A stretch of DNA of 64,000 nt from Beroe forskalii (Eukaryota > Ctenophora > Nuda > Beroida > Beroidae): NCBI GenBank assembly GCA_011033025.1, contig WFMF01000438.1, positions 89,258 through 153,257 on the forward strand, given 5' to 3'. A program made the position numbers and the translations under genes. Shown piece after piece: positions 1-64,000 of this stretch (position 1 is its first letter; every line of letters begins with the position of its first letter). Below the pieces are notes generated by a model. That model made no database searches. It was given only the letters and a program-made list of their open reading frames with translations, and had not been told where the DNA came from.

Positions 1-578
1 AAATGGAAAATTTGACCATTGAGCCAAGTATTTCAATGGAATACTATTTCAATTTTGCTATTTCATAATTTTAATTGCAATAATGGCAATCATAGAGCTG
101 ATCCCAGGGTTTAGATGGGGGATTCCCATTGGCCATCAACGCATGAATCGTCCGGTAAGTGGATTATGATTGTAACTTTGAGATAATTAGGCCAGCATTC
201 CAATCGTGGGAGATTTTCAATCCCACCAGTTCTGAGGAAATCCGAGGAATTTTCAGAAAGCTGCACGGAAAATTCCCAGACAGTTTAACATAACCTGACT
301 TTCCATGAAATAATATAACCACTACCCAATGCTTACAATAATAATAAAATGACAACGCCCGCCTACCTAAATCCTGGGATATCCCAGCCAATTACAAGTT
401 AAACTGTAAACGTCAAGAATAAAATACAGAGAGGGTTATTAAGACTTAAGAAACTTGCAGATAAATATGCGTCCTGCGCACTATTCGCCAGGCTCTAAGC
501 TCCATTTACCCCGTAACACGTCACATGTGAGTGATTCAGAACCATTCACTGACCGAGAACCATTGGTTCAGAACCATT
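1..578. other. AT-rich intergenic DNA
   Basis: No convincing coding signal on either strand. Short ORFs here have no recognisable composition or motif. The right end carries several AGAACCATT words leading into the palindrome at 579-609. Confidence 0.5.
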
Positions 579-609
579 AACCAGCCAGAACCATTGGTTC
601 TGGCTGGTT
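579..609. repeat. Near-perfect 31-bp palindrome
   Basis: Two 15-bp arms beginning AACCAGCCAGAACCA are perfectly inverted around a single central T. The words AGAACCATT and TGGTTCTGGC recur in the surrounding 100 bp, so this is the best-preserved part of a small family of inverted words. A strong cruciform or hairpin is possible; no function is evident. Confidence 0.7.
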
Positions 610-899
610 CTATCGCTAGCGAATGGTTCTGGCTGTTTCAATTACATATTGAAACCCTTGTTCTTTTACTGATGTGAACACTATTTGACGCGCATTGAAT
701 ATGTTCCAACTCATCAGTAATCACTCTTCTAAACACAATGCACCACCCCTTATTTACGTATTATTGACCTAAAACCACTAAACTGCCCGATTAGAACCAT
801 TTCTATTCCACTGTACCAGCCACTACCATTTACAAACCTACAGCCAAACAGTTAGCACCCATGACTCCCAAGAGGTTGAATATATTCCAGTATTCCCTG

Positions 900-1143
900 A
901 CACCTCATAAGTCTCATGTGAACCCCATGTGTCCACCTATGACCCTCATAAGTCCTATGTGACCCCCCTGTGACCCTCTTGCGACCCTCATATGTCCCAT
1001 GTGACCCTCATAAGTCCCATGTGACCCTCCTGTGACCCTCCTAAGTCCCATGTGACCCTCTTGTGACCCTCATATGTCCCATGTGACCCTCATAAGTCCC
1101 ATATGACCCCCTTGTGACCCTCATAAGTCCCATGTGACCCTCC
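900..1143. repeat. Minisatellite, CCTCATAAGTCCCATGTGAC units
   Basis: Imperfect tandem units of about 15-32 bp built from CCTCATAAGTCCCATGTGA and CCTCCTGTGAC. The related array in the second copy of the larger duplication covers about 1670-1893. Open reading frames across it are by-products of the repeat and not genes. Confidence 0.8.
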
Positions 1144-1221
1144 TATTACAATACACACCCCAGGTACCCTCAATAATAACCCTGATTTGCATTGCAAAAC
1201 ACCACATACAAAGCGACCTGC

Positions 1222-1345
1222 GTTACCATGGCAACCGCGTGACGCGCTAATCTCTGCCTCCCTATTGGTGGATTGGTGTCACGTGACGCGCAATTCTCTG
1301 TTCTCCCATTGGTCGGTTGGTTTGATCACATGACCGGCTATTTCA
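1222..1345. promoter_or_regulatory. Promoter-like motif cluster (X-box, CCAAT, E-box)
   Basis: Within about 120 bp: GTTACCATGGCAAC at 1222-1235 (fits the RFX X-box half-site pair), inverted CCAAT boxes (ATTGG) near 1264, 1272 and 1308, GTCACGTGAC at 1278-1287, and TCACATGA near 1326. A TGACGTCA lies near 1452. This density of palindromic factor sites resembles a promoter or enhancer. No gene is attached to it within view, so the role is inferred. Confidence 0.4.
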
Positions 1346-1464
1346 ATGACGATTCCCCAGTACTGGAAATCAGCGATTTATAATGAGGTGTATGATCTGT
1401 TATATGAATTGGTTTTGTGTGAGTTGAAGAGGTGCATTTCGGAGTTGAGAGTGACGTCATTATT

Positions 1465-2217
1465 ATGTTCCAACTCATCAGTAATCACTCTTCTAAACAC
1501 AATGCACCACCCCTTATTTACGTATTATTGACCTAAAACCACTAAACTGCCCGATTAGAACCATTTCTATTCCACTGTACCAGCCACTACCATTTACAAA
1601 CCTACAGCCAAACAGTTAGCACCCATGACTCCCAAGAGGTTGAATATATTCCAGTATTCCCTGACACCTCATAAGTCTCATGTGAACCCCATGTCCACCT
1701 ATGACCCTCATAAGTCCTATATGACCCCCTGTGACCCTCTTGCGACCCTCATATGTTCCATGTGACCCCTCATAAGTCCCATGTGACCCTCCTGTGACCC
1801 TCATGTGACCCTCCTGTGACCCTCATATGTCCCATGTGACCCTCATAAGTCCCATATGACCCCCTTGTGACCCTCATAAGTCCCATGTGACCCTCCTCTA
1901 TTACAATACACACCCCAGGTACCCTCAATAATAACCCTGATTTGCATTGCAAAACACCACATACAAAGCGACCTGCGTTACCATGGCGACCGCGTGACGC
2001 GCTAATCTAAGCTCTCCGAATGGTGGATTGGTATCACGTGACACGCTAAACACTGCTCTCCTATTGGTTAGTTGGTTTGATCACGTGACTGGCTATTTCA
2101 ATGACGATTCCCCAGTACTGGAAATCAGCGATTTATAATGAGGTGTATGATCTGTTATAAGAATTGGTTTTGTGTGAGTTGAAGAGGGGCATTTCGGAGT
2201 TGAGAGTGACGTCATTA
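1465..2217. repeat. Tandem duplication, copy 2 (about 753 bp)
   Basis: Direct repeat of 701-1464 in the same order and orientation. It differs by substitutions, by fewer internal minisatellite units, by X-box GTTACCATGGCGAC instead of GTTACCATGGCAAC, and by a TCACGTGA at 2081 where copy 1 has TCACATGA. The following DNA is unrelated to the unit, so the array has two copies. Confidence 0.85.
1670..1893. repeat. Minisatellite, second copy
   Basis: Same unit family as 900-1143, carried in the second large tandem copy, with a different number and order of units. Confidence 0.8.
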
Positions 2218-3221
2218 TCAGGGCTTTGAGTGGTGAATTGATGAGGTCATGCTGTATTTGGAGCTAAATGAAGTGGTATTGTGTGTTAAATGGCTAAATG
2301 GTGTGTAGCTTGTGTATACACACGCCGCATTGGCTCTATACACCGCTAGTAAACTAGTAAAGTAGTAATAGGAAGACCCTCGATAATAGAGTAAAATGGA
2401 GCACCCTCGATAATAGAACTTATTCTTAGCGATTGAAAGGGTGTGTAGTAGCTTATTAGTAAATAATAACACTAATAATTGTCCCAATAATAGCAGTAAT
2501 AGTAGTAATAATACTTAGTAGTAATAGAAGTAATTAAAGGAGTCAGACATAAAGATAACTTTGCAAAGCTGGATGTCTAAATAATATGATAAAATATATG
2601 CTATGGATGGAACTCATGACCTTTCGTGTACTGGACAAAACATCGGACAATATAACGGACACCGGAGGGCTCATCATAATTCTCATATATTGTCAGTGTA
2701 AATAGGTAGCATTGATGGCGTACGATTCATTATTAACGAATAACAGTCCCATTATTATCATCGTATAAAAGTCTCATTACAGTACTGCCCACTGGGCCAG
2801 GGTATAGTAATTGGGCGTGTTCGCACACTCCTGTATTGAATATGGTGTTCAGCTATTATACAATAAGGTTACCGCACTACAATGAAGACTGAAGAGCCTA
2901 CACTTTGATCTGTGAAGCCAGGAGTAGACTTTGATTGTGAATATAGATGAGGACCACAGGTGAGTTCCAAATGTCTGCTTGGTGGTATCAGAACTGGAGT
3001 GCCAATCAATCAATCAAATGAAATCGCTGAAATAACTGGTCGAAAATAGCAACTGGTAAAGTCAGCGATCTAAGGGTGGGGTACATAATCAAATTGTTGG
3101 GCTTACTTACTGGAACTGGATATATTGAAGTGACAGAGAAGATAAACTAAAGCCAAATAAACTACAACATCAGACATACACACAAATAGTACATACCACA
3201 AGTAATGGATTCCTGGGAAGG
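2218..3221. other. Intergenic, simple repeats
   Basis: AT-rich DNA. The word ACCCTCGATAATAGA occurs at 2376 and 2403, and an AGTAGTAATA microsatellite lies around 2490-2525. I see no coding region. Confidence 0.5.
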
Positions 3222-3279
3222 GTTACCATGGTAACGCCTCCTCCTCTGATTGGCTGGATGGGGTGGTTACCATGGCAAC
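3222..3279. promoter_or_regulatory. Pair of X-box palindromes
   Basis: GTTACCATGGTAAC (3222-3235) and GTTACCATGGCAAC (3266-3279) lie 44 bp apart with an inverted CCAAT (GATTGGCTGG) between them. Both fit the RFX X-box pattern GTNRCC-spacer-RGYAAC. Regulatory use is inferred. Confidence 0.45.
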
Positions 3280-4455
3280 GCTTCACTACTTCTCGTTTTG
3301 TGAAGGAGCATGCGGGCATATCATTTAATATAATGTTTGAAATGGTGTGACAGTGTGTCCAAAGTGATTTGTAGGACATGCCTCACACATTGTACTGTGG
3401 TAAATGTGTAAAGTGTCGGTACATCGTCCGATTAATGATAGGAAGAAGAGATCGTAGTAGGAGAAAAGTAGAATAGTAGACGAAAAGAAGAGTGGCAATG
3501 CGCATAACCACGTGCAAAATATCCATCAGAAAATAGAAATTGAACGGACATTCTGCTCTTCAGGATACACTGAATCAGAAAGTACGCCAGCAAAAACCAA
3601 TGTATCTAGCAAGTATCCAATCATTGCACCTTTTGAGTACGGTTGTTGGCGAGCAAAACATCCAAAACCCTCTGAAGATGAACCATGAGCAGAGGAGCAA
3701 GCAAAAGAGCAGGACTCAAAGAGAGCAGGAGAGCAAGAGAGCAAGCAATGCGAGCAGGAGAGGCTGTAGAGCAAACAGAGAATGGAGCTAAGCAAAGAAA
3801 GACAGTGAATGATGTATATATACGATGAGAAAGCAACAAGCTCAAGCCTTGCGCGCTAAGGCTGGTAGTGTGACGTCATCAACACCCCACATATACCCTT
3901 GATAATGACGTCATCATCTTCCGTCATTTCTTCATACTCAGACTCTCGGAGGGTCTTAATACCATTGATTAAACCGAGGACTGTACATCATGAAATGTAC
4001 ACTGTAAACTGCCAGCGTGTGTTCTCATAATATGTTGTACTCGGTTTACTGTAGCTATATCACTGCTTCTTATCAGCTGATTGGATCTCAGTTTATATCA
4101 TGTTTTAATTCTGAATAACATCGAGTTTGAAATTTTATGTGATCGAATCCCGTGAATCTGGGGAATCCTTAGAACTTTTAGAATTTCTGCTTTAGGTGCA
4201 TTGAGATAACACTTTGTAGTTCACTGAACCCGATGATTGAAGCTTTGACATTTTGAGATCTCACAACTCCATTTCTAAGCTGTGTACAGTTCTAAAGTTC
4301 TGCTAATAAGAATTAGAGATGCTAATGTTATAAGCGTCTCTAGACGTTTATGACTGCTTATCAGAGGCTCGACTAGACGAATCATTTGTCAAAGAGCTGC
4401 CACAGCTGACAACCGCAGACGATTGACGGCGCATGATGGGCGTCAGATCTCACTG

Positions 4456-5003
4456 GTCACATGACAACCGCCCACGTGCAAAGTCACGTGACAACCGGCC
4501 ACGTGACAGCACCCACGTGATCTCGCGCCAAATCATGGTACTACACCCACACACGATCAAGCGTCTGTTTACATCAAAACATGGCACATTTTGAAGCTTT
4601 ATCTACGCCAAAGATTGACAACTCACTGAATGATAAATGAGACTGGATTCGACATCGCGACCAAATGGTTGACAGATTATAATCAGAAATATGTCAATTG
4701 AAAATGACAAGACATATTCATGAAGAACTAATAATTTTCAACGATCGGGTTTGATTGTTTTTGATTACAAAATTTACTCTATCATCTAAACTTTTAAATG
4801 CAAATTTCATTAATTAAATCCTAACTGTAACAGCGCATAAATCATGGAAACTTACGCAAATAAGCTCCAAGTACAGAGGTACAGTAGCACAAGAGCAACT
4901 GGTTTGTTGAATCCAAATTCAGAAGACTATGACAACACACCGTGGTTCAAACACATTCTAAAACGATACAAATATTCACCATGTTCGTTTAAATTGTGAA
5001 AGA
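4456..5003. repeat. Tandem duplication with E-box array, copy 1
   Basis: Begins with GTCACATGACAACCGCCCAC. The first 90 bp hold CACGTG cores near 4472, 4485, 4500 and 4513, followed by about 450 bp of AT-rich sequence that is repeated in 5004-5553. Confidence 0.8.
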
Positions 5004-5553
5004 GTCACATGACAACCGCCCACGTGCACAGTCACATGACAACCGCCCACGTGCAAAGTCACGTGACAACGTTCACGTGGTCTCGCGCCAAATCATGGTA
5101 CTACACCCACACACAAGATCAAGCGTCTGTTTACATCAAAACATGGCACATTTTGAAGCTTTATCTACGCCAAAGATTGACAAACTACTGAATGATAAAT
5201 GAGACTGGATGCGATATCGAGACCAAATGGTTGACAGATTATAATCAGAAATATGTCAATTGAGAATGACAAGACATATTCATGAGGAACTAATAATTTT
5301 TAACGATCGGGTTTAATTGTTTTTGATTACGAAATTCACTCCATTATTTAAACAAATTTTATTAATTCAATAATCCTAACAGTTACAGCTCATAAATCAT
5401 AGAAACTTACACAGTAAGCCCCAAATATGAAGGAGCAAGAGCAACAACTGATTTGTTGAATCCAAATTCAGAAGACTAGCACAAGAAACCGTGGTTCAAA
5501 CACATTCTAAAACGATACAAATATTCACCATGTTCGTTTAAATTATGAAGTAA
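5004..5553. repeat. Tandem duplication with E-box array, copy 2
   Basis: Same sequence as 4456-5003 with scattered substitutions and small indels. It gains one extra 27-bp unit of the GTCACATGACAACCGCCCAC word at its start and keeps GTCACGTGAC at 5058-5067. The 60-75 residue ORFs over this block follow the repeat and are unlikely to be genes. Confidence 0.8.
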
Positions 5554-8500
5554 AAGAGTCGGAGCAGAGTGCCACGGCTATGTCGCGAGAATGATGGTGC
5601 CTGCCCCATAACCGCTATCCAATTAGCTAATTGGCCAATTAGTTAAAGGCCAATTAGTGAGAATGTTCTACGACATCAATAATGACGAACAAATGACGAA
5701 AAATATTCGTTTTACTCCTCAGTTTGGATATTTATGCAAATAGCGTCAAGTTTATTACAAAATCTAAATGCTCCTAAATTATTTCCTGATCCTACTGCTC
5801 TACTCAGAATTTGAGTAGGAGACAATAAGGAATGATGATAATGTGCAAGTTGAAATAGTTCTAAATGTGACTTCCGTCTAAATGGTGCCAGGTCTATTTA
5901 TGCGATTAGTTAATAAAATGCTGACATCATGTTATTTATTTGTCGCGGCATCCATTAACTACTTATACCATCGCAAGCTCTAAATGTTCAGTAATCTCTC
6001 CGATTAGACCCGAATAAACTAAGGATTTTCCATCTAAAATTGGCATACCCTGGTCAAACAATAATCGTAAGATTTGTTCAAGGTGTTGGCAACAGTCACA
6101 CCCTAGAGAATCCGGGGTACAACGAACTATCCGAAACGAGTGAGAAACAATGTATAAAATAACGCATCGAACAGCCTATTTGCTGTTTATCTACAGCTTA
6201 AAATCCATCCCAGTCCCCTTAGATTGATTCGAACTAATATCATTCTAATCTTAACGCGAGGCCATATTGTGTAATATCTCAATATGGTGATATGATTGGA
6301 TTTGTTTAAAACCTTACAACTATACTTTGTTGAGAGATCTCACACAGGAACAGTGCAATTAATAAGCAAGCGTCGCCAGGTATTGCCTTAATTTTCACAT
6401 AATATATGAGCAGCATAGGACAGTAAGTGAGGGGGTGAGGGACTTGAGGGAGTAAACGAGTGAGTGAGTGAATAAACGAGTGAGTGTGGAAGAGGGTAGT
6501 GAGTGAATGAGTTATCGGTAAAACTTACCTTTTCTTTCTTAGAAGAGTCATCACGACGCATACCTATTATAACTCCTGTACAACACAGTGATAAGAGAAC
6601 TAGGTTGAAACTTGAAAACGGAAAATAGATCGACAATCACGCTCAAATTTATTAAAGTCCTGAAACAATCAAACACTTGATTTCTAGGCGTTATAAATTG
6701 CATTAATAACTGGTTAAGTGGCGGTAAAATTTAAATCTAATACACACGAAGTTGAAATTAAATACATCAACTGAATTAGCCATCATTAGCTCTGCAATAT
6801 CAATAACGAAATGTACAATCAGTGCACAAAATAATATACTAATGGAACGGTAGGACAGGACGTGTATACCATACCTAACTGTTAATAAATTATTTAAAGT
6901 ATATATTTTATATAGTTTAATAACTTAATAAATGGTGAAAATATTAGATTATTAAATCTGTCAAACCAGGCGTATTCTCGGGTATTTCAATACTTGAATC
7001 TTACGCAACTAAAGCTTCAGAAGGATTTCTTCTCCAACGGACATTAGTAACGAGTTAACAAGAATGTATCACTCGATGCACTCAGTCGGTGTTGCAATAT
7101 TCTCAAGAAAAGTGGTGACGATCGAAAGGACTTATTCTGAATCCTTTTGTCAAAATCAGGCACTATTCTTGAGAAAGTGACTAACAAAAAGGTCATCAGA
7201 CAAACAATAATATGTTCACCAAGCCATGAGAATTATAACATGACACACAATGCCAACACAAACCAGTCAAATAGCTCTCAATCCTCAAATCATAGAGATC
7301 ACTGGGCTCAGAACACTCATCTAACTTGTAACGCCAAATTGCATCATTACATCATATTAGACCGCGCGCGCGAAAATAATAGGTGGTTCAACGTCATCAA
7401 CTTACTACGTTACGCTAAGATAATGACCTCATCTACTCATCTATTCCTAGAGTGAGCACATTATGAATGAATTGTGTGGTGCTAATAAGTTAATTAGATT
7501 GATTAGGCAACTTGATACCAATTCGTTTTAAATTAGGTACGTTTCATTAGACCAAATCGAACTCTCCTCCCTCTCTCTCCTCCCTCCCTCCCTCTCTCTC
7601 TAGTCTCTATACAATTCGTTTAGACTCGATGCAATGATTCGTAGTACTATACACAGAGCCTCATGGGAATGCTTCAAGCTACATGAGTACATGAGAATAC
7701 CTTCAAATCTGTTCTAATAAATCTTAGGAATAGAGAACCCCCGATGTTATAGTTTGAGGAACCAAACCAGTAGAGCAGTAGGCAAAGGTATTTTGAGAAT
7801 TAAGCGTTTCATCAAAATGTCAGAGACTGTCTGAGGTTTACCCAACTGAAATGTCAAAAAGAGATAAAATGGAAGCTTGTACGAGGGTTCTAGGCTGATT
7901 TGAAGTGAATGAGTTGAAGATAGGTAGGTATAGACTATAGAATTGAGCGTTTTATGCACACAATGCCGCATGCCCAAATGAATGGTTCTAAATAGGTATG
8001 AAACAAGGTAAACTATGGAAAGTATGAACAAAGTATGAAAGCCTGTACTCACTCGAAGTGGATGGAAGGAAGTATTGACTGTGTATGATAATTAAGTCGT
8101 GTGGCATGAAATGCCGGGAATTTGGCAGCAGACCAATTACATACAGCTTCATACAAACTAGAAGGGTGTGAACTGTGACGTGCGTAAGGTTGCCTATACC
8201 CTACTCGAAGTGGGAATAGTTTGGCAGCTTAATTATATTCAGCTGTAGAAATTCACTTGGTTTATATTTCTTCAGAATTTTAGAGCTTAAAAGTCTAAGA
8301 AATGATTCCACGTCGGTTGTAAATTTACGGGTTATGCTCTTAGGAAAGTAGGAAACTAGGAAAGCGTTCATAACTAAGTTATACTGCTTAAGCTTATTTC
8401 TATCTATAATCCACAGTACAAAAGTGCTGTAGGTACTCTAATCAGCCATGCGAAAATGGAATAATTGCCATTTCAACGAAAAATTCTATTCATAGTCACG

Positions 8501-11500
8501 ATAATTGGTTGAACAAACTCAAAATTCAAAAAAATTAGAACATGTTAAGGGTGAATTTATTAACGTACCTGGAACGTTTTGGATAATCGGAAGACCCTGC
8601 AATTCTGATTGTAGAGGACTGTAATCAGGAATGACAAATCCTAAAATTTAGCTGATAAATTTGAATGAGATAGAAAATATAGAGAAGGAATCATGCAAAA
8701 AACAATGAAGATTCAAGATTTTTCTGACGAAATCGGGCACAAAAGTACAAAAATCGGCCGGGGACACAAAATACAAGAAAGAGAAAAGTAGTTGAACATG
8801 ATGTAGAAATACAAGACAAACAAACTAATGATTTATAAGGGAGTTATCATTACTTATACCACACGACCAAACTCATTCAAAATAATTCAAATGAAATTAT
8901 ATACATACCAACTATACAATGAAATGCTAACCTTACGGCTATTATCATAGAAGATGGTAGAATTGAGAAGGTAAATTATTGAATTCAGTAAATTAAATTG
9001 AAATTCGATCAAACACTACTCTATCAACGAAGGTTCTTAAGTACTGATCAGGGATTTGTTGATTAACTTCAACTTATTTATCTCTTCAAATTAATATTTC
9101 ATATCAAAAAGGAGCTAACTAACTTGGCAAACCCTCAAATAATCAAATGTGGAATGCGTGATCTTAGCAGAAGAGTTCATCCATGACACAATGCAGTTTC
9201 CCACTTCTAAGGCTCAAAAATTAAATTGCCTTCCAAATTGGAATAAGAATAAGATCGTACAATTCACCAATGATCGGGTCAGATAGGAATAAAAAACCGA
9301 AAGAGAAAATGAAAAAAAGATATGACATGATTGCCCTAAATAACATCAAACGTTCAGAAGCTAAATGAACTCGACTGAGAAACAGTGCTAAAGGTTAAAT
9401 TTCAGAAATCTAAAAGTTCTAACCATTTCCAAACAGTCTCATGACGATCAAACTTATTTTAAGAGACATGTCCCACCCTTTCTAACATGCTCGTAAGATG
9501 TAATTACTTAATTAGCTACTTCAGTAGTTCGACCCTGTAGGCATATTTTCATATGGAAGGGAGAATATGTTACCTTCCCCGCCTGTAATCAAATGATTGG
9601 AAACCACCAAGGGCGGAAATGGGCAACAAAATGATGATTTAACTTCATTAGGGATTAAATTAATTTAATGGACCCAATTATGCATGCAATTAAAACAATT
9701 AACGGGGCGATCGCAGTCTAGTGTAGTAGGTAGTGTAGACTGACGCCCAATATCTGATTGAAAGCTAATTAAATCCTATTTAAACACTTATTGAGAATTG
9801 AGACATGCAGCCCACGGGCAATTAACGATTCTAATCTCATTCAGACCTTCAAAAGAACAAAGCGTCAACGAAAGAACTAAAGATTGGAACGTTTTGAGCT
9901 AATCCCAGATATAACTACAGAAGTTTAAGTACTTAAGTAGGTAGGTGACCTCATGATAGATAGGTAGGTAGGTGTAGTACCCTATACACTTATACACAAT
10001 CCTCATCAAACAAAAACCAAAGACAAAGACATCATGACATGAAGTATGATACGCCAAACTATACATTATAAGATATCATGTAGGTACACAGTACAGTACC
10101 TAGATACAATCTGATGCATCTGTCTATACACTACCCAAACAACAAAGCAAAACGTGTAGAGCATCAACAAAACACTGACGATGGCCTGATGACTTTCAAT
10201 AAATGTATCTTCCCACAACAGATATCTAGAGCTATTAGGGCCAGGGTAAAAGTGGAAGAGTAAAAGGGCGAGAAGATTGCATGCCAATGTGCGAGGTTGA
10301 ACATGTTAAAATGGCCCATGATTCAATGCATGCATAGAGTAATGGTGGATCTTGGAGTGATGTCAAGTCAATATAGGTGATTGCTGCTATTTCTCATTAC
10401 AATTTACTAGATTGTAGTAGGCTGGGCAGGCCCTGCGACCAGTTATTCCATATATGGTAAAGAGTCATCAATCTATTAGTTTGATATCATTTGCAGACGA
10501 TCACAGCTTCTACCTTTGGTAGGTACTTTGGTACGTCACAAAAACAATCATAGCAATTCGAAGTCTAGCACTGTAAAAAAGTCCAGCTCTGATTAATACA
10601 TTGTCACTGTCAATTGCCAGGTTTCACAACACTTTAATGAGACACACGAGCTGATTGTAAATTAAACACATCCAAATTCCAAAATGTGGGAAAGAATCTG
10701 AAAAAGTGAAAGTAGAAACCTACCTAAATCTCCGAAAGCAGGACCGTACACAAAACGGAAGAAAAAAGAACAAAATACACGAATAATGAGCTCATCTGAA
10801 AACGGCGCCAAATCCATGTTCAATAACACCTGAATCAGGGTAGATTGCATGTAACGCGCGCGCGCCTTGCGCGTCCCTTGTGTGTACTTTACTTCAGGAA
10901 TGTTCGCTCGAATGTATTCGTGTAGGTATATGTATCGCATTTCTCTTCCTATGCGTTTATGTTTCGTCGCGGCCTTTCAACTTTGCGTTTATGTTCCGTT
11001 TCTCTCGGTTTATATTCTTTTTCCCTGCTTTTTGATTTTCGAACTATGTACCGATTGACTTTGAGCCTTTGCTTTTATAGCCAAGAATTTATCAAATTTT
11101 ATTCAGTCTCGTTCTGTGCATTCTGAACTTAATGAGAGTATCTTAAGATCTTGTCGTAACTTTGCATTTGCCTACTAGTTTGGATGGAAAACACTTGACT
11201 GACGGCAAAATGACACGCAGATAGTTTGACAAGGAAGTATGATATGAAAAGATAGAAGAGCGAAGAAAATAAGAAAAAGGATGTCATGTGAGTAGTGGCT
11301 ATTCATGAATTAGTTAGGTACCTAATGAGTGAAAGTGTAGTGATACTGATCATTAATTGGGACGTATCTTGAGGCTGGCAATAACTCACTTTCAGCCTCA
11401 TTAACTTCTAAATTATCCGCCTAATCATCAAATAATTTATGTTGGGAGAATTTATGAAGGGATGAGTCTATCAAAACGATACCAGTCATGTCGCCTCAAT

Positions 11501-11527
11501 ATTGAAATTAACCCATAATTATAGTTT

Positions 11528-11760
11528 GCTACTCTGATTAAACACTGGTTTGCTATTCTAATTAAACACTAGTTTGCTTCTTTAATTAGGCAATTAATTA
11601 ATCGTTTGAATGTTGCCTCTCCCTGAGAGATAGGCGGAACAGGCTATCCGTCCTCACTGCTTAAATGGAAGCATTGGACACAGAAATTAACCCATAATTA
11701 AAATTAACCCATGATTAAACACTAGTTTGCTACTCCAATTAAGTTAATTAAACGCTTACT
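11528..11760. repeat. Dispersed ATTAAACACTAGTTTGCT words
   Basis: At least three copies of a word close to ATTAAACACTAGTTTGCT are spaced irregularly, with GTTAATTA-rich linkers. It resembles a degenerate minisatellite. Confidence 0.5.
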
Positions 11761-11879
11761 CACCTTGAGAGAGTCGAAGCAGGCGGTAACATGTCCATTC
11801 TCGATTGAGACATGGGAGGGCGGGTGAGCATAGCGACACTCATCTGCCTCCCTCGAACACTTGCCTCTTTGGAACTCCC

Positions 11880-12010
11880 TGCAAACCTGGGGGAGGTGGT
11901 GTTAGGGAGGCAAGGGAGGGGTTAGAAGGGGTGGGGGTGGGGAGACATGGGAGGGAGGGTGAGTAGACTGTAAAGGGTTAGAGGAGGGGTTAGGAGAGGT
12001 GAATTTAGCG
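11880..12010. repeat. G-rich, GGGAGG-type low-complexity DNA
   Basis: The + strand is dense in GGGAGG, GGGTGG and GTTAGGGAGG words, with many runs of three or more G. It could form G-quadruplexes on the + strand. Confidence 0.5.
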
Positions 12011-12639
12011 GTAACGGGAGAGCCGACAAAAGGGGTCAGAAGAGTAGAGTGGAATCATGGATAAGAAGGCTAGGAGAGGGGTTAAGAAATTATGAGAGTA
12101 GATTTGTCTTTTGAGTGGTGAGCGGTTGGAGTTAGAGGATGCTACTATGCTGATTATGGTACTGACTACTGACTCATCGTGTACTCTTAATTAGCACATA
12201 CCAAGTCTAAGGAGTGAGCTGCCACCGGCCCAGAAGTGGTTTAGCCAGAGCCCAGGTAAATTAGACGCAAATCACTCGTACATTACATGGAGAAGAGGCT
12301 CTAGAGGGTGTATTTACTCCCTAATTCTATTTATAGCGCTAAGAAGTCTAGAGGAGGAGCAGAGGGTTAAAGCTCTGTAATTACACGGAATCCTGTGTGG
12401 TTATACCCCCAAATCCTTGGTAATTACATCCCCAGGGCGCTTTACACACCGTGCCAATTGTTAGAGGATCCCTTGTTTGAGGGGTGTAATATGGCTACTT
12501 ATTTCAAGGGCTCATATTATGTTAATTACAGGTTCTAGCCAGCTGCTGTTGTATGGTGATTAGCTACACTCAGACAATACTCTCTTTCTCAAGTTCTCAA
12601 TGATCTCTTTCTCAGATCTCTTCCTCTTTATTAACCAGA

Positions 12640-12840
12640 ATTATACACACGCTCTCAGAGTCTCCCTTCCTTACTTCCTACAATCACACACATACAAACA
12701 ATCACTCTTACAAACAAACTCACTCTCACTAACACAAGCAAACCACCACCACTTTACACACACAAACACACTTACTAACACACTCTCACTAACACACTCT
12801 CGCAACCACACTAACACACGCTTTACACACACCCACACAA
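12640..12840. repeat. CA/CT-rich simple repeat
   Basis: Words such as ACACACTCTCACTAACAC recur imperfectly, giving a Ser/Thr/Leu-rich ORF on the + strand that is a by-product of the repeat. Confidence 0.65.
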
Positions 12841-13364
12841 TGCAGGCTAATGTTTAACCACCTATTAAAATATTCATGGGGATCCCTGGCAGATAAAGAA
12901 GAGAAAGGTAGACGAGGGTTAATGAGCCTAGCTGGTAATACGATGAATAACCACCAGCCCTATACGACTCTCTGGGGGCGGCTATATTAGCACCCCAGGG
13001 TAGAAAGAGAGTAATGCAGGCCGGTTAGAATGATGGCATTATCAGGGTTTATCGTGGGCACTTGATTGCCAATAAAATCGCTGATATTGGTCACACTTTG
13101 AAGAGAGGTGTGTGTAATCGCTCTCTAAGCGGACATATCATCATCATAAGCATTGTATTCGCCCCCACAATACCATGATCACGTGACTTTAACACTAGGT
13201 CACGTGACTTTGAAACTTTTGTGACTTTAACAAGGGGGTTTTGAATAAAAACTAGTCTCCCCTAGACCTTCTCTTCTAATTCCACCCCCTTAAATTCCAT
13301 CATGGGCCCTTTGAGGTTGAGGGGGGGGGCTAAAAAGGAAAAAATTAAAAAATTCGTTTTTTTG

Positions 13365-13999
13365 GTGAGGGTCAGCCAGATACTGCCGTAGATGGCTTTT
13401 GATGAGGTTCAGCCAAATACTGACGTAGATGGCTGTTAGCTGAGGTTCAGCCAGATACTGATGTAGATGGCTTTTGCTGAGGTTCAGCCAGATACTGACG
13501 AAGATGGCTTTTTGCTGAGGTTCAGCCACATACTGACGTAGATGGCTTTTTGCTGAGGTTCAGCCAGATACTGAAGTAGATGGATGTTTGCTGGGTTCAG
13601 CCAGATACTGAAGCCGATGGTCACTTACTGAGGTTCAGCAATACTGACGTAGATGGCTGTTTGCTGAGGTTCAGCCAAATACTGACGTAGATTGCTTTTT
13701 GCTGAGGTTCAGCCAGATACTGAAGTAGATGGATGTTTGCTCGGGTTCAGCCAGATACTGAAATATTTGACTTTTTGGTGAGAGCAGCCAGATACTGACA
13801 TAGATGGCTGTTTGCTTGTTTGCTAAGGACAAGGTTCAGGCAAATACTGACTTCGATGGCTATTTGCTAAGGTTCAGCCAGATACTGAAGTAAATGGCTG
13901 TTTGCTGAGTTTCAGCCAAATACTGACGTAGATGGCTGTTTGCTGAGGTTCATCCAGATACTGACGTAGATGGCTTACTGAGGTTCAGCCAGATAGTGA
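13365..13999. repeat. Minisatellite, 38-bp unit, about 16 copies
   Basis: Tandem units close to GAGGTTCAGCCAGATACTGA followed by CGTAGATGGCTTTTTGCT. Units vary by substitutions and small deletions, with one longer interruption near 13815-13835. The minus-strand 79-residue ORF over the left part (13290-13529) repeats with the unit and is not a convincing gene. Confidence 0.9.
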
Positions 14000-14373
14000 C
14001 TTTCTTTCACCTCTACTGAACTCTTTCTTTTTCTACCCCTTCCCTCTAAACTGTGTTGCTCAGGAATCCGGAGTCCTGGGTGGCCCAGCCTTGCAGTTTT
14101 AAGCTGTGAGGGGTACGTGGGCCGAAACCCCTCCGTTTCCCTTTGTCACCTGCTGATGGGACACCTACATCGCAGATGGCAGGGAGACCTTACAACTGTA
14201 GGGTAACCGCTGATGATTCACAGTTTAGTCTCATCCGCTTCTCATGTCAATCCTTGAATTAGAAAATCGATATGCAGTATTTTGTTATGTTTGTAGTATA
14301 CCCATACACCTCTATAGATAAGACATTGGATTAGATGGCTATTTGCTCGGGTTCAAAAACTGTTCCCAGCTTA

Positions 14374-14399
14374 CCATTGTTGCATTAATGCAACAATGG
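14374..14399. repeat. Perfect 26-bp palindrome
   Basis: CCATTGTTGCATT is followed immediately by its reverse complement, with no spacer. Nearby words TTGCAAAATGCAAC (about 14644) and TTTTTGCAACA (about 14673) give a local cluster of inverted TTGCAAC words. Function unknown. Confidence 0.75.
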
Positions 14400-15467
14400 A
14401 CCTTGAAAATAAAATTTCAATGTTAGAAATATAGTTGAATACGGTCCATATGCTTGATACATTGTTGAAAGGGAAGTTTTTATGGTAAACATGAATTTAT
14501 GATGAGTGTGCCAGTGTTGCGAAAGGTAACATTGATTTAAATTGGATACTGTTGAACAAGATAACTTGAGATAGCATCATTTTCAATCAGTTTGACAGGA
14601 TAAAACCCAAAAGAAAACACATTAAAACAGGAAATTCTTCCGGTTGCAAAATGCAACATGCCAGTGTTGCGTTTTTGCAACAGCTTGTTTTACTATGTTC
14701 CCGAAGGAGTACGTGAATGGGACTTTTACCAATCTTAATTGTGTGGCCCAAGGACAAAAATATGTAAAATTCATCAAAAAATACCAAAAACCTGAATTCT
14801 GGGCACTAATGGGTTAAATCTCTATCTTGAATATTTTAAAAACTCAATAAAATATAAATGAGATGAAAATCCTCACAACATCTATGAAATAAAAAAACTG
14901 TTGCAATTTTGTCCCCAAACATTCCTCTAACCAGGGGCGTTGCAAGGAGCTACAGTTCCCCTAACCAGGGGCGTCGCGAGACGACACCCCTATTTCTCAC
15001 TAAGCTTTTTTGCGTACGTGCGTGGCGTTACGCCGCGCCGCAACTTGACAAGAAAGATGGGAAAACTAGATTTTGGGAAAATCCGCGTATTCATTGAAAA
15101 TTCTTATTGTACTTGTGCAGACATTGAAATGTCGATTCTGATTGATACAGATTATTTACAAATTGAAAACTACACTCTGCATTCCCAAAGTAATGAAAAT
15201 GAAATACAAATACAATTACAAGTAATCAAATACAAATACAGTTACACTTACTGCTTACAGCACTTGCTCAGGATATATATATATCGATAAAAAGCTTCAT
15301 GATTTTGAGACACTGATAGCATTCTAATTTGAAGGTTTTTAGCTGTCTCATATACTCACAAGTCACAAGATGCTCGAGTAGGCTCTGAGATTCAAAATAA
15401 ATGAAATACAGAAAACAACGCCCGTATGGAGGTATTTCAAATTACCCAGGGACTGATAAGCTATTAA

Positions 15468-16075
15468 AGGACGAGTAAAGCGAAGAAATTTTGTTCAAAT
15501 ATCGTTCTGAGACGTTGTACACAGAATCTAGGGCAATTCTCTAATCTAATCGTTAAAAAACGAAGATTCTACCACACCTACAAGACGAGATATTCCCTTC
15601 CATATATTTATCATACATAACATGCAGTTGATGTCGGAATTTGGTCCCCTTCCTATCCACGCGACCTTGCATGTTATGTATTTTGCATGTTATTAATCTT
15701 GCGTTTTGGTATAATTATCCATCCCATATGAGTGGTTAAACACTGTTTGCTTCGTCTAGTGGAATTCTCAATTCTATGAGTCAATAATAAAAACCAACAA
15801 ATCCATCTAATTAGTAATCGAGGCGTGAAAAAATCAATCAAAACCGTCAAAAACAGTGGAATATATACTGTGTTTACATAGTGAACTCAGGGTGTAATTT
15901 GATACTGGGGACCATACTGCATCATATTTTGCGCCTAGAATTGCTCTTTGATTTAGCTATAGCGTGCGGTAGGAAGTGAATAGAAACATCGGACTTTGAC
16001 TAAAGTGCTTTTAATTATGATACCTATCATAATATGAAATATTTTGTATACCTTAAATTTCGCTTTACTCGTCCT
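15468..16075. mobile_element. 608-bp TIR element with TTAA target site (Kolobok/T2-like MITE)
   Basis: The left end reads TTAA then AGGACGAGTAAAGCGAA; the right end is its inverse followed by TTAA (15464-15467 and 16076-16079). The inverted ends match over about 17 bp. There is no transposase ORF, so this is a non-autonomous element. TTAA duplications occur in piggyBac and Kolobok families, and the TTAAAGG start resembles the T2-MITE/Kolobok group; the family is inferred from the ends only. Confidence 0.75.
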
Positions 16076-16079
16076 TTAA

Positions 16080-16520
16080 TAATAGGTTTTATTTTTAAAT
16101 ACAAGAGGCAACAACTATCAAAAAGTCATAAGAACACAGAACCTTTCCTCATTGCATATATGTCACATCATTCTTGATACTCCCAACCATGGCCCATCGA
16201 GCCTAATTTATTAGTAGGTAATGGTGATTCTTTGCTACAATTATGCTACACTAGCAAAACCCGTGGCCTCCGGCCACCGTTCACCATTTTTCCCCTTCAG
16301 CAATTCGTACAGTACCATGTAGTTCTTATCAGTGATAACGTCATATTTTATTCGGGTGTGCCTACTCCTCTATGTGATGTCTAACGTCTAGTGGTGTCAA
16401 ACGTCACTGGTACTCTGGTATGAACATTCCGATCATCGCATGCTTGATTGGGTACTGAGTGGTGTCAGAAAAGTCTGTGGCTATATATAAGCCACCGGAC
16501 AGACAGAAATTATAAACCGG
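16080..16520. other. Intergenic DNA
   Basis: No gene seen. GCCACCGGACAGACAG and CCGGACAGACAG repeat just before the TA microsatellite, and a TATATAAG word lies near 16482. Confidence 0.4.
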
Positions 16521-16526
16521 ACAGAC

Positions 16527-16529
<3 letters not shown>

Positions 16530-16564
<35 letters not shown>
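16530..16564. repeat. TA microsatellite
   Basis: An uninterrupted TA run that directly abuts the 5'-truncated ORF fragment of the array at 16565. Confidence 0.85.
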
Positions 16565-16568
<4 letters not shown>

Positions 16569-16720
16569 GGGAAGCATTTCTCATCCGCAAGAGGGACGAG
16601 GACGTGACGAGCAAGGGGATTACTTGTCAAGAACCCCGCCCACGCCTACCTGTAAAATGGAGAGAATGTAACCCTGTAAACGCGAATAATAGCGAAAATT
16701 GGCACCAGAAAACGAACTAA
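16565..16720 (+). pseudogene. 5'-truncated fragment of the single-ORF retroelement
   Basis: Carries only the last about 50 codons of the 352-residue ORF found complete at 26012-27070, from the residues REAFLIRKRDEDV to the stop. The junction with the upstream TA run is abrupt. The next unit (long direct repeat 1) follows, so this is the left edge of the tandem array. Confidence 0.8.
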
Positions 16721-16882
16721 TTACGTGATTTTGGTAGTTAATTTAACATAGACCGCGTAATTAAAATTATTGACAGATGAATAAAATATGCGTCTGATAC
16801 GTACAATAGAATCTGGCGACCGATTAACACTTAAACTGACACTGCCGCGTATTAAAGTATTAAATTATCTTACTGGCAGACC

Positions 16883-17440
16883 GAGAATTTTATTTTAGAA
16901 GAAATCCCGATTCATATTTTCACATTTTAATGGGGTGAATGAAGAGATTTCTAAGATAGTCGGTTTTTTCGTAATGATACGGATTTAATTTAATTCGTTT
17001 CGAACATGGCAAATAGGCTCATTTATCTTTAGCCAGCGTTATTAATACGTACTAAAATCATAGTACGAATTTGCTAATTAGTGAATGGACAATTTTCATT
17101 ATGGCAGTTTTTGACTTTATAAAGGAGCATGATTGAAGATCACGTGAAATTAGTTTTTGATATCAGCAACTTGTTACGTTGAGTGTTTGATAAGCCCCTG
17201 AACTTATGAAAAGACGGGCGAAAGATTTTACTTTACCAGCTCAACCAGTCGTTTTACTTCAACTTTAATTTCACGTTTTGAATCATTGAAACTTGACGCT
17301 TGAACCACGCTAAAAGACGACAAAGCCAAAGATGACGTCATGCACCATAATTCCGACAAAGTCTCTGTGAATTGATGATAGTGGATTTATGACACACCTA
17401 GAGCAATAATCGCATTGTTTTAGACCTAACCTATATATTA
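16883..17440 (+). repeat. Long direct repeat 1 (LTR-like)
   Basis: About 558 bp from GAGAATTTTATTTTAG to CCTAACCTATATATTA; the same block recurs at 18776, 21699 and, inverted, at both ends of the 25.3-27.8 kb element. It contains a TATA-like TTTATAAAGG near 17118, a TCACGTGA E-box near 17140 and a TGACGTCA near 17334, consistent with a promoter-bearing LTR. Ends lack a clear TG...CA. A Penelope-type pLTR is an alternative. Confidence 0.7.
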
Positions 17441-17576
17441 CCCCACGGTGTGCCAGTCGACTCAGCGAGAAGACAAACGGTGTACGTAACACTACGCCAC
17501 TCATTAACCATTATACCACCAAGGGAGACCGTCGTATTTCCGCTGCTCAACACGAGACCTGTGTTTCAGAATTGTC

Positions 17577-18612
17577 TTGGACAAAGAAAGAACTATGAAG
17601 ACAAGAAAAGAAAACAAGGCAGAGGAAGTTAGCAGAAGCTCTTTGTCCGAACTCCAGAACTTGGCATTCAGGAACAAGGAGACTATTGTTGATCTAGCTA
17701 CTCATCTCAGTAAAATAAACTCAAGATTAGAAGCTCTCGAGTTAAAGATTGGAGAACAAAGCCGTGAAAAACAATGTGTTGATGAGGGAGCTTCAATCCA
17801 ATGCTACTGCCTTGAACAGAGGATTGATAAGATTGGGTCACTGATGACGCAATTCATGACGTCACAAGAGAACCCAGCCCCACTCATGTCACGAGTCAAG
17901 CCCCCAAGGAAATATTGCCAGAGATAACACTCCAAGTGAGGGCGACCAGAGCGTCCTGACAAGACTACTGGCGCTGGAACAAAGATTCCAGAAAACAGAC
18001 GAGGCCACTCTACAGAAGCAGAACGAGGCATCCAGAATTAAGAGTGCTAGGAAGTTCAAGTCAGAGAACGCGATACTCTGGTCAGACACGATGAACGCTC
18101 GCAAGAAGAGTTACTGGAAATTCCTACAGAACTCACGCAAGTCCCAACTCTATGAAGCTTGGATGGAAGAGCATCCGGACTACCTCCCTTTCAAGTACAG
18201 GCCTAGAATTAACTCCAGTGACTGCAACACGGCAGTAGAACTGAAAATTAATCAGGCCTCAAGGAAGTACAAAGAGGATGTTACCCTAATGAAGCAGTAC
18301 ATGGAACACCATCAAGCCAGAACACGAGAAATGGACGAGATAATCAAGCAGCGAGCTGAAGATTTGGATCTTAACGAAGATGTTACAGACGACATCATGT
18401 CGATGTGGACAGAGGAAGCTACAAATAATCAGTCCATATCCGAACAACTTTGGAAAAAACGGGAAGCATTTCTCATCCGCAAGAGGGACGAGGACGTGAC
18501 GAGCAAGGGGATTACTTGTCAAGAACCCCGCCCACGCCTACCTGTAAAATGGAGAGAATGTAACCCTGTAAACGCGAATAATAGCGAAAATTGGCACCAG
18601 AAAACAAACTAA
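17577..18612 (+). pseudogene. Array copy 1 of the single ORF, frameshifted
   Basis: Begins with the conserved MDKERTMKTRKENKAEE start (upstream in-frame sequence is repeat leader) and runs to a stop shared with all copies. A 2-bp loss near 17886 relative to copy 2 shifts the frame, splitting it into pieces of about 116 and 173 residues. The encoded family has an N-terminal Glu/Lys-rich coiled coil, a central Arg/Lys-Trp-Lys-Phe-Leu-Gln region, a second helical region and a basic C-terminus. I do not recognise a named domain. Confidence 0.75.
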
Positions 18613-18775
18613 TTACGTGATTTTGGTAGTTAATTTAACATAGACCGCGTAATTAAAAATCATTGGCGGATGAATAAAATATGCGTCTGATACGTACAAT
18701 AGAATCTGACGACCGATTAATACTTAAACTGACACTGCCGCGTATTAAAGTATTAAATTATCTTACTGGCAGACC

Positions 18776-19334
18776 GAGAATTTTATTTTAGAAGAAATCC
18801 CGATTCATATTTTCACATTTTAATGGGGTGAATGAAGAGATTTCTAAGATAGTCGGTTTTTTCGTAATGATACGGATTTAATTTAATTCGTTTCGAACAT
18901 GGCAAATAGGCTCATTTATCTTTAGCCAGCGTTATTAATACGTACTAAAATCATAGTACGAATTTGCTAATTAGTGAATGGACAATTTTCATTATGGCAG
19001 TTTTTTGACTTTATAAAGGAGCATGATTGAAGATCACGTGAAATTAGTTTTTGATATCAGCAACTTGTTACGTTGAGTGTTTGATAAGCCCCTGAACTTA
19101 TGAAAAGACGGGCGAAAGATTTTACTTTACCAGCTCAACCAGTCGTTTTACTTCAACTTTAATTTCACGTTTTGAATCATTGAAACTTGACGCTTGAACC
19201 ACGCTAAAAGACGACAAAGCCAAAGATGACGTCATGCACCATAATTCCGACAAAGTCTCTGTGAATTGATGATAGTGGATTTATGACACACCTAGAGCAA
19301 TAATCGCATTGTTTTAGACCTAACCTATATATTA
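18776..19334 (+). repeat. Long direct repeat 2 (LTR-like)
   Basis: Nearly identical to 16883-17440, and shared between two flanking ORF copies. An LTR-ORF-LTR-ORF-LTR order is what recombination between LTRs of an LTR element, or tandem PLE integration, would give. Confidence 0.7.
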
Positions 19335-19470
19335 CCCCACGGTGTGCCAGTCGACTCAGCGAGAAGACAAACGGTGTACGTAACACTACGCCACTCATTA
19401 ACCATTATACCACCAAGGGAGACCGTCGTATTTCCGCTGCTCAACACGAGACCTGTGTTTCAGAATTGTC

Positions 19471-20151
19471 TTGGACAAAGAAAGAACTATGAAGACAAGA
19501 AAAGAAAACAAGGCAGAGGAAGTTAGCAGAAGCTCTTTGTCCGAACTCCAGAACTTGGCATTCAGGAACAAGGAGACTATTGTTGATCTAGCTACTCATC
19601 TCAGTAAAATAAACTCAAGATTAGAAGCTCTCGAGTTAAAGATTGGAGAACAAAGCCGTGAAAAACAATGTGTTGATGAGGGAGCTTCAATCCAATGCTA
19701 CTGCCTTGAACAGAGGATTGATAAGATTGGGTCACTGATGACGCAATTCATGACGTCACAAGAGAACTCAGCCCCGCTCACATGTCACGAGTCAAGCCCC
19801 CAAGGAAATATTGCCAGAGATAACACTCCAAGTGAGGGCGACCAGAGCGTCCTGACAAGACTACTGGCGCTGGAACAAAGATTCCAGAAAACAGACGAGG
19901 CCACTCTACAGAAGCAGAGCGAGGCATCCAGAATTAAGAGTGCCAGGAAGTTCAAGTCAGAGAACGCAATACTCTGGTCAGACACGATGAACGCTCGCAA
20001 GAAGAGTTACTGGAAATTCCTACAGAACTCACGCAAGTCCCAACTCTATGAAGCTTGGATGGAAGAGCATCCGGACTACCTCCCTTTCAAGTACAGGCCT
20101 AGAATTAACTCCAGTGACTGCAACACGGCAGTAGAACTGAAAATTAATCAG
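19471..20151 (+). pseudogene. Array copy 2 of the single ORF, 5' part (split by a TIR element)
   Basis: Continues the family ORF in frame for 227 codons until an inserted TIR element begins at 20152; the remaining part resumes at 21179. Across the insertion the two parts stay in one frame, so the coding sequence looks otherwise intact (about 345 residues). The track-like extension into the insertion (residues after KINQ) is not part of the family. Confidence 0.8.
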
Positions 20152-21175
20152 GGTGTCTTTCATGAACGCAAATACTTGCACTTAACAAAAACTTAAGTAG
20201 AAATTTAAGTACGATTTTCCAATTGTCTTTCATGAAACTGAAGTTAAGTGCAACTTTTCACTTAACTTTTTGTATTTAAGTGCGACATGAAATATTTAAG
20301 TGCAACTTCTCCTCTTGCACTTAACCTGCACTCAACTCTGCGTGACACTCCATATATGGTGCGTTATGCTCGCGTGATGTAATGGACACCGCACTTAACT
20401 CCAGAAAAATACTTAAGCCGTACTTAACTTGTGGAGATTTAAGTAAAAAGTTAAGAGCGGTCTATACCGCTCTTAAACCGTACTTAACTTGCACTTAGGG
20501 AATCTGTGGATAAGACCCACCATATAACTGCCAATTGTGACCAGTTTTAAAATGCCATTTTGATATGACAATATCATTATTATCAATGAAGATGGAAGGC
20601 CACATGACACTTTCAATATCCATTCAGTAATTAACGTCTATTTCATCCGCATGGTATTATATGGTGAATGCTTCAAGTCATGAATGAGTCAATGACGCTA
20701 TTTCTGGCCAGCTGTCCCAGTTTCAGGGCTTCTTTGTCACACGTATTTTCCTGATGTATGCGTGTGATGGGAACTTCATTTTCTTTCCTCTCCTTCACAT
20801 CATCATCCACACTGCAATCAAGGTTCCGATCCCTACAGTATGTTTGGATAAGGAACGGCTACAGCAAGTAAACAATAATATCTCGATGAAAAGGTTAGAA
20901 TTACGCATCATGTTTCCCGTTGAGATGTACATCCTATTTCCAATACTCCGCTTCTCTGATTAGCTAGTGTTTCGGTCACATGACCTGCGTTACCTTGATC
21001 ACGTGTAAGTTAAGTGCGGATGGTTGAAGGCGTTCATGAAAGACAACTCTGTGCTTAAGTACGAGTCACCCCGGTAGGTTCTTGTTTCATGAAAGACAAA
21101 ATTTCTCGCACTTAAGCTAAGTGCGTACTTAACTTTTGAACACAAAAGTTAAGTAAAAGTTTCATGAAAGACACC
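20152..21175. mobile_element. 1,024-bp TIR element with CTTAA-rich subterminal repeats
   Basis: Ends are GGTGTCTTTCATGAA and its exact inverse; CAG is duplicated at 20149-20151 and 21176-21178, and the empty site is visible in the intact copies. Both subterminal zones are packed with ACTTAA and TTAAGT words (for example CACTTAACTTTT and AAGTTAAGTGCAAC), likely transposase-binding repeats. No transposase ORF is visible. A 3-bp duplication fits PIF/Harbinger or CACTA-type elements, but CAG is not the usual Harbinger TWA target, so the family is open. Confidence 0.85.
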
Positions 21176-21178
21176 CAG

Positions 21179-21535
21179 GCCTCAAGGAAGTACAAAGAGG
21201 ATGTTACCCTAATGAAGCAGTACATGGAACACCATCAAGCCAGAACACGAGAAATGGACGAGATAATCAAGCAGCGAGCTGAAGATTTGGATCTTAACGA
21301 AGATGTTACGGACGAGATCATGTCGATGTGGACAGAGGAAGCTACACATAATCAGTCCATATCCGAACAACTTTGGAAAAAACGGGAAGCATTTCTCATC
21401 CGCAAGAGGGACGAGGACGTGACGAGCAAGGGGATTACTTGTCAAGAACCCCGCCCACGCCTACCTGTAAAATGGAGAGAATGTAACCCTGTAAACGCGA
21501 ATAATAGCGAAAATTGGCACCAGAAAACGAACTAA
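21179..21535 (+). pseudogene. Array copy 2 of the single ORF, 3' part
   Basis: Second part of the copy interrupted at 20152-21178, from ASRKYKEDV to the C-terminal ENWHQKTN and the stop. Helical, charged sequence without cysteines in a zinc-knuckle spacing. Confidence 0.8.
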
Positions 21536-21698
21536 TTACGTGATTTTGGTAGTTAATTTAACATAGACCGCGTAATTAAAAATTATTGACAGATGAATAA
21601 AATATGCGTCTGATACGTACAATAGAATCTGGCGACCGATTAACACTTAAACTGACACTGCCGCGTATTAAAGTATTAAATTATCTTACTGGCAGACC

Positions 21699-22258
21699 GA
21701 GAATTTTATTTTAGAAGAAATCCCGATTCATATTTTCACATTTTAATGGGGTGAATGAAGAGATTTCTAAGATAGTCGGTTTTTTCGTAATGATACGGAT
21801 TTAATTTAATTCGTTTCGAACATGGCAAATAGGCTCATTTATCTTTAGCCAGCGTTATTAATACGTACTAAAATCATAGTACGAATTTGCTAATTAGTGA
21901 ATGGACAATTTTCATTATGGCAGTTTTTTGACTTTATAAAGGAGCATGATTGAAGATCACGTGAAATTAGTTTTTGATATCAGCAACTTGTTACGTTGAG
22001 TGTTTGATAAGCCCCTGAACTTATGAAAAAGACGGGCGAAAGATTTTACTTTACCAGCTCAACCAGTCGTTTTACTTCAACTTTAATTTCACGTTTTGAA
22101 TCATTGAAACTTGACGCTTGAACCACGCTAAAAGACGACAAAGCCAAAGATGACGTCATGCACCATAATTCCGACAAAGTCTCTGTGAATTGATGATAGT
22201 GGATTTATGACACACCTAGAGCAATAATCGCATTGTTTTAGACCTAACCTATATATTA
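21699..22258 (+). repeat. Long direct repeat 3 (LTR-like)
   Basis: Third + strand copy of the 560-bp block, same ends as the others, preceding the third ORF copy. Confidence 0.7.
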
Positions 22259-22394
22259 CCCCACGGTGTGCCAGTCGACTCAGCGAGAAGACAAACGGTG
22301 TACGTAACACTACGCCACTCATTAACCATTATACCACCAAGGGAGACCGTCGTATTTCCGCTGCTCAACACGAGACCTGTGTTTCAGAATTGTC

Positions 22395-22916
22395 TTGGAC
22401 AAAGAAAGAACTATGAAGACAAGAAAAGAAAACAAGGCAGAGGAAGTTAGCAGAAGCTCTTTGTCCGAACTCCAGAACTTGGCATTCAGGAACAAGGAGA
22501 CTATTGTTGATCTAGCTACTCATCTCAGTAAAATAAACTCAAGATTAGAAGCTCTCGAGTTAAAGATTGGAGAACAAAGCCGTGAAAAACAATGTGTTGA
22601 TGAGGGAGCTTCAATCCAATGCTACTGCCTTGAACAGAGGATTGATAAGATTGGGTCACTGATGACGCAATTCATGACGTCACAAGAGAACCCAGCCCCA
22701 CTCACATGTCACGAGTCAAGCCCCCAAGGAAATATTGCCAGAGATAACACTCCAAGTGAGGGCGACCAGAGCGTCCTGACAAGACTACTGGCGCTGGAAC
22801 AAAGATTCCAGAAAACAGACGAGGCCACTCTACAGAAGCAGAGCGAGGCATCCAGAATTAAGAGTGCCAGGAAGTTCAAGTCAGAGAACGCAATACTCTG
22901 GTCAGACACGATGAAC
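22395..22916 (+). pseudogene. Array copy 3 of the single ORF, 3'-truncated
   Basis: Matches the family through about codon 174 (TMN) and then runs directly into a 12-bp minisatellite, which happens to stay open and adds a repeated Asp-Arg-Leu-Ile tetrapeptide. This is the right edge of the tandem array. Confidence 0.8.
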
Positions 22917-23010
22917 GTGATTGATCGATTGATTGATCGATTGATTGATCGATTGATTGATCGATTGATTGATCGATTGATTGATCGATTGATTGATCGA
23001 TTGATTGATC
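22917..23010. repeat. 12-bp minisatellite TTGATCGATTGA
   Basis: About 7.5 near-perfect units. It reads open on both strands (DRLI repeats on +, IDQS repeats on -), which explains two chance ORF extensions. Confidence 0.9.
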
Positions 23011-23112
23011 ATATACGTATTTAGCTAATTGCATCGATTGAGTGATCGAAATAAAACCGATGTTCTTTAGCCTGCAAAGGTTTGCTAAACGCGTATATCC
23101 CTGTGCTAGTGT

Positions 23113-25311
23113 GCTGTTTGCGTTGTGCGCGGCGCGCTTTTTCAGGTTGCTTAACACGTTTGCTAAACACGTATGTCCCTGTTATCGTCGCGCTTCATCA
23201 GAACAGGGAAGCGCCGCGGCGCCGCGCGCGTTATACACACACCTATGCGGGTTTAGGACTTTAGGAATTCCCCAATGATCATGAATTCATGATGTGGCGC
23301 GCGCAGCGCGTACACAAACATATGCGAGCTTAGGAATGCAAAGGTGTGTGATGTGTGTTTATGCCATAGTGCCATACTGATTGCGGCGTGCGCGCAACGC
23401 GAGCACTGAGCAGGGATTTATGTTTTTAGCAAAAACCGACGCAGCACGCATCATAACCAATAACAAAACCGACGGCGCGCGCATTGTCTATCGATGATCA
23501 TGATAGACCCTGCTGCAGAGAAATCAACGACGGAGATGCGACGCTCTGCAGATTTATAAAGTTAATTGGAATTAGTGTATTACCAAGCAAAGGGATTCCT
23601 TGATCAGATCATACAAATGTAATTTCTTTCGTAGGATGTTACCCTACCCTCGCGCGCGCGGCGCAACGTTCCACATTTGGACGTCACTTTGCGCCTTCAG
23701 AAGAAAGGGACGGACATCGCCCGTCGATAATTTCTTCTTCATTCATTTTCTCGTCTATGCTCTTTTTATTTGATCCACACTTTTTTCATCAGATAAATTT
23801 GTCATGTGGGAAGGGATTAGCTTTAGTAGAGCTTTTTATTGCATGACATGATTGCAACTGGCAAGAATCAAAAACTTTTTAGGGTTAACTTAACAACACT
23901 ACTTTATACAATCAAATTTGAGCAGGTAGACGTATGTGCAATGACGCCCCCCAAGGGGAGGAAATGACGATGTGATCTGCAGCCAAGACAGCTTGAATCA
24001 AGAAGAATTCACCTCTCAGCTCTACTGTTGGTTATCTTCGAATTTGGTTATTGATCCTGTATATCTTCAGCATGGGTTCTTTCTTTGAATCAATTCAAAC
24101 TGAGATAGCTCTCTCTTCAAAACACATTGAAAAAATTACTGGTCTGTTTAAAAATAAAAATGTTAATGTTGCACAGCTGAAGCAAAAGTTAGACAAGGAT
24201 GAAATGGCAAATTTCATCTTTGATTTTATGAAAAGGACAGAGTGTTGTGTAGAGTTATTAAGAAAAGCAACCAGTGAAGTTGAATCAAATCAGAAGGAAA
24301 GTAAGGCTGCTGGAAACAGAATCATCCAGTTACAAGAGGAGTTATTGTGCACTAAAACAGACCAGATCAATAAGTTCCAGTCTATGGTTGATAACAAGCT
24401 CAAAGACACTATCAAAACAGAGATGAAGAGCTACAGTGATGCAGTTAAGAAAGATGCTGGTCAGACTTTAACATATAAGGAACATAAAGACTGCTGTTAA
24501 AGATATTGTGCAGAAGGGGTCTGAGGAGAGGGACAAAAACCTGATACTTTTTGGAGTTCCTGAGGAAGATGGTGAAGATGTGAAGGATAAGGTCAATAAT
24601 ATATTCAACAGTATAGATGTCAAGCCCAGGTTTGATGCAGCTCGTTTTGGAAGAGTTGAAGGGAAGAAACCTATACGTGTTACAGTGGAAAATAGTAAAA
24701 TACTGAAACCGTGTTTGAGGTGCTAAAAGTGGCCAAGAACCTAAAGCAGGACCAGGCTTATAAAAGTGTCTTCATTAGCCTGGACAAGAGCCCAGAAGAA
24801 CGTGCTGAGAGGAGGAAGTTGGTGCAAGAGTTGAAGAAGAAGATTGCTGAACACCCAAGGAAGAAATTTGTTATAAGACGGGGTGAAATTTGCTGTGCAA
24901 TGGAAAATGAAGTAGTGTCATCTGAGCAGGGGGAAACAAGTGAAAAGGCTGCTGCAGGAATGGAAGTGAAACCCCAGTGGAGGCCCCCTCACTTCAAGAA
25001 ACCTCCTGCTAGAAAGCCTGTTGATTCTGAGTCTTCAATAGACAGTTCGGACTATTGAAAGTTGTTATATTTTGTAATTTTAAAGGTTTCATCTTAAGTT
25101 TTAAAATGGAATCAGTACAAATTTTACCTGATGATGTCAATTCATGAGTGATCAGCAAGAATGACATACCATGAACAATATTGCTGTGTTTTGAGGATGA
25201 ATGTTTGAGCACTGAAGGGTATCCTTTTGACTAGATTCCTTTATTTGTTTTCATCACCGCACGTTGAGGCGGAGCCTTTGATCAGGGCATTCAGAGTTAT
25301 ATATATATATA
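23113..25311 (+). mobile_element. ORF1-only LINE-like element, copy A
   Basis: Shares both ends and internal order with 30558-32708: a CpG-rich 5' region starting GTTTGCGTTGTGCGCGGCGC, an ORF1-like protein, a short 3' region containing GTTGAGGCGGAGCCTTTGAT, and a TA microsatellite tail. No endonuclease or reverse-transcriptase ORF is present between ORF1 and the tail. A shared internal structure in two dispersed copies points to a non-autonomous family rather than two independent truncations. Confidence 0.75.
24072..25058 (+). pseudogene. LINE ORF1-like protein, frameshifted (copy A)
   Basis: N-terminal helical region, then an RRM-like core with RDKNLILFGVPEEDG, the motif FGRVEGKKPIRVTVEN, and a C-terminal SLDKSPEERAERRKLVQELK, as in ORF1 proteins of L1/CR1-type LINEs. 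A one-base insertion near 24475 and an 8-bp insertion near 24695 break the frame relative to copy B. Residues MGSFFESIQTEIALSSKHIE mark the likely start at 24072. In LINEs this protein binds RNA as a chaperone in the retrotransposition particle. Confidence 0.75.
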
Positions 25312-25318
25312 TATATAT
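25278..25318. repeat. 3' tail and TA microsatellite of copy A
   Basis: The GAGTTATATATATA tail matches the tail of the second copy at about 32685-32708. It is followed without a gap by the inverted long-repeat element. Confidence 0.7.
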
Positions 25319-25870
25319 AGGTTAGGTCTAAAACAATGCGATTATTGCTCTAGGTGTGTCATAAATCCACTATCATCAATTCACAGAGACTTTGTCGGGA
25401 TTATGGTGCATGACGTCATCTTTGGCTTTGTCGTCTTTTAGCGTGGTTCAAGCGTCAAGTTTCAATGATTCAAAACGTGAAATTAAAGTTGAAGTAAAAC
25501 GACTGGTTGAGCTGGTAAAGTAAAATCTTTCGCCCGTCTTTTCATTAGTTTAGGGGCTTATCAAACACTCAACGTAACAAGTTGCTGATATCAAAAGCTA
25601 ATTTCACGTGATCTTCAATCATGCTCCTTTATAAAGTCTAAAATCTGCCATAATGGAAATTGGCCATTCACTAATTAGCAAATTCGTACTATGATTTTAG
25701 TACGTATTAATAACGCTGGCTAAAGATAAATGAGCCTATTTGCCACGTTCGAAACGAATTAAATTAAATCCGTATCATTACGAAATAACTGACTATCTTA
25801 GAAATCTCTTCATTCACCCCATTAAAATGTGAAAATATGAATCGAGATTTATTCTAAAATAAAATTCTCG
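25312..25870 (-). repeat. Long direct repeat, 3' copy of the inverted element (LTR-like)
   Basis: Reverse complement of the 560-bp block in the array. Its outer edge merges into the TA run that tails the ORF1-only element, so the exact border is ambiguous by several bases. Confidence 0.7.
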
Positions 25871-26011
25871 GTCTGCCAGCAAGATAATTTAATACTTTAA
25901 TAATCGGCAGTGTCAGTTTAAGTGTTAATCGGTCGCCAGATTCTATTGTACGTATCAGACGCATATTTTATTCATCTGTCAATGATTTTTAATTACGCGG
26001 TCTATGTTAAA

Positions 26012-27070
26012 TTAACTACCAAAGTCACGTAATAAGTTCGTTTTCTGGCGCCAATTTTCGCTATTATTCGCGTTTACAGGGTTACATGCTCTCCATTTTA
26101 CAGGTAGGCGTGGGCGGGGTTCTTGACAAGTAATCCCCTTGCTCGTCACGTCCTCGTCCCTCTTGCGGATGAGAAATGCTTCCCGTTTTTTCCAAAGTTG
26201 TTCGGATATGGACTGATTATGTGTAGCTTCCTCTGTCCACATCGACATGATCTCGTCCGTAACATCGTCGTTAAGATCCAAATCTTCAGCTCGCTGCTTG
26301 ATTATCTCGTCCATTTCTCGTGTTCTGGCTTGATGGTGTTCCATGTACTGCTTCATTAGGGTAACATCCTCTTTGTACTTCCTTGAGGCCTGATTAATTT
26401 TCAGTTCTACTGCCGTGTTGCAGTCACTGGGGTTAATTCTAGGCCTGTACTTGAAAGGGAGGTAGTCCGGATGCTCTTCCATCCAAGCTTCATAGAGTTG
26501 GGACTTGCGTGAGTTCTGTAGGAATTTCCAGTAACTCTTCTTGCGAGCGTTCATCGTGTCTGACCAGAGTATCGCGTTCTCTGACTTGAACTTCCTGGCA
26601 CCCTTAATTCTGGATGCCTCGCTTTGCTTCTGTAGAGTGGCCTCGTCTGTTTTCTGGAATCTTTGCTCCAGCGCCAGTAGTCTTGTCAGGACGCTCTGGT
26701 CGCCCTCACTTGGAGTGCTATCTCTGGCAATATTTCTTTGGGGGCTTGCCTCGTGACATGTGAGCAGGGCTGAATTCTCTTGTGACGTCATGAATTGCGT
26801 CATCAGTGACCCAATCTTATCAATCCTCTGTTCAAGGCAGTAGCATTGGATTGAAGCTCCCTCATCAACACATTGTTCTTCACGGCTTTGTTCTCCAATC
26901 TTTAACTCGAGAGCTTCTAATCTCGAGTTGATTTTACTGAGATGAGTAGCTAGATCAACGATAGTCTCCTTGTTCCTGAATGCCAAGTTCTGGAGTTCGG
27001 ACAAAGAGCTTCTGCTAGCTTCCTCTGCCTTGTTTTCTTTTCTTGTCTTCATAGTTCTTTCTCTGTCCAA
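26012..27070 (-). CDS. Intact 352-residue coiled-coil ORF of the single-ORF retroelement
   Basis: The only uninterrupted copy in the window. It lies between two same-orientation 558-bp repeats, as expected for LTR - ORF - LTR. The protein starts MDRERTMKTRKENKAEE, has charged coiled-coil segments at about residues 25-65 and 225-310, a central basic aromatic patch (ARKKSYWKFLQNSRKSQ, about residues 174-190) and ends ENWRQKTNLLRDFGS. No zinc knuckle, protease, reverse transcriptase or integrase is present. By position and composition a Gag-like structural role is possible; this is inference only. Confidence 0.7.
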   Translation of the reverse strand: MDRERTMKTRKENKAEEASRSSLSELQNLAFRNKETIVDLATHLSKINSRLEALELKIGEQSREEQCVDEGASIQCYCLEQRIDKIGSLMTQFMTSQENSALLTCHEASPQRNIARDSTPSEGDQSVLTRLLALEQRFQKTDEATLQKQSEASRIKGARKFKSENAILWSDTMNARKKSYWKFLQNSRKSQLYEAWMEEHPDYLPFKYRPRINPSDCNTAVELKINQASRKYKEDVTLMKQYMEHHQARTREMDEIIKQRAEDLDLNDDVTDEIMSMWTEEATHNQSISEQLWKKREAFLIRKRDEDVTSKGITCQEPRPRLPVKWRACNPVNANNSENWRQKTNLLRDFGS

Positions 27071-27206
27071 GACAATTCTGAAACACAGGTCTCGTGTTGA
27101 GCAGCGGAAATACGACGGTCTCCCTTGGTGGTATAATGGTTAATGAGTGGCGTAGTGTTACGTACACCGTTTGTCTTCTCGCTGAGTCGACTGGCACACC
27201 GTGGGG

Positions 27207-27769
27207 TAATGTATAGGTTAGGTCTAAAACAATGCGATTATTGCTCTAGGTGTGTCATAAATCCACTATCATCAATTCACAGAGACTTTGTCGGGATTAT
27301 GGTGCATGACGTCATCTTTGGCTTTGTCGTCTTTTAGCGTGGTTCAAGCGTCAAGTTTCAATGATTCAAAACGTGAAATTAAAGTTGAAGTAAACGACTG
27401 GTTGAGCTGGTAAAGTAAAATCTTTCGCCCGTCTTTTCATTAGTTTAGGGGCTTATCAAACACTCAACGTAACAAGTTGCTGATATCAAAAACTAATTTC
27501 ACGTGATCTTCAATCATGCTCCTTTATAAAGTCGAAAATCTGCCATAATGGAAATTGGCCATTCACTAATTAGCAAATTCGTACTATGATTTTAGTACGT
27601 ATTAATAACGCTGGCAAAGATAAATGAGCCTATTTGCCACGTTCGAAACGAATTAAATTAAATCCGTATCATTACGAAATAACTGACTATCTTAGAAATC
27701 TCTTCATTCACCCCATTAAAATGTGAAAATATGAATCGAGATTTATTCTAAAATAAAATTCTCAGTCTG
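27207..27769 (-). repeat. Long direct repeat, 5' copy of the inverted element (LTR-like)
   Basis: Same 558-bp block as 25312-25870 in the same orientation, about 1.9 kb apart. Read on the minus strand it starts TGAGAATTTTATTTTAG; the match with the other copies ends at GTCTG, giving the outer element border. Confidence 0.75.
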
Positions 27770-27929
27770 ATGTAATCTACATGCAAGTAAAATTTAAGAA
27801 GATTGTCAACAATTAGCCCTAGATATTTATAGGATTTGCACTCTTTAACAGAGTAATTACTAAAGATATTGATTTTCACCCCAAATTGAATAGTATTAAA
27901 GATAGTATCAAAGATAAGTATCTTGGTTT

Positions 27930-28245
27930 AAGTGGTGCCAGGGTAAAGTGGTGCAAGGGAAAACTGATGTCAGGGAAAACTGGTGACAGGGTGAAGCAGT
28001 GGCAGGGTAAACTGCTGTCATTGTTAATTTGTGTCAGGGTACAGTGGTGTCATGGTTAATGTGTGTCAGGGAAAACTGCTGCCAGGGCTTTGTGGTTTCT
28101 GGGTGAAGTGTTGTCGGGGTTAAGAAGTGCCATAAGTGGTGTGAGGGTAAGGTGGTGTCATTGTGAAGTGGTGCCAGAGTAACATGGTGCCAGGAATATT
28201 GGTGTCAGGGAAAACTGCTGTCCGGGTTTAATGGTTTCACAGTAA
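27930..28245. repeat. Degenerate minisatellite with GTGGTGCCAGGGTAA words
   Basis: Irregular units of about 14-28 bp such as GTGTCAGGGTAAACTG and AAGTGGTGCCAG. The reverse complement contains GACACCACTTC-type words also seen at 39.3 kb and 53.8 kb. Confidence 0.65.
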
Positions 28246-28759
28246 GCACTGAAACAATTGGAGATGTTACATGAAAAATATAGAAATGGTACAGTAACTG
28301 GGTCTATAGATTGCTGAAATATCGATTGAAATTAAATCAAAATTTGACTTATAACATCAAGAGCATTTACATGGATAGCTCAATTATCCATGAAGCTTTT
28401 TTTTATTGCTGAATAGATAAGATAAGATAAGATAAAGCATCTGGGCAACACAATTAGGTGAAAGCACTAATCAGCACACTTCTATTCATCGAAATAAATA
28501 AATAAAATGATTGATAGAATATTTTGATTTAATACTGACATAATTACAAATTAGAGATCATTGATTCAACATTAACATTTATTTCAAAATAAGTGCCCAT
28601 GATTCAAAAAGAAAAATAAATCAATAAACTTTTTATAAGATTCATTTGAATAATAACTGCCCAAAGCTAAACTAGCAAAAAATAATTCGACTCAAATACT
28701 TCAACTCTAATAATTCGACTCAAATATTTTTTTAAAGAATTCTATAATTAGCGCGCCAT

Positions 28760-29125
28760 TGTGCCGTGGCCGTGTATGGTGGCCGAGGTGGCTCACTTGA
28801 AAATAATTTTTCATGTTTTTGAAAAAGTGAGCCATTTCGGCCACCGCGTGGCCGAGCTGGCTCACCTATATTTTTCCAACTTTGATGCAAAATTTAAATG
28901 TCAATTTTAATCCGAAAAAACAAAATTCGGCATGTATCTGAAACTAGAAAAGTTGCTCTTTCCAACGGTGTAAAGGTTAGGACCAACCGACCCAAAATGG
29001 CGGAGTTATAGCGCTCCAAAAAAGTGGGACGCCTCGGCCACGCGGTGGCCGAACTGGCTCACTTGTAGTTTCAGTCTTCAAAGTGAGCCACGCCGGCCAC
29101 CGCGTGGCCGAATTGGCTCATTTGA
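28760..29125. repeat. Alternating inverted repeats of a GGCCGAGCTGGCTCAC word
   Basis: About six copies of a word close to GTGGCCGAGNTGGCTCACTT occur in both orientations, giving several hairpins (for example 28777-28835 and 29045-29120). The block is locally GC-rich in AT-rich surroundings. Possibly a foldback-type remnant. Confidence 0.55.
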
Positions 29126-30557
29126 AGAGCAACAAATGCGCGTTTCATACGTACGTGGTATATTAAAACGCTTTCGCGCCGTACATACATCAGCTAATAT
29201 TGTGGCAAATTTTGACGCGCATTCACAGATTGACAGAACCGTATAATCTGGAACCAGCACTCAACGAGGAGGGTATCGATCCTCTTCCAAGCCAACCTGT
29301 TGCCTTGCTTTCGGTTGACCACGATTTCATCCCACTCACCAAACCCTAACCATATCATCCATCCAAATTCATAAAACCACACTTCTCATTAACTTCTGCG
29401 TGTATGGGAAATATTACAAATGAAGTGGGCTCATTTCAACCGCTGGTATGTACTCATCAGTCAAAAGCATCCAATGGGTAATAAAATGAGTCAGTTAGGT
29501 CCCAAAGCCTTCCATGGTGGAAATAACAACGTATCCAAAGAACCCTTCATAGTTTACCCAACGTATTTTCCATCGTGACTTTTCACTGATGAGCACACAT
29601 AGCCGGAAGTCGGAACGTCTGATAGTCTATTTTTGTACTTTGCGTGCCCCAAGCAAGGTTGCCCTCTTCGCCTTAATTCAAGATATGCTCCGCCGTTATT
29701 ATAGTAAGCGTGCAAAACTACCACAAAAGTTCAGATTTAAGCACATTGGAACTACTTTGGGCAAGGCCGGGAAATTTGAACAAGGAAGTGTACCCAATTA
29801 TGTGTATGGAAATTAAGGGTAGAAATATCAGTAAAGGCGCAAAAGGGGTCACCAAGTTAGAAGTTGATACTTAAACTTCTGTGTCTATTGATCAACATTT
29901 GGAGCACGCATCGCACATGAAAAAGCTCGAGAGTAGAATTAAGTAAGTTTCATCAAACAAATTGAACAAAGAGAAACACAGTTATGGCTGTAATTTTCGA
30001 ATATCAGGTTGATGTTTACAACAAACTACAATTAGTAGTTAATAATAGAATGTCTCTGAGCGACATGAGAAAGTTTAGCTTTAGGAATGAACGATATTAG
30101 TGACTAATTTGGAAGATTATGCAATGCTGTTATAAGCACATATTAGTCGGCATAAGTTCAAGAAAATTCTAAATCATTCCCTTGTCACAGTTGCTATTTA
30201 ATATAATGTTAACAAAAAATAGCAATATCAAACTTTAAACTTTGAAAGAAATATTGAACTTAGAAATAAATTTTCTTTCAAAATTTAGCTGTAACGATAG
30301 GATTGTATGAAATGTCAATATATAAGCACACCAAAGCTAAATCTTAAGCTTAAGAAACGCAATTTTCGCCACTTAACTGCTTATACAGTAGCCTCACGAC
30401 AATAATTTCAAGTTAGTAATTTCTAGTTACGTTCGGCTACCATGGTACTGCCTCTCTTTGCACTCTAATCAAAATGTGCTGTTGGCTTTAAATAATGTAT
30501 TCTCTGCGCGTTAGGTACATAAAAAGTGGAGAGATACACTAAGCAGTTAGGCCATGG
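29126..30557. other. Intergenic DNA
   Basis: No supportable gene; ORFs are short and without recognised motifs. Confidence 0.4.
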
Positions 30558-32708
30558 TTTGCGTTGTGCGCGGCGCGATTTTTCATGATTGCATCACGTT
30601 TGTTAAACACGGTATGTCCCTTTATCGTCGCGCTCTTTTCATCAGAACAGGAAGTGCCGCGGCGCGTGCGCGCGCAGTATACACACCTATGCGGCTTTAG
30701 ACTTTAGTGAATTTCAATGATCGCGAATTCATGATGGTGCGGCGCAGCGTACACAAACATATGCGAGTTTAGGAATGCTGTGTGTGTGATATGCCATAGT
30801 GCCATACTGATTGGTGGCGTGCGCAACGCGAGCACTGAGCAGGGATTTATGTTTTTAAAAACCGACGCAGCACGCATCATAACCAATAACAAAACCGACG
30901 GCGCGCGCATTGTCTATCGATGATCATGATAGACCCTGCTGCAGAGAAATCAACGATTCTGAGATGCGACGCTCTGCAGATTTATAAAGTTAATTGAATT
31001 AGTGTATTACCAAATGATTCCTTGATCAGATCATACAAATGTAATTTTTTCGTAGATGTTACCCTACCCAGGCGCGCGGCGCAACGTTCCACATTTGGAC
31101 GTCACTTTGCGCCTTCAGAAGAAGGGACGGACACGCCCGTCGATAATTTCTTCTTCATTCATTTTCTCGTCTATGCTCTTTTTATTTGATCCACACTTTT
31201 TTCATCAGATAAATTTGTCATGTGGGAAGGGATTAGCTTTAGTAGAGCTTTTTATTGCATGACATGATTGCAACTGGCAAGAATCAAAAACTTTTTAGGG
31301 TTAACTTAACAACACTACTTATTACAATCAAATTTGAGCAGGTAGACGTATGTGCAATGACGCCCCAAGGAGGAAATGACAATGTGATCTGCAGCAAGAC
31401 AGCTTCAATCAGAAGATTCACCTCTCAGTACTCCTGTTTGCTATCTTCAATTTGGTTATTGATTGTGTATATCTTCAGCATGGGTTCTTTCTTTGAATCA
31501 ATTCAAACTGAGATAGCTCTCTTCAAAACACATTGAAAAAATTACTGGTCTGTTTAAAAACAAAATGTTAATGTTGCACAGCTGAAAAAAGTTAGACAAG
31601 GATGAAATGGCAAATTTCATATTTGATTCTATGAAAAGGATGGAGTGTTGTGTAGAGTTATTAAGAAAAGCAACCAGTGAAGTTGAATCAAATCAGAGGA
31701 AAGTAAGGCTGCTGAAACAGAATCATCCAGTTACAAGAGGAGTTATTGTCACTAAAACAGACCAGATCAATAAGTTCCAGTCTATGGTTGATAACAAGCT
31801 CAAAGATACTATCAAAACAGAGATGAAGAGCTACAGTGATGCAGTTAAGAAAGATGCTGGTCAGACTTTAACAATAAGGAACATAAAGACTGCTGTTAAA
31901 GATATTGTGCAGAAGGGGTCTGAGGAGAGGGACAAAAACCTGATACTTTTTGGAGTTCCTGAGGAAGAAGGTGAAGATGTGAAGGATAAGGTCAATAATA
32001 TATTCAACAGTATAGATGTCAAACCCAAGTTTGATGCAGCTCGTTTTGGAAGAGTTGAAGGGAAGAAACCTATACGTGTTACAGTGGAAAATACTGAAAC
32101 TGTATTTGAGGTGCTAAAAGTGGCCAAGAACCTAAAGCAGGACCAGGCTTATAAAAGTGTCTTCATCAGCCTGGACAAGAGCCCTGAAGAACGTGCTGAG
32201 AGGAGGAAGTTGGTGCAAGAGTTGAAGAAGAAGATTGCTGAACACCCAAGGAAGAAATTTGTTATAAGGCGGGGTGAAATTTGCTGTTCAGTGGAAAATG
32301 AAGTAGTGTCATCTGAGCAGGGGGAAACAAATGAAAAGGCTGCTGCAGGGATGAAAGTGAAACCCCAGTGGAGGCCCCCTCACTTCAAGAAACCTCCTGC
32401 TAGAAAGCCTGTTGATTCTGAGTCTTCAATAGACAGTTCGGACTATTGAAAGTTGTTATATTTTGTAATTTTAAAGGTTTCATCTTAAGTTTTAAAATGG
32501 AATCAGTACAAATTTTACCTGATGATGTCAATTCATGAGTGATCAGCAAGAATGACATACATGAACAATTTGGCTGTGTTTTGAGGATGAATGTTTGAGC
32601 ACTGAAGGGTATCCTTTTGACTAGATTCCTTTATTTGTTTTCATCACCGCACGTTGAGGCGGAGCCTTTGATCAGGGCATTCAGAGTTATATATATATAT
32701 ATATATAT
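30558..32708 (+). mobile_element. ORF1-only LINE-like element, copy B
   Basis: Same start, order and TA tail as 23113-25311. It is shorter through many one- to few-base gaps across the 5' region and ORF. After ORF1 there are only about 260 bp to the tail, with no endonuclease or reverse-transcriptase coding. Confidence 0.75.
31481..32449 (+). pseudogene. LINE ORF1-like protein, copy B (5' part frameshifted)
   Basis: The start codon at 31481 corresponds to 24072 of copy A, but 2-bp and other small losses near 31519-31560 break the first 40 codons. The frame is then open from 31607 to 32449 (280 codons), with a locally shifted stretch around 31695-31750. It keeps the RRM-like core (RDKNLILFGVPEEEG, FGRVEGKKPIRVTVEN) and the C-terminal SLDKSPEERAERRKLVQELK without the two interruptions seen in copy A. 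Confidence 0.75.
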
Positions 32709-33545
32709 AACTTTAAGCTAGTGAACCATTTTGTGAAACATCTTGATGAGAGGATTGGTTTGAACAGTTCAGTTTCATGCTCTTAACTTATTTCACAGTG
32801 ATTTCATACTCTTAAGTTATTATCACAGTATTTTTATCACTGAGTTGTTTATGCAAATTCAGTTTATTTATGAATGGTAACAATGAGTAATGGGCACCTG
32901 AGTTAAATGGTGCGTATTAGTGTTACCTATTGTTCTTGATAATCGTCTATGTGAAGAGAGATGGTTAAATACCATTATCCTTATGTTATGTTATGTTATG
33001 CAGTTGATTGAAAAATTTTTTCTGTTCTACTCAATTCAAAGCTCACAATTATCAAACTCAAATTTCGCAGTTTCATGATTGCATATATTTTCATTCTATT
33101 TTTACCACCAAATTCTGCACAAACTTTGGTGGTACCATATTTTTATTTTTAGAGGTGTAAGATAATAGATAAAACATCTATTAAGATTGGGAAGTGTTGA
33201 TGCAACTATCTGAAGCATTATATGTTGACATTAAGACTGTATTGGTGTATATGACACTAGGTGACATTTTCACAAACTGTGTGGTGGTTGAATACCATAA
33301 ATTATATATTTTCTATATATTTTATGTGGTCTGTCAGTCTGTGGGACTTTTGTGTGCTGGGCCAGTTAAGCATGGAAATTTGGACATTTGCAGAGGCTAG
33401 GAATGGTTCAAAATCAATTCATTTAAATGATTGTTGCCACATAGAGCAATTTGTTTATCCTTCATTTATTTATTCTTTAATTGTTGATATACTTCACAAT
33501 CAAATGTTCATTTAAATTTCACTCTCTATTGCATAGAATATCAGG
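32709..33545. other. Upstream region of the FOXRED2-like gene
   Basis: AT-rich sequence between the LINE-like element and the first coding exon. No CpG-rich or motif-dense promoter is visible. The start codon follows closely on a CAG (ATATCAGG then ATG), so a 5' UTR intron or trans-splice acceptor just before the ATG is possible. Confidence 0.35.
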
Positions 33546-33627
33546 ATGATTCTGACAATAATTCTAATGCTTCTCTTTGGAACTCTTGATTCATGGGATT
33601 ACTGCATCATTGGAGCTGGTCCTGGAG
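33546..33627 (+). CDS. FOXRED2: FOXRED2-like exon 1
   Basis: Signal peptide and [10 protein letters not shown], the start of the FAD-binding Rossmann fold; the donor GGTAATAG leaves phase 1. Confidence 0.9.
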
Positions 33628-36600
33628 GTAATAGTAATGGATTATAACTTAGTATAAATGAATCAATCACAAATTGTTCATTAATCATTTAATTAATCTG
33701 ATGTTACTCATGTTTGAGTTCAAGTTCAGAGTTGGAGAAAAGTTCTTGTAGATCATTATAACTTACAACACAACACATATTAAATTGACTAACTGAGGAT
33801 GTGTTGAGGCTGCTCCTCGGAGATCCTGAAGATGATTCATAGCTTTTCATAAAGTCAATCTTAAAGTTATGAATCGAAACTGTCAGTTGATATTGTGGAG
33901 TAGTTATTTGGCTTGAATCATTATTGTTACTTTCAATGAAAGACAGCAGTTTTATTAGATATATATCATGTAAGCTGTTATTCTTTGTATTTTTGAAGGT
34001 ATACAAAGTTCACATAATTAGATAATTATATTACTTTTGTTCCAGGTCTTCAAGTAGCATATTACCTACAAAAAACAGGGCTCGATTATGTTATCATTGA
34101 AAGAAACACAGTGCCAGGTGAGTTATCATATAACCCAGGTGCAAAAAGTACCTTGGATTCAATGCAACAAACATTAAAAAAGCACCCAAGCTAGGGTTTC
34201 CATTATCTACTTGAAATCTTTTATCTAGATAAATAGATAATTTTTTCGCAATTATCTAGATTATCTAGATAATCTAGATAATTTTTGAATCCGAAATTTG
34301 CACATATTTGACACAATTTTCAACGTAAGAAATACACAACTGTTGTAGTGGAGTATCATCCAACAACTAGCTGTCGGTATTCATATTGTTGCTTACAGAA
34401 TTCATATTGTTGGTTATTAAAATGTATGATATTAATGGCCACCTTATGTTCATATTTTGATATCAAATGAAGTTCAGGAAATTCATTGTTTCTGATTGAT
34501 TGAGTTCAAATCAGAAATCACCCATAACAGAGTAACAACAACCTCATCTACCAATTATTTGCTATAAACACTTGCATTATTCATCGGAAAGGAGTCAATT
34601 AATGATGAATTAAGGTTGATTTCATGATGATGCCCTCGGAGAGTCGGAGTTGCTGGAATGAGAATAAGAGAATAAGAAAGAAGGAATAAAATTTCCTCAT
34701 TGAATCACCATAACATACCAAAGTTAACGTTTGCTCGAGCTGGATGCTTTGCTAGTTTAATGTTGGATATTTTGAGGGTAAGTTTTAAACACTCAATCAC
34801 TTTGCAATAGCTGGAGACTACTTTCGTACAGATTTTCATCCTATATTTTGAAAAGGGCGCCAATATCTTGTGACAGAATATAGTGGAGCAGAATATCGAG
34901 AGTTATTACTTTATTATCATTAAGAGTAAAGGAGTAAGTATTCAACTTTTACTCTTTTAGTTCGTTAGAGTGACAAAATATGACGATTTGTATGGTGTAA
35001 TAAGATCCTTTGAACATTGCCTTCTAGTTCTCAAGTTTTGTCGTTATTCATTTCAATATGACAAAGGTCAAATTATAAATTTAACAGAATAACAGATTGT
35101 ACTTGAAGTCGAACAATCTGTCCATGAACCTGGGAGCCCTGAATATGAAGCAATGTTCATAGAAGTATGAAGTGAGTAGTCCAAGTCCATCTATGCATAG
35201 CCATTTAAGGTTTCTTATTACCTTAGATCTCCAAAACGGATATGAAAATGAACAGAACAGAAATTTGGAATATTTTAAGTCCAATAATCATTAAAAAAGT
35301 TCTAGAAAATGGTGAATTTGGCTGAAATTTCTCGACAAAAGGGATATGAAGTTTATCTAGATATCTAGTAAAAATTATCTAGATAAATAGACAAAGATTT
35401 TTTGCAAATTATCTAGATAATCTTATCTAGATAATATCTAGATGGAAACCCTAACTCAAGCTTGGTGTAATACACAGCCCCATAATGAGGAATACTGATA
35501 AGATGAGGATTAATTGATTGTTGTATAGAGAAAGAAATCTTCAAATTTAAATCTGCTTTCTACAAACAGTTTATCTATGCTTAAGGTACATTATCCTTCC
35601 TGATATCAATCCTAGGTTCATTTTTTGAAGTCTACCCACGTCGGCGAACACTGATCTCCATCAACAAGCGATACACTGGAGAAACAAACACAGAGTTCAA
35701 CATGAGGCATGATTGGAACAGCCTACTTAGCGATGACCCTGAGATGGTTTTCACTCGATACAGCAAGGAAATGTTTCCGCCAGCTGATTCTCTTGTAAGT
35801 AATAGATTTAAGATATTTTACCTGTTTGATTGTAAACATTTCATGTGTCAAGGGCTATTCAATTGTTGAAAGTGAACCAATCATGTCTTATCTGTGCTTT
35901 CTGGCTTAGATCTTTCATATTTGTTGGATGTTGGTGTTACAAGAACTAAGAAGTTTACCTTTTTTTCAGTCAATTTAAGCATTGGCTATCTAACAATATT
36001 GCACTGCTAGATGATAATTAAAGCTTTACCATAATTCTTTTTCAGTTGGATTATTTTCGTGATTATGCAGATAAGTTCAAGCTAAACATTCACTATGGCA
36101 CAAATGTGGAAAATGTGATACAGGAATCAGCAGAACACAGTTTTATTCTCACAACAAAAGATTCTGGGATCTATTCTTGTAATTATGTGGTGGCTAGGTG
36201 AGGTTCATTACATTCTTGCTGGTTAAAAGTGACTGAATGCTTGAAGTCTTGTTATGGTGAATCTGGGGTGTTGTTGGTCCATATTTTTGATGTATTGTCT
36301 ATATCAATCCAGAATAAACTGATTAAAATTGCAGAAAAGGGCATTTAAGTGAAAGTACCTGCCTATTTCATACCTTTATCAATTTCAGTACAGGGATATC
36401 GGTTCTAAATCAGTTCAGTAAGAATAACTTAAGAGGGAAGGAACTTATTGAGGTAAATGCTGTAGCTTCTGTGCGTTTAATAGCTGGGCTGTTATAAACG
36501 CTTGTCTGCTTTACATATTCTTTCAATGTTTAAGTTCAAATGGCAAGCTGCTCAAACCAGATTAAATATGTAGGTACCTACTTACCTAAAAGCTTAAACA

Positions 36601-39600
36601 GAATGACTGAACTACCTATAACAGAGTATTTAGGGAATCTAAGTAGGGGATTTGTCATTCTTATATCTAACTGAATTATACAGAAATAACCACACTTTGT
36701 AAATACATAAATATCTTTAGCGGTAATCTATCATTACAAACATTCAACGGTACTATCAGTTGAGTAGTTACTTTTGTAGAGCATCAAAAAGCTGTGCACA
36801 AAGCTTACTTTCCGTTCAAATTATCGTATCATTTGACCTTGTAATGAGTTGGAATTACTCCCAGCTCTTTGTTCGTAACTCTGCTGGTAGCTGCATTTTG
36901 TGTACATGACTTGGTATCATGGCCCACGTGTGAAAATGGGGAGCCTAATGATTTACATAGAACAGTAACTTGAAATTCAGCGAATTTCTCCCAGCTTTAG
37001 ATCATGTGTCTCACACCGCGAGGATAGTTGTTTGAAGCAATTTGTTGCAAAGCATTGGCAGGCTTGAGGCTGCTTGACTCAACAATATGCAGCATTTCTC
37101 ATCACGATGTGTATTCTCCAGGTCAAGTATAGGTCTAACATAACCATCTGATGTAGGAGTGTTGAGTATTGAGTAATTACTGATACAGGAGGGCGGGGAG
37201 GGGAGAATGGGGAGTTGCTGCTGAGACAGGAGGGCGGGGAGGGGTGAATGGGGAGTTGTTGCTGAGACAGGAGGGCGGGGAGGGTGAATGGGGAGTTGTA
37301 ACCCTGCCGGTTGTATGAATGATGGATTATGTCATCCGATAGCCAATTTAAATCCCACTACCTAGAAAGTGACTTACTTTAATGCGCTATGACAGAACGT
37401 CTGCCTTATATCCGCACTTTAAACATGACGTATTTCCCAAGACGTATTGAGTGTTTTACCACAGAACAACAAACATCTGTCTTTAAGGCATTCAAATGAT
37501 ATACACCTTCTGTAAACTCAAAATCATTCCGTAAGTTTATACGCATCTTATGATTTAAGTATCTGATTTTGTATTTCGGTCATAGCATCTTAGCATGAAT
37601 ATTGGATTCCGGAAGTAAGTCGTAACATGAATTTAGAAACATGTAGTTCATTGATCCACAGACCGATATAATATCAGTGGGAGATATTAGATAAGTTACA
37701 GAAGCTAATTAACTTGCAGCTATACCAAAATTTAAAGGGTTAAATGTGCACTACAGCTATTGTATATCTTTCACCCACAAAACGCATGATTTAGGGCACA
37801 ACAAGTCCCACCAATTAGCTAATTGAAGAATATGATTGCAGATAGAAACCTTACTCCCTGTTGATTGTTTGACTCCAAAACTACCGTTACTCAGTGATTC
37901 ATAATGGAGAAGATCCCATACAAACTTTTGTGAATCTAAAAGTCTCAGGATCATACATTCAATGATCAATAGCTGTTGGTGACACACTGTAAACAAGATA
38001 TAGGGACAGCACCGATCTCTAGTTCCATCGGACCAGTGATTGATAATCTTGTGTAGATACAGCATCGATCTCTAGTTCCATCGGACCAGTGATTGATAAT
38101 CTTGTGTAGATCACAGAACCTGTGATTGATAATAACTCATGATAGCATGATATGTGGTATTGAGTTCCCATCGTGATACAGCTACCTACCTCCTCCAGTC
38201 CTCCTCTTGTCTGCTGTACAATGTAATTAGACATGATGGCTAATTCTAGCTGGTACAATACTTATTATCGGTCGTATCATGGCCCTCAGCTGCAAAAATC
38301 ATAGGAAAATGCCTTCCCAATTCACACTCCGGTTGTGCATTGGACCAGTGTTTCATTTACTATAAGCTCAATATTTTATTATAGTTGTTCATTCTTTTAC
38401 CTTTGTACCACCAAAAACGATATCAATTAAATAGCCATCAACAATAACTTCACTGCAGTACCCTTTTCTAACTGACAATCTTTTCAGGGTTATGACACAG
38501 TAACGCATGATCCTGAGCAGTTTGAGGGGCAGAAGGTTCTCATCCTTGGTAAAGGTTGGTAGAAATATGGAATAAAATTGATCATATTTATTTTGGGTTT
38601 CCCGAAAAAACTCAAGTGTCCCCAAAATTTAATTCTATATTGATACTATCGCCCTTACATTCTTGTGAACTAAGTCAGCTCAAAATTTCTTCTTTTCGCT
38701 TACCACCATCCATCCTAATGATTTTGTCAGTAAATAAAACCATTTTCACATTGTGCCAGTGATGCTGTGCCAAAAGAGAATAGATTAATCACTTTTCTCA
38801 GTATTCATTAAACTATGCGACTCCTATTTAACATTTAACGATTCGTGGAGTCATTTAATCCTAAGCTTCGTAACCCAATCCACTTCCATCAGGTAACTCT
38901 GCGTTTGAAACAGCGGATCTGATTTACGGACATACAAGCTTCGTACACCTCTTTTCAAGGTAAAAATAACATGATTCTATGATCGTCTCAGCAAAATGTG
39001 CAGCTGTTCCCAATCCTCAAGATTGAGATTTCTGCAATTTGGAGTTGTGCAATCTTAAAATGAGAGTGCATCAATATGAGAATCTGACACATGAATGGTA
39101 CTCGAATCGGTAAATCCAATCTAAAGTTATAACTATTTGAAGGATTGCAATTTAACAGCGAATATTTTTGAAAAATGGTGCTCCTCTGAGAGGATCGTTT
39201 TGATTGAATCACAAAGTATGACAAACTCTTACTATGGTCAACAGCGTGAATACCCAAAGGTTCAAATACCTCGTTAACATTGACACCACTTCTTACAGGA
39301 ACAGAGTGAAACTTTGCTATCATTGACACAACTCCTCACTTTGCTAACATTGACACCACTTCTCACTTTGCTAACAGTGACACCACTTCTCACTTTGCTA
39401 ACATTGACACCACTTCTCACTTTACTAACATTGACACCACTCCTAACTTGGCTGAGTTTGACACCACTTCTCACAGAGACCGAGTGAAACTGTCCTGGAA
39501 CACGCATTACGTTGGAGATGTGAGGGGAGTCAATAACCAACTCCTTGACACCTACCAGCTCAAATCCCTTGACGCTTTGATAGGTCAGTGTTGCTAACAT

Positions 39601-42600
39601 TGACACCACCTACTTGTCTCAAATCCCTTGACGCTTTGATAGGTCAGTGTTTAGCTCCTTCTCACCTACCAACTCAAACCACTTCTTGACTGCTTTGATA
39701 GACACCACTCCAGTGTTTAGCTATCATTGACACCCACCAGCTCAAATCCTTGACGCTTTGATAGGTCAGTGTTTGCTAACGTTGACACCACCAGCTCGTC
39801 CCTTGACGCTTTGATAGGTCAGTGTTTTTCTTCCAGAGACACGAGTGAAACTGTCCTTGACGCTTTGATAGGTCAGTGTTTAGCTCCTTGACACCTACCA
39901 GCTCAAATCCCTTGACGCTTTGATAGGTCAGTGTTTCCTTTCTATAAATCTAGTTCATAAGTTCAGTGGATTGGGCGATGTCATTCTAAACTTGTTATTT
40001 TACTTTTACTCGACTGCTGACTTACACTCAAAACCTGATGCATTGTATTTTGTGTTATTACCAAGACTTGACACCAAGTCGTTTGAACAACACCTAAAAC
40101 TACCACGTTACTTCTTACTTTCAATTAGTGATTGCTGTAAAACGAGTTGATCGTTGTTAAAAGCTCTATGGGCTGCCTGCCAGTATAGACCGCGTGCAAG
40201 TAACTGCTTAAACTACCAGTTCGATTTCATCGATTCAACATTTTAAATCGTTAAAATGACATCGTTCTCCTCCGTATACAATACCCCGCGCACGAAAAAT
40301 AGGCGGTTTTTTCAATTAATGGTGCATGAGACGGCCACATACCAGCCAATCTCATCACGGATTCAATTAATGAGCCCCATGAAGTGTGATGAAACTATAC
40401 CACGAGCGCAAAAAAGGCGGTATTTTAAACAATCTGGCAGTGCGCACAATGTTAATGACATCATTGCGGCCGCCTATTTATTCTGAGCGCACATTACAGC
40501 TCCTCAAATACTGTTTAGTTTTATCATTTGATGCACTGCATCACATATAGTATGCATCTATCTGGTACTTATAAACCACTTACAAACTTTAAACCGGGAG
40601 GTTTCCTAAACACAAAGCGATCTATAAGCATACACATCCGATAGGATGCAGCTGGCAAGTTGCCAAATGCTAATGACGTCATTATCATGGCTTATAGTGG
40701 TGCTTCATTGCCGTTAAACATTCTGTCATCCGTACATGACCCGTAATATGCCTACTATTCGTTAAACGAGAGGAGACGCGGTCACTGAACTGTAATCGTT
40801 GTCATAATGGCAAGGTAAATAGTCGTGGTATTATTTAATACTTTAAGTATTTATACGGATTTATAAGCAAGCTGATGGTTATATAAATACTGGAAGCTGC
40901 CATGAAGTTGCTTTATATTTTATAGAAGTTGCTCCATATCATAGAGAGTGAGAGGGTTTTACCTATTGTGTGATAGCTGCTTGATTTGATAATGGGCTAA
41001 TTGGTCTCTCGTAAGTGTTTTTGGGTGGAACTGCCGAAATTCTGTAGATCAAGATTCAAGTTGGAAGGATACCAGCAACAAGAATCAGGTAAGCAAGTAT
41101 CTGATAGTTCTATACTATAAACTTATAAAGGAGGGGCACCCCCGCGGCCGCACAGGTGGACTCGAAAGAGACCACCTGCAAGCTTAGTAAAACATCCAAA
41201 TGGGTTCCAGTCGAACACTCCGAGGGAAACTGTTCAGTTAAGTTCCGCTCACCCTTCGTCCCTCCAGGGTGGGTGAGGCTCATTGCACCAAAAAAGTAGA
41301 TAATCTGCAAATCTATGTTGTAAAGAAAAATTGAAGTGAGTTGCCGAATTTTCTACTTGATTAGCTGGTTTTTCAAAGTCACTTGATGATCAGCTTATTA
41401 ATTCGAAAATTCTCTATTCTCTTAGAAGTCCATATATCGAATTGTCACAAACACTTGAGAAGTTGAGTGCAAAAAATGATTGATATCAGCCTCATTCTAA
41501 GAATTCTGTATTCTCTAAGAATTCCACCTAACCTTTTATCGATTCATTTAAACAGCTTTACCAATATAACAATATCATCATAAGTAGCAAGTAAATAGTA
41601 AACACTTGCATCATAAAATCAATTTTAGCAAAATGAGCATGTCATACTATGTAAATACCTACAATAAATCTGTTTCCCTCAAATTCTCAGTTGTTATATT
41701 AGGATTTAGCAACCTGTCACAAAAGAGACGAATTGAAGTGATGGGTGAGGGGAGAGGGGTGAGGGTGAGGGGTGAGGGTAAGGGGTTGGTGAGGGGTTAG
41801 GGGGTGAGGGGTTAGGTGAGGGGTTGGGGTGAGGGGTGAGGGGTTGGGTGAGGGGCTGGGGTGAGTAACCCTATCTAACACTCCCTGCTCTCTCAGAAGC
41901 AGACCTAGATTCGGGGGAGTGGAGTGTAGAGCAGGCTAATGGGTTACGGTGAGGGGTCAGGGTTTAGGGGTGTGAGGGGTTGGGGTGAGGGGTTGGGGTG
42001 AGGGGTTAGGGGTGAGGGCTTGGTGAGGGGTGAGGGGTGAGGGGTTGGGTGAGGGGCTGGGGTGAGTAACCCTATCTAACACTCCCTGCTCTCTCAGAAG
42101 CAGATCTAGATTCGGGGGAGTGGAGTGTTGAGCAGGCTAATGGGAAGCTGTACCTCCACCTGAAGGATCAACCTGAGGATGATAATTCCTGGGGACCATA
42201 CGATAGGATCATCAACTGTCTCGGATTCAACGTGAGGCATATGTTGGGTTTTCGTTTCGTTTTCTCTCTTTCTTTTTCTGATTTCTATTAAATGTGAAAT
42301 AAGTATCCCATGTTTCGTTTTTCCCGTTTTTTGTCACAATGGAACATATTCGACCATCGTGGAAGTCGTGAAGCTTAAATACTATTTAAGCTTAATGGTA
42401 TTAATGGTGTTGTATTTCCTTATTTTAGTTTGGTACTGGAAGCTCTGATAAATTAATGGGTCTCGTCTATTCCCTTACGGTTTCACTGAGAATTCAGTGT
42501 TTAAAATATACCATCTTAATGGTGATTTTAAACTGATAAAGAAGCGAGCATCTAAATGAGTAGTGTTACCCTGGTAACCAGTTCAATAGAAAACCAGCAG

Positions 42601-45600
42601 AGCTTTGATTAGGAAATCCTCAAAACACCGATGATATATATTTCTACGTTCCCCGCAACGTCATCAAATTCATATCATTCTAAAGCATGGTGATTTCTTT
42701 ACTCTCACCTGGGAGTTCAATTCTTGGATTCCTCTGAATTACTTGGAGCTATGAACTTTCAATAACTCACGGATTCTCCCCTCTCAGTTTGACCCCGTTC
42801 CGTTTGTGAACCTAACAAAGTCGGCCCCTGAAGAAGAGGAAGTGAATGAGGAAGAGGAAAGGAGGAGAAGGAAATACCCTGGGATGGGATGGGACTTCCA
42901 GTCAACTGACACTCCCAACCTTTACTATGGTATTTACTATTTTACAGCTCATTCTATACCCACATTCTGAATCGATGCCATCGATATACCATTCCAAACC
43001 ATCAACATGATCGATGACCAAACTCTTTTTTAATCTCTGAGTCACTGTTTGTCTCAGCTGGGACGATTACTCACGGGATAGACAAGCGACTGTCATCGGG
43101 GGGATTTATACACGGATTCAGATACACCGCCCGATCATTGGCATGGTTACTTGCTGCCCGTAACCATGGTATCAGGTACGATGTCATGGTAACTTTGCAA
43201 AGGAGCAAAGCACCTTCACAAGTTCATTTCTTAATGAACTTGTAAATTTAGTTATGATATTGGGTTTGATTTTATTCTTACTCCTACAATATTAACATAT
43301 TATCCATGTTCAGGTGGCCCAGCTTTACCATTCCTCTGCACGGAGTTGCTACTAGCATCATGAAGAGGATGAATGAGATGAGCGGACCTTACCAGGTTCG
43401 TTAAAACCTTGTAGTGATTAGAACCAAATGTTACTGATAAACGTGAATGTAGAAATGATGAACCCAAGATTGAGATTCTTTTCAATTCTTCCTCGCTATT
43501 CATCCTCTCCCACTAACTGTCTGCATTCTCACATCTTTCCATCCCCTTGTTCCCACTCAGATGTTCTAAATGTTCCTAATCCCATTTCCCACTGACATGC
43601 TCCCTATTCCCTATTCCCACTAACATGTTCCCTAATTCCCACTCAGATGTCCCCTATTCCCTAATTCCCACTCAGATGATCTAAATGTTCCCTATTCCCA
43701 TTTCCCACTCAGATGTTCTAAATGCTCCCTATTCCCATTTCCTTATCCCTTATTCCCTAATTCCCACTCAGATGTTCTACGTGTTGGTGGATGTGTACAT
43801 TAGGTGGGATAATGACAACGTTGAAGTGCTGTACAACGTTCCTCATGGCATGCTCCACCGTATTCATGGTCAGTCACTCCTCCTTCTATCTTACAGATTC
43901 ATAGATAACAGGGATGTTTTACTTTTATGCTTAGATGGCTTCCGCATGGATCAAACTGTAATTTGTATTCGAACCTTGAGCAAATATCATGAACTTTTAG
44001 CAAATATGATGGACCCAAAATTAATATTTGGCGCTCTGAATCTTCATCGATGCTACAGATTCCAGTTTTCAGCGCTAAAATGATTATAATGAACACTCAA
44101 ACCCTCCCCTTAGAGCTGCTAGGAGAATCTTACAAGGAGGGAGAAGAAGATACAAAACACTGGGATATGATAGTAGTGAGGCTGGAGTATGGGGCACATT
44201 ACTCCAAAGTGGGGGGCGACCCCTTCACCAGGGACAGAGTAGAGGTTTGTATAGCTAAGGAAGGGATATTTCAGTGACTATGATGACAGGGGTTTCGGAG
44301 TTTTGTTTGGCGAAATATAGGGATTTAAGATTATTTCTAGTTCTCAAAAAATGCCCACGTCTCTTGAAAGGTTGTAAGGTTCTTGTATGTAACAGCAGAT
44401 GCCACACTTTGAGAGAGTACGTAAACAGTTATTTCCCATTTCCTTATACTGCACAGTATCTCAATCTCTAAAGTTTGAGTACTGAGCAACTGAACATCAT
44501 GACAGTTTAAATTTCAATATATCATTCCATAGAACATAGAATACGGATATTATGCGGACACGCCCACTGTCCCACTATCAAAGCTTATAGCAGGAGAGCA
44601 TTAACTCAACCATATTTCTAAGATATAGATTCCAGACACTAGATTGCAATGGACTTGCAGACCTAGAATTTCGGTATTTAATTTATAACCCTACTCACTC
44701 TCATCTAACTTTGACTTCTTAACTCTTCATACCTTCTTAACTCCTCTTAAAACGCTGAATTGAATAGTTGTACAGTTGACAGGGCATAAAACTCACAAAG
44801 ACCTTGTCCAGGCTCCTCTAAGAATTAGAAGTAGAACTATTTGGTTTAGTGGCACTCATATCATGCAGGACTTGCTGTATAGTTGGTGATGGGGGATGAG
44901 GCAATTATTATAGCTGGAAATGGTGAATTGCTTTCGTTCAGCAACTATCATTCGAACTAGGACTTCGCTCTGAGATCAGCTATGCACTTTAGATGTGAAA
45001 ACTACGTAACTTGTCGCTGTAAAGAGTTATCTCGAAAATTTGGAACATTTCAACTAATGCCCCATTTCCACTTCAGAATATGTTGGATAGTCTCGCCTTA
45101 AAATATCTCAATATATTTACCATGTAAAGATCTTCCATTTCATCAAAGGTCCACTCTCCAGACATTTCACTTTAAACTGGCATCCTAGACGCGCCATTCA
45201 AATTGTGAATAATATGCCCAATGCTGCTGTAGGGAACGTTCAACGTAAATGGGATTGGCTACTCAACAGTTCTTCATCAATTCGACAGATTTAGTGTAGT
45301 CTGGGTTTGCACTATCTAACCATCTACCTTATCACCAAGTTTGTGGAAATTCCAAATTTAGAAATTGTAGAAGCATAATTTAAACGCTGAGCTACTTATT
45401 ATGGCATTATGCTGGAGCATTGAATGTTCAACAATTTGTACAACGAATTAGAACACACCAACAAAATAGTTCATTTTTTACACCGGGAGATTGGCTGTTC
45501 GACATCATAAGAACAATAAAAATTCATTTGATCTTCTTTGTCTACGGGGGATTGGCTGTTTGGCAGTTTTCCGTATCATTACCGAATAGCTGGTTTGTAT

Positions 45601-47834
45601 TCCTCATTTGAAAATCCCTGTTTTAGGAGCCAGCTATTTGAGAATCTGTAGTAATACCTCAAAAGATTTCACCTAATTGAGTGATTACGGGATAGGAAGA
45701 AGCTGACAGGCGCGTGCTATGGCAAAATTCTGAGTATTTATTTGCAAATTTCTGAGGTTCAGGATTGGCCATATCATTATTCAATGCAGGGATCATTATA
45801 ATACCTTGCCCACTTCACATATATTTCAAATCTTATTGGGCGTTACAAATTACACTGAAGAGGATAGCCGGAATAATTGCCAATGATTGTCTGAGCGCTG
45901 TCAAATTACTTGAATGGCATGGATGAAAATTCTAATAATTCTTGCCGAAAGAAATTTGAGAGTAAGGAAATTTGCTATTACTCTCCAAATTTTCATCGAA
46001 TATTTCGTAATATCACGAGACACCAGCTCGAGACAAGGATACTACTGAGTTGTCGCGTTGTTGTGGTCATGTTGAAATATCAAGAGATGTTGTGTTGGCG
46101 AATGATGGAGGCAACTTTAATTACCTAACAAGTTAATTCTTTCAGCTGGACCCCTTCCTGGCGCTCTCATTCCCCCTATTCCCTAATCCCACATCTCACT
46201 CCCCTTATTCCCTAATCCCACATTTCACTCCCCCTATTCCCTGTTCCCTAATCCCACATCTCACTCCCCCTATTCCCTGTTCCCTAATCCCACATCCCAC
46301 TCCCCCTATTCCCCAATCCCACATCTCACTCCCCCTATTCCCTTATCCCACATCTCACTCCCCCTGTTCCCCAATCCCACATCTCACTCCCCCTATTCCC
46401 TATTCCCTAATCCCTCACCCCGTCCGTTTCAGCTGGACCCGTTCCTGGCTCACACCTGCAACTTCATCCATCCCGTGCTGTACCACTTCACAGCAGCACC
46501 TCACCCAGTGGAGATAAGAACTAAGAAACTGTTGGGATACAATCACAGGATGCACCTGTCTGAGAACCTGTATACGGACTTTGGGACGATCAGAAATCAC
46601 CTGACCCCCCTAACCCACTTCATCAGTGAGTGGAATTTCTACAATTCTGCTTCGTCTTTATGTTTAAAGTGTAAATCCAAAAAGTGCAATCATAGTTCAG
46701 ATTTTCCTCTTCGCGAAAACATAACAATAGCCATAGCCCATATCGTTCGCAATGTAGACACTGTTAGAGACCATGCTATTACAATAGGAACCTTGTGTTT
46801 TGGAACATTGAACATGAATTATGAATCGTGTAGGTACCTATTACAAGTCAGAGCAATTAAGGTTTTGAACCAGGTTAATCCAAGCCCCCTCCTCATTTCT
46901 TAATCTCACTAACACCGGTGCAATACACGTGCTCCTTTCTAAAGCGGTTCAAAGTGCTAATCATCGTGCAAAGGAGTAATCATATACACCCAACTAAACA
47001 CTTCAATTGTACGCCGCTAATTGGTGCCAATACCAAATACCTGCCAAATACCTATACCACAAGTGTGTATACAGGAAAACAGGAATACTAATGACATAAG
47101 CGCTTACTTCACCCTAGAATTGCATGATTAATATACACGAGGAATTTACTCTTGGACCTTGGTACCGTGGAATGGACACAGCAATACCTTCATTTTTGTG
47201 AGAATTTCGCAAATTTGCTGATTGCCAGCGATTCAAATTTGAAAAGTCTTAAAAAGATTATTCCAATCAGTAGACTTTTTATCGCAGAATTTTATGATGA
47301 GAAGTGAAATTATTTCCCATTATTGAGGTACCTTTCCTGAAAATTATCGTAACATTCAGGCTCGGTTTGGTCGGGACAAGACTTGACGCATTCTAACTGT
47401 GAAGATTGTCTGCTGAGTTACTTGACTACTAACACCGTTGCGGAAATGTGCAAAAGACCACCTATCATCGTTGCTCAAAGTATGTGCTCTGATTATGAAA
47501 GTCGTCGCATAAAATGAAAAGAGCATTTAGAAATCCCATTTACTCAGTAATGGACACGCGCATTAAATTTTGGCAAATTTGTTCTTGAAGTGATGGAACG
47601 CGCGAACGTTACATAGAAAATTTGTTAGCATTTACTATGACAAAAGGCGCGCGCGCGCACTGGGAGGCATTTCTGCATTTCAGCGCGCGCGAGCCAAAGC
47701 ATAATATCTTAACCGATTTTTGTGTTTCAGAGTCCGACAATGAAGATTTGGGGAGAAATGGAGTGATTGATACGTTCCCAAAACCAATTTCAACGATTTC
47801 TCCGACCTTGAAGACCTTAACAGACTTGATGTAA
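33546..47834 (+). CDS. FOXRED2: FOXRED2 (ERFAD)-like FAD-dependent oxidoreductase, 16 exons
   Basis: Gene model: exons 33546-33627, 34046-34117, 35616-35794, 36046-36197, 36389-36452, 38488-38554, 38893-38959, 39477-39583, 42098-42231, 42788-42929, 43058-43175, 43314-43395, 43772-43868, 44114-44244, 46433-46625, 47731-47834, about 596 residues. All junctions are GT-AG and phase-consistent. It opens with a hydrophobic ER signal ([12 protein letters not shown]), then the FAD-binding GAGPGG (residues 23-28) and a second Rossmann motif GKGNSA (204-209). Blocks such as [40 protein letters not shown] and FIHPVLYHF match the animal FOXRED2 family. In mammals this ER-lumen flavoprotein assists ER-associated degradation with SEL1L, OS-9 and ERdj5. 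Exons 1-15 are firm; the last exon is uncertain because it lacks the expected KDEL-type ending. Confidence 0.9.
34046..34117 (+). CDS. FOXRED2: FOXRED2-like exon 2
   Basis: Encodes [20 protein letters not shown], completing the dinucleotide fold with its acidic strand end; acceptor TTCCAG, donor GTGAGT. Confidence 0.9.
34192..35453. mobile_element. hAT-like TIR element in intron 2 (1,262 bp)
   Basis: Ends TAGGGTTTCCAT and ATGGAAACCCTA are inverted. They are flanked by ACCCAAGC (34184-34191) and ACTCAAGC (35454-35461), an 8-bp duplication with one mismatch. TIR sequence and 8-bp duplication fit the hAT superfamily. Both ends carry clusters of TTATCTAGATAA palindromes (about 34220-34285 and 35345-35440). 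No transposase ORF is seen, so the copy is non-autonomous. It sits wholly inside intron 2. Confidence 0.8.
35616..35794 (+). CDS. FOXRED2: FOXRED2-like exon 3
   Basis: Encodes [20 protein letters not shown] through MFPPADSL, including the family block [10 protein letters not shown]; donor GTAAGT, phase 0. Confidence 0.9.
36046..36197 (+). CDS. FOXRED2: FOXRED2-like exon 4
   Basis: Encodes [20 protein letters not shown] and continues to YVVA; acceptor TTTTTCAG, donor GTGAGG. Confidence 0.9.
36389..36452 (+). CDS. FOXRED2: FOXRED2-like exon 5
   Basis: Short exon encoding [20 protein letters not shown]; acceptor AATTTCAG, donor GTAAAT, phase 0 at the end. Confidence 0.8.
37187..37302. repeat. 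G-rich minisatellite, about 41-bp unit, 3 copies (intron 5)
   Basis: Units of ACAGGAGGGCGGGGAGGG plus GAATGGGGAGTTG. Several G-runs per unit make + strand G-quadruplexes possible. Confidence 0.75.
38007..38110. repeat. 52-bp tandem duplication (intron 5)
   Basis: Two nearly identical copies of a unit containing GATCTCTAGTTCCATCGGAC and GATAATCTTGTGTAGAT. Confidence 0.8.
38488..38554 (+). CDS. FOXRED2: FOXRED2-like exon 6
   Basis: Encodes [20 protein letters not shown] then GK. Two donors are possible, after CTTG (38548) and after GGTAAAG (38554); both keep the frame. The second is chosen because it completes the second Rossmann motif as GKGNSA, as the family requires. Confidence 0.85.
38893..38959 (+). 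CDS. FOXRED2: FOXRED2-like exon 7
   Basis: Encodes [20 protein letters not shown] then FS, completing the second dinucleotide-binding motif. Confidence 0.9.
39290..39470. repeat. 27-bp minisatellite against the exon 8 acceptor
   Basis: About six units of CACTTTGCTAACATTGACACCACTTCT with variants. The last unit (TTTGACACCACTTCTCACAG) forms the real acceptor of exon 8. A unit at about 39294-39312 reads CTTACAG followed by GAACAGAGTGAAACT, a degenerate copy of the acceptor plus the first exon bases. Confidence 0.85.
39477..39583 (+). CDS. FOXRED2: FOXRED2-like exon 8
   Basis: Encodes [20 protein letters not shown], then [16 protein letters not shown], strongly family-like. Acceptor CTCACAG and donor GGTCAGTG are both embedded in minisatellite DNA that copies them. 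Confidence 0.9.
39584..39945. repeat. Minisatellite of exon 8 3' end plus its donor (intron 8)
   Basis: Five further copies of GCTTTGATAGGTCAGTG follow the real one (near 39632, 39754, 39807, 39860 and 39915), plus one degenerate copy near 39692. Each carries the last exon bases and the 5' splice site. One unit (39837-39871) also gains a polypyrimidine-CAG acceptor and exon-start bases. Confidence 0.85.
39837..39871 (+). pseudogene. 35-nt mini-exon copy of exon 8
   Basis: Preceded by TTTTTCTTCCAG and followed by GGTCAGTG, so it has both splice sites. It joins exon 8 start bases (AGACACGAGTGAAACTGTC) to exon 8 end bases, skipping the middle. Its length modulo 3 equals that of exon 8, so using it in place of exon 8 would keep the downstream frame. 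Confidence 0.5.
41740..42090. repeat. G-rich GGGGTGAGGGGTTAG minisatellite (intron 8)
   Basis: Irregular units of GAGGGGTTAGGGGTGAGG, split in two by a partial copy of exon 9 (41897-41948). Strong potential for + strand G-quadruplexes just upstream of the exon 9 acceptor. Confidence 0.85.
41897..41948 (+). pseudogene. Partial duplicate of exon 9
   Basis: CTCTCAG acceptor followed by AAGCAGACCTAGATTCGGGG and on to GGCTAATGGG, nearly identical to the first 47 bases of exon 9, then G-rich repeat begins and an in-frame TGA follows. Splicing at GGTGAG (41949) would give a 52-nt exon out of frame with exon 10. Confidence 0.75.
42098..42231 (+). CDS. FOXRED2: FOXRED2-like exon 9
   Basis: Encodes [20 protein letters not shown] and then [14 protein letters not shown], the family's conserved loop. 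Its first third is duplicated upstream. Confidence 0.9.
42788..42929 (+). CDS. FOXRED2: FOXRED2-like exon 10
   Basis: Encodes FDPVPF then a lineage-specific acidic/basic stretch ([14 protein letters not shown]) and [19 protein letters not shown]. Confidence 0.85.
43058..43175 (+). CDS. FOXRED2: FOXRED2-like exon 11
   Basis: Encodes [20 protein letters not shown] then [12 protein letters not shown], the best-conserved C-terminal FAD-domain block. Confidence 0.9.
43314..43395 (+). CDS. FOXRED2: FOXRED2-like exon 12
   Basis: Encodes [20 protein letters not shown] then EMSGPYQ; acceptor GTTCAG, donor GTTCGT. Confidence 0.85.
43550..43771. repeat. Pyrimidine minisatellite copying the exon 13 acceptor
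   Basis: Units of TTCCCTATTCCCATTTCCC and CCACTCAGATGTTCTAAATG precede exon 13. At least four copies of CCCACTCAGATG or CACTCAGATGT-type acceptor plus exon-start bases occur upstream of the real acceptor at 43771. Confidence 0.85.
43772..43868 (+). CDS. FOXRED2: FOXRED2-like exon 13
   Basis: Encodes [20 protein letters not shown] and then [12 protein letters not shown]. Chosen over the upstream acceptor copies because only here does the exon read ATGTTCTACGTG with an open frame; the copies read ATGTTCTAAATG, with an in-frame TAA. Confidence 0.85.
44114..44244 (+). CDS. FOXRED2: FOXRED2-like exon 14
   Basis: Encodes [20 protein letters not shown] then [20 protein letters not shown]; donor GTTTGT, phase 0. 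Confidence 0.85.
46146..46425. repeat. Exon 15 start copy plus pyrimidine minisatellite
   Basis: TTTCAG followed by CTGGACCCCTTCCTGG (46146-46161) matches the real exon 15 start at 46433 in 15 of 16 bases. Between them lie about eight units of CTCACTCCCCCTATTCCC and TAATCCCACAT, related to the array before exon 13. Confidence 0.85.
46433..46625 (+). CDS. FOXRED2: FOXRED2-like exon 15
   Basis: Encodes [20 protein letters not shown] through [10 protein letters not shown], matching the C-terminal HPVIYYY-like block of the family; donor GTGAGT, phase 1. Confidence 0.85.
47731..47834 (+). CDS. FOXRED2: FOXRED2-like exon 16 (probable last exon)
   Basis: TTGTGTTTCAG acceptor, phase-compatible with exon 15, then 33 codons ([20 protein letters not shown] and on) to TAA. 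The ending TDLM is not a KDEL-type retention signal, whereas the human protein ends KEEL. The exon at 48799 is also phase-compatible, so the true 3' end is unsettled. Confidence 0.45.
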
Positions 47835-48798
47835 CATTATCAGTGCGGCAGTGACCACTGATCCGTGCCCCTTGTTCACAAGAATTCATGTTGTCATTTG
47901 GAAGGCTGAGATTTAATTTGCCTACAATAGTTCATATCGCTCCATCAATGAACAATTTGTGACCCTTTGGACATTGATGGTCATGGGAATGTCGCTCATT
48001 GAACTTTAGGCCAATAGCCTGGATGGATCTTATTGGCAATTTTATTTCTATTTGGGTTTCGATTAGTTTTTGCAGCTTATGATTTTATCTCAAAATATTA
48101 AATTATTGTAACAGAATATTGTTTTTCAATGGCTAAAAACCTTCAGATGTCCTATGAGAGAATGCAATTAAACAGGACGGATTTCTATAAAACATAAAAT
48201 TATCAATCTTCAAATCAATGATCACATTTTCACACAAAGCACCTCAGTCTTGAAAGTTTCACAGATCAAAAACATAAACTATCACGAAAACAATAAATTG
48301 GCCAGTTAGTTATCATTAGATTTCAAAAGTTCTTAAAAGATTTAAACAAAACAACGCCTAATTAGTTTCCAATATTTCCAATTTTATGGATATCTATCCT
48401 CGTGGACTTTTTGAGGGATTTACGACCGTAAGTTCTAACCTTTTGAGCTTGGAGGATGGGTAAACCGAAAAAGGTTAAAGTGGACGATCGTCGATCAGCC
48501 AAAACAAAAGATTCAACGTTATTACATTATCATAAGTTAATAGCGGCAGCGAAAAGAGCAGCATGCAATAATTGTACGGTATTTCAAATCTAAATCAACA
48601 AAGGGCACTTCAAATGAATGAATAGTGCCTTCATTCTTAAATGTGTATTCTAAAACTAATTGCGGTTGACAGTTTGTAAGCACTAAGCATTATATCTCAG
48701 ATTCCTTAAGGGAATCTGCATGAAATAAAGATGGGTTGAACTGATAATTGCAGAACAAAACCAGTGTTCAATAATCAATAACTTTTTCTGAATATTAG
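47835..48798. other. Intergenic or intronic DNA
   Basis: AT-rich; no coding signal or clear repeat. Confidence 0.4.
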
Positions 48799-49130
48799 GG
48801 GTTTTAAGTTCAAAATGCATCAAGTTGGATTCCACTGCAACTCAAACGACAGTTTCTTTACCAGCTAAGAAAGCATCTTTCCTTGACTTCCTGGCATCGA
48901 GAGAATCCAGTGACTTTTCGAAGGAACTGCCTCGCGACTTTTTGCCTCGGTTTTTGCCCTTTTCTCTCCTCCCGAAGGACGTTGCACGGGATAGGAACTT
49001 GGCTAACTTCTTTTCTTTCTTTTCTGAGGAGTTTAGAGTAGTTTATATTAAATGCAGTTACTTAGTCAAACAAGTAGAGCACTGCTCAAAGGAAGTAGAA
49101 ACTGTCTTAAACGATGAAGCGTGTGAAAAG
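48799..49130 (+). CDS. Possible coding exon, unknown protein
   Basis: Open from an AATATTAG acceptor to a GAAAAG/GTGAGT donor, encoding a Ser/Phe-rich then helical segment (ASFLDFLASRESSDFSKEL, FFSEEFRVVYIKCSYLVKQV). The codon pattern looks coding and the donor is strong. It may belong to an unidentified gene or to an alternative FOXRED2 3' end (phase fits exon 15). I recognise no domain. Confidence 0.4.
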
Positions 49131-49747
49131 GTGAGTCGTTACATCATCAGGCTACTGACCACAAACCTTTTAAATTCAAAACGCGCATCAACGCGCGCAC
49201 TTTAATTCGCAATTGCGCGCCAAGACGAACGAAAGGTACCACAAATTTCACGTAAAAACTAGCAATAGGATCGAATGGAACACGCCAAATTGAACTGTGC
49301 AATTCCTGGAAAACTGGTTTTATTTTCTATTGTTCGTAACAAAATGAGAGTTATTAAGTTACCACCAGATGAATGAAGGGTTGGAACTTACACACCTCAT
49401 TGAACGACATATATAGCGCAACACTAACAACTGTACAGTTAGACGTTCAAGCTTTAACCTTTGTGTTTTGAAATTAGACACCAACGGATTGCTTTCAATC
49501 CTACAGCTAATTAAATCTTGGACATTTTAGATTTCCTGTTCTGTCATGGAATGATGTAATGGCCAAAAATATAATGCTATTGCCCCTGATCTTCTCAAAC
49601 GAAGATTACAGGAGACAAAAAGGGAAATGGATGTTATATCTTGATCGCTATTTTTCCGTGAATAGGAATTTACTAACGTATAATCTAACCAGGCCCTCCT
49701 ATAAAACTCACTAATTTACCCTCCCTTCCTCCCACCTGGAATAACAG

Positions 49748-49965
49748 TAACTGAGTCAGCGCGCGCCTCTGATCTGCTCTTTAGTTTGGGAGAAGTGATG
49801 GCCCTACCGGACCCTCTCTTACTAGAGTCTCTGGAGAATAGACTCTCCCTGCTGTCCAAAGTGTTGGAGGAGCTAGCACTGTCTCTGAAAACACCTGGGG
49901 GAGAAGGGGTGGTTATAGAGGGGAGAGGGATGTTATTATCAGGGGGGGGGGGGGAGGGTGTCTAA
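49748..49965 (+). CDS. Possible coding exon, unknown protein
   Basis: Open stretch encoding TESARASDLLFSLGEVMALP and LLLESLENRLSLLSKVLEEL, a leucine-rich amphipathic helix pattern, ending in a Gly run and TAA. A pyrimidine tract and AACAG precede it. It is phase-incompatible with the exon at 49130 through that acceptor (a TAA would follow), but an acceptor after CTGAG (49756) would fit. Low certainty. Confidence 0.35.
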
Positions 49966-50689
49966 TTTACTCGACAAAATTATAGAGTAAATACACCGAT
50001 TTCAAACTTCCTAAATTTAAGACAATCCTATTGAATTCATCATCAAACAGGTAAAATCTTAAAATCTTGTTTGTTTAGGTAGGTACATGATACAGTGAAA
50101 TATTGTAACTTTGCGAAAATAGGTCAAAATTAAAAAGGCTTTAATTTTAAAAAGGAAATTAAAATTTACCTTCAATTGAAAAAATCAGGTTATGGTTCCC
50201 CTTTAATCAAATTTGCTATGTGCAACGGTTTGAAACTCAATTAAAGTGAAACCCTCACTGGAATCTAAAACTCGGCTTTCAGAACAAGTTTCTATTTTAC
50301 ACTCCAAGTCAAACGTGAGAAGTGGACATGTAATAGTTTGGTCTCACTATTTTGCCAAGTTAAACCCTGATAATTACATGTTTCTAACACGGCTATGTTT
50401 CTGTCCATCATATGACTTAACAAAGTTCTGCTTTGAAATGCAATATGCTGACACGGAATGCTAACATGTAAACATATAGGATAATCCAATGATTCAACAC
50501 ATTCCATTTCGTAACACATACTAGGATTTTAATTTGAGTGCGACTGTGACTTAAGCCAATGTTATTTCATCAACTTATAACCATCTGTAGGCTTTGATAC
50601 TTTGATATTGGAAATTTAATCTGGGTGGTATCGCTTATCTGATAACATCTTCACTGCCATTATCGCAAAGAAACAACATGGAGCTTCAT

Positions 50690-51498
50690 GAGCAAAAGTT
50701 CGAGCTCTTAAATCACCTACACTCCAGTAAAAGCTCAAACTTCGAACTCCCGTTTGTCGCTGAAACCTTGTGCTTCAAAGTTTCCGATGAAGTACTACTC
50801 AGTCCAGTTTAACACGTCAGGGATCTCGGTGTTCTTGTATCAAGTGATCTCAGCTGGTCTAGGCACATTGGGAATATTGTATCCAAAGCTCTTTGTCCTG
50901 GGTGTTCAGTGTTTTCAAAACTCGTGACAGAACTGTCATGTTGACTCTCTACAAGTCGCTTGTTAGGAGTACTCTGGAGTACTGTTGCCCACTGTGGAAC
51001 CCATGCAAAGTTACTGAAATCCAGCTCTTAGAGGGGGTACAGAGAACTTTCACAAGTCGAATAGGTGGTCTACAGCATCTCAACTACTGGGAAAGGCTTG
51101 CTCAACTGAAGATCATGTCACTGCAGCGCAGGCGGGAACGCTATGTCATTTTGATGATGTGGAAAATCCTCCACAAAGTTGTACCAAACTGTTGCGGCAT
51201 CACATTCAAAATGACTCCAAGACATGGTTTTGTAGCTCTCATTCCTCCACTGTCAAAGTCAAGCTCGTCAGGAAATCAGACGCTATATGACAGGTTCTTC
51301 TCAGTTCTAGGACCGAAATTGTGGAACAAGGTGCCAGTTGATGTTAAAGCTGCAAAATCGTTTGAATCGTTCAAAATCGCATTGTCGAAATTCGTTGCTT
51401 TGATACCAGACAACCCTCCGGTATCTGGTTACAGCTGCAGCTGGTCGAACTCATTGGTAGACTACACGCCATCGACCTCGAGGTGGTCGGATATCTGA
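50690..51498 (+). pseudogene. 3' end of a LINE reverse-transcriptase ORF, 5'-truncated
   Basis: The main open part (50893-51498) encodes LTLYKSLVRSTLEYCCPLWN, LLEGVQRTFTSRIGGLQHLN then YWERLAQLKIMSLQRRRERY, the typical C-terminal thumb-side region of non-LTR reverse transcriptases (Jockey/CR1/RTE-type ORF2). Upstream, RDLGVLVSSDLSWSRHIGNI is in another frame, so the copy is frameshifted. The polymerase core (FADD box) and endonuclease are absent. Confidence 0.8.
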
Positions 51499-51549
51499 TG
51501 GCCCTTCTGACTGACGGATAAACTACACCAAGTTACCAAGTTAGTTATC

Positions 51550-53769
51550 TCATTATCATCAGTAATTGATAATTCAGAAAACCCGTCAATACTCAGATAC
51601 TGAAGTCTCTTGGAAAAACCTCAAGAAAAACCAAGAGTGGTTAAAATCTCCCTGAAATAAGCTGATCTGTGTTTACATTCTACACTGCTGTCCTACTCTC
51701 GGATCTAGATTCTTGTCAAGGACAAGACAAGACACACAGATGACAGGTTTGTATAAGTCTACGTCATGATTACTCAAGTAAACACTATGAACATGTGTCT
51801 AGTACATGCAAAGAGCGCTCCCTGCTCAGAAGAGTTAAAAGTCAGAATATTTATAATCATATGCGGTTCAGGATGGCGTCATTTCCATGGATTAATGAGG
51901 AATATTGGGATATTGAGGACATTAATATCAAAGATATATCAATTAAAATATGCTCAGCATACAAGCATATATTTCTCCCTATATTACACTTTGATCAGCT
52001 GACTATAGACACGGTTTGAACATATTGCAGCACTTAACTTCTGTACGGTGGTATGTAGCCGAAAGTGGTTATGCTAATAATCATTACACGGTAATTAGCC
52101 TCTAATGACACGGCCGTGTAATTATGCGTTTTCACATAGACTAACCCATGTAACGTGAGCTAAGTGTGAGGTGAAGTGTTATAATTGGTCTAGAGAATCG
52201 CGTCTAATCGCCAAGAGGAGAATGACATTTGATCCAGTAGGCTGTCTGTAGGCATTTCATTATTTGTTAACTGTCTGCTTTTTACAAGGTGTGGCAGAAA
52301 TTTCCGTAAAAACACGAAGAAATGAGAAAAACCATTCACAAAGAAAGCTTCGATTGGTGGTTCACCGATCTTGAGGCATGTTAATCGTTCAATCGTATTC
52401 ACCCTTCCTTAGAATAATAGCTCTTATGTCTGGTGAATATCGAATCTGGCAGCAAAATTTAAGGGCGTGTTTTTGATAAAACGTCTCTCCATTAACAGGG
52501 AAGAGTTTTGCGGATTGTTCTGTGACAAGATCTCTGATCTTCAGAGCTAGACGAATGACACCCAGTAAACACTTTTACACTTTCATTATAAACGATAGGA
52601 AATATGCCCGGAATCTTCCTGCCTTTCCGATACAGAATAATATTCATTTATTGGTAGAGCTGTCATGTGACCAAATAGAATAGAAGATGCCATCAACACA
52701 CCATTCTAATCCATGATAATACGTCACTCTCAACCGCCTTTCCTTCGTGTGGTAACATTACATTGACATATATAGCGTCTTTTGGACATTGGTTACATTT
52801 TCTCACCACATACAAGATTCAAAATATATTCATAATGGTTCAGTATAAAATAGTGTTTCGTCACTATAACATAAAGTATAGAAATGGTGCCAGGAGCTAA
52901 CAAGTTAAGCATATTGTAAATAATAGTAAACGGCAGAGGTGTTACAAGGTTGCTAACAGTTAGTTCCTCTTTACTGCGCCAACATATCCAAGGTTTCTAC
53001 TTTCTTACCATCGCAGTAAATATGAGTAAATGTATGCATTTCCATTCACATTCACAACTTTATAATCGGTCATAATATGTGTGACATTATGACATGTTGA
53101 GTGATATTTCAAGCTTTCATTCTTTCTCTTTAAAACACTGTTTAAACTGAATAAAAAAATAACTTTCAAGATGAAATGCGCATACTTGTACAACCAGCGA
53201 CATAATGTTTACAGTGGCATATATTCAAAACAATGCTGACATATTATCCAAGAAACGGTTGCATATTATCATAACCCGATATATAACGTTACCAAATTAC
53301 ATTTTACATTCAATGGTAGTCCATGACTTGGAGGTTGGACAAAGCAACTTGGACTTAGAACTTTGGAAAATTGAAATAACATTCAATACAATAACATTGG
53401 TGGTGGAATTGATAATTAGAAATAACATGTCTAAACAATGGTCAGTGGTGACTGGACATTTAACAACAGATCGATGTACTGGAAAATGTAAACATCTATG
53501 ATGATAATATACACGATTGTTACTTTGTCACTTTGTTAGATAGATTTCTTACTTTGTTAACAATAAATTCTCAGCATCATTTGTGCCGTGTAGTCAAATA
53601 CAATAACAACAGGTGTTACACTTCTCAGGGCTGTCAAGCGTTACAAGATGAGGAGACTCATGTTAAAATGATGTAAGTGATATATTATGCTTCAATGAGG
53701 TTAAATGGTCAACTCAATGTGGAGTGATGTAATCTAGTAGAGCAAAGAAACAATTTTAGTTGTCACAAG
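51550..53769. other. Intergenic DNA
   Basis: AT-rich; short ORFs have no recognised motifs. A CGGTAATTAG / CCGTGTAATTA pair near 52090-52120 is the only structure noted. Confidence 0.4.
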
Positions 53770-53930
53770 TTTCTCCTGACACCAGTTCCCTAACACCATT
53801 TCACCATGAGATCAGTTCTTCCTGGGCCCTGGCACCATTTGAAAGTTTAAAACTGACACGAGCTCCTCTGACACCACTTCCCCAGACATCCAGTTCCCTT
53901 AGACACCATTCAACCTGACACCATTGAAAC
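53770..53930. repeat. Degenerate GACACCA-type minisatellite
   Basis: Words such as TGACACCAGTTCCC, TGACACCACTTCCCC and GACACCATT recur every 15-30 bp. Similar to the repeat before exon 8 and, inverted, to that at 27.9 kb. Confidence 0.6.
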
Positions 53931-53935
53931 AGAGA

Positions 53936-54454
53936 AGACGGTGATTGAGGTGTTCAGTAGAGTTGGAGAAAAGCCTCACATTGGCTTTTGCGAGAGGTTG
54001 GGGAAGAAGACTACTGACAAGCCCCGCCCCATCAAAGTGTGCCTAACGAACAGTGATGCAGCTGTCCGTCTTCGTAAATGTGGGAAGAGGTTACGAGAAA
54101 TCAACGCACCAGACCTGACTCGTGAGGAGAGACAAGAACGGAAGAAACTTGTGGACCTCATTTTGAGCAACTTTTCTTCAAAGGTGAAATCCTCAAAATG
54201 CACCTTCTCCTCCTGCTCCCACAAAGACACCACTGCCCTACTGCACGTCATCTACTCCTGCTGCCCCCTCTGTCCCTGCCCAAGCTTCCTCCCCTAACAC
54301 AGCTCCTGCAGCACCCCCTAAGACTGCTCCCACTTCTGCAGCTCGCTCATCCGCTGCTTGCAAAAAGGCTGGCAAAACTGCCGAGGACTTGCTCAAGAAC
54401 GCGATGGCAATTGATGCTAAATTGCAGACCAAAGCAAATGGCGCTAATTCGTGA
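53936..54454 (+). pseudogene. LINE ORF1 fragment, 5'-truncated and frameshifted
   Basis: Encodes VIEVFSRVGEKPHIGFCERL and KPRPIKVCLTN, then DLTREERQERKKLVDLIL, the RRM and C-terminal signature of LINE ORF1 proteins (a different family from the 24 kb and 31 kb copies). Near 54190 the frame shifts into a Pro/Ala/Ser-rich tail that ends NAMAIDAKLQTKANGANS and a stop near 54452. Confidence 0.75.
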
Positions 54455-54580
54455 ACTCGATGCTGCCGCGCTTTTTCAGAGTTTTAAGTCAGTGTTTTTG
54501 TGACGGGTTCGAATATGAAACATTGTTGATGTATGTATATACGTCCAGACAGAAGTGTTAGTGCTTCTTAGGACTAAATT

Positions 54581-54630
54581 TGTTTAATTCTGTTTAATTC
54601 TGTTTAATTCTGTTTAATTCTGTTTAATTC
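54581..54630. repeat. 10-bp repeat TGTTTAATTC, 5 copies
   Basis: Five perfect units follow the ORF1 fragment by about 130 bp and are probably the 3' tail of that LINE-derived copy, as short repeats tail several LINE clades. Confidence 0.8.
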
Positions 54631-55840
54631 CAGTTTTCTGGAAGAACTTTTTACTGACATGATCCCACCAATTTGAATTAAATCTGAGAACAGCTGTAGA
54701 ATGCCCAGTAAAATTTCAGGTAAAGACAGTTTGTCATTATTCCAAATTAGGAGCGCGAATTTCTCAATTTCTCAACAAGGGAGGTAAAACAGCTCACTCA
54801 GGGTCAATGCTGGTTGACAAAGCTCAGTTACATTGAGGAAGGTAGGAAGATAGCAGGGGACCATGCTATAAGAGCCGTCAAACGTAATAAAGTAATTGTA
54901 TTTAAAAGATAAGAACAGATTCAGATACATCTATATTTTACTTTGATTCTTGGAATGTAAGAAAGGTTGATACTGATGTACTCTGCGGTAGGTCGTAGGA
55001 GAGTAGGAGTCATGTGCATACTACATACATAAAATCACAAAATATGGGCTAAAGACCACACAGTACGTACATTTTGAAAATAATTATGCTCTTGAAATCG
55101 CAGATCTTTGCATTTTGAAAGAAAATTGCCTCAGAAACACAAAGCATTTGCTTTCAGAGTACAAAAAAGTGAAAACACTGGATTTAAATGCTTAAATGTG
55201 CGAAATGGTCCTTGGATTCGGAGAGAGGGAATAATTAATGTATGCCGTCTGAATTATGAGAAAGAAATCTGCAGAGAAACCAAACAGTTCTTGAATCTTA
55301 TAATTTAAGATACCAATCAAAATGGTAAACCTAGGGCTTTCGGATTCAATAAGATCATGAAACAGAACAAATACCCTACGGCGGAGTGCCCAGGTAAAAT
55401 AGAAATTAAACAAACAACGGCGAAATCGCCGAAAAATTAAAATTAAGATGATTGGTTTGTTAAATGTGGTTAATGTAGAACGATTGATAACATTAATATC
55501 GACGATTAATTAAATAATTATCCGCTTTCATTCCCCCGTAATTCCCATGATGGCTGATATAAGAATCTGAGGACGCAGTGCTGCAATACAAACCGATCAA
55601 GCAGTGTTGGAGTTTGCTGTCGGCAACAGATAGCAGGCATCTGATGTACATTAGTTGTGGGATGATGGTACGAAAGGGTTGAATAGTGGTATCGATTTTA
55701 CACCCACTCGCTTCCTTTTTCGTTTAAATTTCATGCCAAGTGTGGCTCATAACTTTACACGGAAAACTTCGTTTGATAAAGAAATAAAAAAGACGGAATA
55801 ATAACTTGGTAGCTTTGATGCTAAAAGCAGTAATTTATAA
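54631..55840. other. Intergenic DNA
   Basis: No gene recognised; AT-rich with short uninformative ORFs. Confidence 0.4.
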
Positions 55841-55841
55841 C

Positions 55842-55945
55842 TTTGCAAAGTAGTTTCCACCTAATAACTTTGCAAAGTAGTTTCCACCTAATAACTTTGC
55901 AAAGTAGTTTCCCACCTAATAACTTTGCAAAGTAGTTTCCCACCT
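55842..55945. repeat. 28-bp minisatellite, 4 copies
   Basis: Units of CCTAATAACTTTGCAAAGTA and GTTTCCCA; each holds the palindrome ACTTTGCAAAGT. Confidence 0.85.
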
Positions 55946-58000
55946 GATCCGTGGAGGAGTGAGATGTGGACGCTGTGTCGGGCAGGGCGGTCACTAGCAC
56001 TCCGTGCGAGGCAGGGGGAGGGGAAGTCGGAGGAGACGTTGGAGGAGTAACGGGAACTAGCGGACCTGAAAAGCCGGGTTTAGTAGATAAGCAGATATGA
56101 TGGCGTGGAAGATATTGCCGATATATAATATGAAGTTCGTCTTTGCCTACTCGGTGTTCTAAAAAGAGCCCTGAAATGGAACGATTAATCGCTCAAGAAT
56201 GACTGGGAGAACTGGGAAAGTATGGGTGACTGGGAGAACGGAGTGCGCGCAGGGCACCAGGGCGTGGATTTCTCTTTAACTTGCTCCACTACCTCAGGAG
56301 GGCCTCGTCTGCTCCAGGAGGACCTAATGATATAGAATGAGGAGGAGCAGATGAGAGAAAGGAGGAGGAGGAGATGAGAGGAAGAGGAGTTATTAAGACG
56401 TGATCTGGATTCTGGAGCGATATAATAAGAACCAGTGATTCCATACAGGCCCAAATTCCCATTATACATGATCTAGACTTCTAGTTTACATGACCACATG
56501 ATCCAAACTTCTACAGAACATGACTATTAACATGATCCCAGTAAGTGATAATCAACCCCAGTCGGTCACAGTGCGTGATTATCATCAGACTGCAGTGAGA
56601 ACAAGTGAATGATTAACAGATAATCAAGTTTGAGCATTGTCATTAAATGACATAATATTCGATGTAATATAAGCTAACATCTTTACAATTCACCATCTTA
56701 TGAGCAACAAGAGCAGGTGCTAAATGCAACATGGCAAAGTTTCTGTACGGCTGTATGTACCCAATGAAAACAACTTAGTATTAGGTCATAATCATTGAAA
56801 ACAAACTAACGAAAACTAATTTTCAACTTGCAAACTACCTTTATTTTATAGCACAGATAGTATTCATATATCTAATTAAGGTTTTGATCTAGAAATCTGT
56901 CACAAATCTCGCCTTTGGTTGGTCAATGGAAACAGTTCTTTTCCAGCAAGTTGAATCACGTCTTTTAGTTACAGTTGGAACCAAAGTATGGGGTTAGGAA
57001 CCAACAGTTAATAATTTATAAGTGCACTTCAATTCAATCTTAAATTTTTACAACACTGTAAGAAGAACAGCACATTTTCTCAACTTCTAAACCAACCATT
57101 ACTGCTTAAAATTGATGTTTTATTAATAATGAAAATGTCCAGTATAGCACCGTTTCTATATTTAGAACATTCAAGAAACATTTCATAATACACACGCCAA
57201 TATGAAATCCTACACCGCAGAATTCTTATCAAACATTCAGAAATTATTAAGTCCTCTTGCAATTATGTTAGTTGTGTATTTATTATTATTTAGGTAATTA
57301 CAAACGTTCGGAGCCTATAATTCGTCCACCTAAAACTTCTTAATATTACAAAGGAGCAGTAATTGGCACCTAATGACTTCCACGGTTGACCCCATATTCA
57401 ATATTTTGAGCTTACGAGTTTATGAGCTCATAACAAGTTAATTAGGCTTATTCAATAACGACCATTATTTTAAGGCGAAAGTCGAAACTTTCAACCTTTG
57501 AACCCTGAAATTATTCCCTTTGTATTAAATTACAGACTTTCTACTTACTTCTCAGGGCAAACTTCACTGGTACAAAAACTGAGGCTTTGTTGAATGAAAC
57601 TTACATTTGCGCTAAAAATAAACGGTTCTTATTGTTCTAGAGAATTTATGAGGAACGTAAACATGTTAAATTAAGGCCCGTATGCAATGTAAGTCACTCG
57701 CTAGGTAGTGTCTCACTAACTAGTGAGAACTCCACAGACAAAACAACGCTATGCCGTCTAAGCTTGTGGGAGATTCCACACTTCTATATTGTCGAGCCTT
57801 CAGACGTTACAACCTTTAATTGGCACTAATTAGAGCTAATTACTCCTGATAACGCATGTTGAGTGGTGACGTTTCCGATCTGTCACACAGTAACTCCCCT
57901 GAGGGTTTAGAAGAGACAAGGGAAAGAGACAAGGAGAGAAAGAGACAGATTAAAATAGCACGTCTATTTACATAAAATTTCTATCGTTAGAATTGCCGTC
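55946..58000. other. Intergenic DNA
   Basis: No gene recognised. A purine-rich AGGAGGAG stretch lies at about 56330-56395. Confidence 0.4.
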
Positions 58001-58110
58001 CAATGCTCGCCCTCGGACACTTCGGGTCCTCGGGCTCGCGCTCGGGTCTTTGGCCCTCGCACCGTTAGGTTCGTCATCCACTCCTCGCCCTCGGGCTCAC
58101 AAACCGCCGC
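58001..58110. repeat. GC-rich CCTCGGGCTCGC-type repeat
   Basis: Short imperfect units of CTCGCCCTCGG and CTCGGGCTCG in otherwise AT-rich DNA. Confidence 0.6.
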
Positions 58111-59329
58111 GGGAGCTTGCCAGCCCCTGATCTATCATGTAACCCGTACAAACGTACAAGCTTTGTGCTGCACCTACTTGAATGATTGTCGCTATGTATA
58201 CCTTAAATTATTTTGTCTTGAATGTACAATCCAAAGTTTGATTTTGATTGTTTTGTTATGTTTTCTGATCGGTTAGACGCCTCCTTTTGATTTTCTTCTG
58301 AAGCCGAATCACAAATGATTGATTTAGCTCGTTGAATTTGAAACAGTAAGCATTAATTTCAGTGATAAAATTAATGGTAGGTATCTCCTTATTTGACATT
58401 TCACTTTGTGTTATGCTCATACTAGATTTTCATGGCAAACTATACACTATTTTCGTGAGTAACTAAATCGTTATAGACAAAAAGTAGTTATATTAGATTG
58501 CCCAGTAAGATTTCTACAGATCTTGGAGATCTGTAAGAGCTGGGCGTTTCCCTGTCAACATACCAGCGTATTCATGTGCGATCCAATGATCCATGATAAC
58601 TCCAATAAAATAAAAATAAAGTACCAACTGTAGGAAGTATATCTAGGGAGTATATTCGAGAGTAACTGGCTTAGCATTAATTGTACACTCACTATGAACT
58701 GCCGTAGGCTACACCAATTAACATTGAATATTAGTACTGTATATTCACTTTTTGGAAAGAGTTTAGTGTGCTGATACTACACTGCAGAGCATGGGTAAAC
58801 TTACTATGGGTAAGTTTTTGAAAGCGCTAACAATCTGATGACAGCCCATGATTTCAGAGTCATGGCACTGCTAATGGAATTCCAAACATGAGAGACTGAG
58901 AGAATTCCGAGATCTTTGAAGAGGTCTCCGGTCTGAGCGTTCAAAGAGTTTGATAAGTGACTGCTAAATATCAAAGTCGTGTAGAAACCGATGTCTGAGC
59001 TTCCGAGATATAGATTTGTAGAAACGAGCCGATGTAAATTCTTAAATATATTGAGTTAACGTTGGTTCCTGCTTTTCTAAAACTAGTACATTGTACATAA
59101 AAATACATTTTAAAGTTTTAACCGGCGCCCTGGAGTTTATAGCTCATAACTCCGCATAACTGAAGACATAACTCCGCATAACTCCGCATAACTGGGTACT
59201 GGGTAGTGAGTATACATTGCCAGGGATATTTACCGATTGTTACAATCGCATTCTACAATAAATTTACTGCCGAAAGTTACAACCAACATCTTACATATTT
59301 TCAATCTGAATATTTTGATGGAAATATTC

Positions 59330-59490
59330 CCTGCAATCCAGTGTATGATAATAATCACCACACACTCTATTGATAAACTGTACACACTCCAGGCTCTACT
59401 GATTAACTGTACACACTATTGATTAACTCTACACACTCCAGGCTCTACTGATTAACTCTACACTCTATTGATAAACTGTACACACAGGTG
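59330..59490. repeat. ACTGTACACACTCCAGGCTC-type minisatellite
   Basis: Five or so units of TATTGATAAACTGTACACAC and TCCAGGCTCTACTGATTAACT in alternating order. A smaller AACTCCGCATAACT repeat lies at 59148-59190. Confidence 0.75.
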
Positions 59491-59559
59491 CACTAGTGGG
59501 TAATTGTACCCTCATAACTACCTGCACAATAATATTACATGTGTAGTACCCAGATCCTT

Positions 59560-59920
59560 AGTCAACAGCGGCTGCTCTTCAACTCCTCTCATTAACTCCT
59601 CCCTCGTCTACTGCTTTAACAAGACCTTCATCAACTCCTCTCAGTTCTCTTCACCCAAGTCTACTGCTTCAACTCTCCTCCCTCTCTAGTCTGCTATAAA
59701 AGTATAAAGTATTGCACCTACTTCTCCTTTAATTCTTCTCTTCTCCCTAGTCTACTGTATAAACTCCTTGACCTCCTCTTTTCTCCCCCCTCGTCTTCTA
59801 TTCTACTGCTTCTGCACCTTCATCATATCTTCTCCCTCCCTCTCTAGTCTGCTGCTTAGAATCCTTCATGAACTCTTCTCTTCTCTTCTCCATAGTCTAC
59901 TGCTCCAGAATATCAACCCT
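59560..59920. repeat. Pyrimidine-rich degenerate repeat
   Basis: The + strand is C/T-rich, with recurring CTCCTCTC, CCCTAGTCTACTG and AACTCCT words. ORFs over it (Ser/Leu-rich) are by-products. Confidence 0.6.
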
Positions 59921-60440
59921 TGCTCTGCCAAGTATGAAGTTCTTCCCCGTCTGGCGTCTCCTACGTAGCTGTCACTTCGTACTCCACTTTCTTCTTTCTT
60001 AACGCGGTTTAAATTTGTCAAATACCAACACTCGGACACTCCAAATTACACCTTACTACTTTTTTTCACTTTCATGAGCGTCTGACAACTTCAGCTCCCA
60101 GATATATTCAGCATTCAGTTCTCCTAATCAATACCCCAGCAACCACTGACCACTCCTCCCTCGATCACTAATCTTTGTCAAGGTTTTGTGAGCAATCAAC
60201 GAAACAATGATCAGTTCCCCATCTCTTCAGTCCACCCTTCCCATCAATACCTCATCAACCACTGACAAGCATTAACTGACCCCTCCTCAGTCCTCCTCTC
60301 TAATCTCTGTGGGCGGTTCCTACAGAGGAGGACCCCACAATGGCATAACACACTCCAATCATAATAATCATAATAATAATAATAATACCCTGCCCAGTAG
60401 TCCAGTACCAAGCACCAGCCATTATACAGCTCGTTTACAT

Positions 60441-60542
60441 GTCACGTGACCCAGACCCAGCCTTCTGATTGGTTAACTGATCTCAACCCAGCCCTTTGAT
60501 TGGTCGGGATAATAAGAGCTGCTCCTATTATAGTCACGTGAC
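60441..60542. promoter_or_regulatory. E-box/CCAAT block, promoter-like
   Basis: GTCACGTGAC at 60441-60450 and 60533-60542 bracket two inverted CCAAT boxes (CTGATTGG near 60466 and TTGATTGG near 60497). The layout resembles that near 1.26 kb. The palindrome matches the TFEB/MITF-type CLEAR element; the function and the target gene are inferred or unknown. Confidence 0.45.
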
Positions 60543-61079
60543 ACTGATAATAGTACGAGCTGATTTCCTAGGGTAAAGGGTTATTAAACGTACATATCAG
60601 TTGGGGTATTGTCGGAGTACTGCGTAGGTACTACGATGGACTGCTGGGTATTATTATCTCATTATTAACAAGGGCATTGGGTGAATATTCAAGAAATGGC
60701 GCGTACTGTGGGCACTGGGTATTAGTTACAAGGGTATTTGGTGAAGATTTAAGTCTGAAGATTCAAGTCTGAAGATTCAAGTCTGAAGATGGGAGATACA
60801 ACACAAATTGTGTACCTATATTTATTTATCCAATATCTAAATAATACATGTCAAACATTTATCTCCATATTCGGTGCATAAGTGTATAACATTATACAGG
60901 CTGAGTCCTCTGACTCAGATGCTCCTATAGTTGACACAACCGACACAATACACGACATGACACAGGACGTGTATGACACAGGACGTGTATGCATATCTTT
61001 AGTGACTAATGCATGTCTCTCAGTGTTGTCCTGAGGAGTCTCATTAGATAACTCATAAAACCATACATTCATATACATA

Positions 61080-63233
61080 TCGTCACCTTCAAATCAAAAG
61101 GTGATAACTCGAGTTATCACCTTTTCAAAAAAACCTTACCAAGTGATTCAGAATCTCATTGCGCACCCGTGAGTGAAATTTTGAAGTGATTTGAGCAAAA
61201 TCAGCAACAAAATTTTTTAGAAAGTTTTGCCAAAAGTTATAACCCGAGTTATTACCTCCTAAAAAATAATTTGAAATAATAAAATAAATTTTCTAGGATA
61301 TAACTCAACATATCACCTTTTGGTAAAAAATAAAACAGTCCAAAATTCCGAAAAAAGTTATAACTCCAGTTATAACCCTATTTTGAAAAAGATTGTTTGC
61401 TTTTTTCTATTAATTTTCAGGTTATAACTTGAGTTATAACCAAGTTTGAAAGAAATTTTTCATATTTAGGGTTCTCAATTTGAGAAATAAGAAATTGTAA
61501 GAATGTTTTATTAAGTACTATAATGGGCCTCTGTTGTATCAAAGAGTTGTCTAGGAAATCTAAAAATACCTATGATAGTAATTTCATAGTAGGTACTAAC
61601 AGTATATGGAAGTTTTATTGACATGCTGTGAGCATTGACCAGCAATAATATACAGAAGTATCGAGGTGAAACATTACTTTTCAGTGCCAACAGTTCATTT
61701 TTGACAAATTGGTGTATGACATAGTTATGCAATTCCCAAATTATTTCCATTATTGTGTCACCCATCTGTTTTAAAATTGAGTACCTGTGAACAATGTAGT
61801 GATTGATGATTAGGGTACTATTGCTCTAACCTCTATTACTCAAATATTTTTTGCCTTATTTGGAATCTGCAAGTTAGGAAATTACTAATAGGAAATTCAA
61901 GAAGCAACGATTTCATTTCTAGGATGAATGGATGATTAGCTGATTTGGAGGATTCTTTTTCTGATTTAATCAATTGGAATGGCATATAGGTTGTAATAAT
62001 AAGATGACCACAGTGGTATCATAAAGCGTGGATTTGATGAGGAGCAATAGTATTTCCAGTAATCAAGTCGAGATCATTTTGGAATTTCTTCATCATCATG
62101 TATCACAAAATGTAAAATATTAATAGACTTGCATTAATCAAAAATCTAACAACGGGGCCAACTTCGGCCAAAATCTAATTGACACCATTGGATGGTATAC
62201 AGGTCATTTATTAAATTCATGATAAGAACCACATATCTGACCGAAAACATACGATTTTATGCCTATGGTTGTCAGTTTGTTAAATAAAAAAATTGTCTTA
62301 ATTTCTGGCCATTCTTCACAAAAACAAAGTAATGAGTAAAACTGGTAGATGTAAATTGTAAAGTGGTATTTTTGTGACTGATAAAAAGGACTGTGTTAAT
62401 CCTCAATGAAGCACGGAGTTTGCTCAAGACATGATGATATTGTTGATTTAAATGGTGTTTAGTGTTTCTACTTCCATACTTTCTGAATAGTTTGCAATTT
62501 TAAGCAGACATGTCAATGCTTTATGCTAGTATGGTGTACATAGTACTACTGAAAAGTAGTTTGATGAACTCACACAAATAGCTAGATAGCAGCCACAATT
62601 TGATTTGAAACTTAAACTTTAGGGTGCAAAATAGTTGTGAACAGTATCATAAAGAGGCTAAATGATAATAGAGCTTGATTTTGTTTCCTTATTAAAATCA
62701 CTACAGAGGCGCTAAAAAATCGTGAAATTTCGTAATGATGTCATTAAATTTCATGAAACTTTATAATTTTATTGTTTTTGAAAATAAAATAAGAACCGAA
62801 GAGAATAAAAAGGATGGCGTCTTCAAATATCAGTTTTGAAATAATTCAAGAACATTTGATATCTTGAAATGGAATTTAAGGCAATAAGGTGATAACTCAA
62901 TGTAATTTATGATAATACTGCTGTTTTTAGTAGGAGAAAAAGTAATTCAAAAGGTTATAATTAGAGATATCACCTCTTCAAATTATTTTTGTAAATTAAA
63001 GTTTCGACCAAAGGTGATAACTGTCAATTTTTCAGGTAATTAATTAATTGTAATTAATTAGGTGGACATCGGGAGGAGTGAAAACATTATCTGATCATAC
63101 TACATTATTTCATACTATTTAGGAAACCAAAACTTGAGAAAATTTGACCATTAGTTTTGAAGAAAATCAGTTTTTTTCGATTATCTCAAAACTATACTTT
63201 TCAAGTTATCACCTTTTGATTTGAAGGTGACGA
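61080..63233. mobile_element. 2.15-kb TIR element with subterminal palindromes
   Basis: The 30-bp ends start TCGTCACCTTCAAATC and are perfectly inverted at 63204-63233. TA (or ATAT, owing to a symmetric edge) flanks both sides. Inside the left end are repeated palindromes such as GGTTATAACTTGAGTTATAA and GTGATAACTCGAGTTATCAC, and related AGGTGATAACT words sit at the right end. No convincing transposase ORF is present (the 84-residue minus ORF at 61511-61765 has no motif I know), so it is likely non-autonomous or decayed. The TA flank could fit Tc1/mariner-like elements, but this is not established. Confidence 0.85.
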
Positions 63234-63373
63234 TATAGTCATCACACAACACACTGTCATCATAGCACAGTCACTGGAACCAAATAATCATCTCCAAAAA
63301 TGTTAGAGAATTTTATCAATTGAGATTTGAGACCAGGGTTTCAAAGTGGTGCAGGGTTGAAGAAGTCGCGAGA

Positions 63374-63749
63374 AAAACACTAACTTTCTGTTATATCAAT
63401 TGATAAAATCAACTGATTAACTCATGATATTTTGCAGGTCAGTACAGTTTGATCCAACTAAGAAAATGCTGCTTTCAGAATTTTGAATTTCGGCCATTTT
63501 CACGATTTACAGCCTCTCAAAAACCCAATTTTTGGCCTAAAAATGGACTTCTTTGGTTATAAAAACACTAACTTTCTGTTATATCAATTGATAAAATCAA
63601 CTGATTAACTCATGATATTTTGCAGGTCAGTACAGTTTGATCCAACTAAGAAAATGCTGCTTTCAGAATTTTGAATTTCGACCATTTTCACGATTTACAG
63701 CCTCTCAAAAACCCAATTTTTGGCCTAAAAATGGACTTCTTTGGTTATA
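63374..63749. repeat. 188-bp tandem duplication
   Basis: Two nearly identical units (63374-63561 and 63562-63749) starting AAAACACTAACTTTCTG and ending CTTCTTTGGTTAT. A further word, CCGTGTGACTGCCTTCCAG, recurs at about 63796 and 63980, so repetition continues to the window edge. Confidence 0.9.
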
Positions 63750-64000
63750 ATTGTCCACAATGACCAAATATAAGGCTAAAATATGCTTTTTTCCCGTGTG
63801 ACTGCCTTCCAGAGAGTGTGTACTAGAACCATATAATGATGCATTTATTAACAGAGTTTTCCACAAGTCCAATGGTGTCATATTTTCTAATTTTGATCAA
63901 CATCTCGGGGGGGTCCTCCTATTAAAGTTACTAGTTAACCATGAAAATAATTACAGGGAAAATAAAAACTTGCTTTTTCCGTGTGACTGCCTTCCAGGAT

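Follow-up and report, generated by a model that had tools for sequence, protein, structure and literature searches.

The window gene and its copied splice junctions

The window, that is, the whole 64,000-nucleotide stretch of Beroe forskalii DNA analysed here, lies on contig C512 of a genome assembly of 216 Mb in 1134 contigs. It contains a flavoprotein gene with 15 modelled coding exons, the product of which matches the Pfam family Pyr_redox_3 (E 3e-36). The gene is presumably FOXRED2-like, a name given in a first reading of the bare DNA letters (hereafter the sequence-only reading), and it is referred to by this name throughout. Its authentic exons and junctions are intact, and the frame joined through the 15 exons remains open over 555 aa, a length that covers the modelled part, as the model ends at 46625 and excludes the 3' end beyond. 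No second copy of the gene was found in the assembly, all matches (15/15) falling on C512. Elsewhere in the window, repeated ORF copies occur between 17402 and 27245, with a peptide start of SNNRIVLDLTY at 17402, 19296 and 22220 and a minus-strand member at 27015-27245; they look like one mobile element family. Two related ORFs at 23997-25058 and 31586-32449 resemble a LINE ORF1, and a 188-bp tandem duplication of 99% identity at 63373-63750 contains the acceptor-like sequence TTTTGCAG.

True exon borders of the FOXRED2-like gene are tandemly copied at five junctions, namely the acceptors of exons 8, 9, 13 and 15 and the donor of exon 8. The features concerned are the following, in window positions.

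33547..46625, forward strand: FOXRED2-like flavoprotein gene, 15 coding exons modelled, open joined frame of 555 aa
39284..39476, forward strand: intron 7 array, 27-bp unit in 6.1 copies (TRF 39311-39474)
39477..39583, forward strand: exon 8 of the gene model, both borders copied
39584..39936, forward strand: intron 8 donor array, 54-bp unit in 4.1 copies (TRF 39711-39936)
39837..39871, forward strand: fused mini-copy of exon 8, 35 nt, exon start joined to exon end, 72 nt shorter than exon 8
41738..42144, forward strand: exon 9 acceptor array, GTGAGGG-type repeats, 201-bp unit in 1.8 copies
42098..42231, forward strand: exon 9 of the gene model
43546..43771, forward strand: exon 13 acceptor array, four upstream copies
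43772..43868, forward strand: exon 13 of the gene model
46124..46432, forward strand: exon 15 acceptor array, 29/65-bp units (TRF 46165-46421)
46433..46625, forward strand: exon 15 of the gene model

The identity of the copies was counted over 30 bases, 15 of the intron and 15 of the exon. The acceptor of exon 8 (39477) has a copy at 39299 (26/30 identical), which together with about 15 exon bases forms the upstream end of the intron 7 array. The donor of the same exon (39584) is copied at 39643, 39765, 39818, 39872 and 39927, each time with 25/30 identity and with 17-43 exon bases retained. These five copies of exon end plus donor are interspersed with pieces like the intron 7 array, and the arrays on both sides of exon 8 have pieces in common. 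The mini-copy of exon 8 at 39837-39871, a putative mini-exon, has an acceptor score of 7.2 and a donor score of 8.3. At exon 9, the acceptor (42098) is copied at 41897 (29/30), and the 201-bp unit takes in the acceptor and 47 exon bases. Four copies of the exon 13 acceptor (43772), at 43561, 43647, 43676 and 43713, show 21-26/30 identity and carry 4-8 exon bases. The acceptor of exon 15 (46433) has one copy, at 46146, with 17 exon bases, which reaches only 20/30 since the intron side differs. This copy bounds the exon 15 array upstream, its surrounding sequence being unlike the array, and it may be the old exon 15 acceptor, with the array having grown between copy and exon. DNA folding of 46300-46460 revealed nothing unusual (z 0.22).

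For counting, a strict rule was adopted, by which a junction is duplicated if a copy of its 30-mer with at least 24/30 identity lies within 1.5 kb. Four of the 29 FOXRED2-like junctions (4/29) count under this rule; the exon 15 acceptor copy, real by eye, fails it. The same rule yielded 0 copies in block shuffles (3 each of 3 sequences), and the copies are therefore not chance matches. The statement of the sequence-only reading that intronic repeats of this gene copy true splice sites with exon bases at exons 8, 9, 13 and 15 is thus borne out, and so is its statement that the repeat units cross the exon-intron border, with exon bases inside the units ranging from 4-8 (exon 13) up to 43-47 (exons 8 and 9).

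Junction arrays in other genes and the question of junction preference

Junction-spanning arrays were also found outside the FOXRED2-like gene, in at least 4/22 gene copies, a lower bound that comes from a TRF search by eye covering L031-L036 and L082. They are listed here by contig.

C225: acceptor array in a myosin intron, 34-bp unit in 8.1 copies
C558: acceptor array in CCT copy A, 31-bp unit, too few exon bases shared to pass the rule
C558: donor array in CCT copy B, 37-bp unit
C458: acceptor array in a CHD4-like gene, 34-bp unit in 56.5 copies

Three further observations were made in this genome. A GGTGTCA-like core (reverse TGACACC) is common to arrays in the window (27930-28227 and 39311-39474) and in L032 (2936-3795), L034 (2241-3281) and L035 (1209-1269), and may be a dispersed minisatellite core. 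In L033 (reversed, 5896; C225:1041609-1042105), two adjoining myosin exons match the same stretch of the motor domain and, from this match, are possibly alternative exons. On each of C558, C198, C695 and C573, like genes form inverted pairs with a spacing of about 12 to 45 kb, the pair aligned being that on C558; such pairs represent inverted duplications or, alternatively, two haplotypes that the assembly has joined.

The two CCT copies, which are inverted on C558 and share 0.946 identity over 3362 aligned bases, allow array and no-array states to be compared. The 31-bp acceptor array of copy A stands opposite a single acceptor in copy B, and the 37-bp donor array of copy B opposite a single donor in copy A. 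Array presence therefore differs between two copies of one gene in one assembly, and array gain rather than loss is the probable direction. An automatic comparison of the gene copies for tandem-copy indels under-called the arrays, which the aligner split, and direct alignments were used instead. The acceptor array has AGAA at each of its two breakpoints, one at the acceptor and the other farther up the intron. At the donor array, GAC is found in the exon and in the copy B intron, and the copy A intron reads AAC, which gives a shared word of 2-3 bp. The breakpoints of the exon 9 unit of the FOXRED2-like gene are likewise readable, and here ATGGG is found three times, in the intron (41741-41745), where the copied piece of exon ends (41939-41943) and in the exon (42140-42144); those of the exon 8, 13 and 15 arrays are unreadable.

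The words at the CCT breakpoints and at the exon 9 unit fit an origin of the arrays by tandem duplication between such short repeats with later expansion, and this origin is proposed here. A 'mirage', a term used for similar repeats in lancelets (see below), would be a tandem duplication with a unit that runs from the intron into the exon or, at a donor, from the exon into the intron. Duplication could begin at any place in an intron where short words recur, and some of the breakpoints would land in an exon. The geometry would render them harmless: next to the exon body one copy keeps exon and junction complete, and the partial copies go to the intron, where slippage or unequal exchange could later multiply the unit. 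Splicing would settle on the exon-proximal copy, most probably through exon definition, in which this site is paired with the far border of the intact exon. What we infer in this scheme is the replication or repair route, the part played by exon definition and the choice of spliced sites.

Two other origins can be weighed against the same arrays. An assembly artefact is very improbable: long arrays are hard to assemble, and several contigs contain inverted pairs of like genes, but substitutions and small indels distinguish the units, arrays of this structure recur on different contigs, and the difference between the two CCT copies can be interpreted. Insertion of a dispersed, introner-like element with splice sites into several introns is hardly credible. 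The 14-mer CCCTCGTGTTTCAG, common to the myosin (C225) and CCT (C558) arrays, would suit such an element; it occurs, however, 15 times in 216 Mb, with 1 occurrence for the backwards control, and in tandem only at C225 and C558, and the FOXRED2-like units bear the bases of their own exon. For this 14-mer, the sole unit sequence searched genome-wide, a dispersed splice-site element was rejected.

The copying of five junctions in one gene could also point to a mutational process aimed at splice junctions, involving for example R-loops, G-rich donors or pyrimidine tracts. The frequency of junction duplication was therefore compared with that at other intron positions in a sample of 78 introns, of which 14 belong to the FOXRED2-like gene and 64, inferred by script from consecutive exon matches of three protein families (CCT, myosin and SNF2), to 22 other gene copies. 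Left out before the count were 13 introns with a splice score below 5, five exon pairs without a solution (one of them L010) and pairs whose profile gap exceeded the limit. As control, the strict rule was applied at random positions of the same introns. Duplicated junctions numbered 8/156 (2/78 donors and 6/78 acceptors) against 12.8 ± 2.6 expected, with P = 0.985 for as many or more and P = 0.04 for as few or fewer; the eight take in L033, where an exon is duplicated in tandem, and the CHD4-like gene, in which the site called as acceptor is an array unit, and leave outside the FOXRED2-like exon 15 and CCT copy A acceptors, which are mirages by eye and fail 24/30. Without the L033 and CHD4-like loci, the count was 6/144 vs 10.7 ± 2.5. 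Restriction to introns with a splice score of at least 7 gave 6/126 vs 8.5 ± 2.2, and changing the threshold gave 10/156 vs 15.6 at 22/30 and 6/156 vs 10.2 at 26/30. In the FOXRED2-like gene alone, 4/28 intron-flanking junctions were duplicated vs 2.4 ± 1.3 at random (P = 0.18), and in the other genes alone 4/128 vs 10.5 ± 2.3 expected.

Some of the data do lean toward junctions. Copied junctions are more frequent in the FOXRED2-like gene than elsewhere in the sample (4/28 vs 4/128, Fisher p = 0.035), a comparison in which the gene had been picked for looking rich. Mean duplication at 16-115 bp is higher before acceptors than after donors, with 0.226 vs 0.095 in 39 introns and 0.339 vs 0.045 in 11 introns of the FOXRED2-like gene; by sign test, however, this acceptor-side bias is not significant (10 introns vs 7, P 0.63, in the 39 introns). 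The duplication profile over 59 introns has no peak at the acceptor junction, running from 0.12-0.17 inside the intron to 0.085 at the junction and 0.01 in the exon. On the donor side of the same 59 introns, it falls from 0.18 far inside the intron to 0.02-0.04 near the junction, where a small local rise (0.034-0.044 vs 0.021 adjoining) is accounted for by two arrays.

The sequence-only reading had regarded the placement of the copies as more than chance, had suggested a slippage or template-switch process focused on splice junctions, and had proposed a genome-wide comparison of junction overlap with shuffled positions. A comparison of this kind, run here on the 78-intron sample with random intron positions, showed no junction excess, and a focus of duplication on splice junctions is not supported in the window gene, in the 78 introns or in the acceptor profile. 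A process aimed at junctions is accordingly quite unlikely. Slippage or template switching as such would still be plausible and fits the short shared words in the two array/no-array pairs of CCT; it is the junction focus attached to it that finds no support. We consider it probable that the arrays are mirage minisatellites, a by-product of introns rich in tandem repeats, for which no attraction to splice junctions need be invoked.

Splice-site strength and possible use of the copies

Splice sites were scored with matrices trained on 45 other introns. Six of the seven upstream acceptor copies in the FOXRED2-like gene score 8.9-14.4, in comparison with 9.1-14.4 for the corresponding real acceptors, the remaining one being the exon 15 copy at 46146 (4.1). 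The five donor copies of exon 8 equal the real donor (8.3 each). In 39000-47000, 16 acceptor-like sites reach a score of 8.5 or more; real acceptors and array copies account for six each, and the remaining four are neither. The repeats thus do multiply candidate splice sites, as the first reading had it.

These scores, together with a report of alternative splicing accompanying boundary repeats in human segmental duplications (PMC2812944), are what would be expected if the copies were functional as alternative or back-up splice sites under selection. Yet six of the seven upstream acceptors in the FOXRED2-like gene would, if used, bring a stop, and the seventh (46146) shifts the frame; the arrays differ between the CCT gene copies; and outside the FOXRED2-like gene the junctions are duplicated less than the intron interior, as if duplication there were mildly disfavoured. 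Selection for use of the copies is, on balance, unlikely, even when the CHD4-like gene described next is counted in its favour. In the FOXRED2-like gene model the real acceptor is the exon-proximal copy, an arrangement that would fit exon definition.

The CHD4-like gene on C458 offers a different picture. In its locus (L082, G000:C458:158801-162900; 1135-3349 of the reversed sequence), 91% of the positions of the intron with the 34-bp array have a near copy, and the array extends into the exon. By homology to CHD4 (6ryr, E 6.4e-32), the exon starts at TATTTC, where the exon-proximal unit lacks an AG and reads CTCTG, not CCCAG. Only 1/29 AG sites between 2713 and 3177 (reversed L082) opens the joined frame, namely that at 3136, one unit upstream, and acceptors farther upstream are closed too, because stop codons interrupt each of the three frames between 2713 and the exon. 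The frame is also maintained from an exonic AG (3202), use of which would delete conserved residues. Splicing at 3136 would add 11 in-frame residues, YFRTLTQLLSL, and this insert corresponds to an 11-residue gap in the four alignments printed against solved CHD relatives. No second copy of the exon was found in the assembly (one match).

That the site one unit up is alone among the upstream AGs in leaving the frame open could mean that a copy is used in this gene. Mirage arrays might then act as a reservoir of spare acceptors for exon growth, and the CHD4-like gene might be an extension by one unit caught in the act, a possibility that we put forward tentatively from the predicted frames. Alternatively, the exon could begin at a TG acceptor, with CTCTG immediately before TATTTC, or the site could reflect a base error or a broken allele. 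TG 3' splice sites have been described in human genes (PMC2374985), and such a site is a possible reading of the CHD4-like border. The suggestion of the sequence-only reading that the repeats could feed exon evolution has one candidate, which lies in another gene, the CHD4-like one.

Comparison with known repeats and implications

Minisatellite-like duplications of intron-exon borders, named 'mirages', have been described in lancelets in Adh3 and in the globins BflGb6 and BflGb9 (PMC3087553), and also in PGBD5 and troponin C (PMC3902484). As in the arrays reported here, the lancelet repeats cross intron-exon borders, involve acceptors or donors, keep the real junction and occur in several genes of a genome. 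Both border types are duplicated here as well, with donors copied at exon 8 and in CCT and acceptors at exons 8, 9, 13 and 15. Unit sizes are 10-160 bp in lancelet mirages and 27-201 bp here. RT-PCR in lancelets suggests that splicing is undisturbed by mirages (PMC3087553), and mirage length is unstable there, at Adh3 even somatically (PMC3087553, PMC3902484). Undisturbed splicing and somatic instability are reported for the lancelet repeats; the present arrays are described from genomic DNA. The host genome also does not resemble that of a lancelet in appearance. No Hox-like homeodomain was recognized by eye among 20 sequences read from the best 26 of 104 homeodomain matches, and no Hox-like cluster was apparent in this list; an Antennapedia control scored 83.7 bits, within the range of the best matches. 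Innexins are present in the genome with 13 matches; together with homeodomains and myosins they point to an animal, and with the absence of Hox from the 20 domains read they would suit a ctenophore.

Repeats in human genes offer partial parallels. The human 6-16 minisatellite, presumably in IFI6, reportedly contains multiple splice donors, several of which, going by the title of a 1995 paper by Turri, serve the transcript. Like the arrays here it repeats donor sites, the donor copies here being predicted. In human genes located in segmental duplications, tandem repeats at exon-intron boundaries have been tied to new introns and alternative splicing (PMC2812944). As described there, they are boundary minisatellites (units of about 30 bp, about 4 copies) that vary between gene copies, as do the arrays in CCT; many lie within exons, and RNA supports their tie to splicing, whereas the present arrays are mainly intronic. 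Intron gain by tandem duplication (PMC4974935, PMC2891723) similarly places extra splice signals in a gene, but in the present genes existing introns grow and no new intron was seen. A literature search, mostly of titles and with few subscription journals, found no further animal reports of mirages beyond the lancelets and the human repeats.

The arrays are a further case of the known mirage kind, and this case suggests that mirages follow from a high load of intronic minisatellites. A null model in which duplication may occur anywhere and is tolerated if the exon-proximal copy stays intact provides a baseline for testing claims of junction-targeted mutation. The arrays also offer naturally occurring series of identical splice sites, on which the choice made by the spliceosome may be tested.
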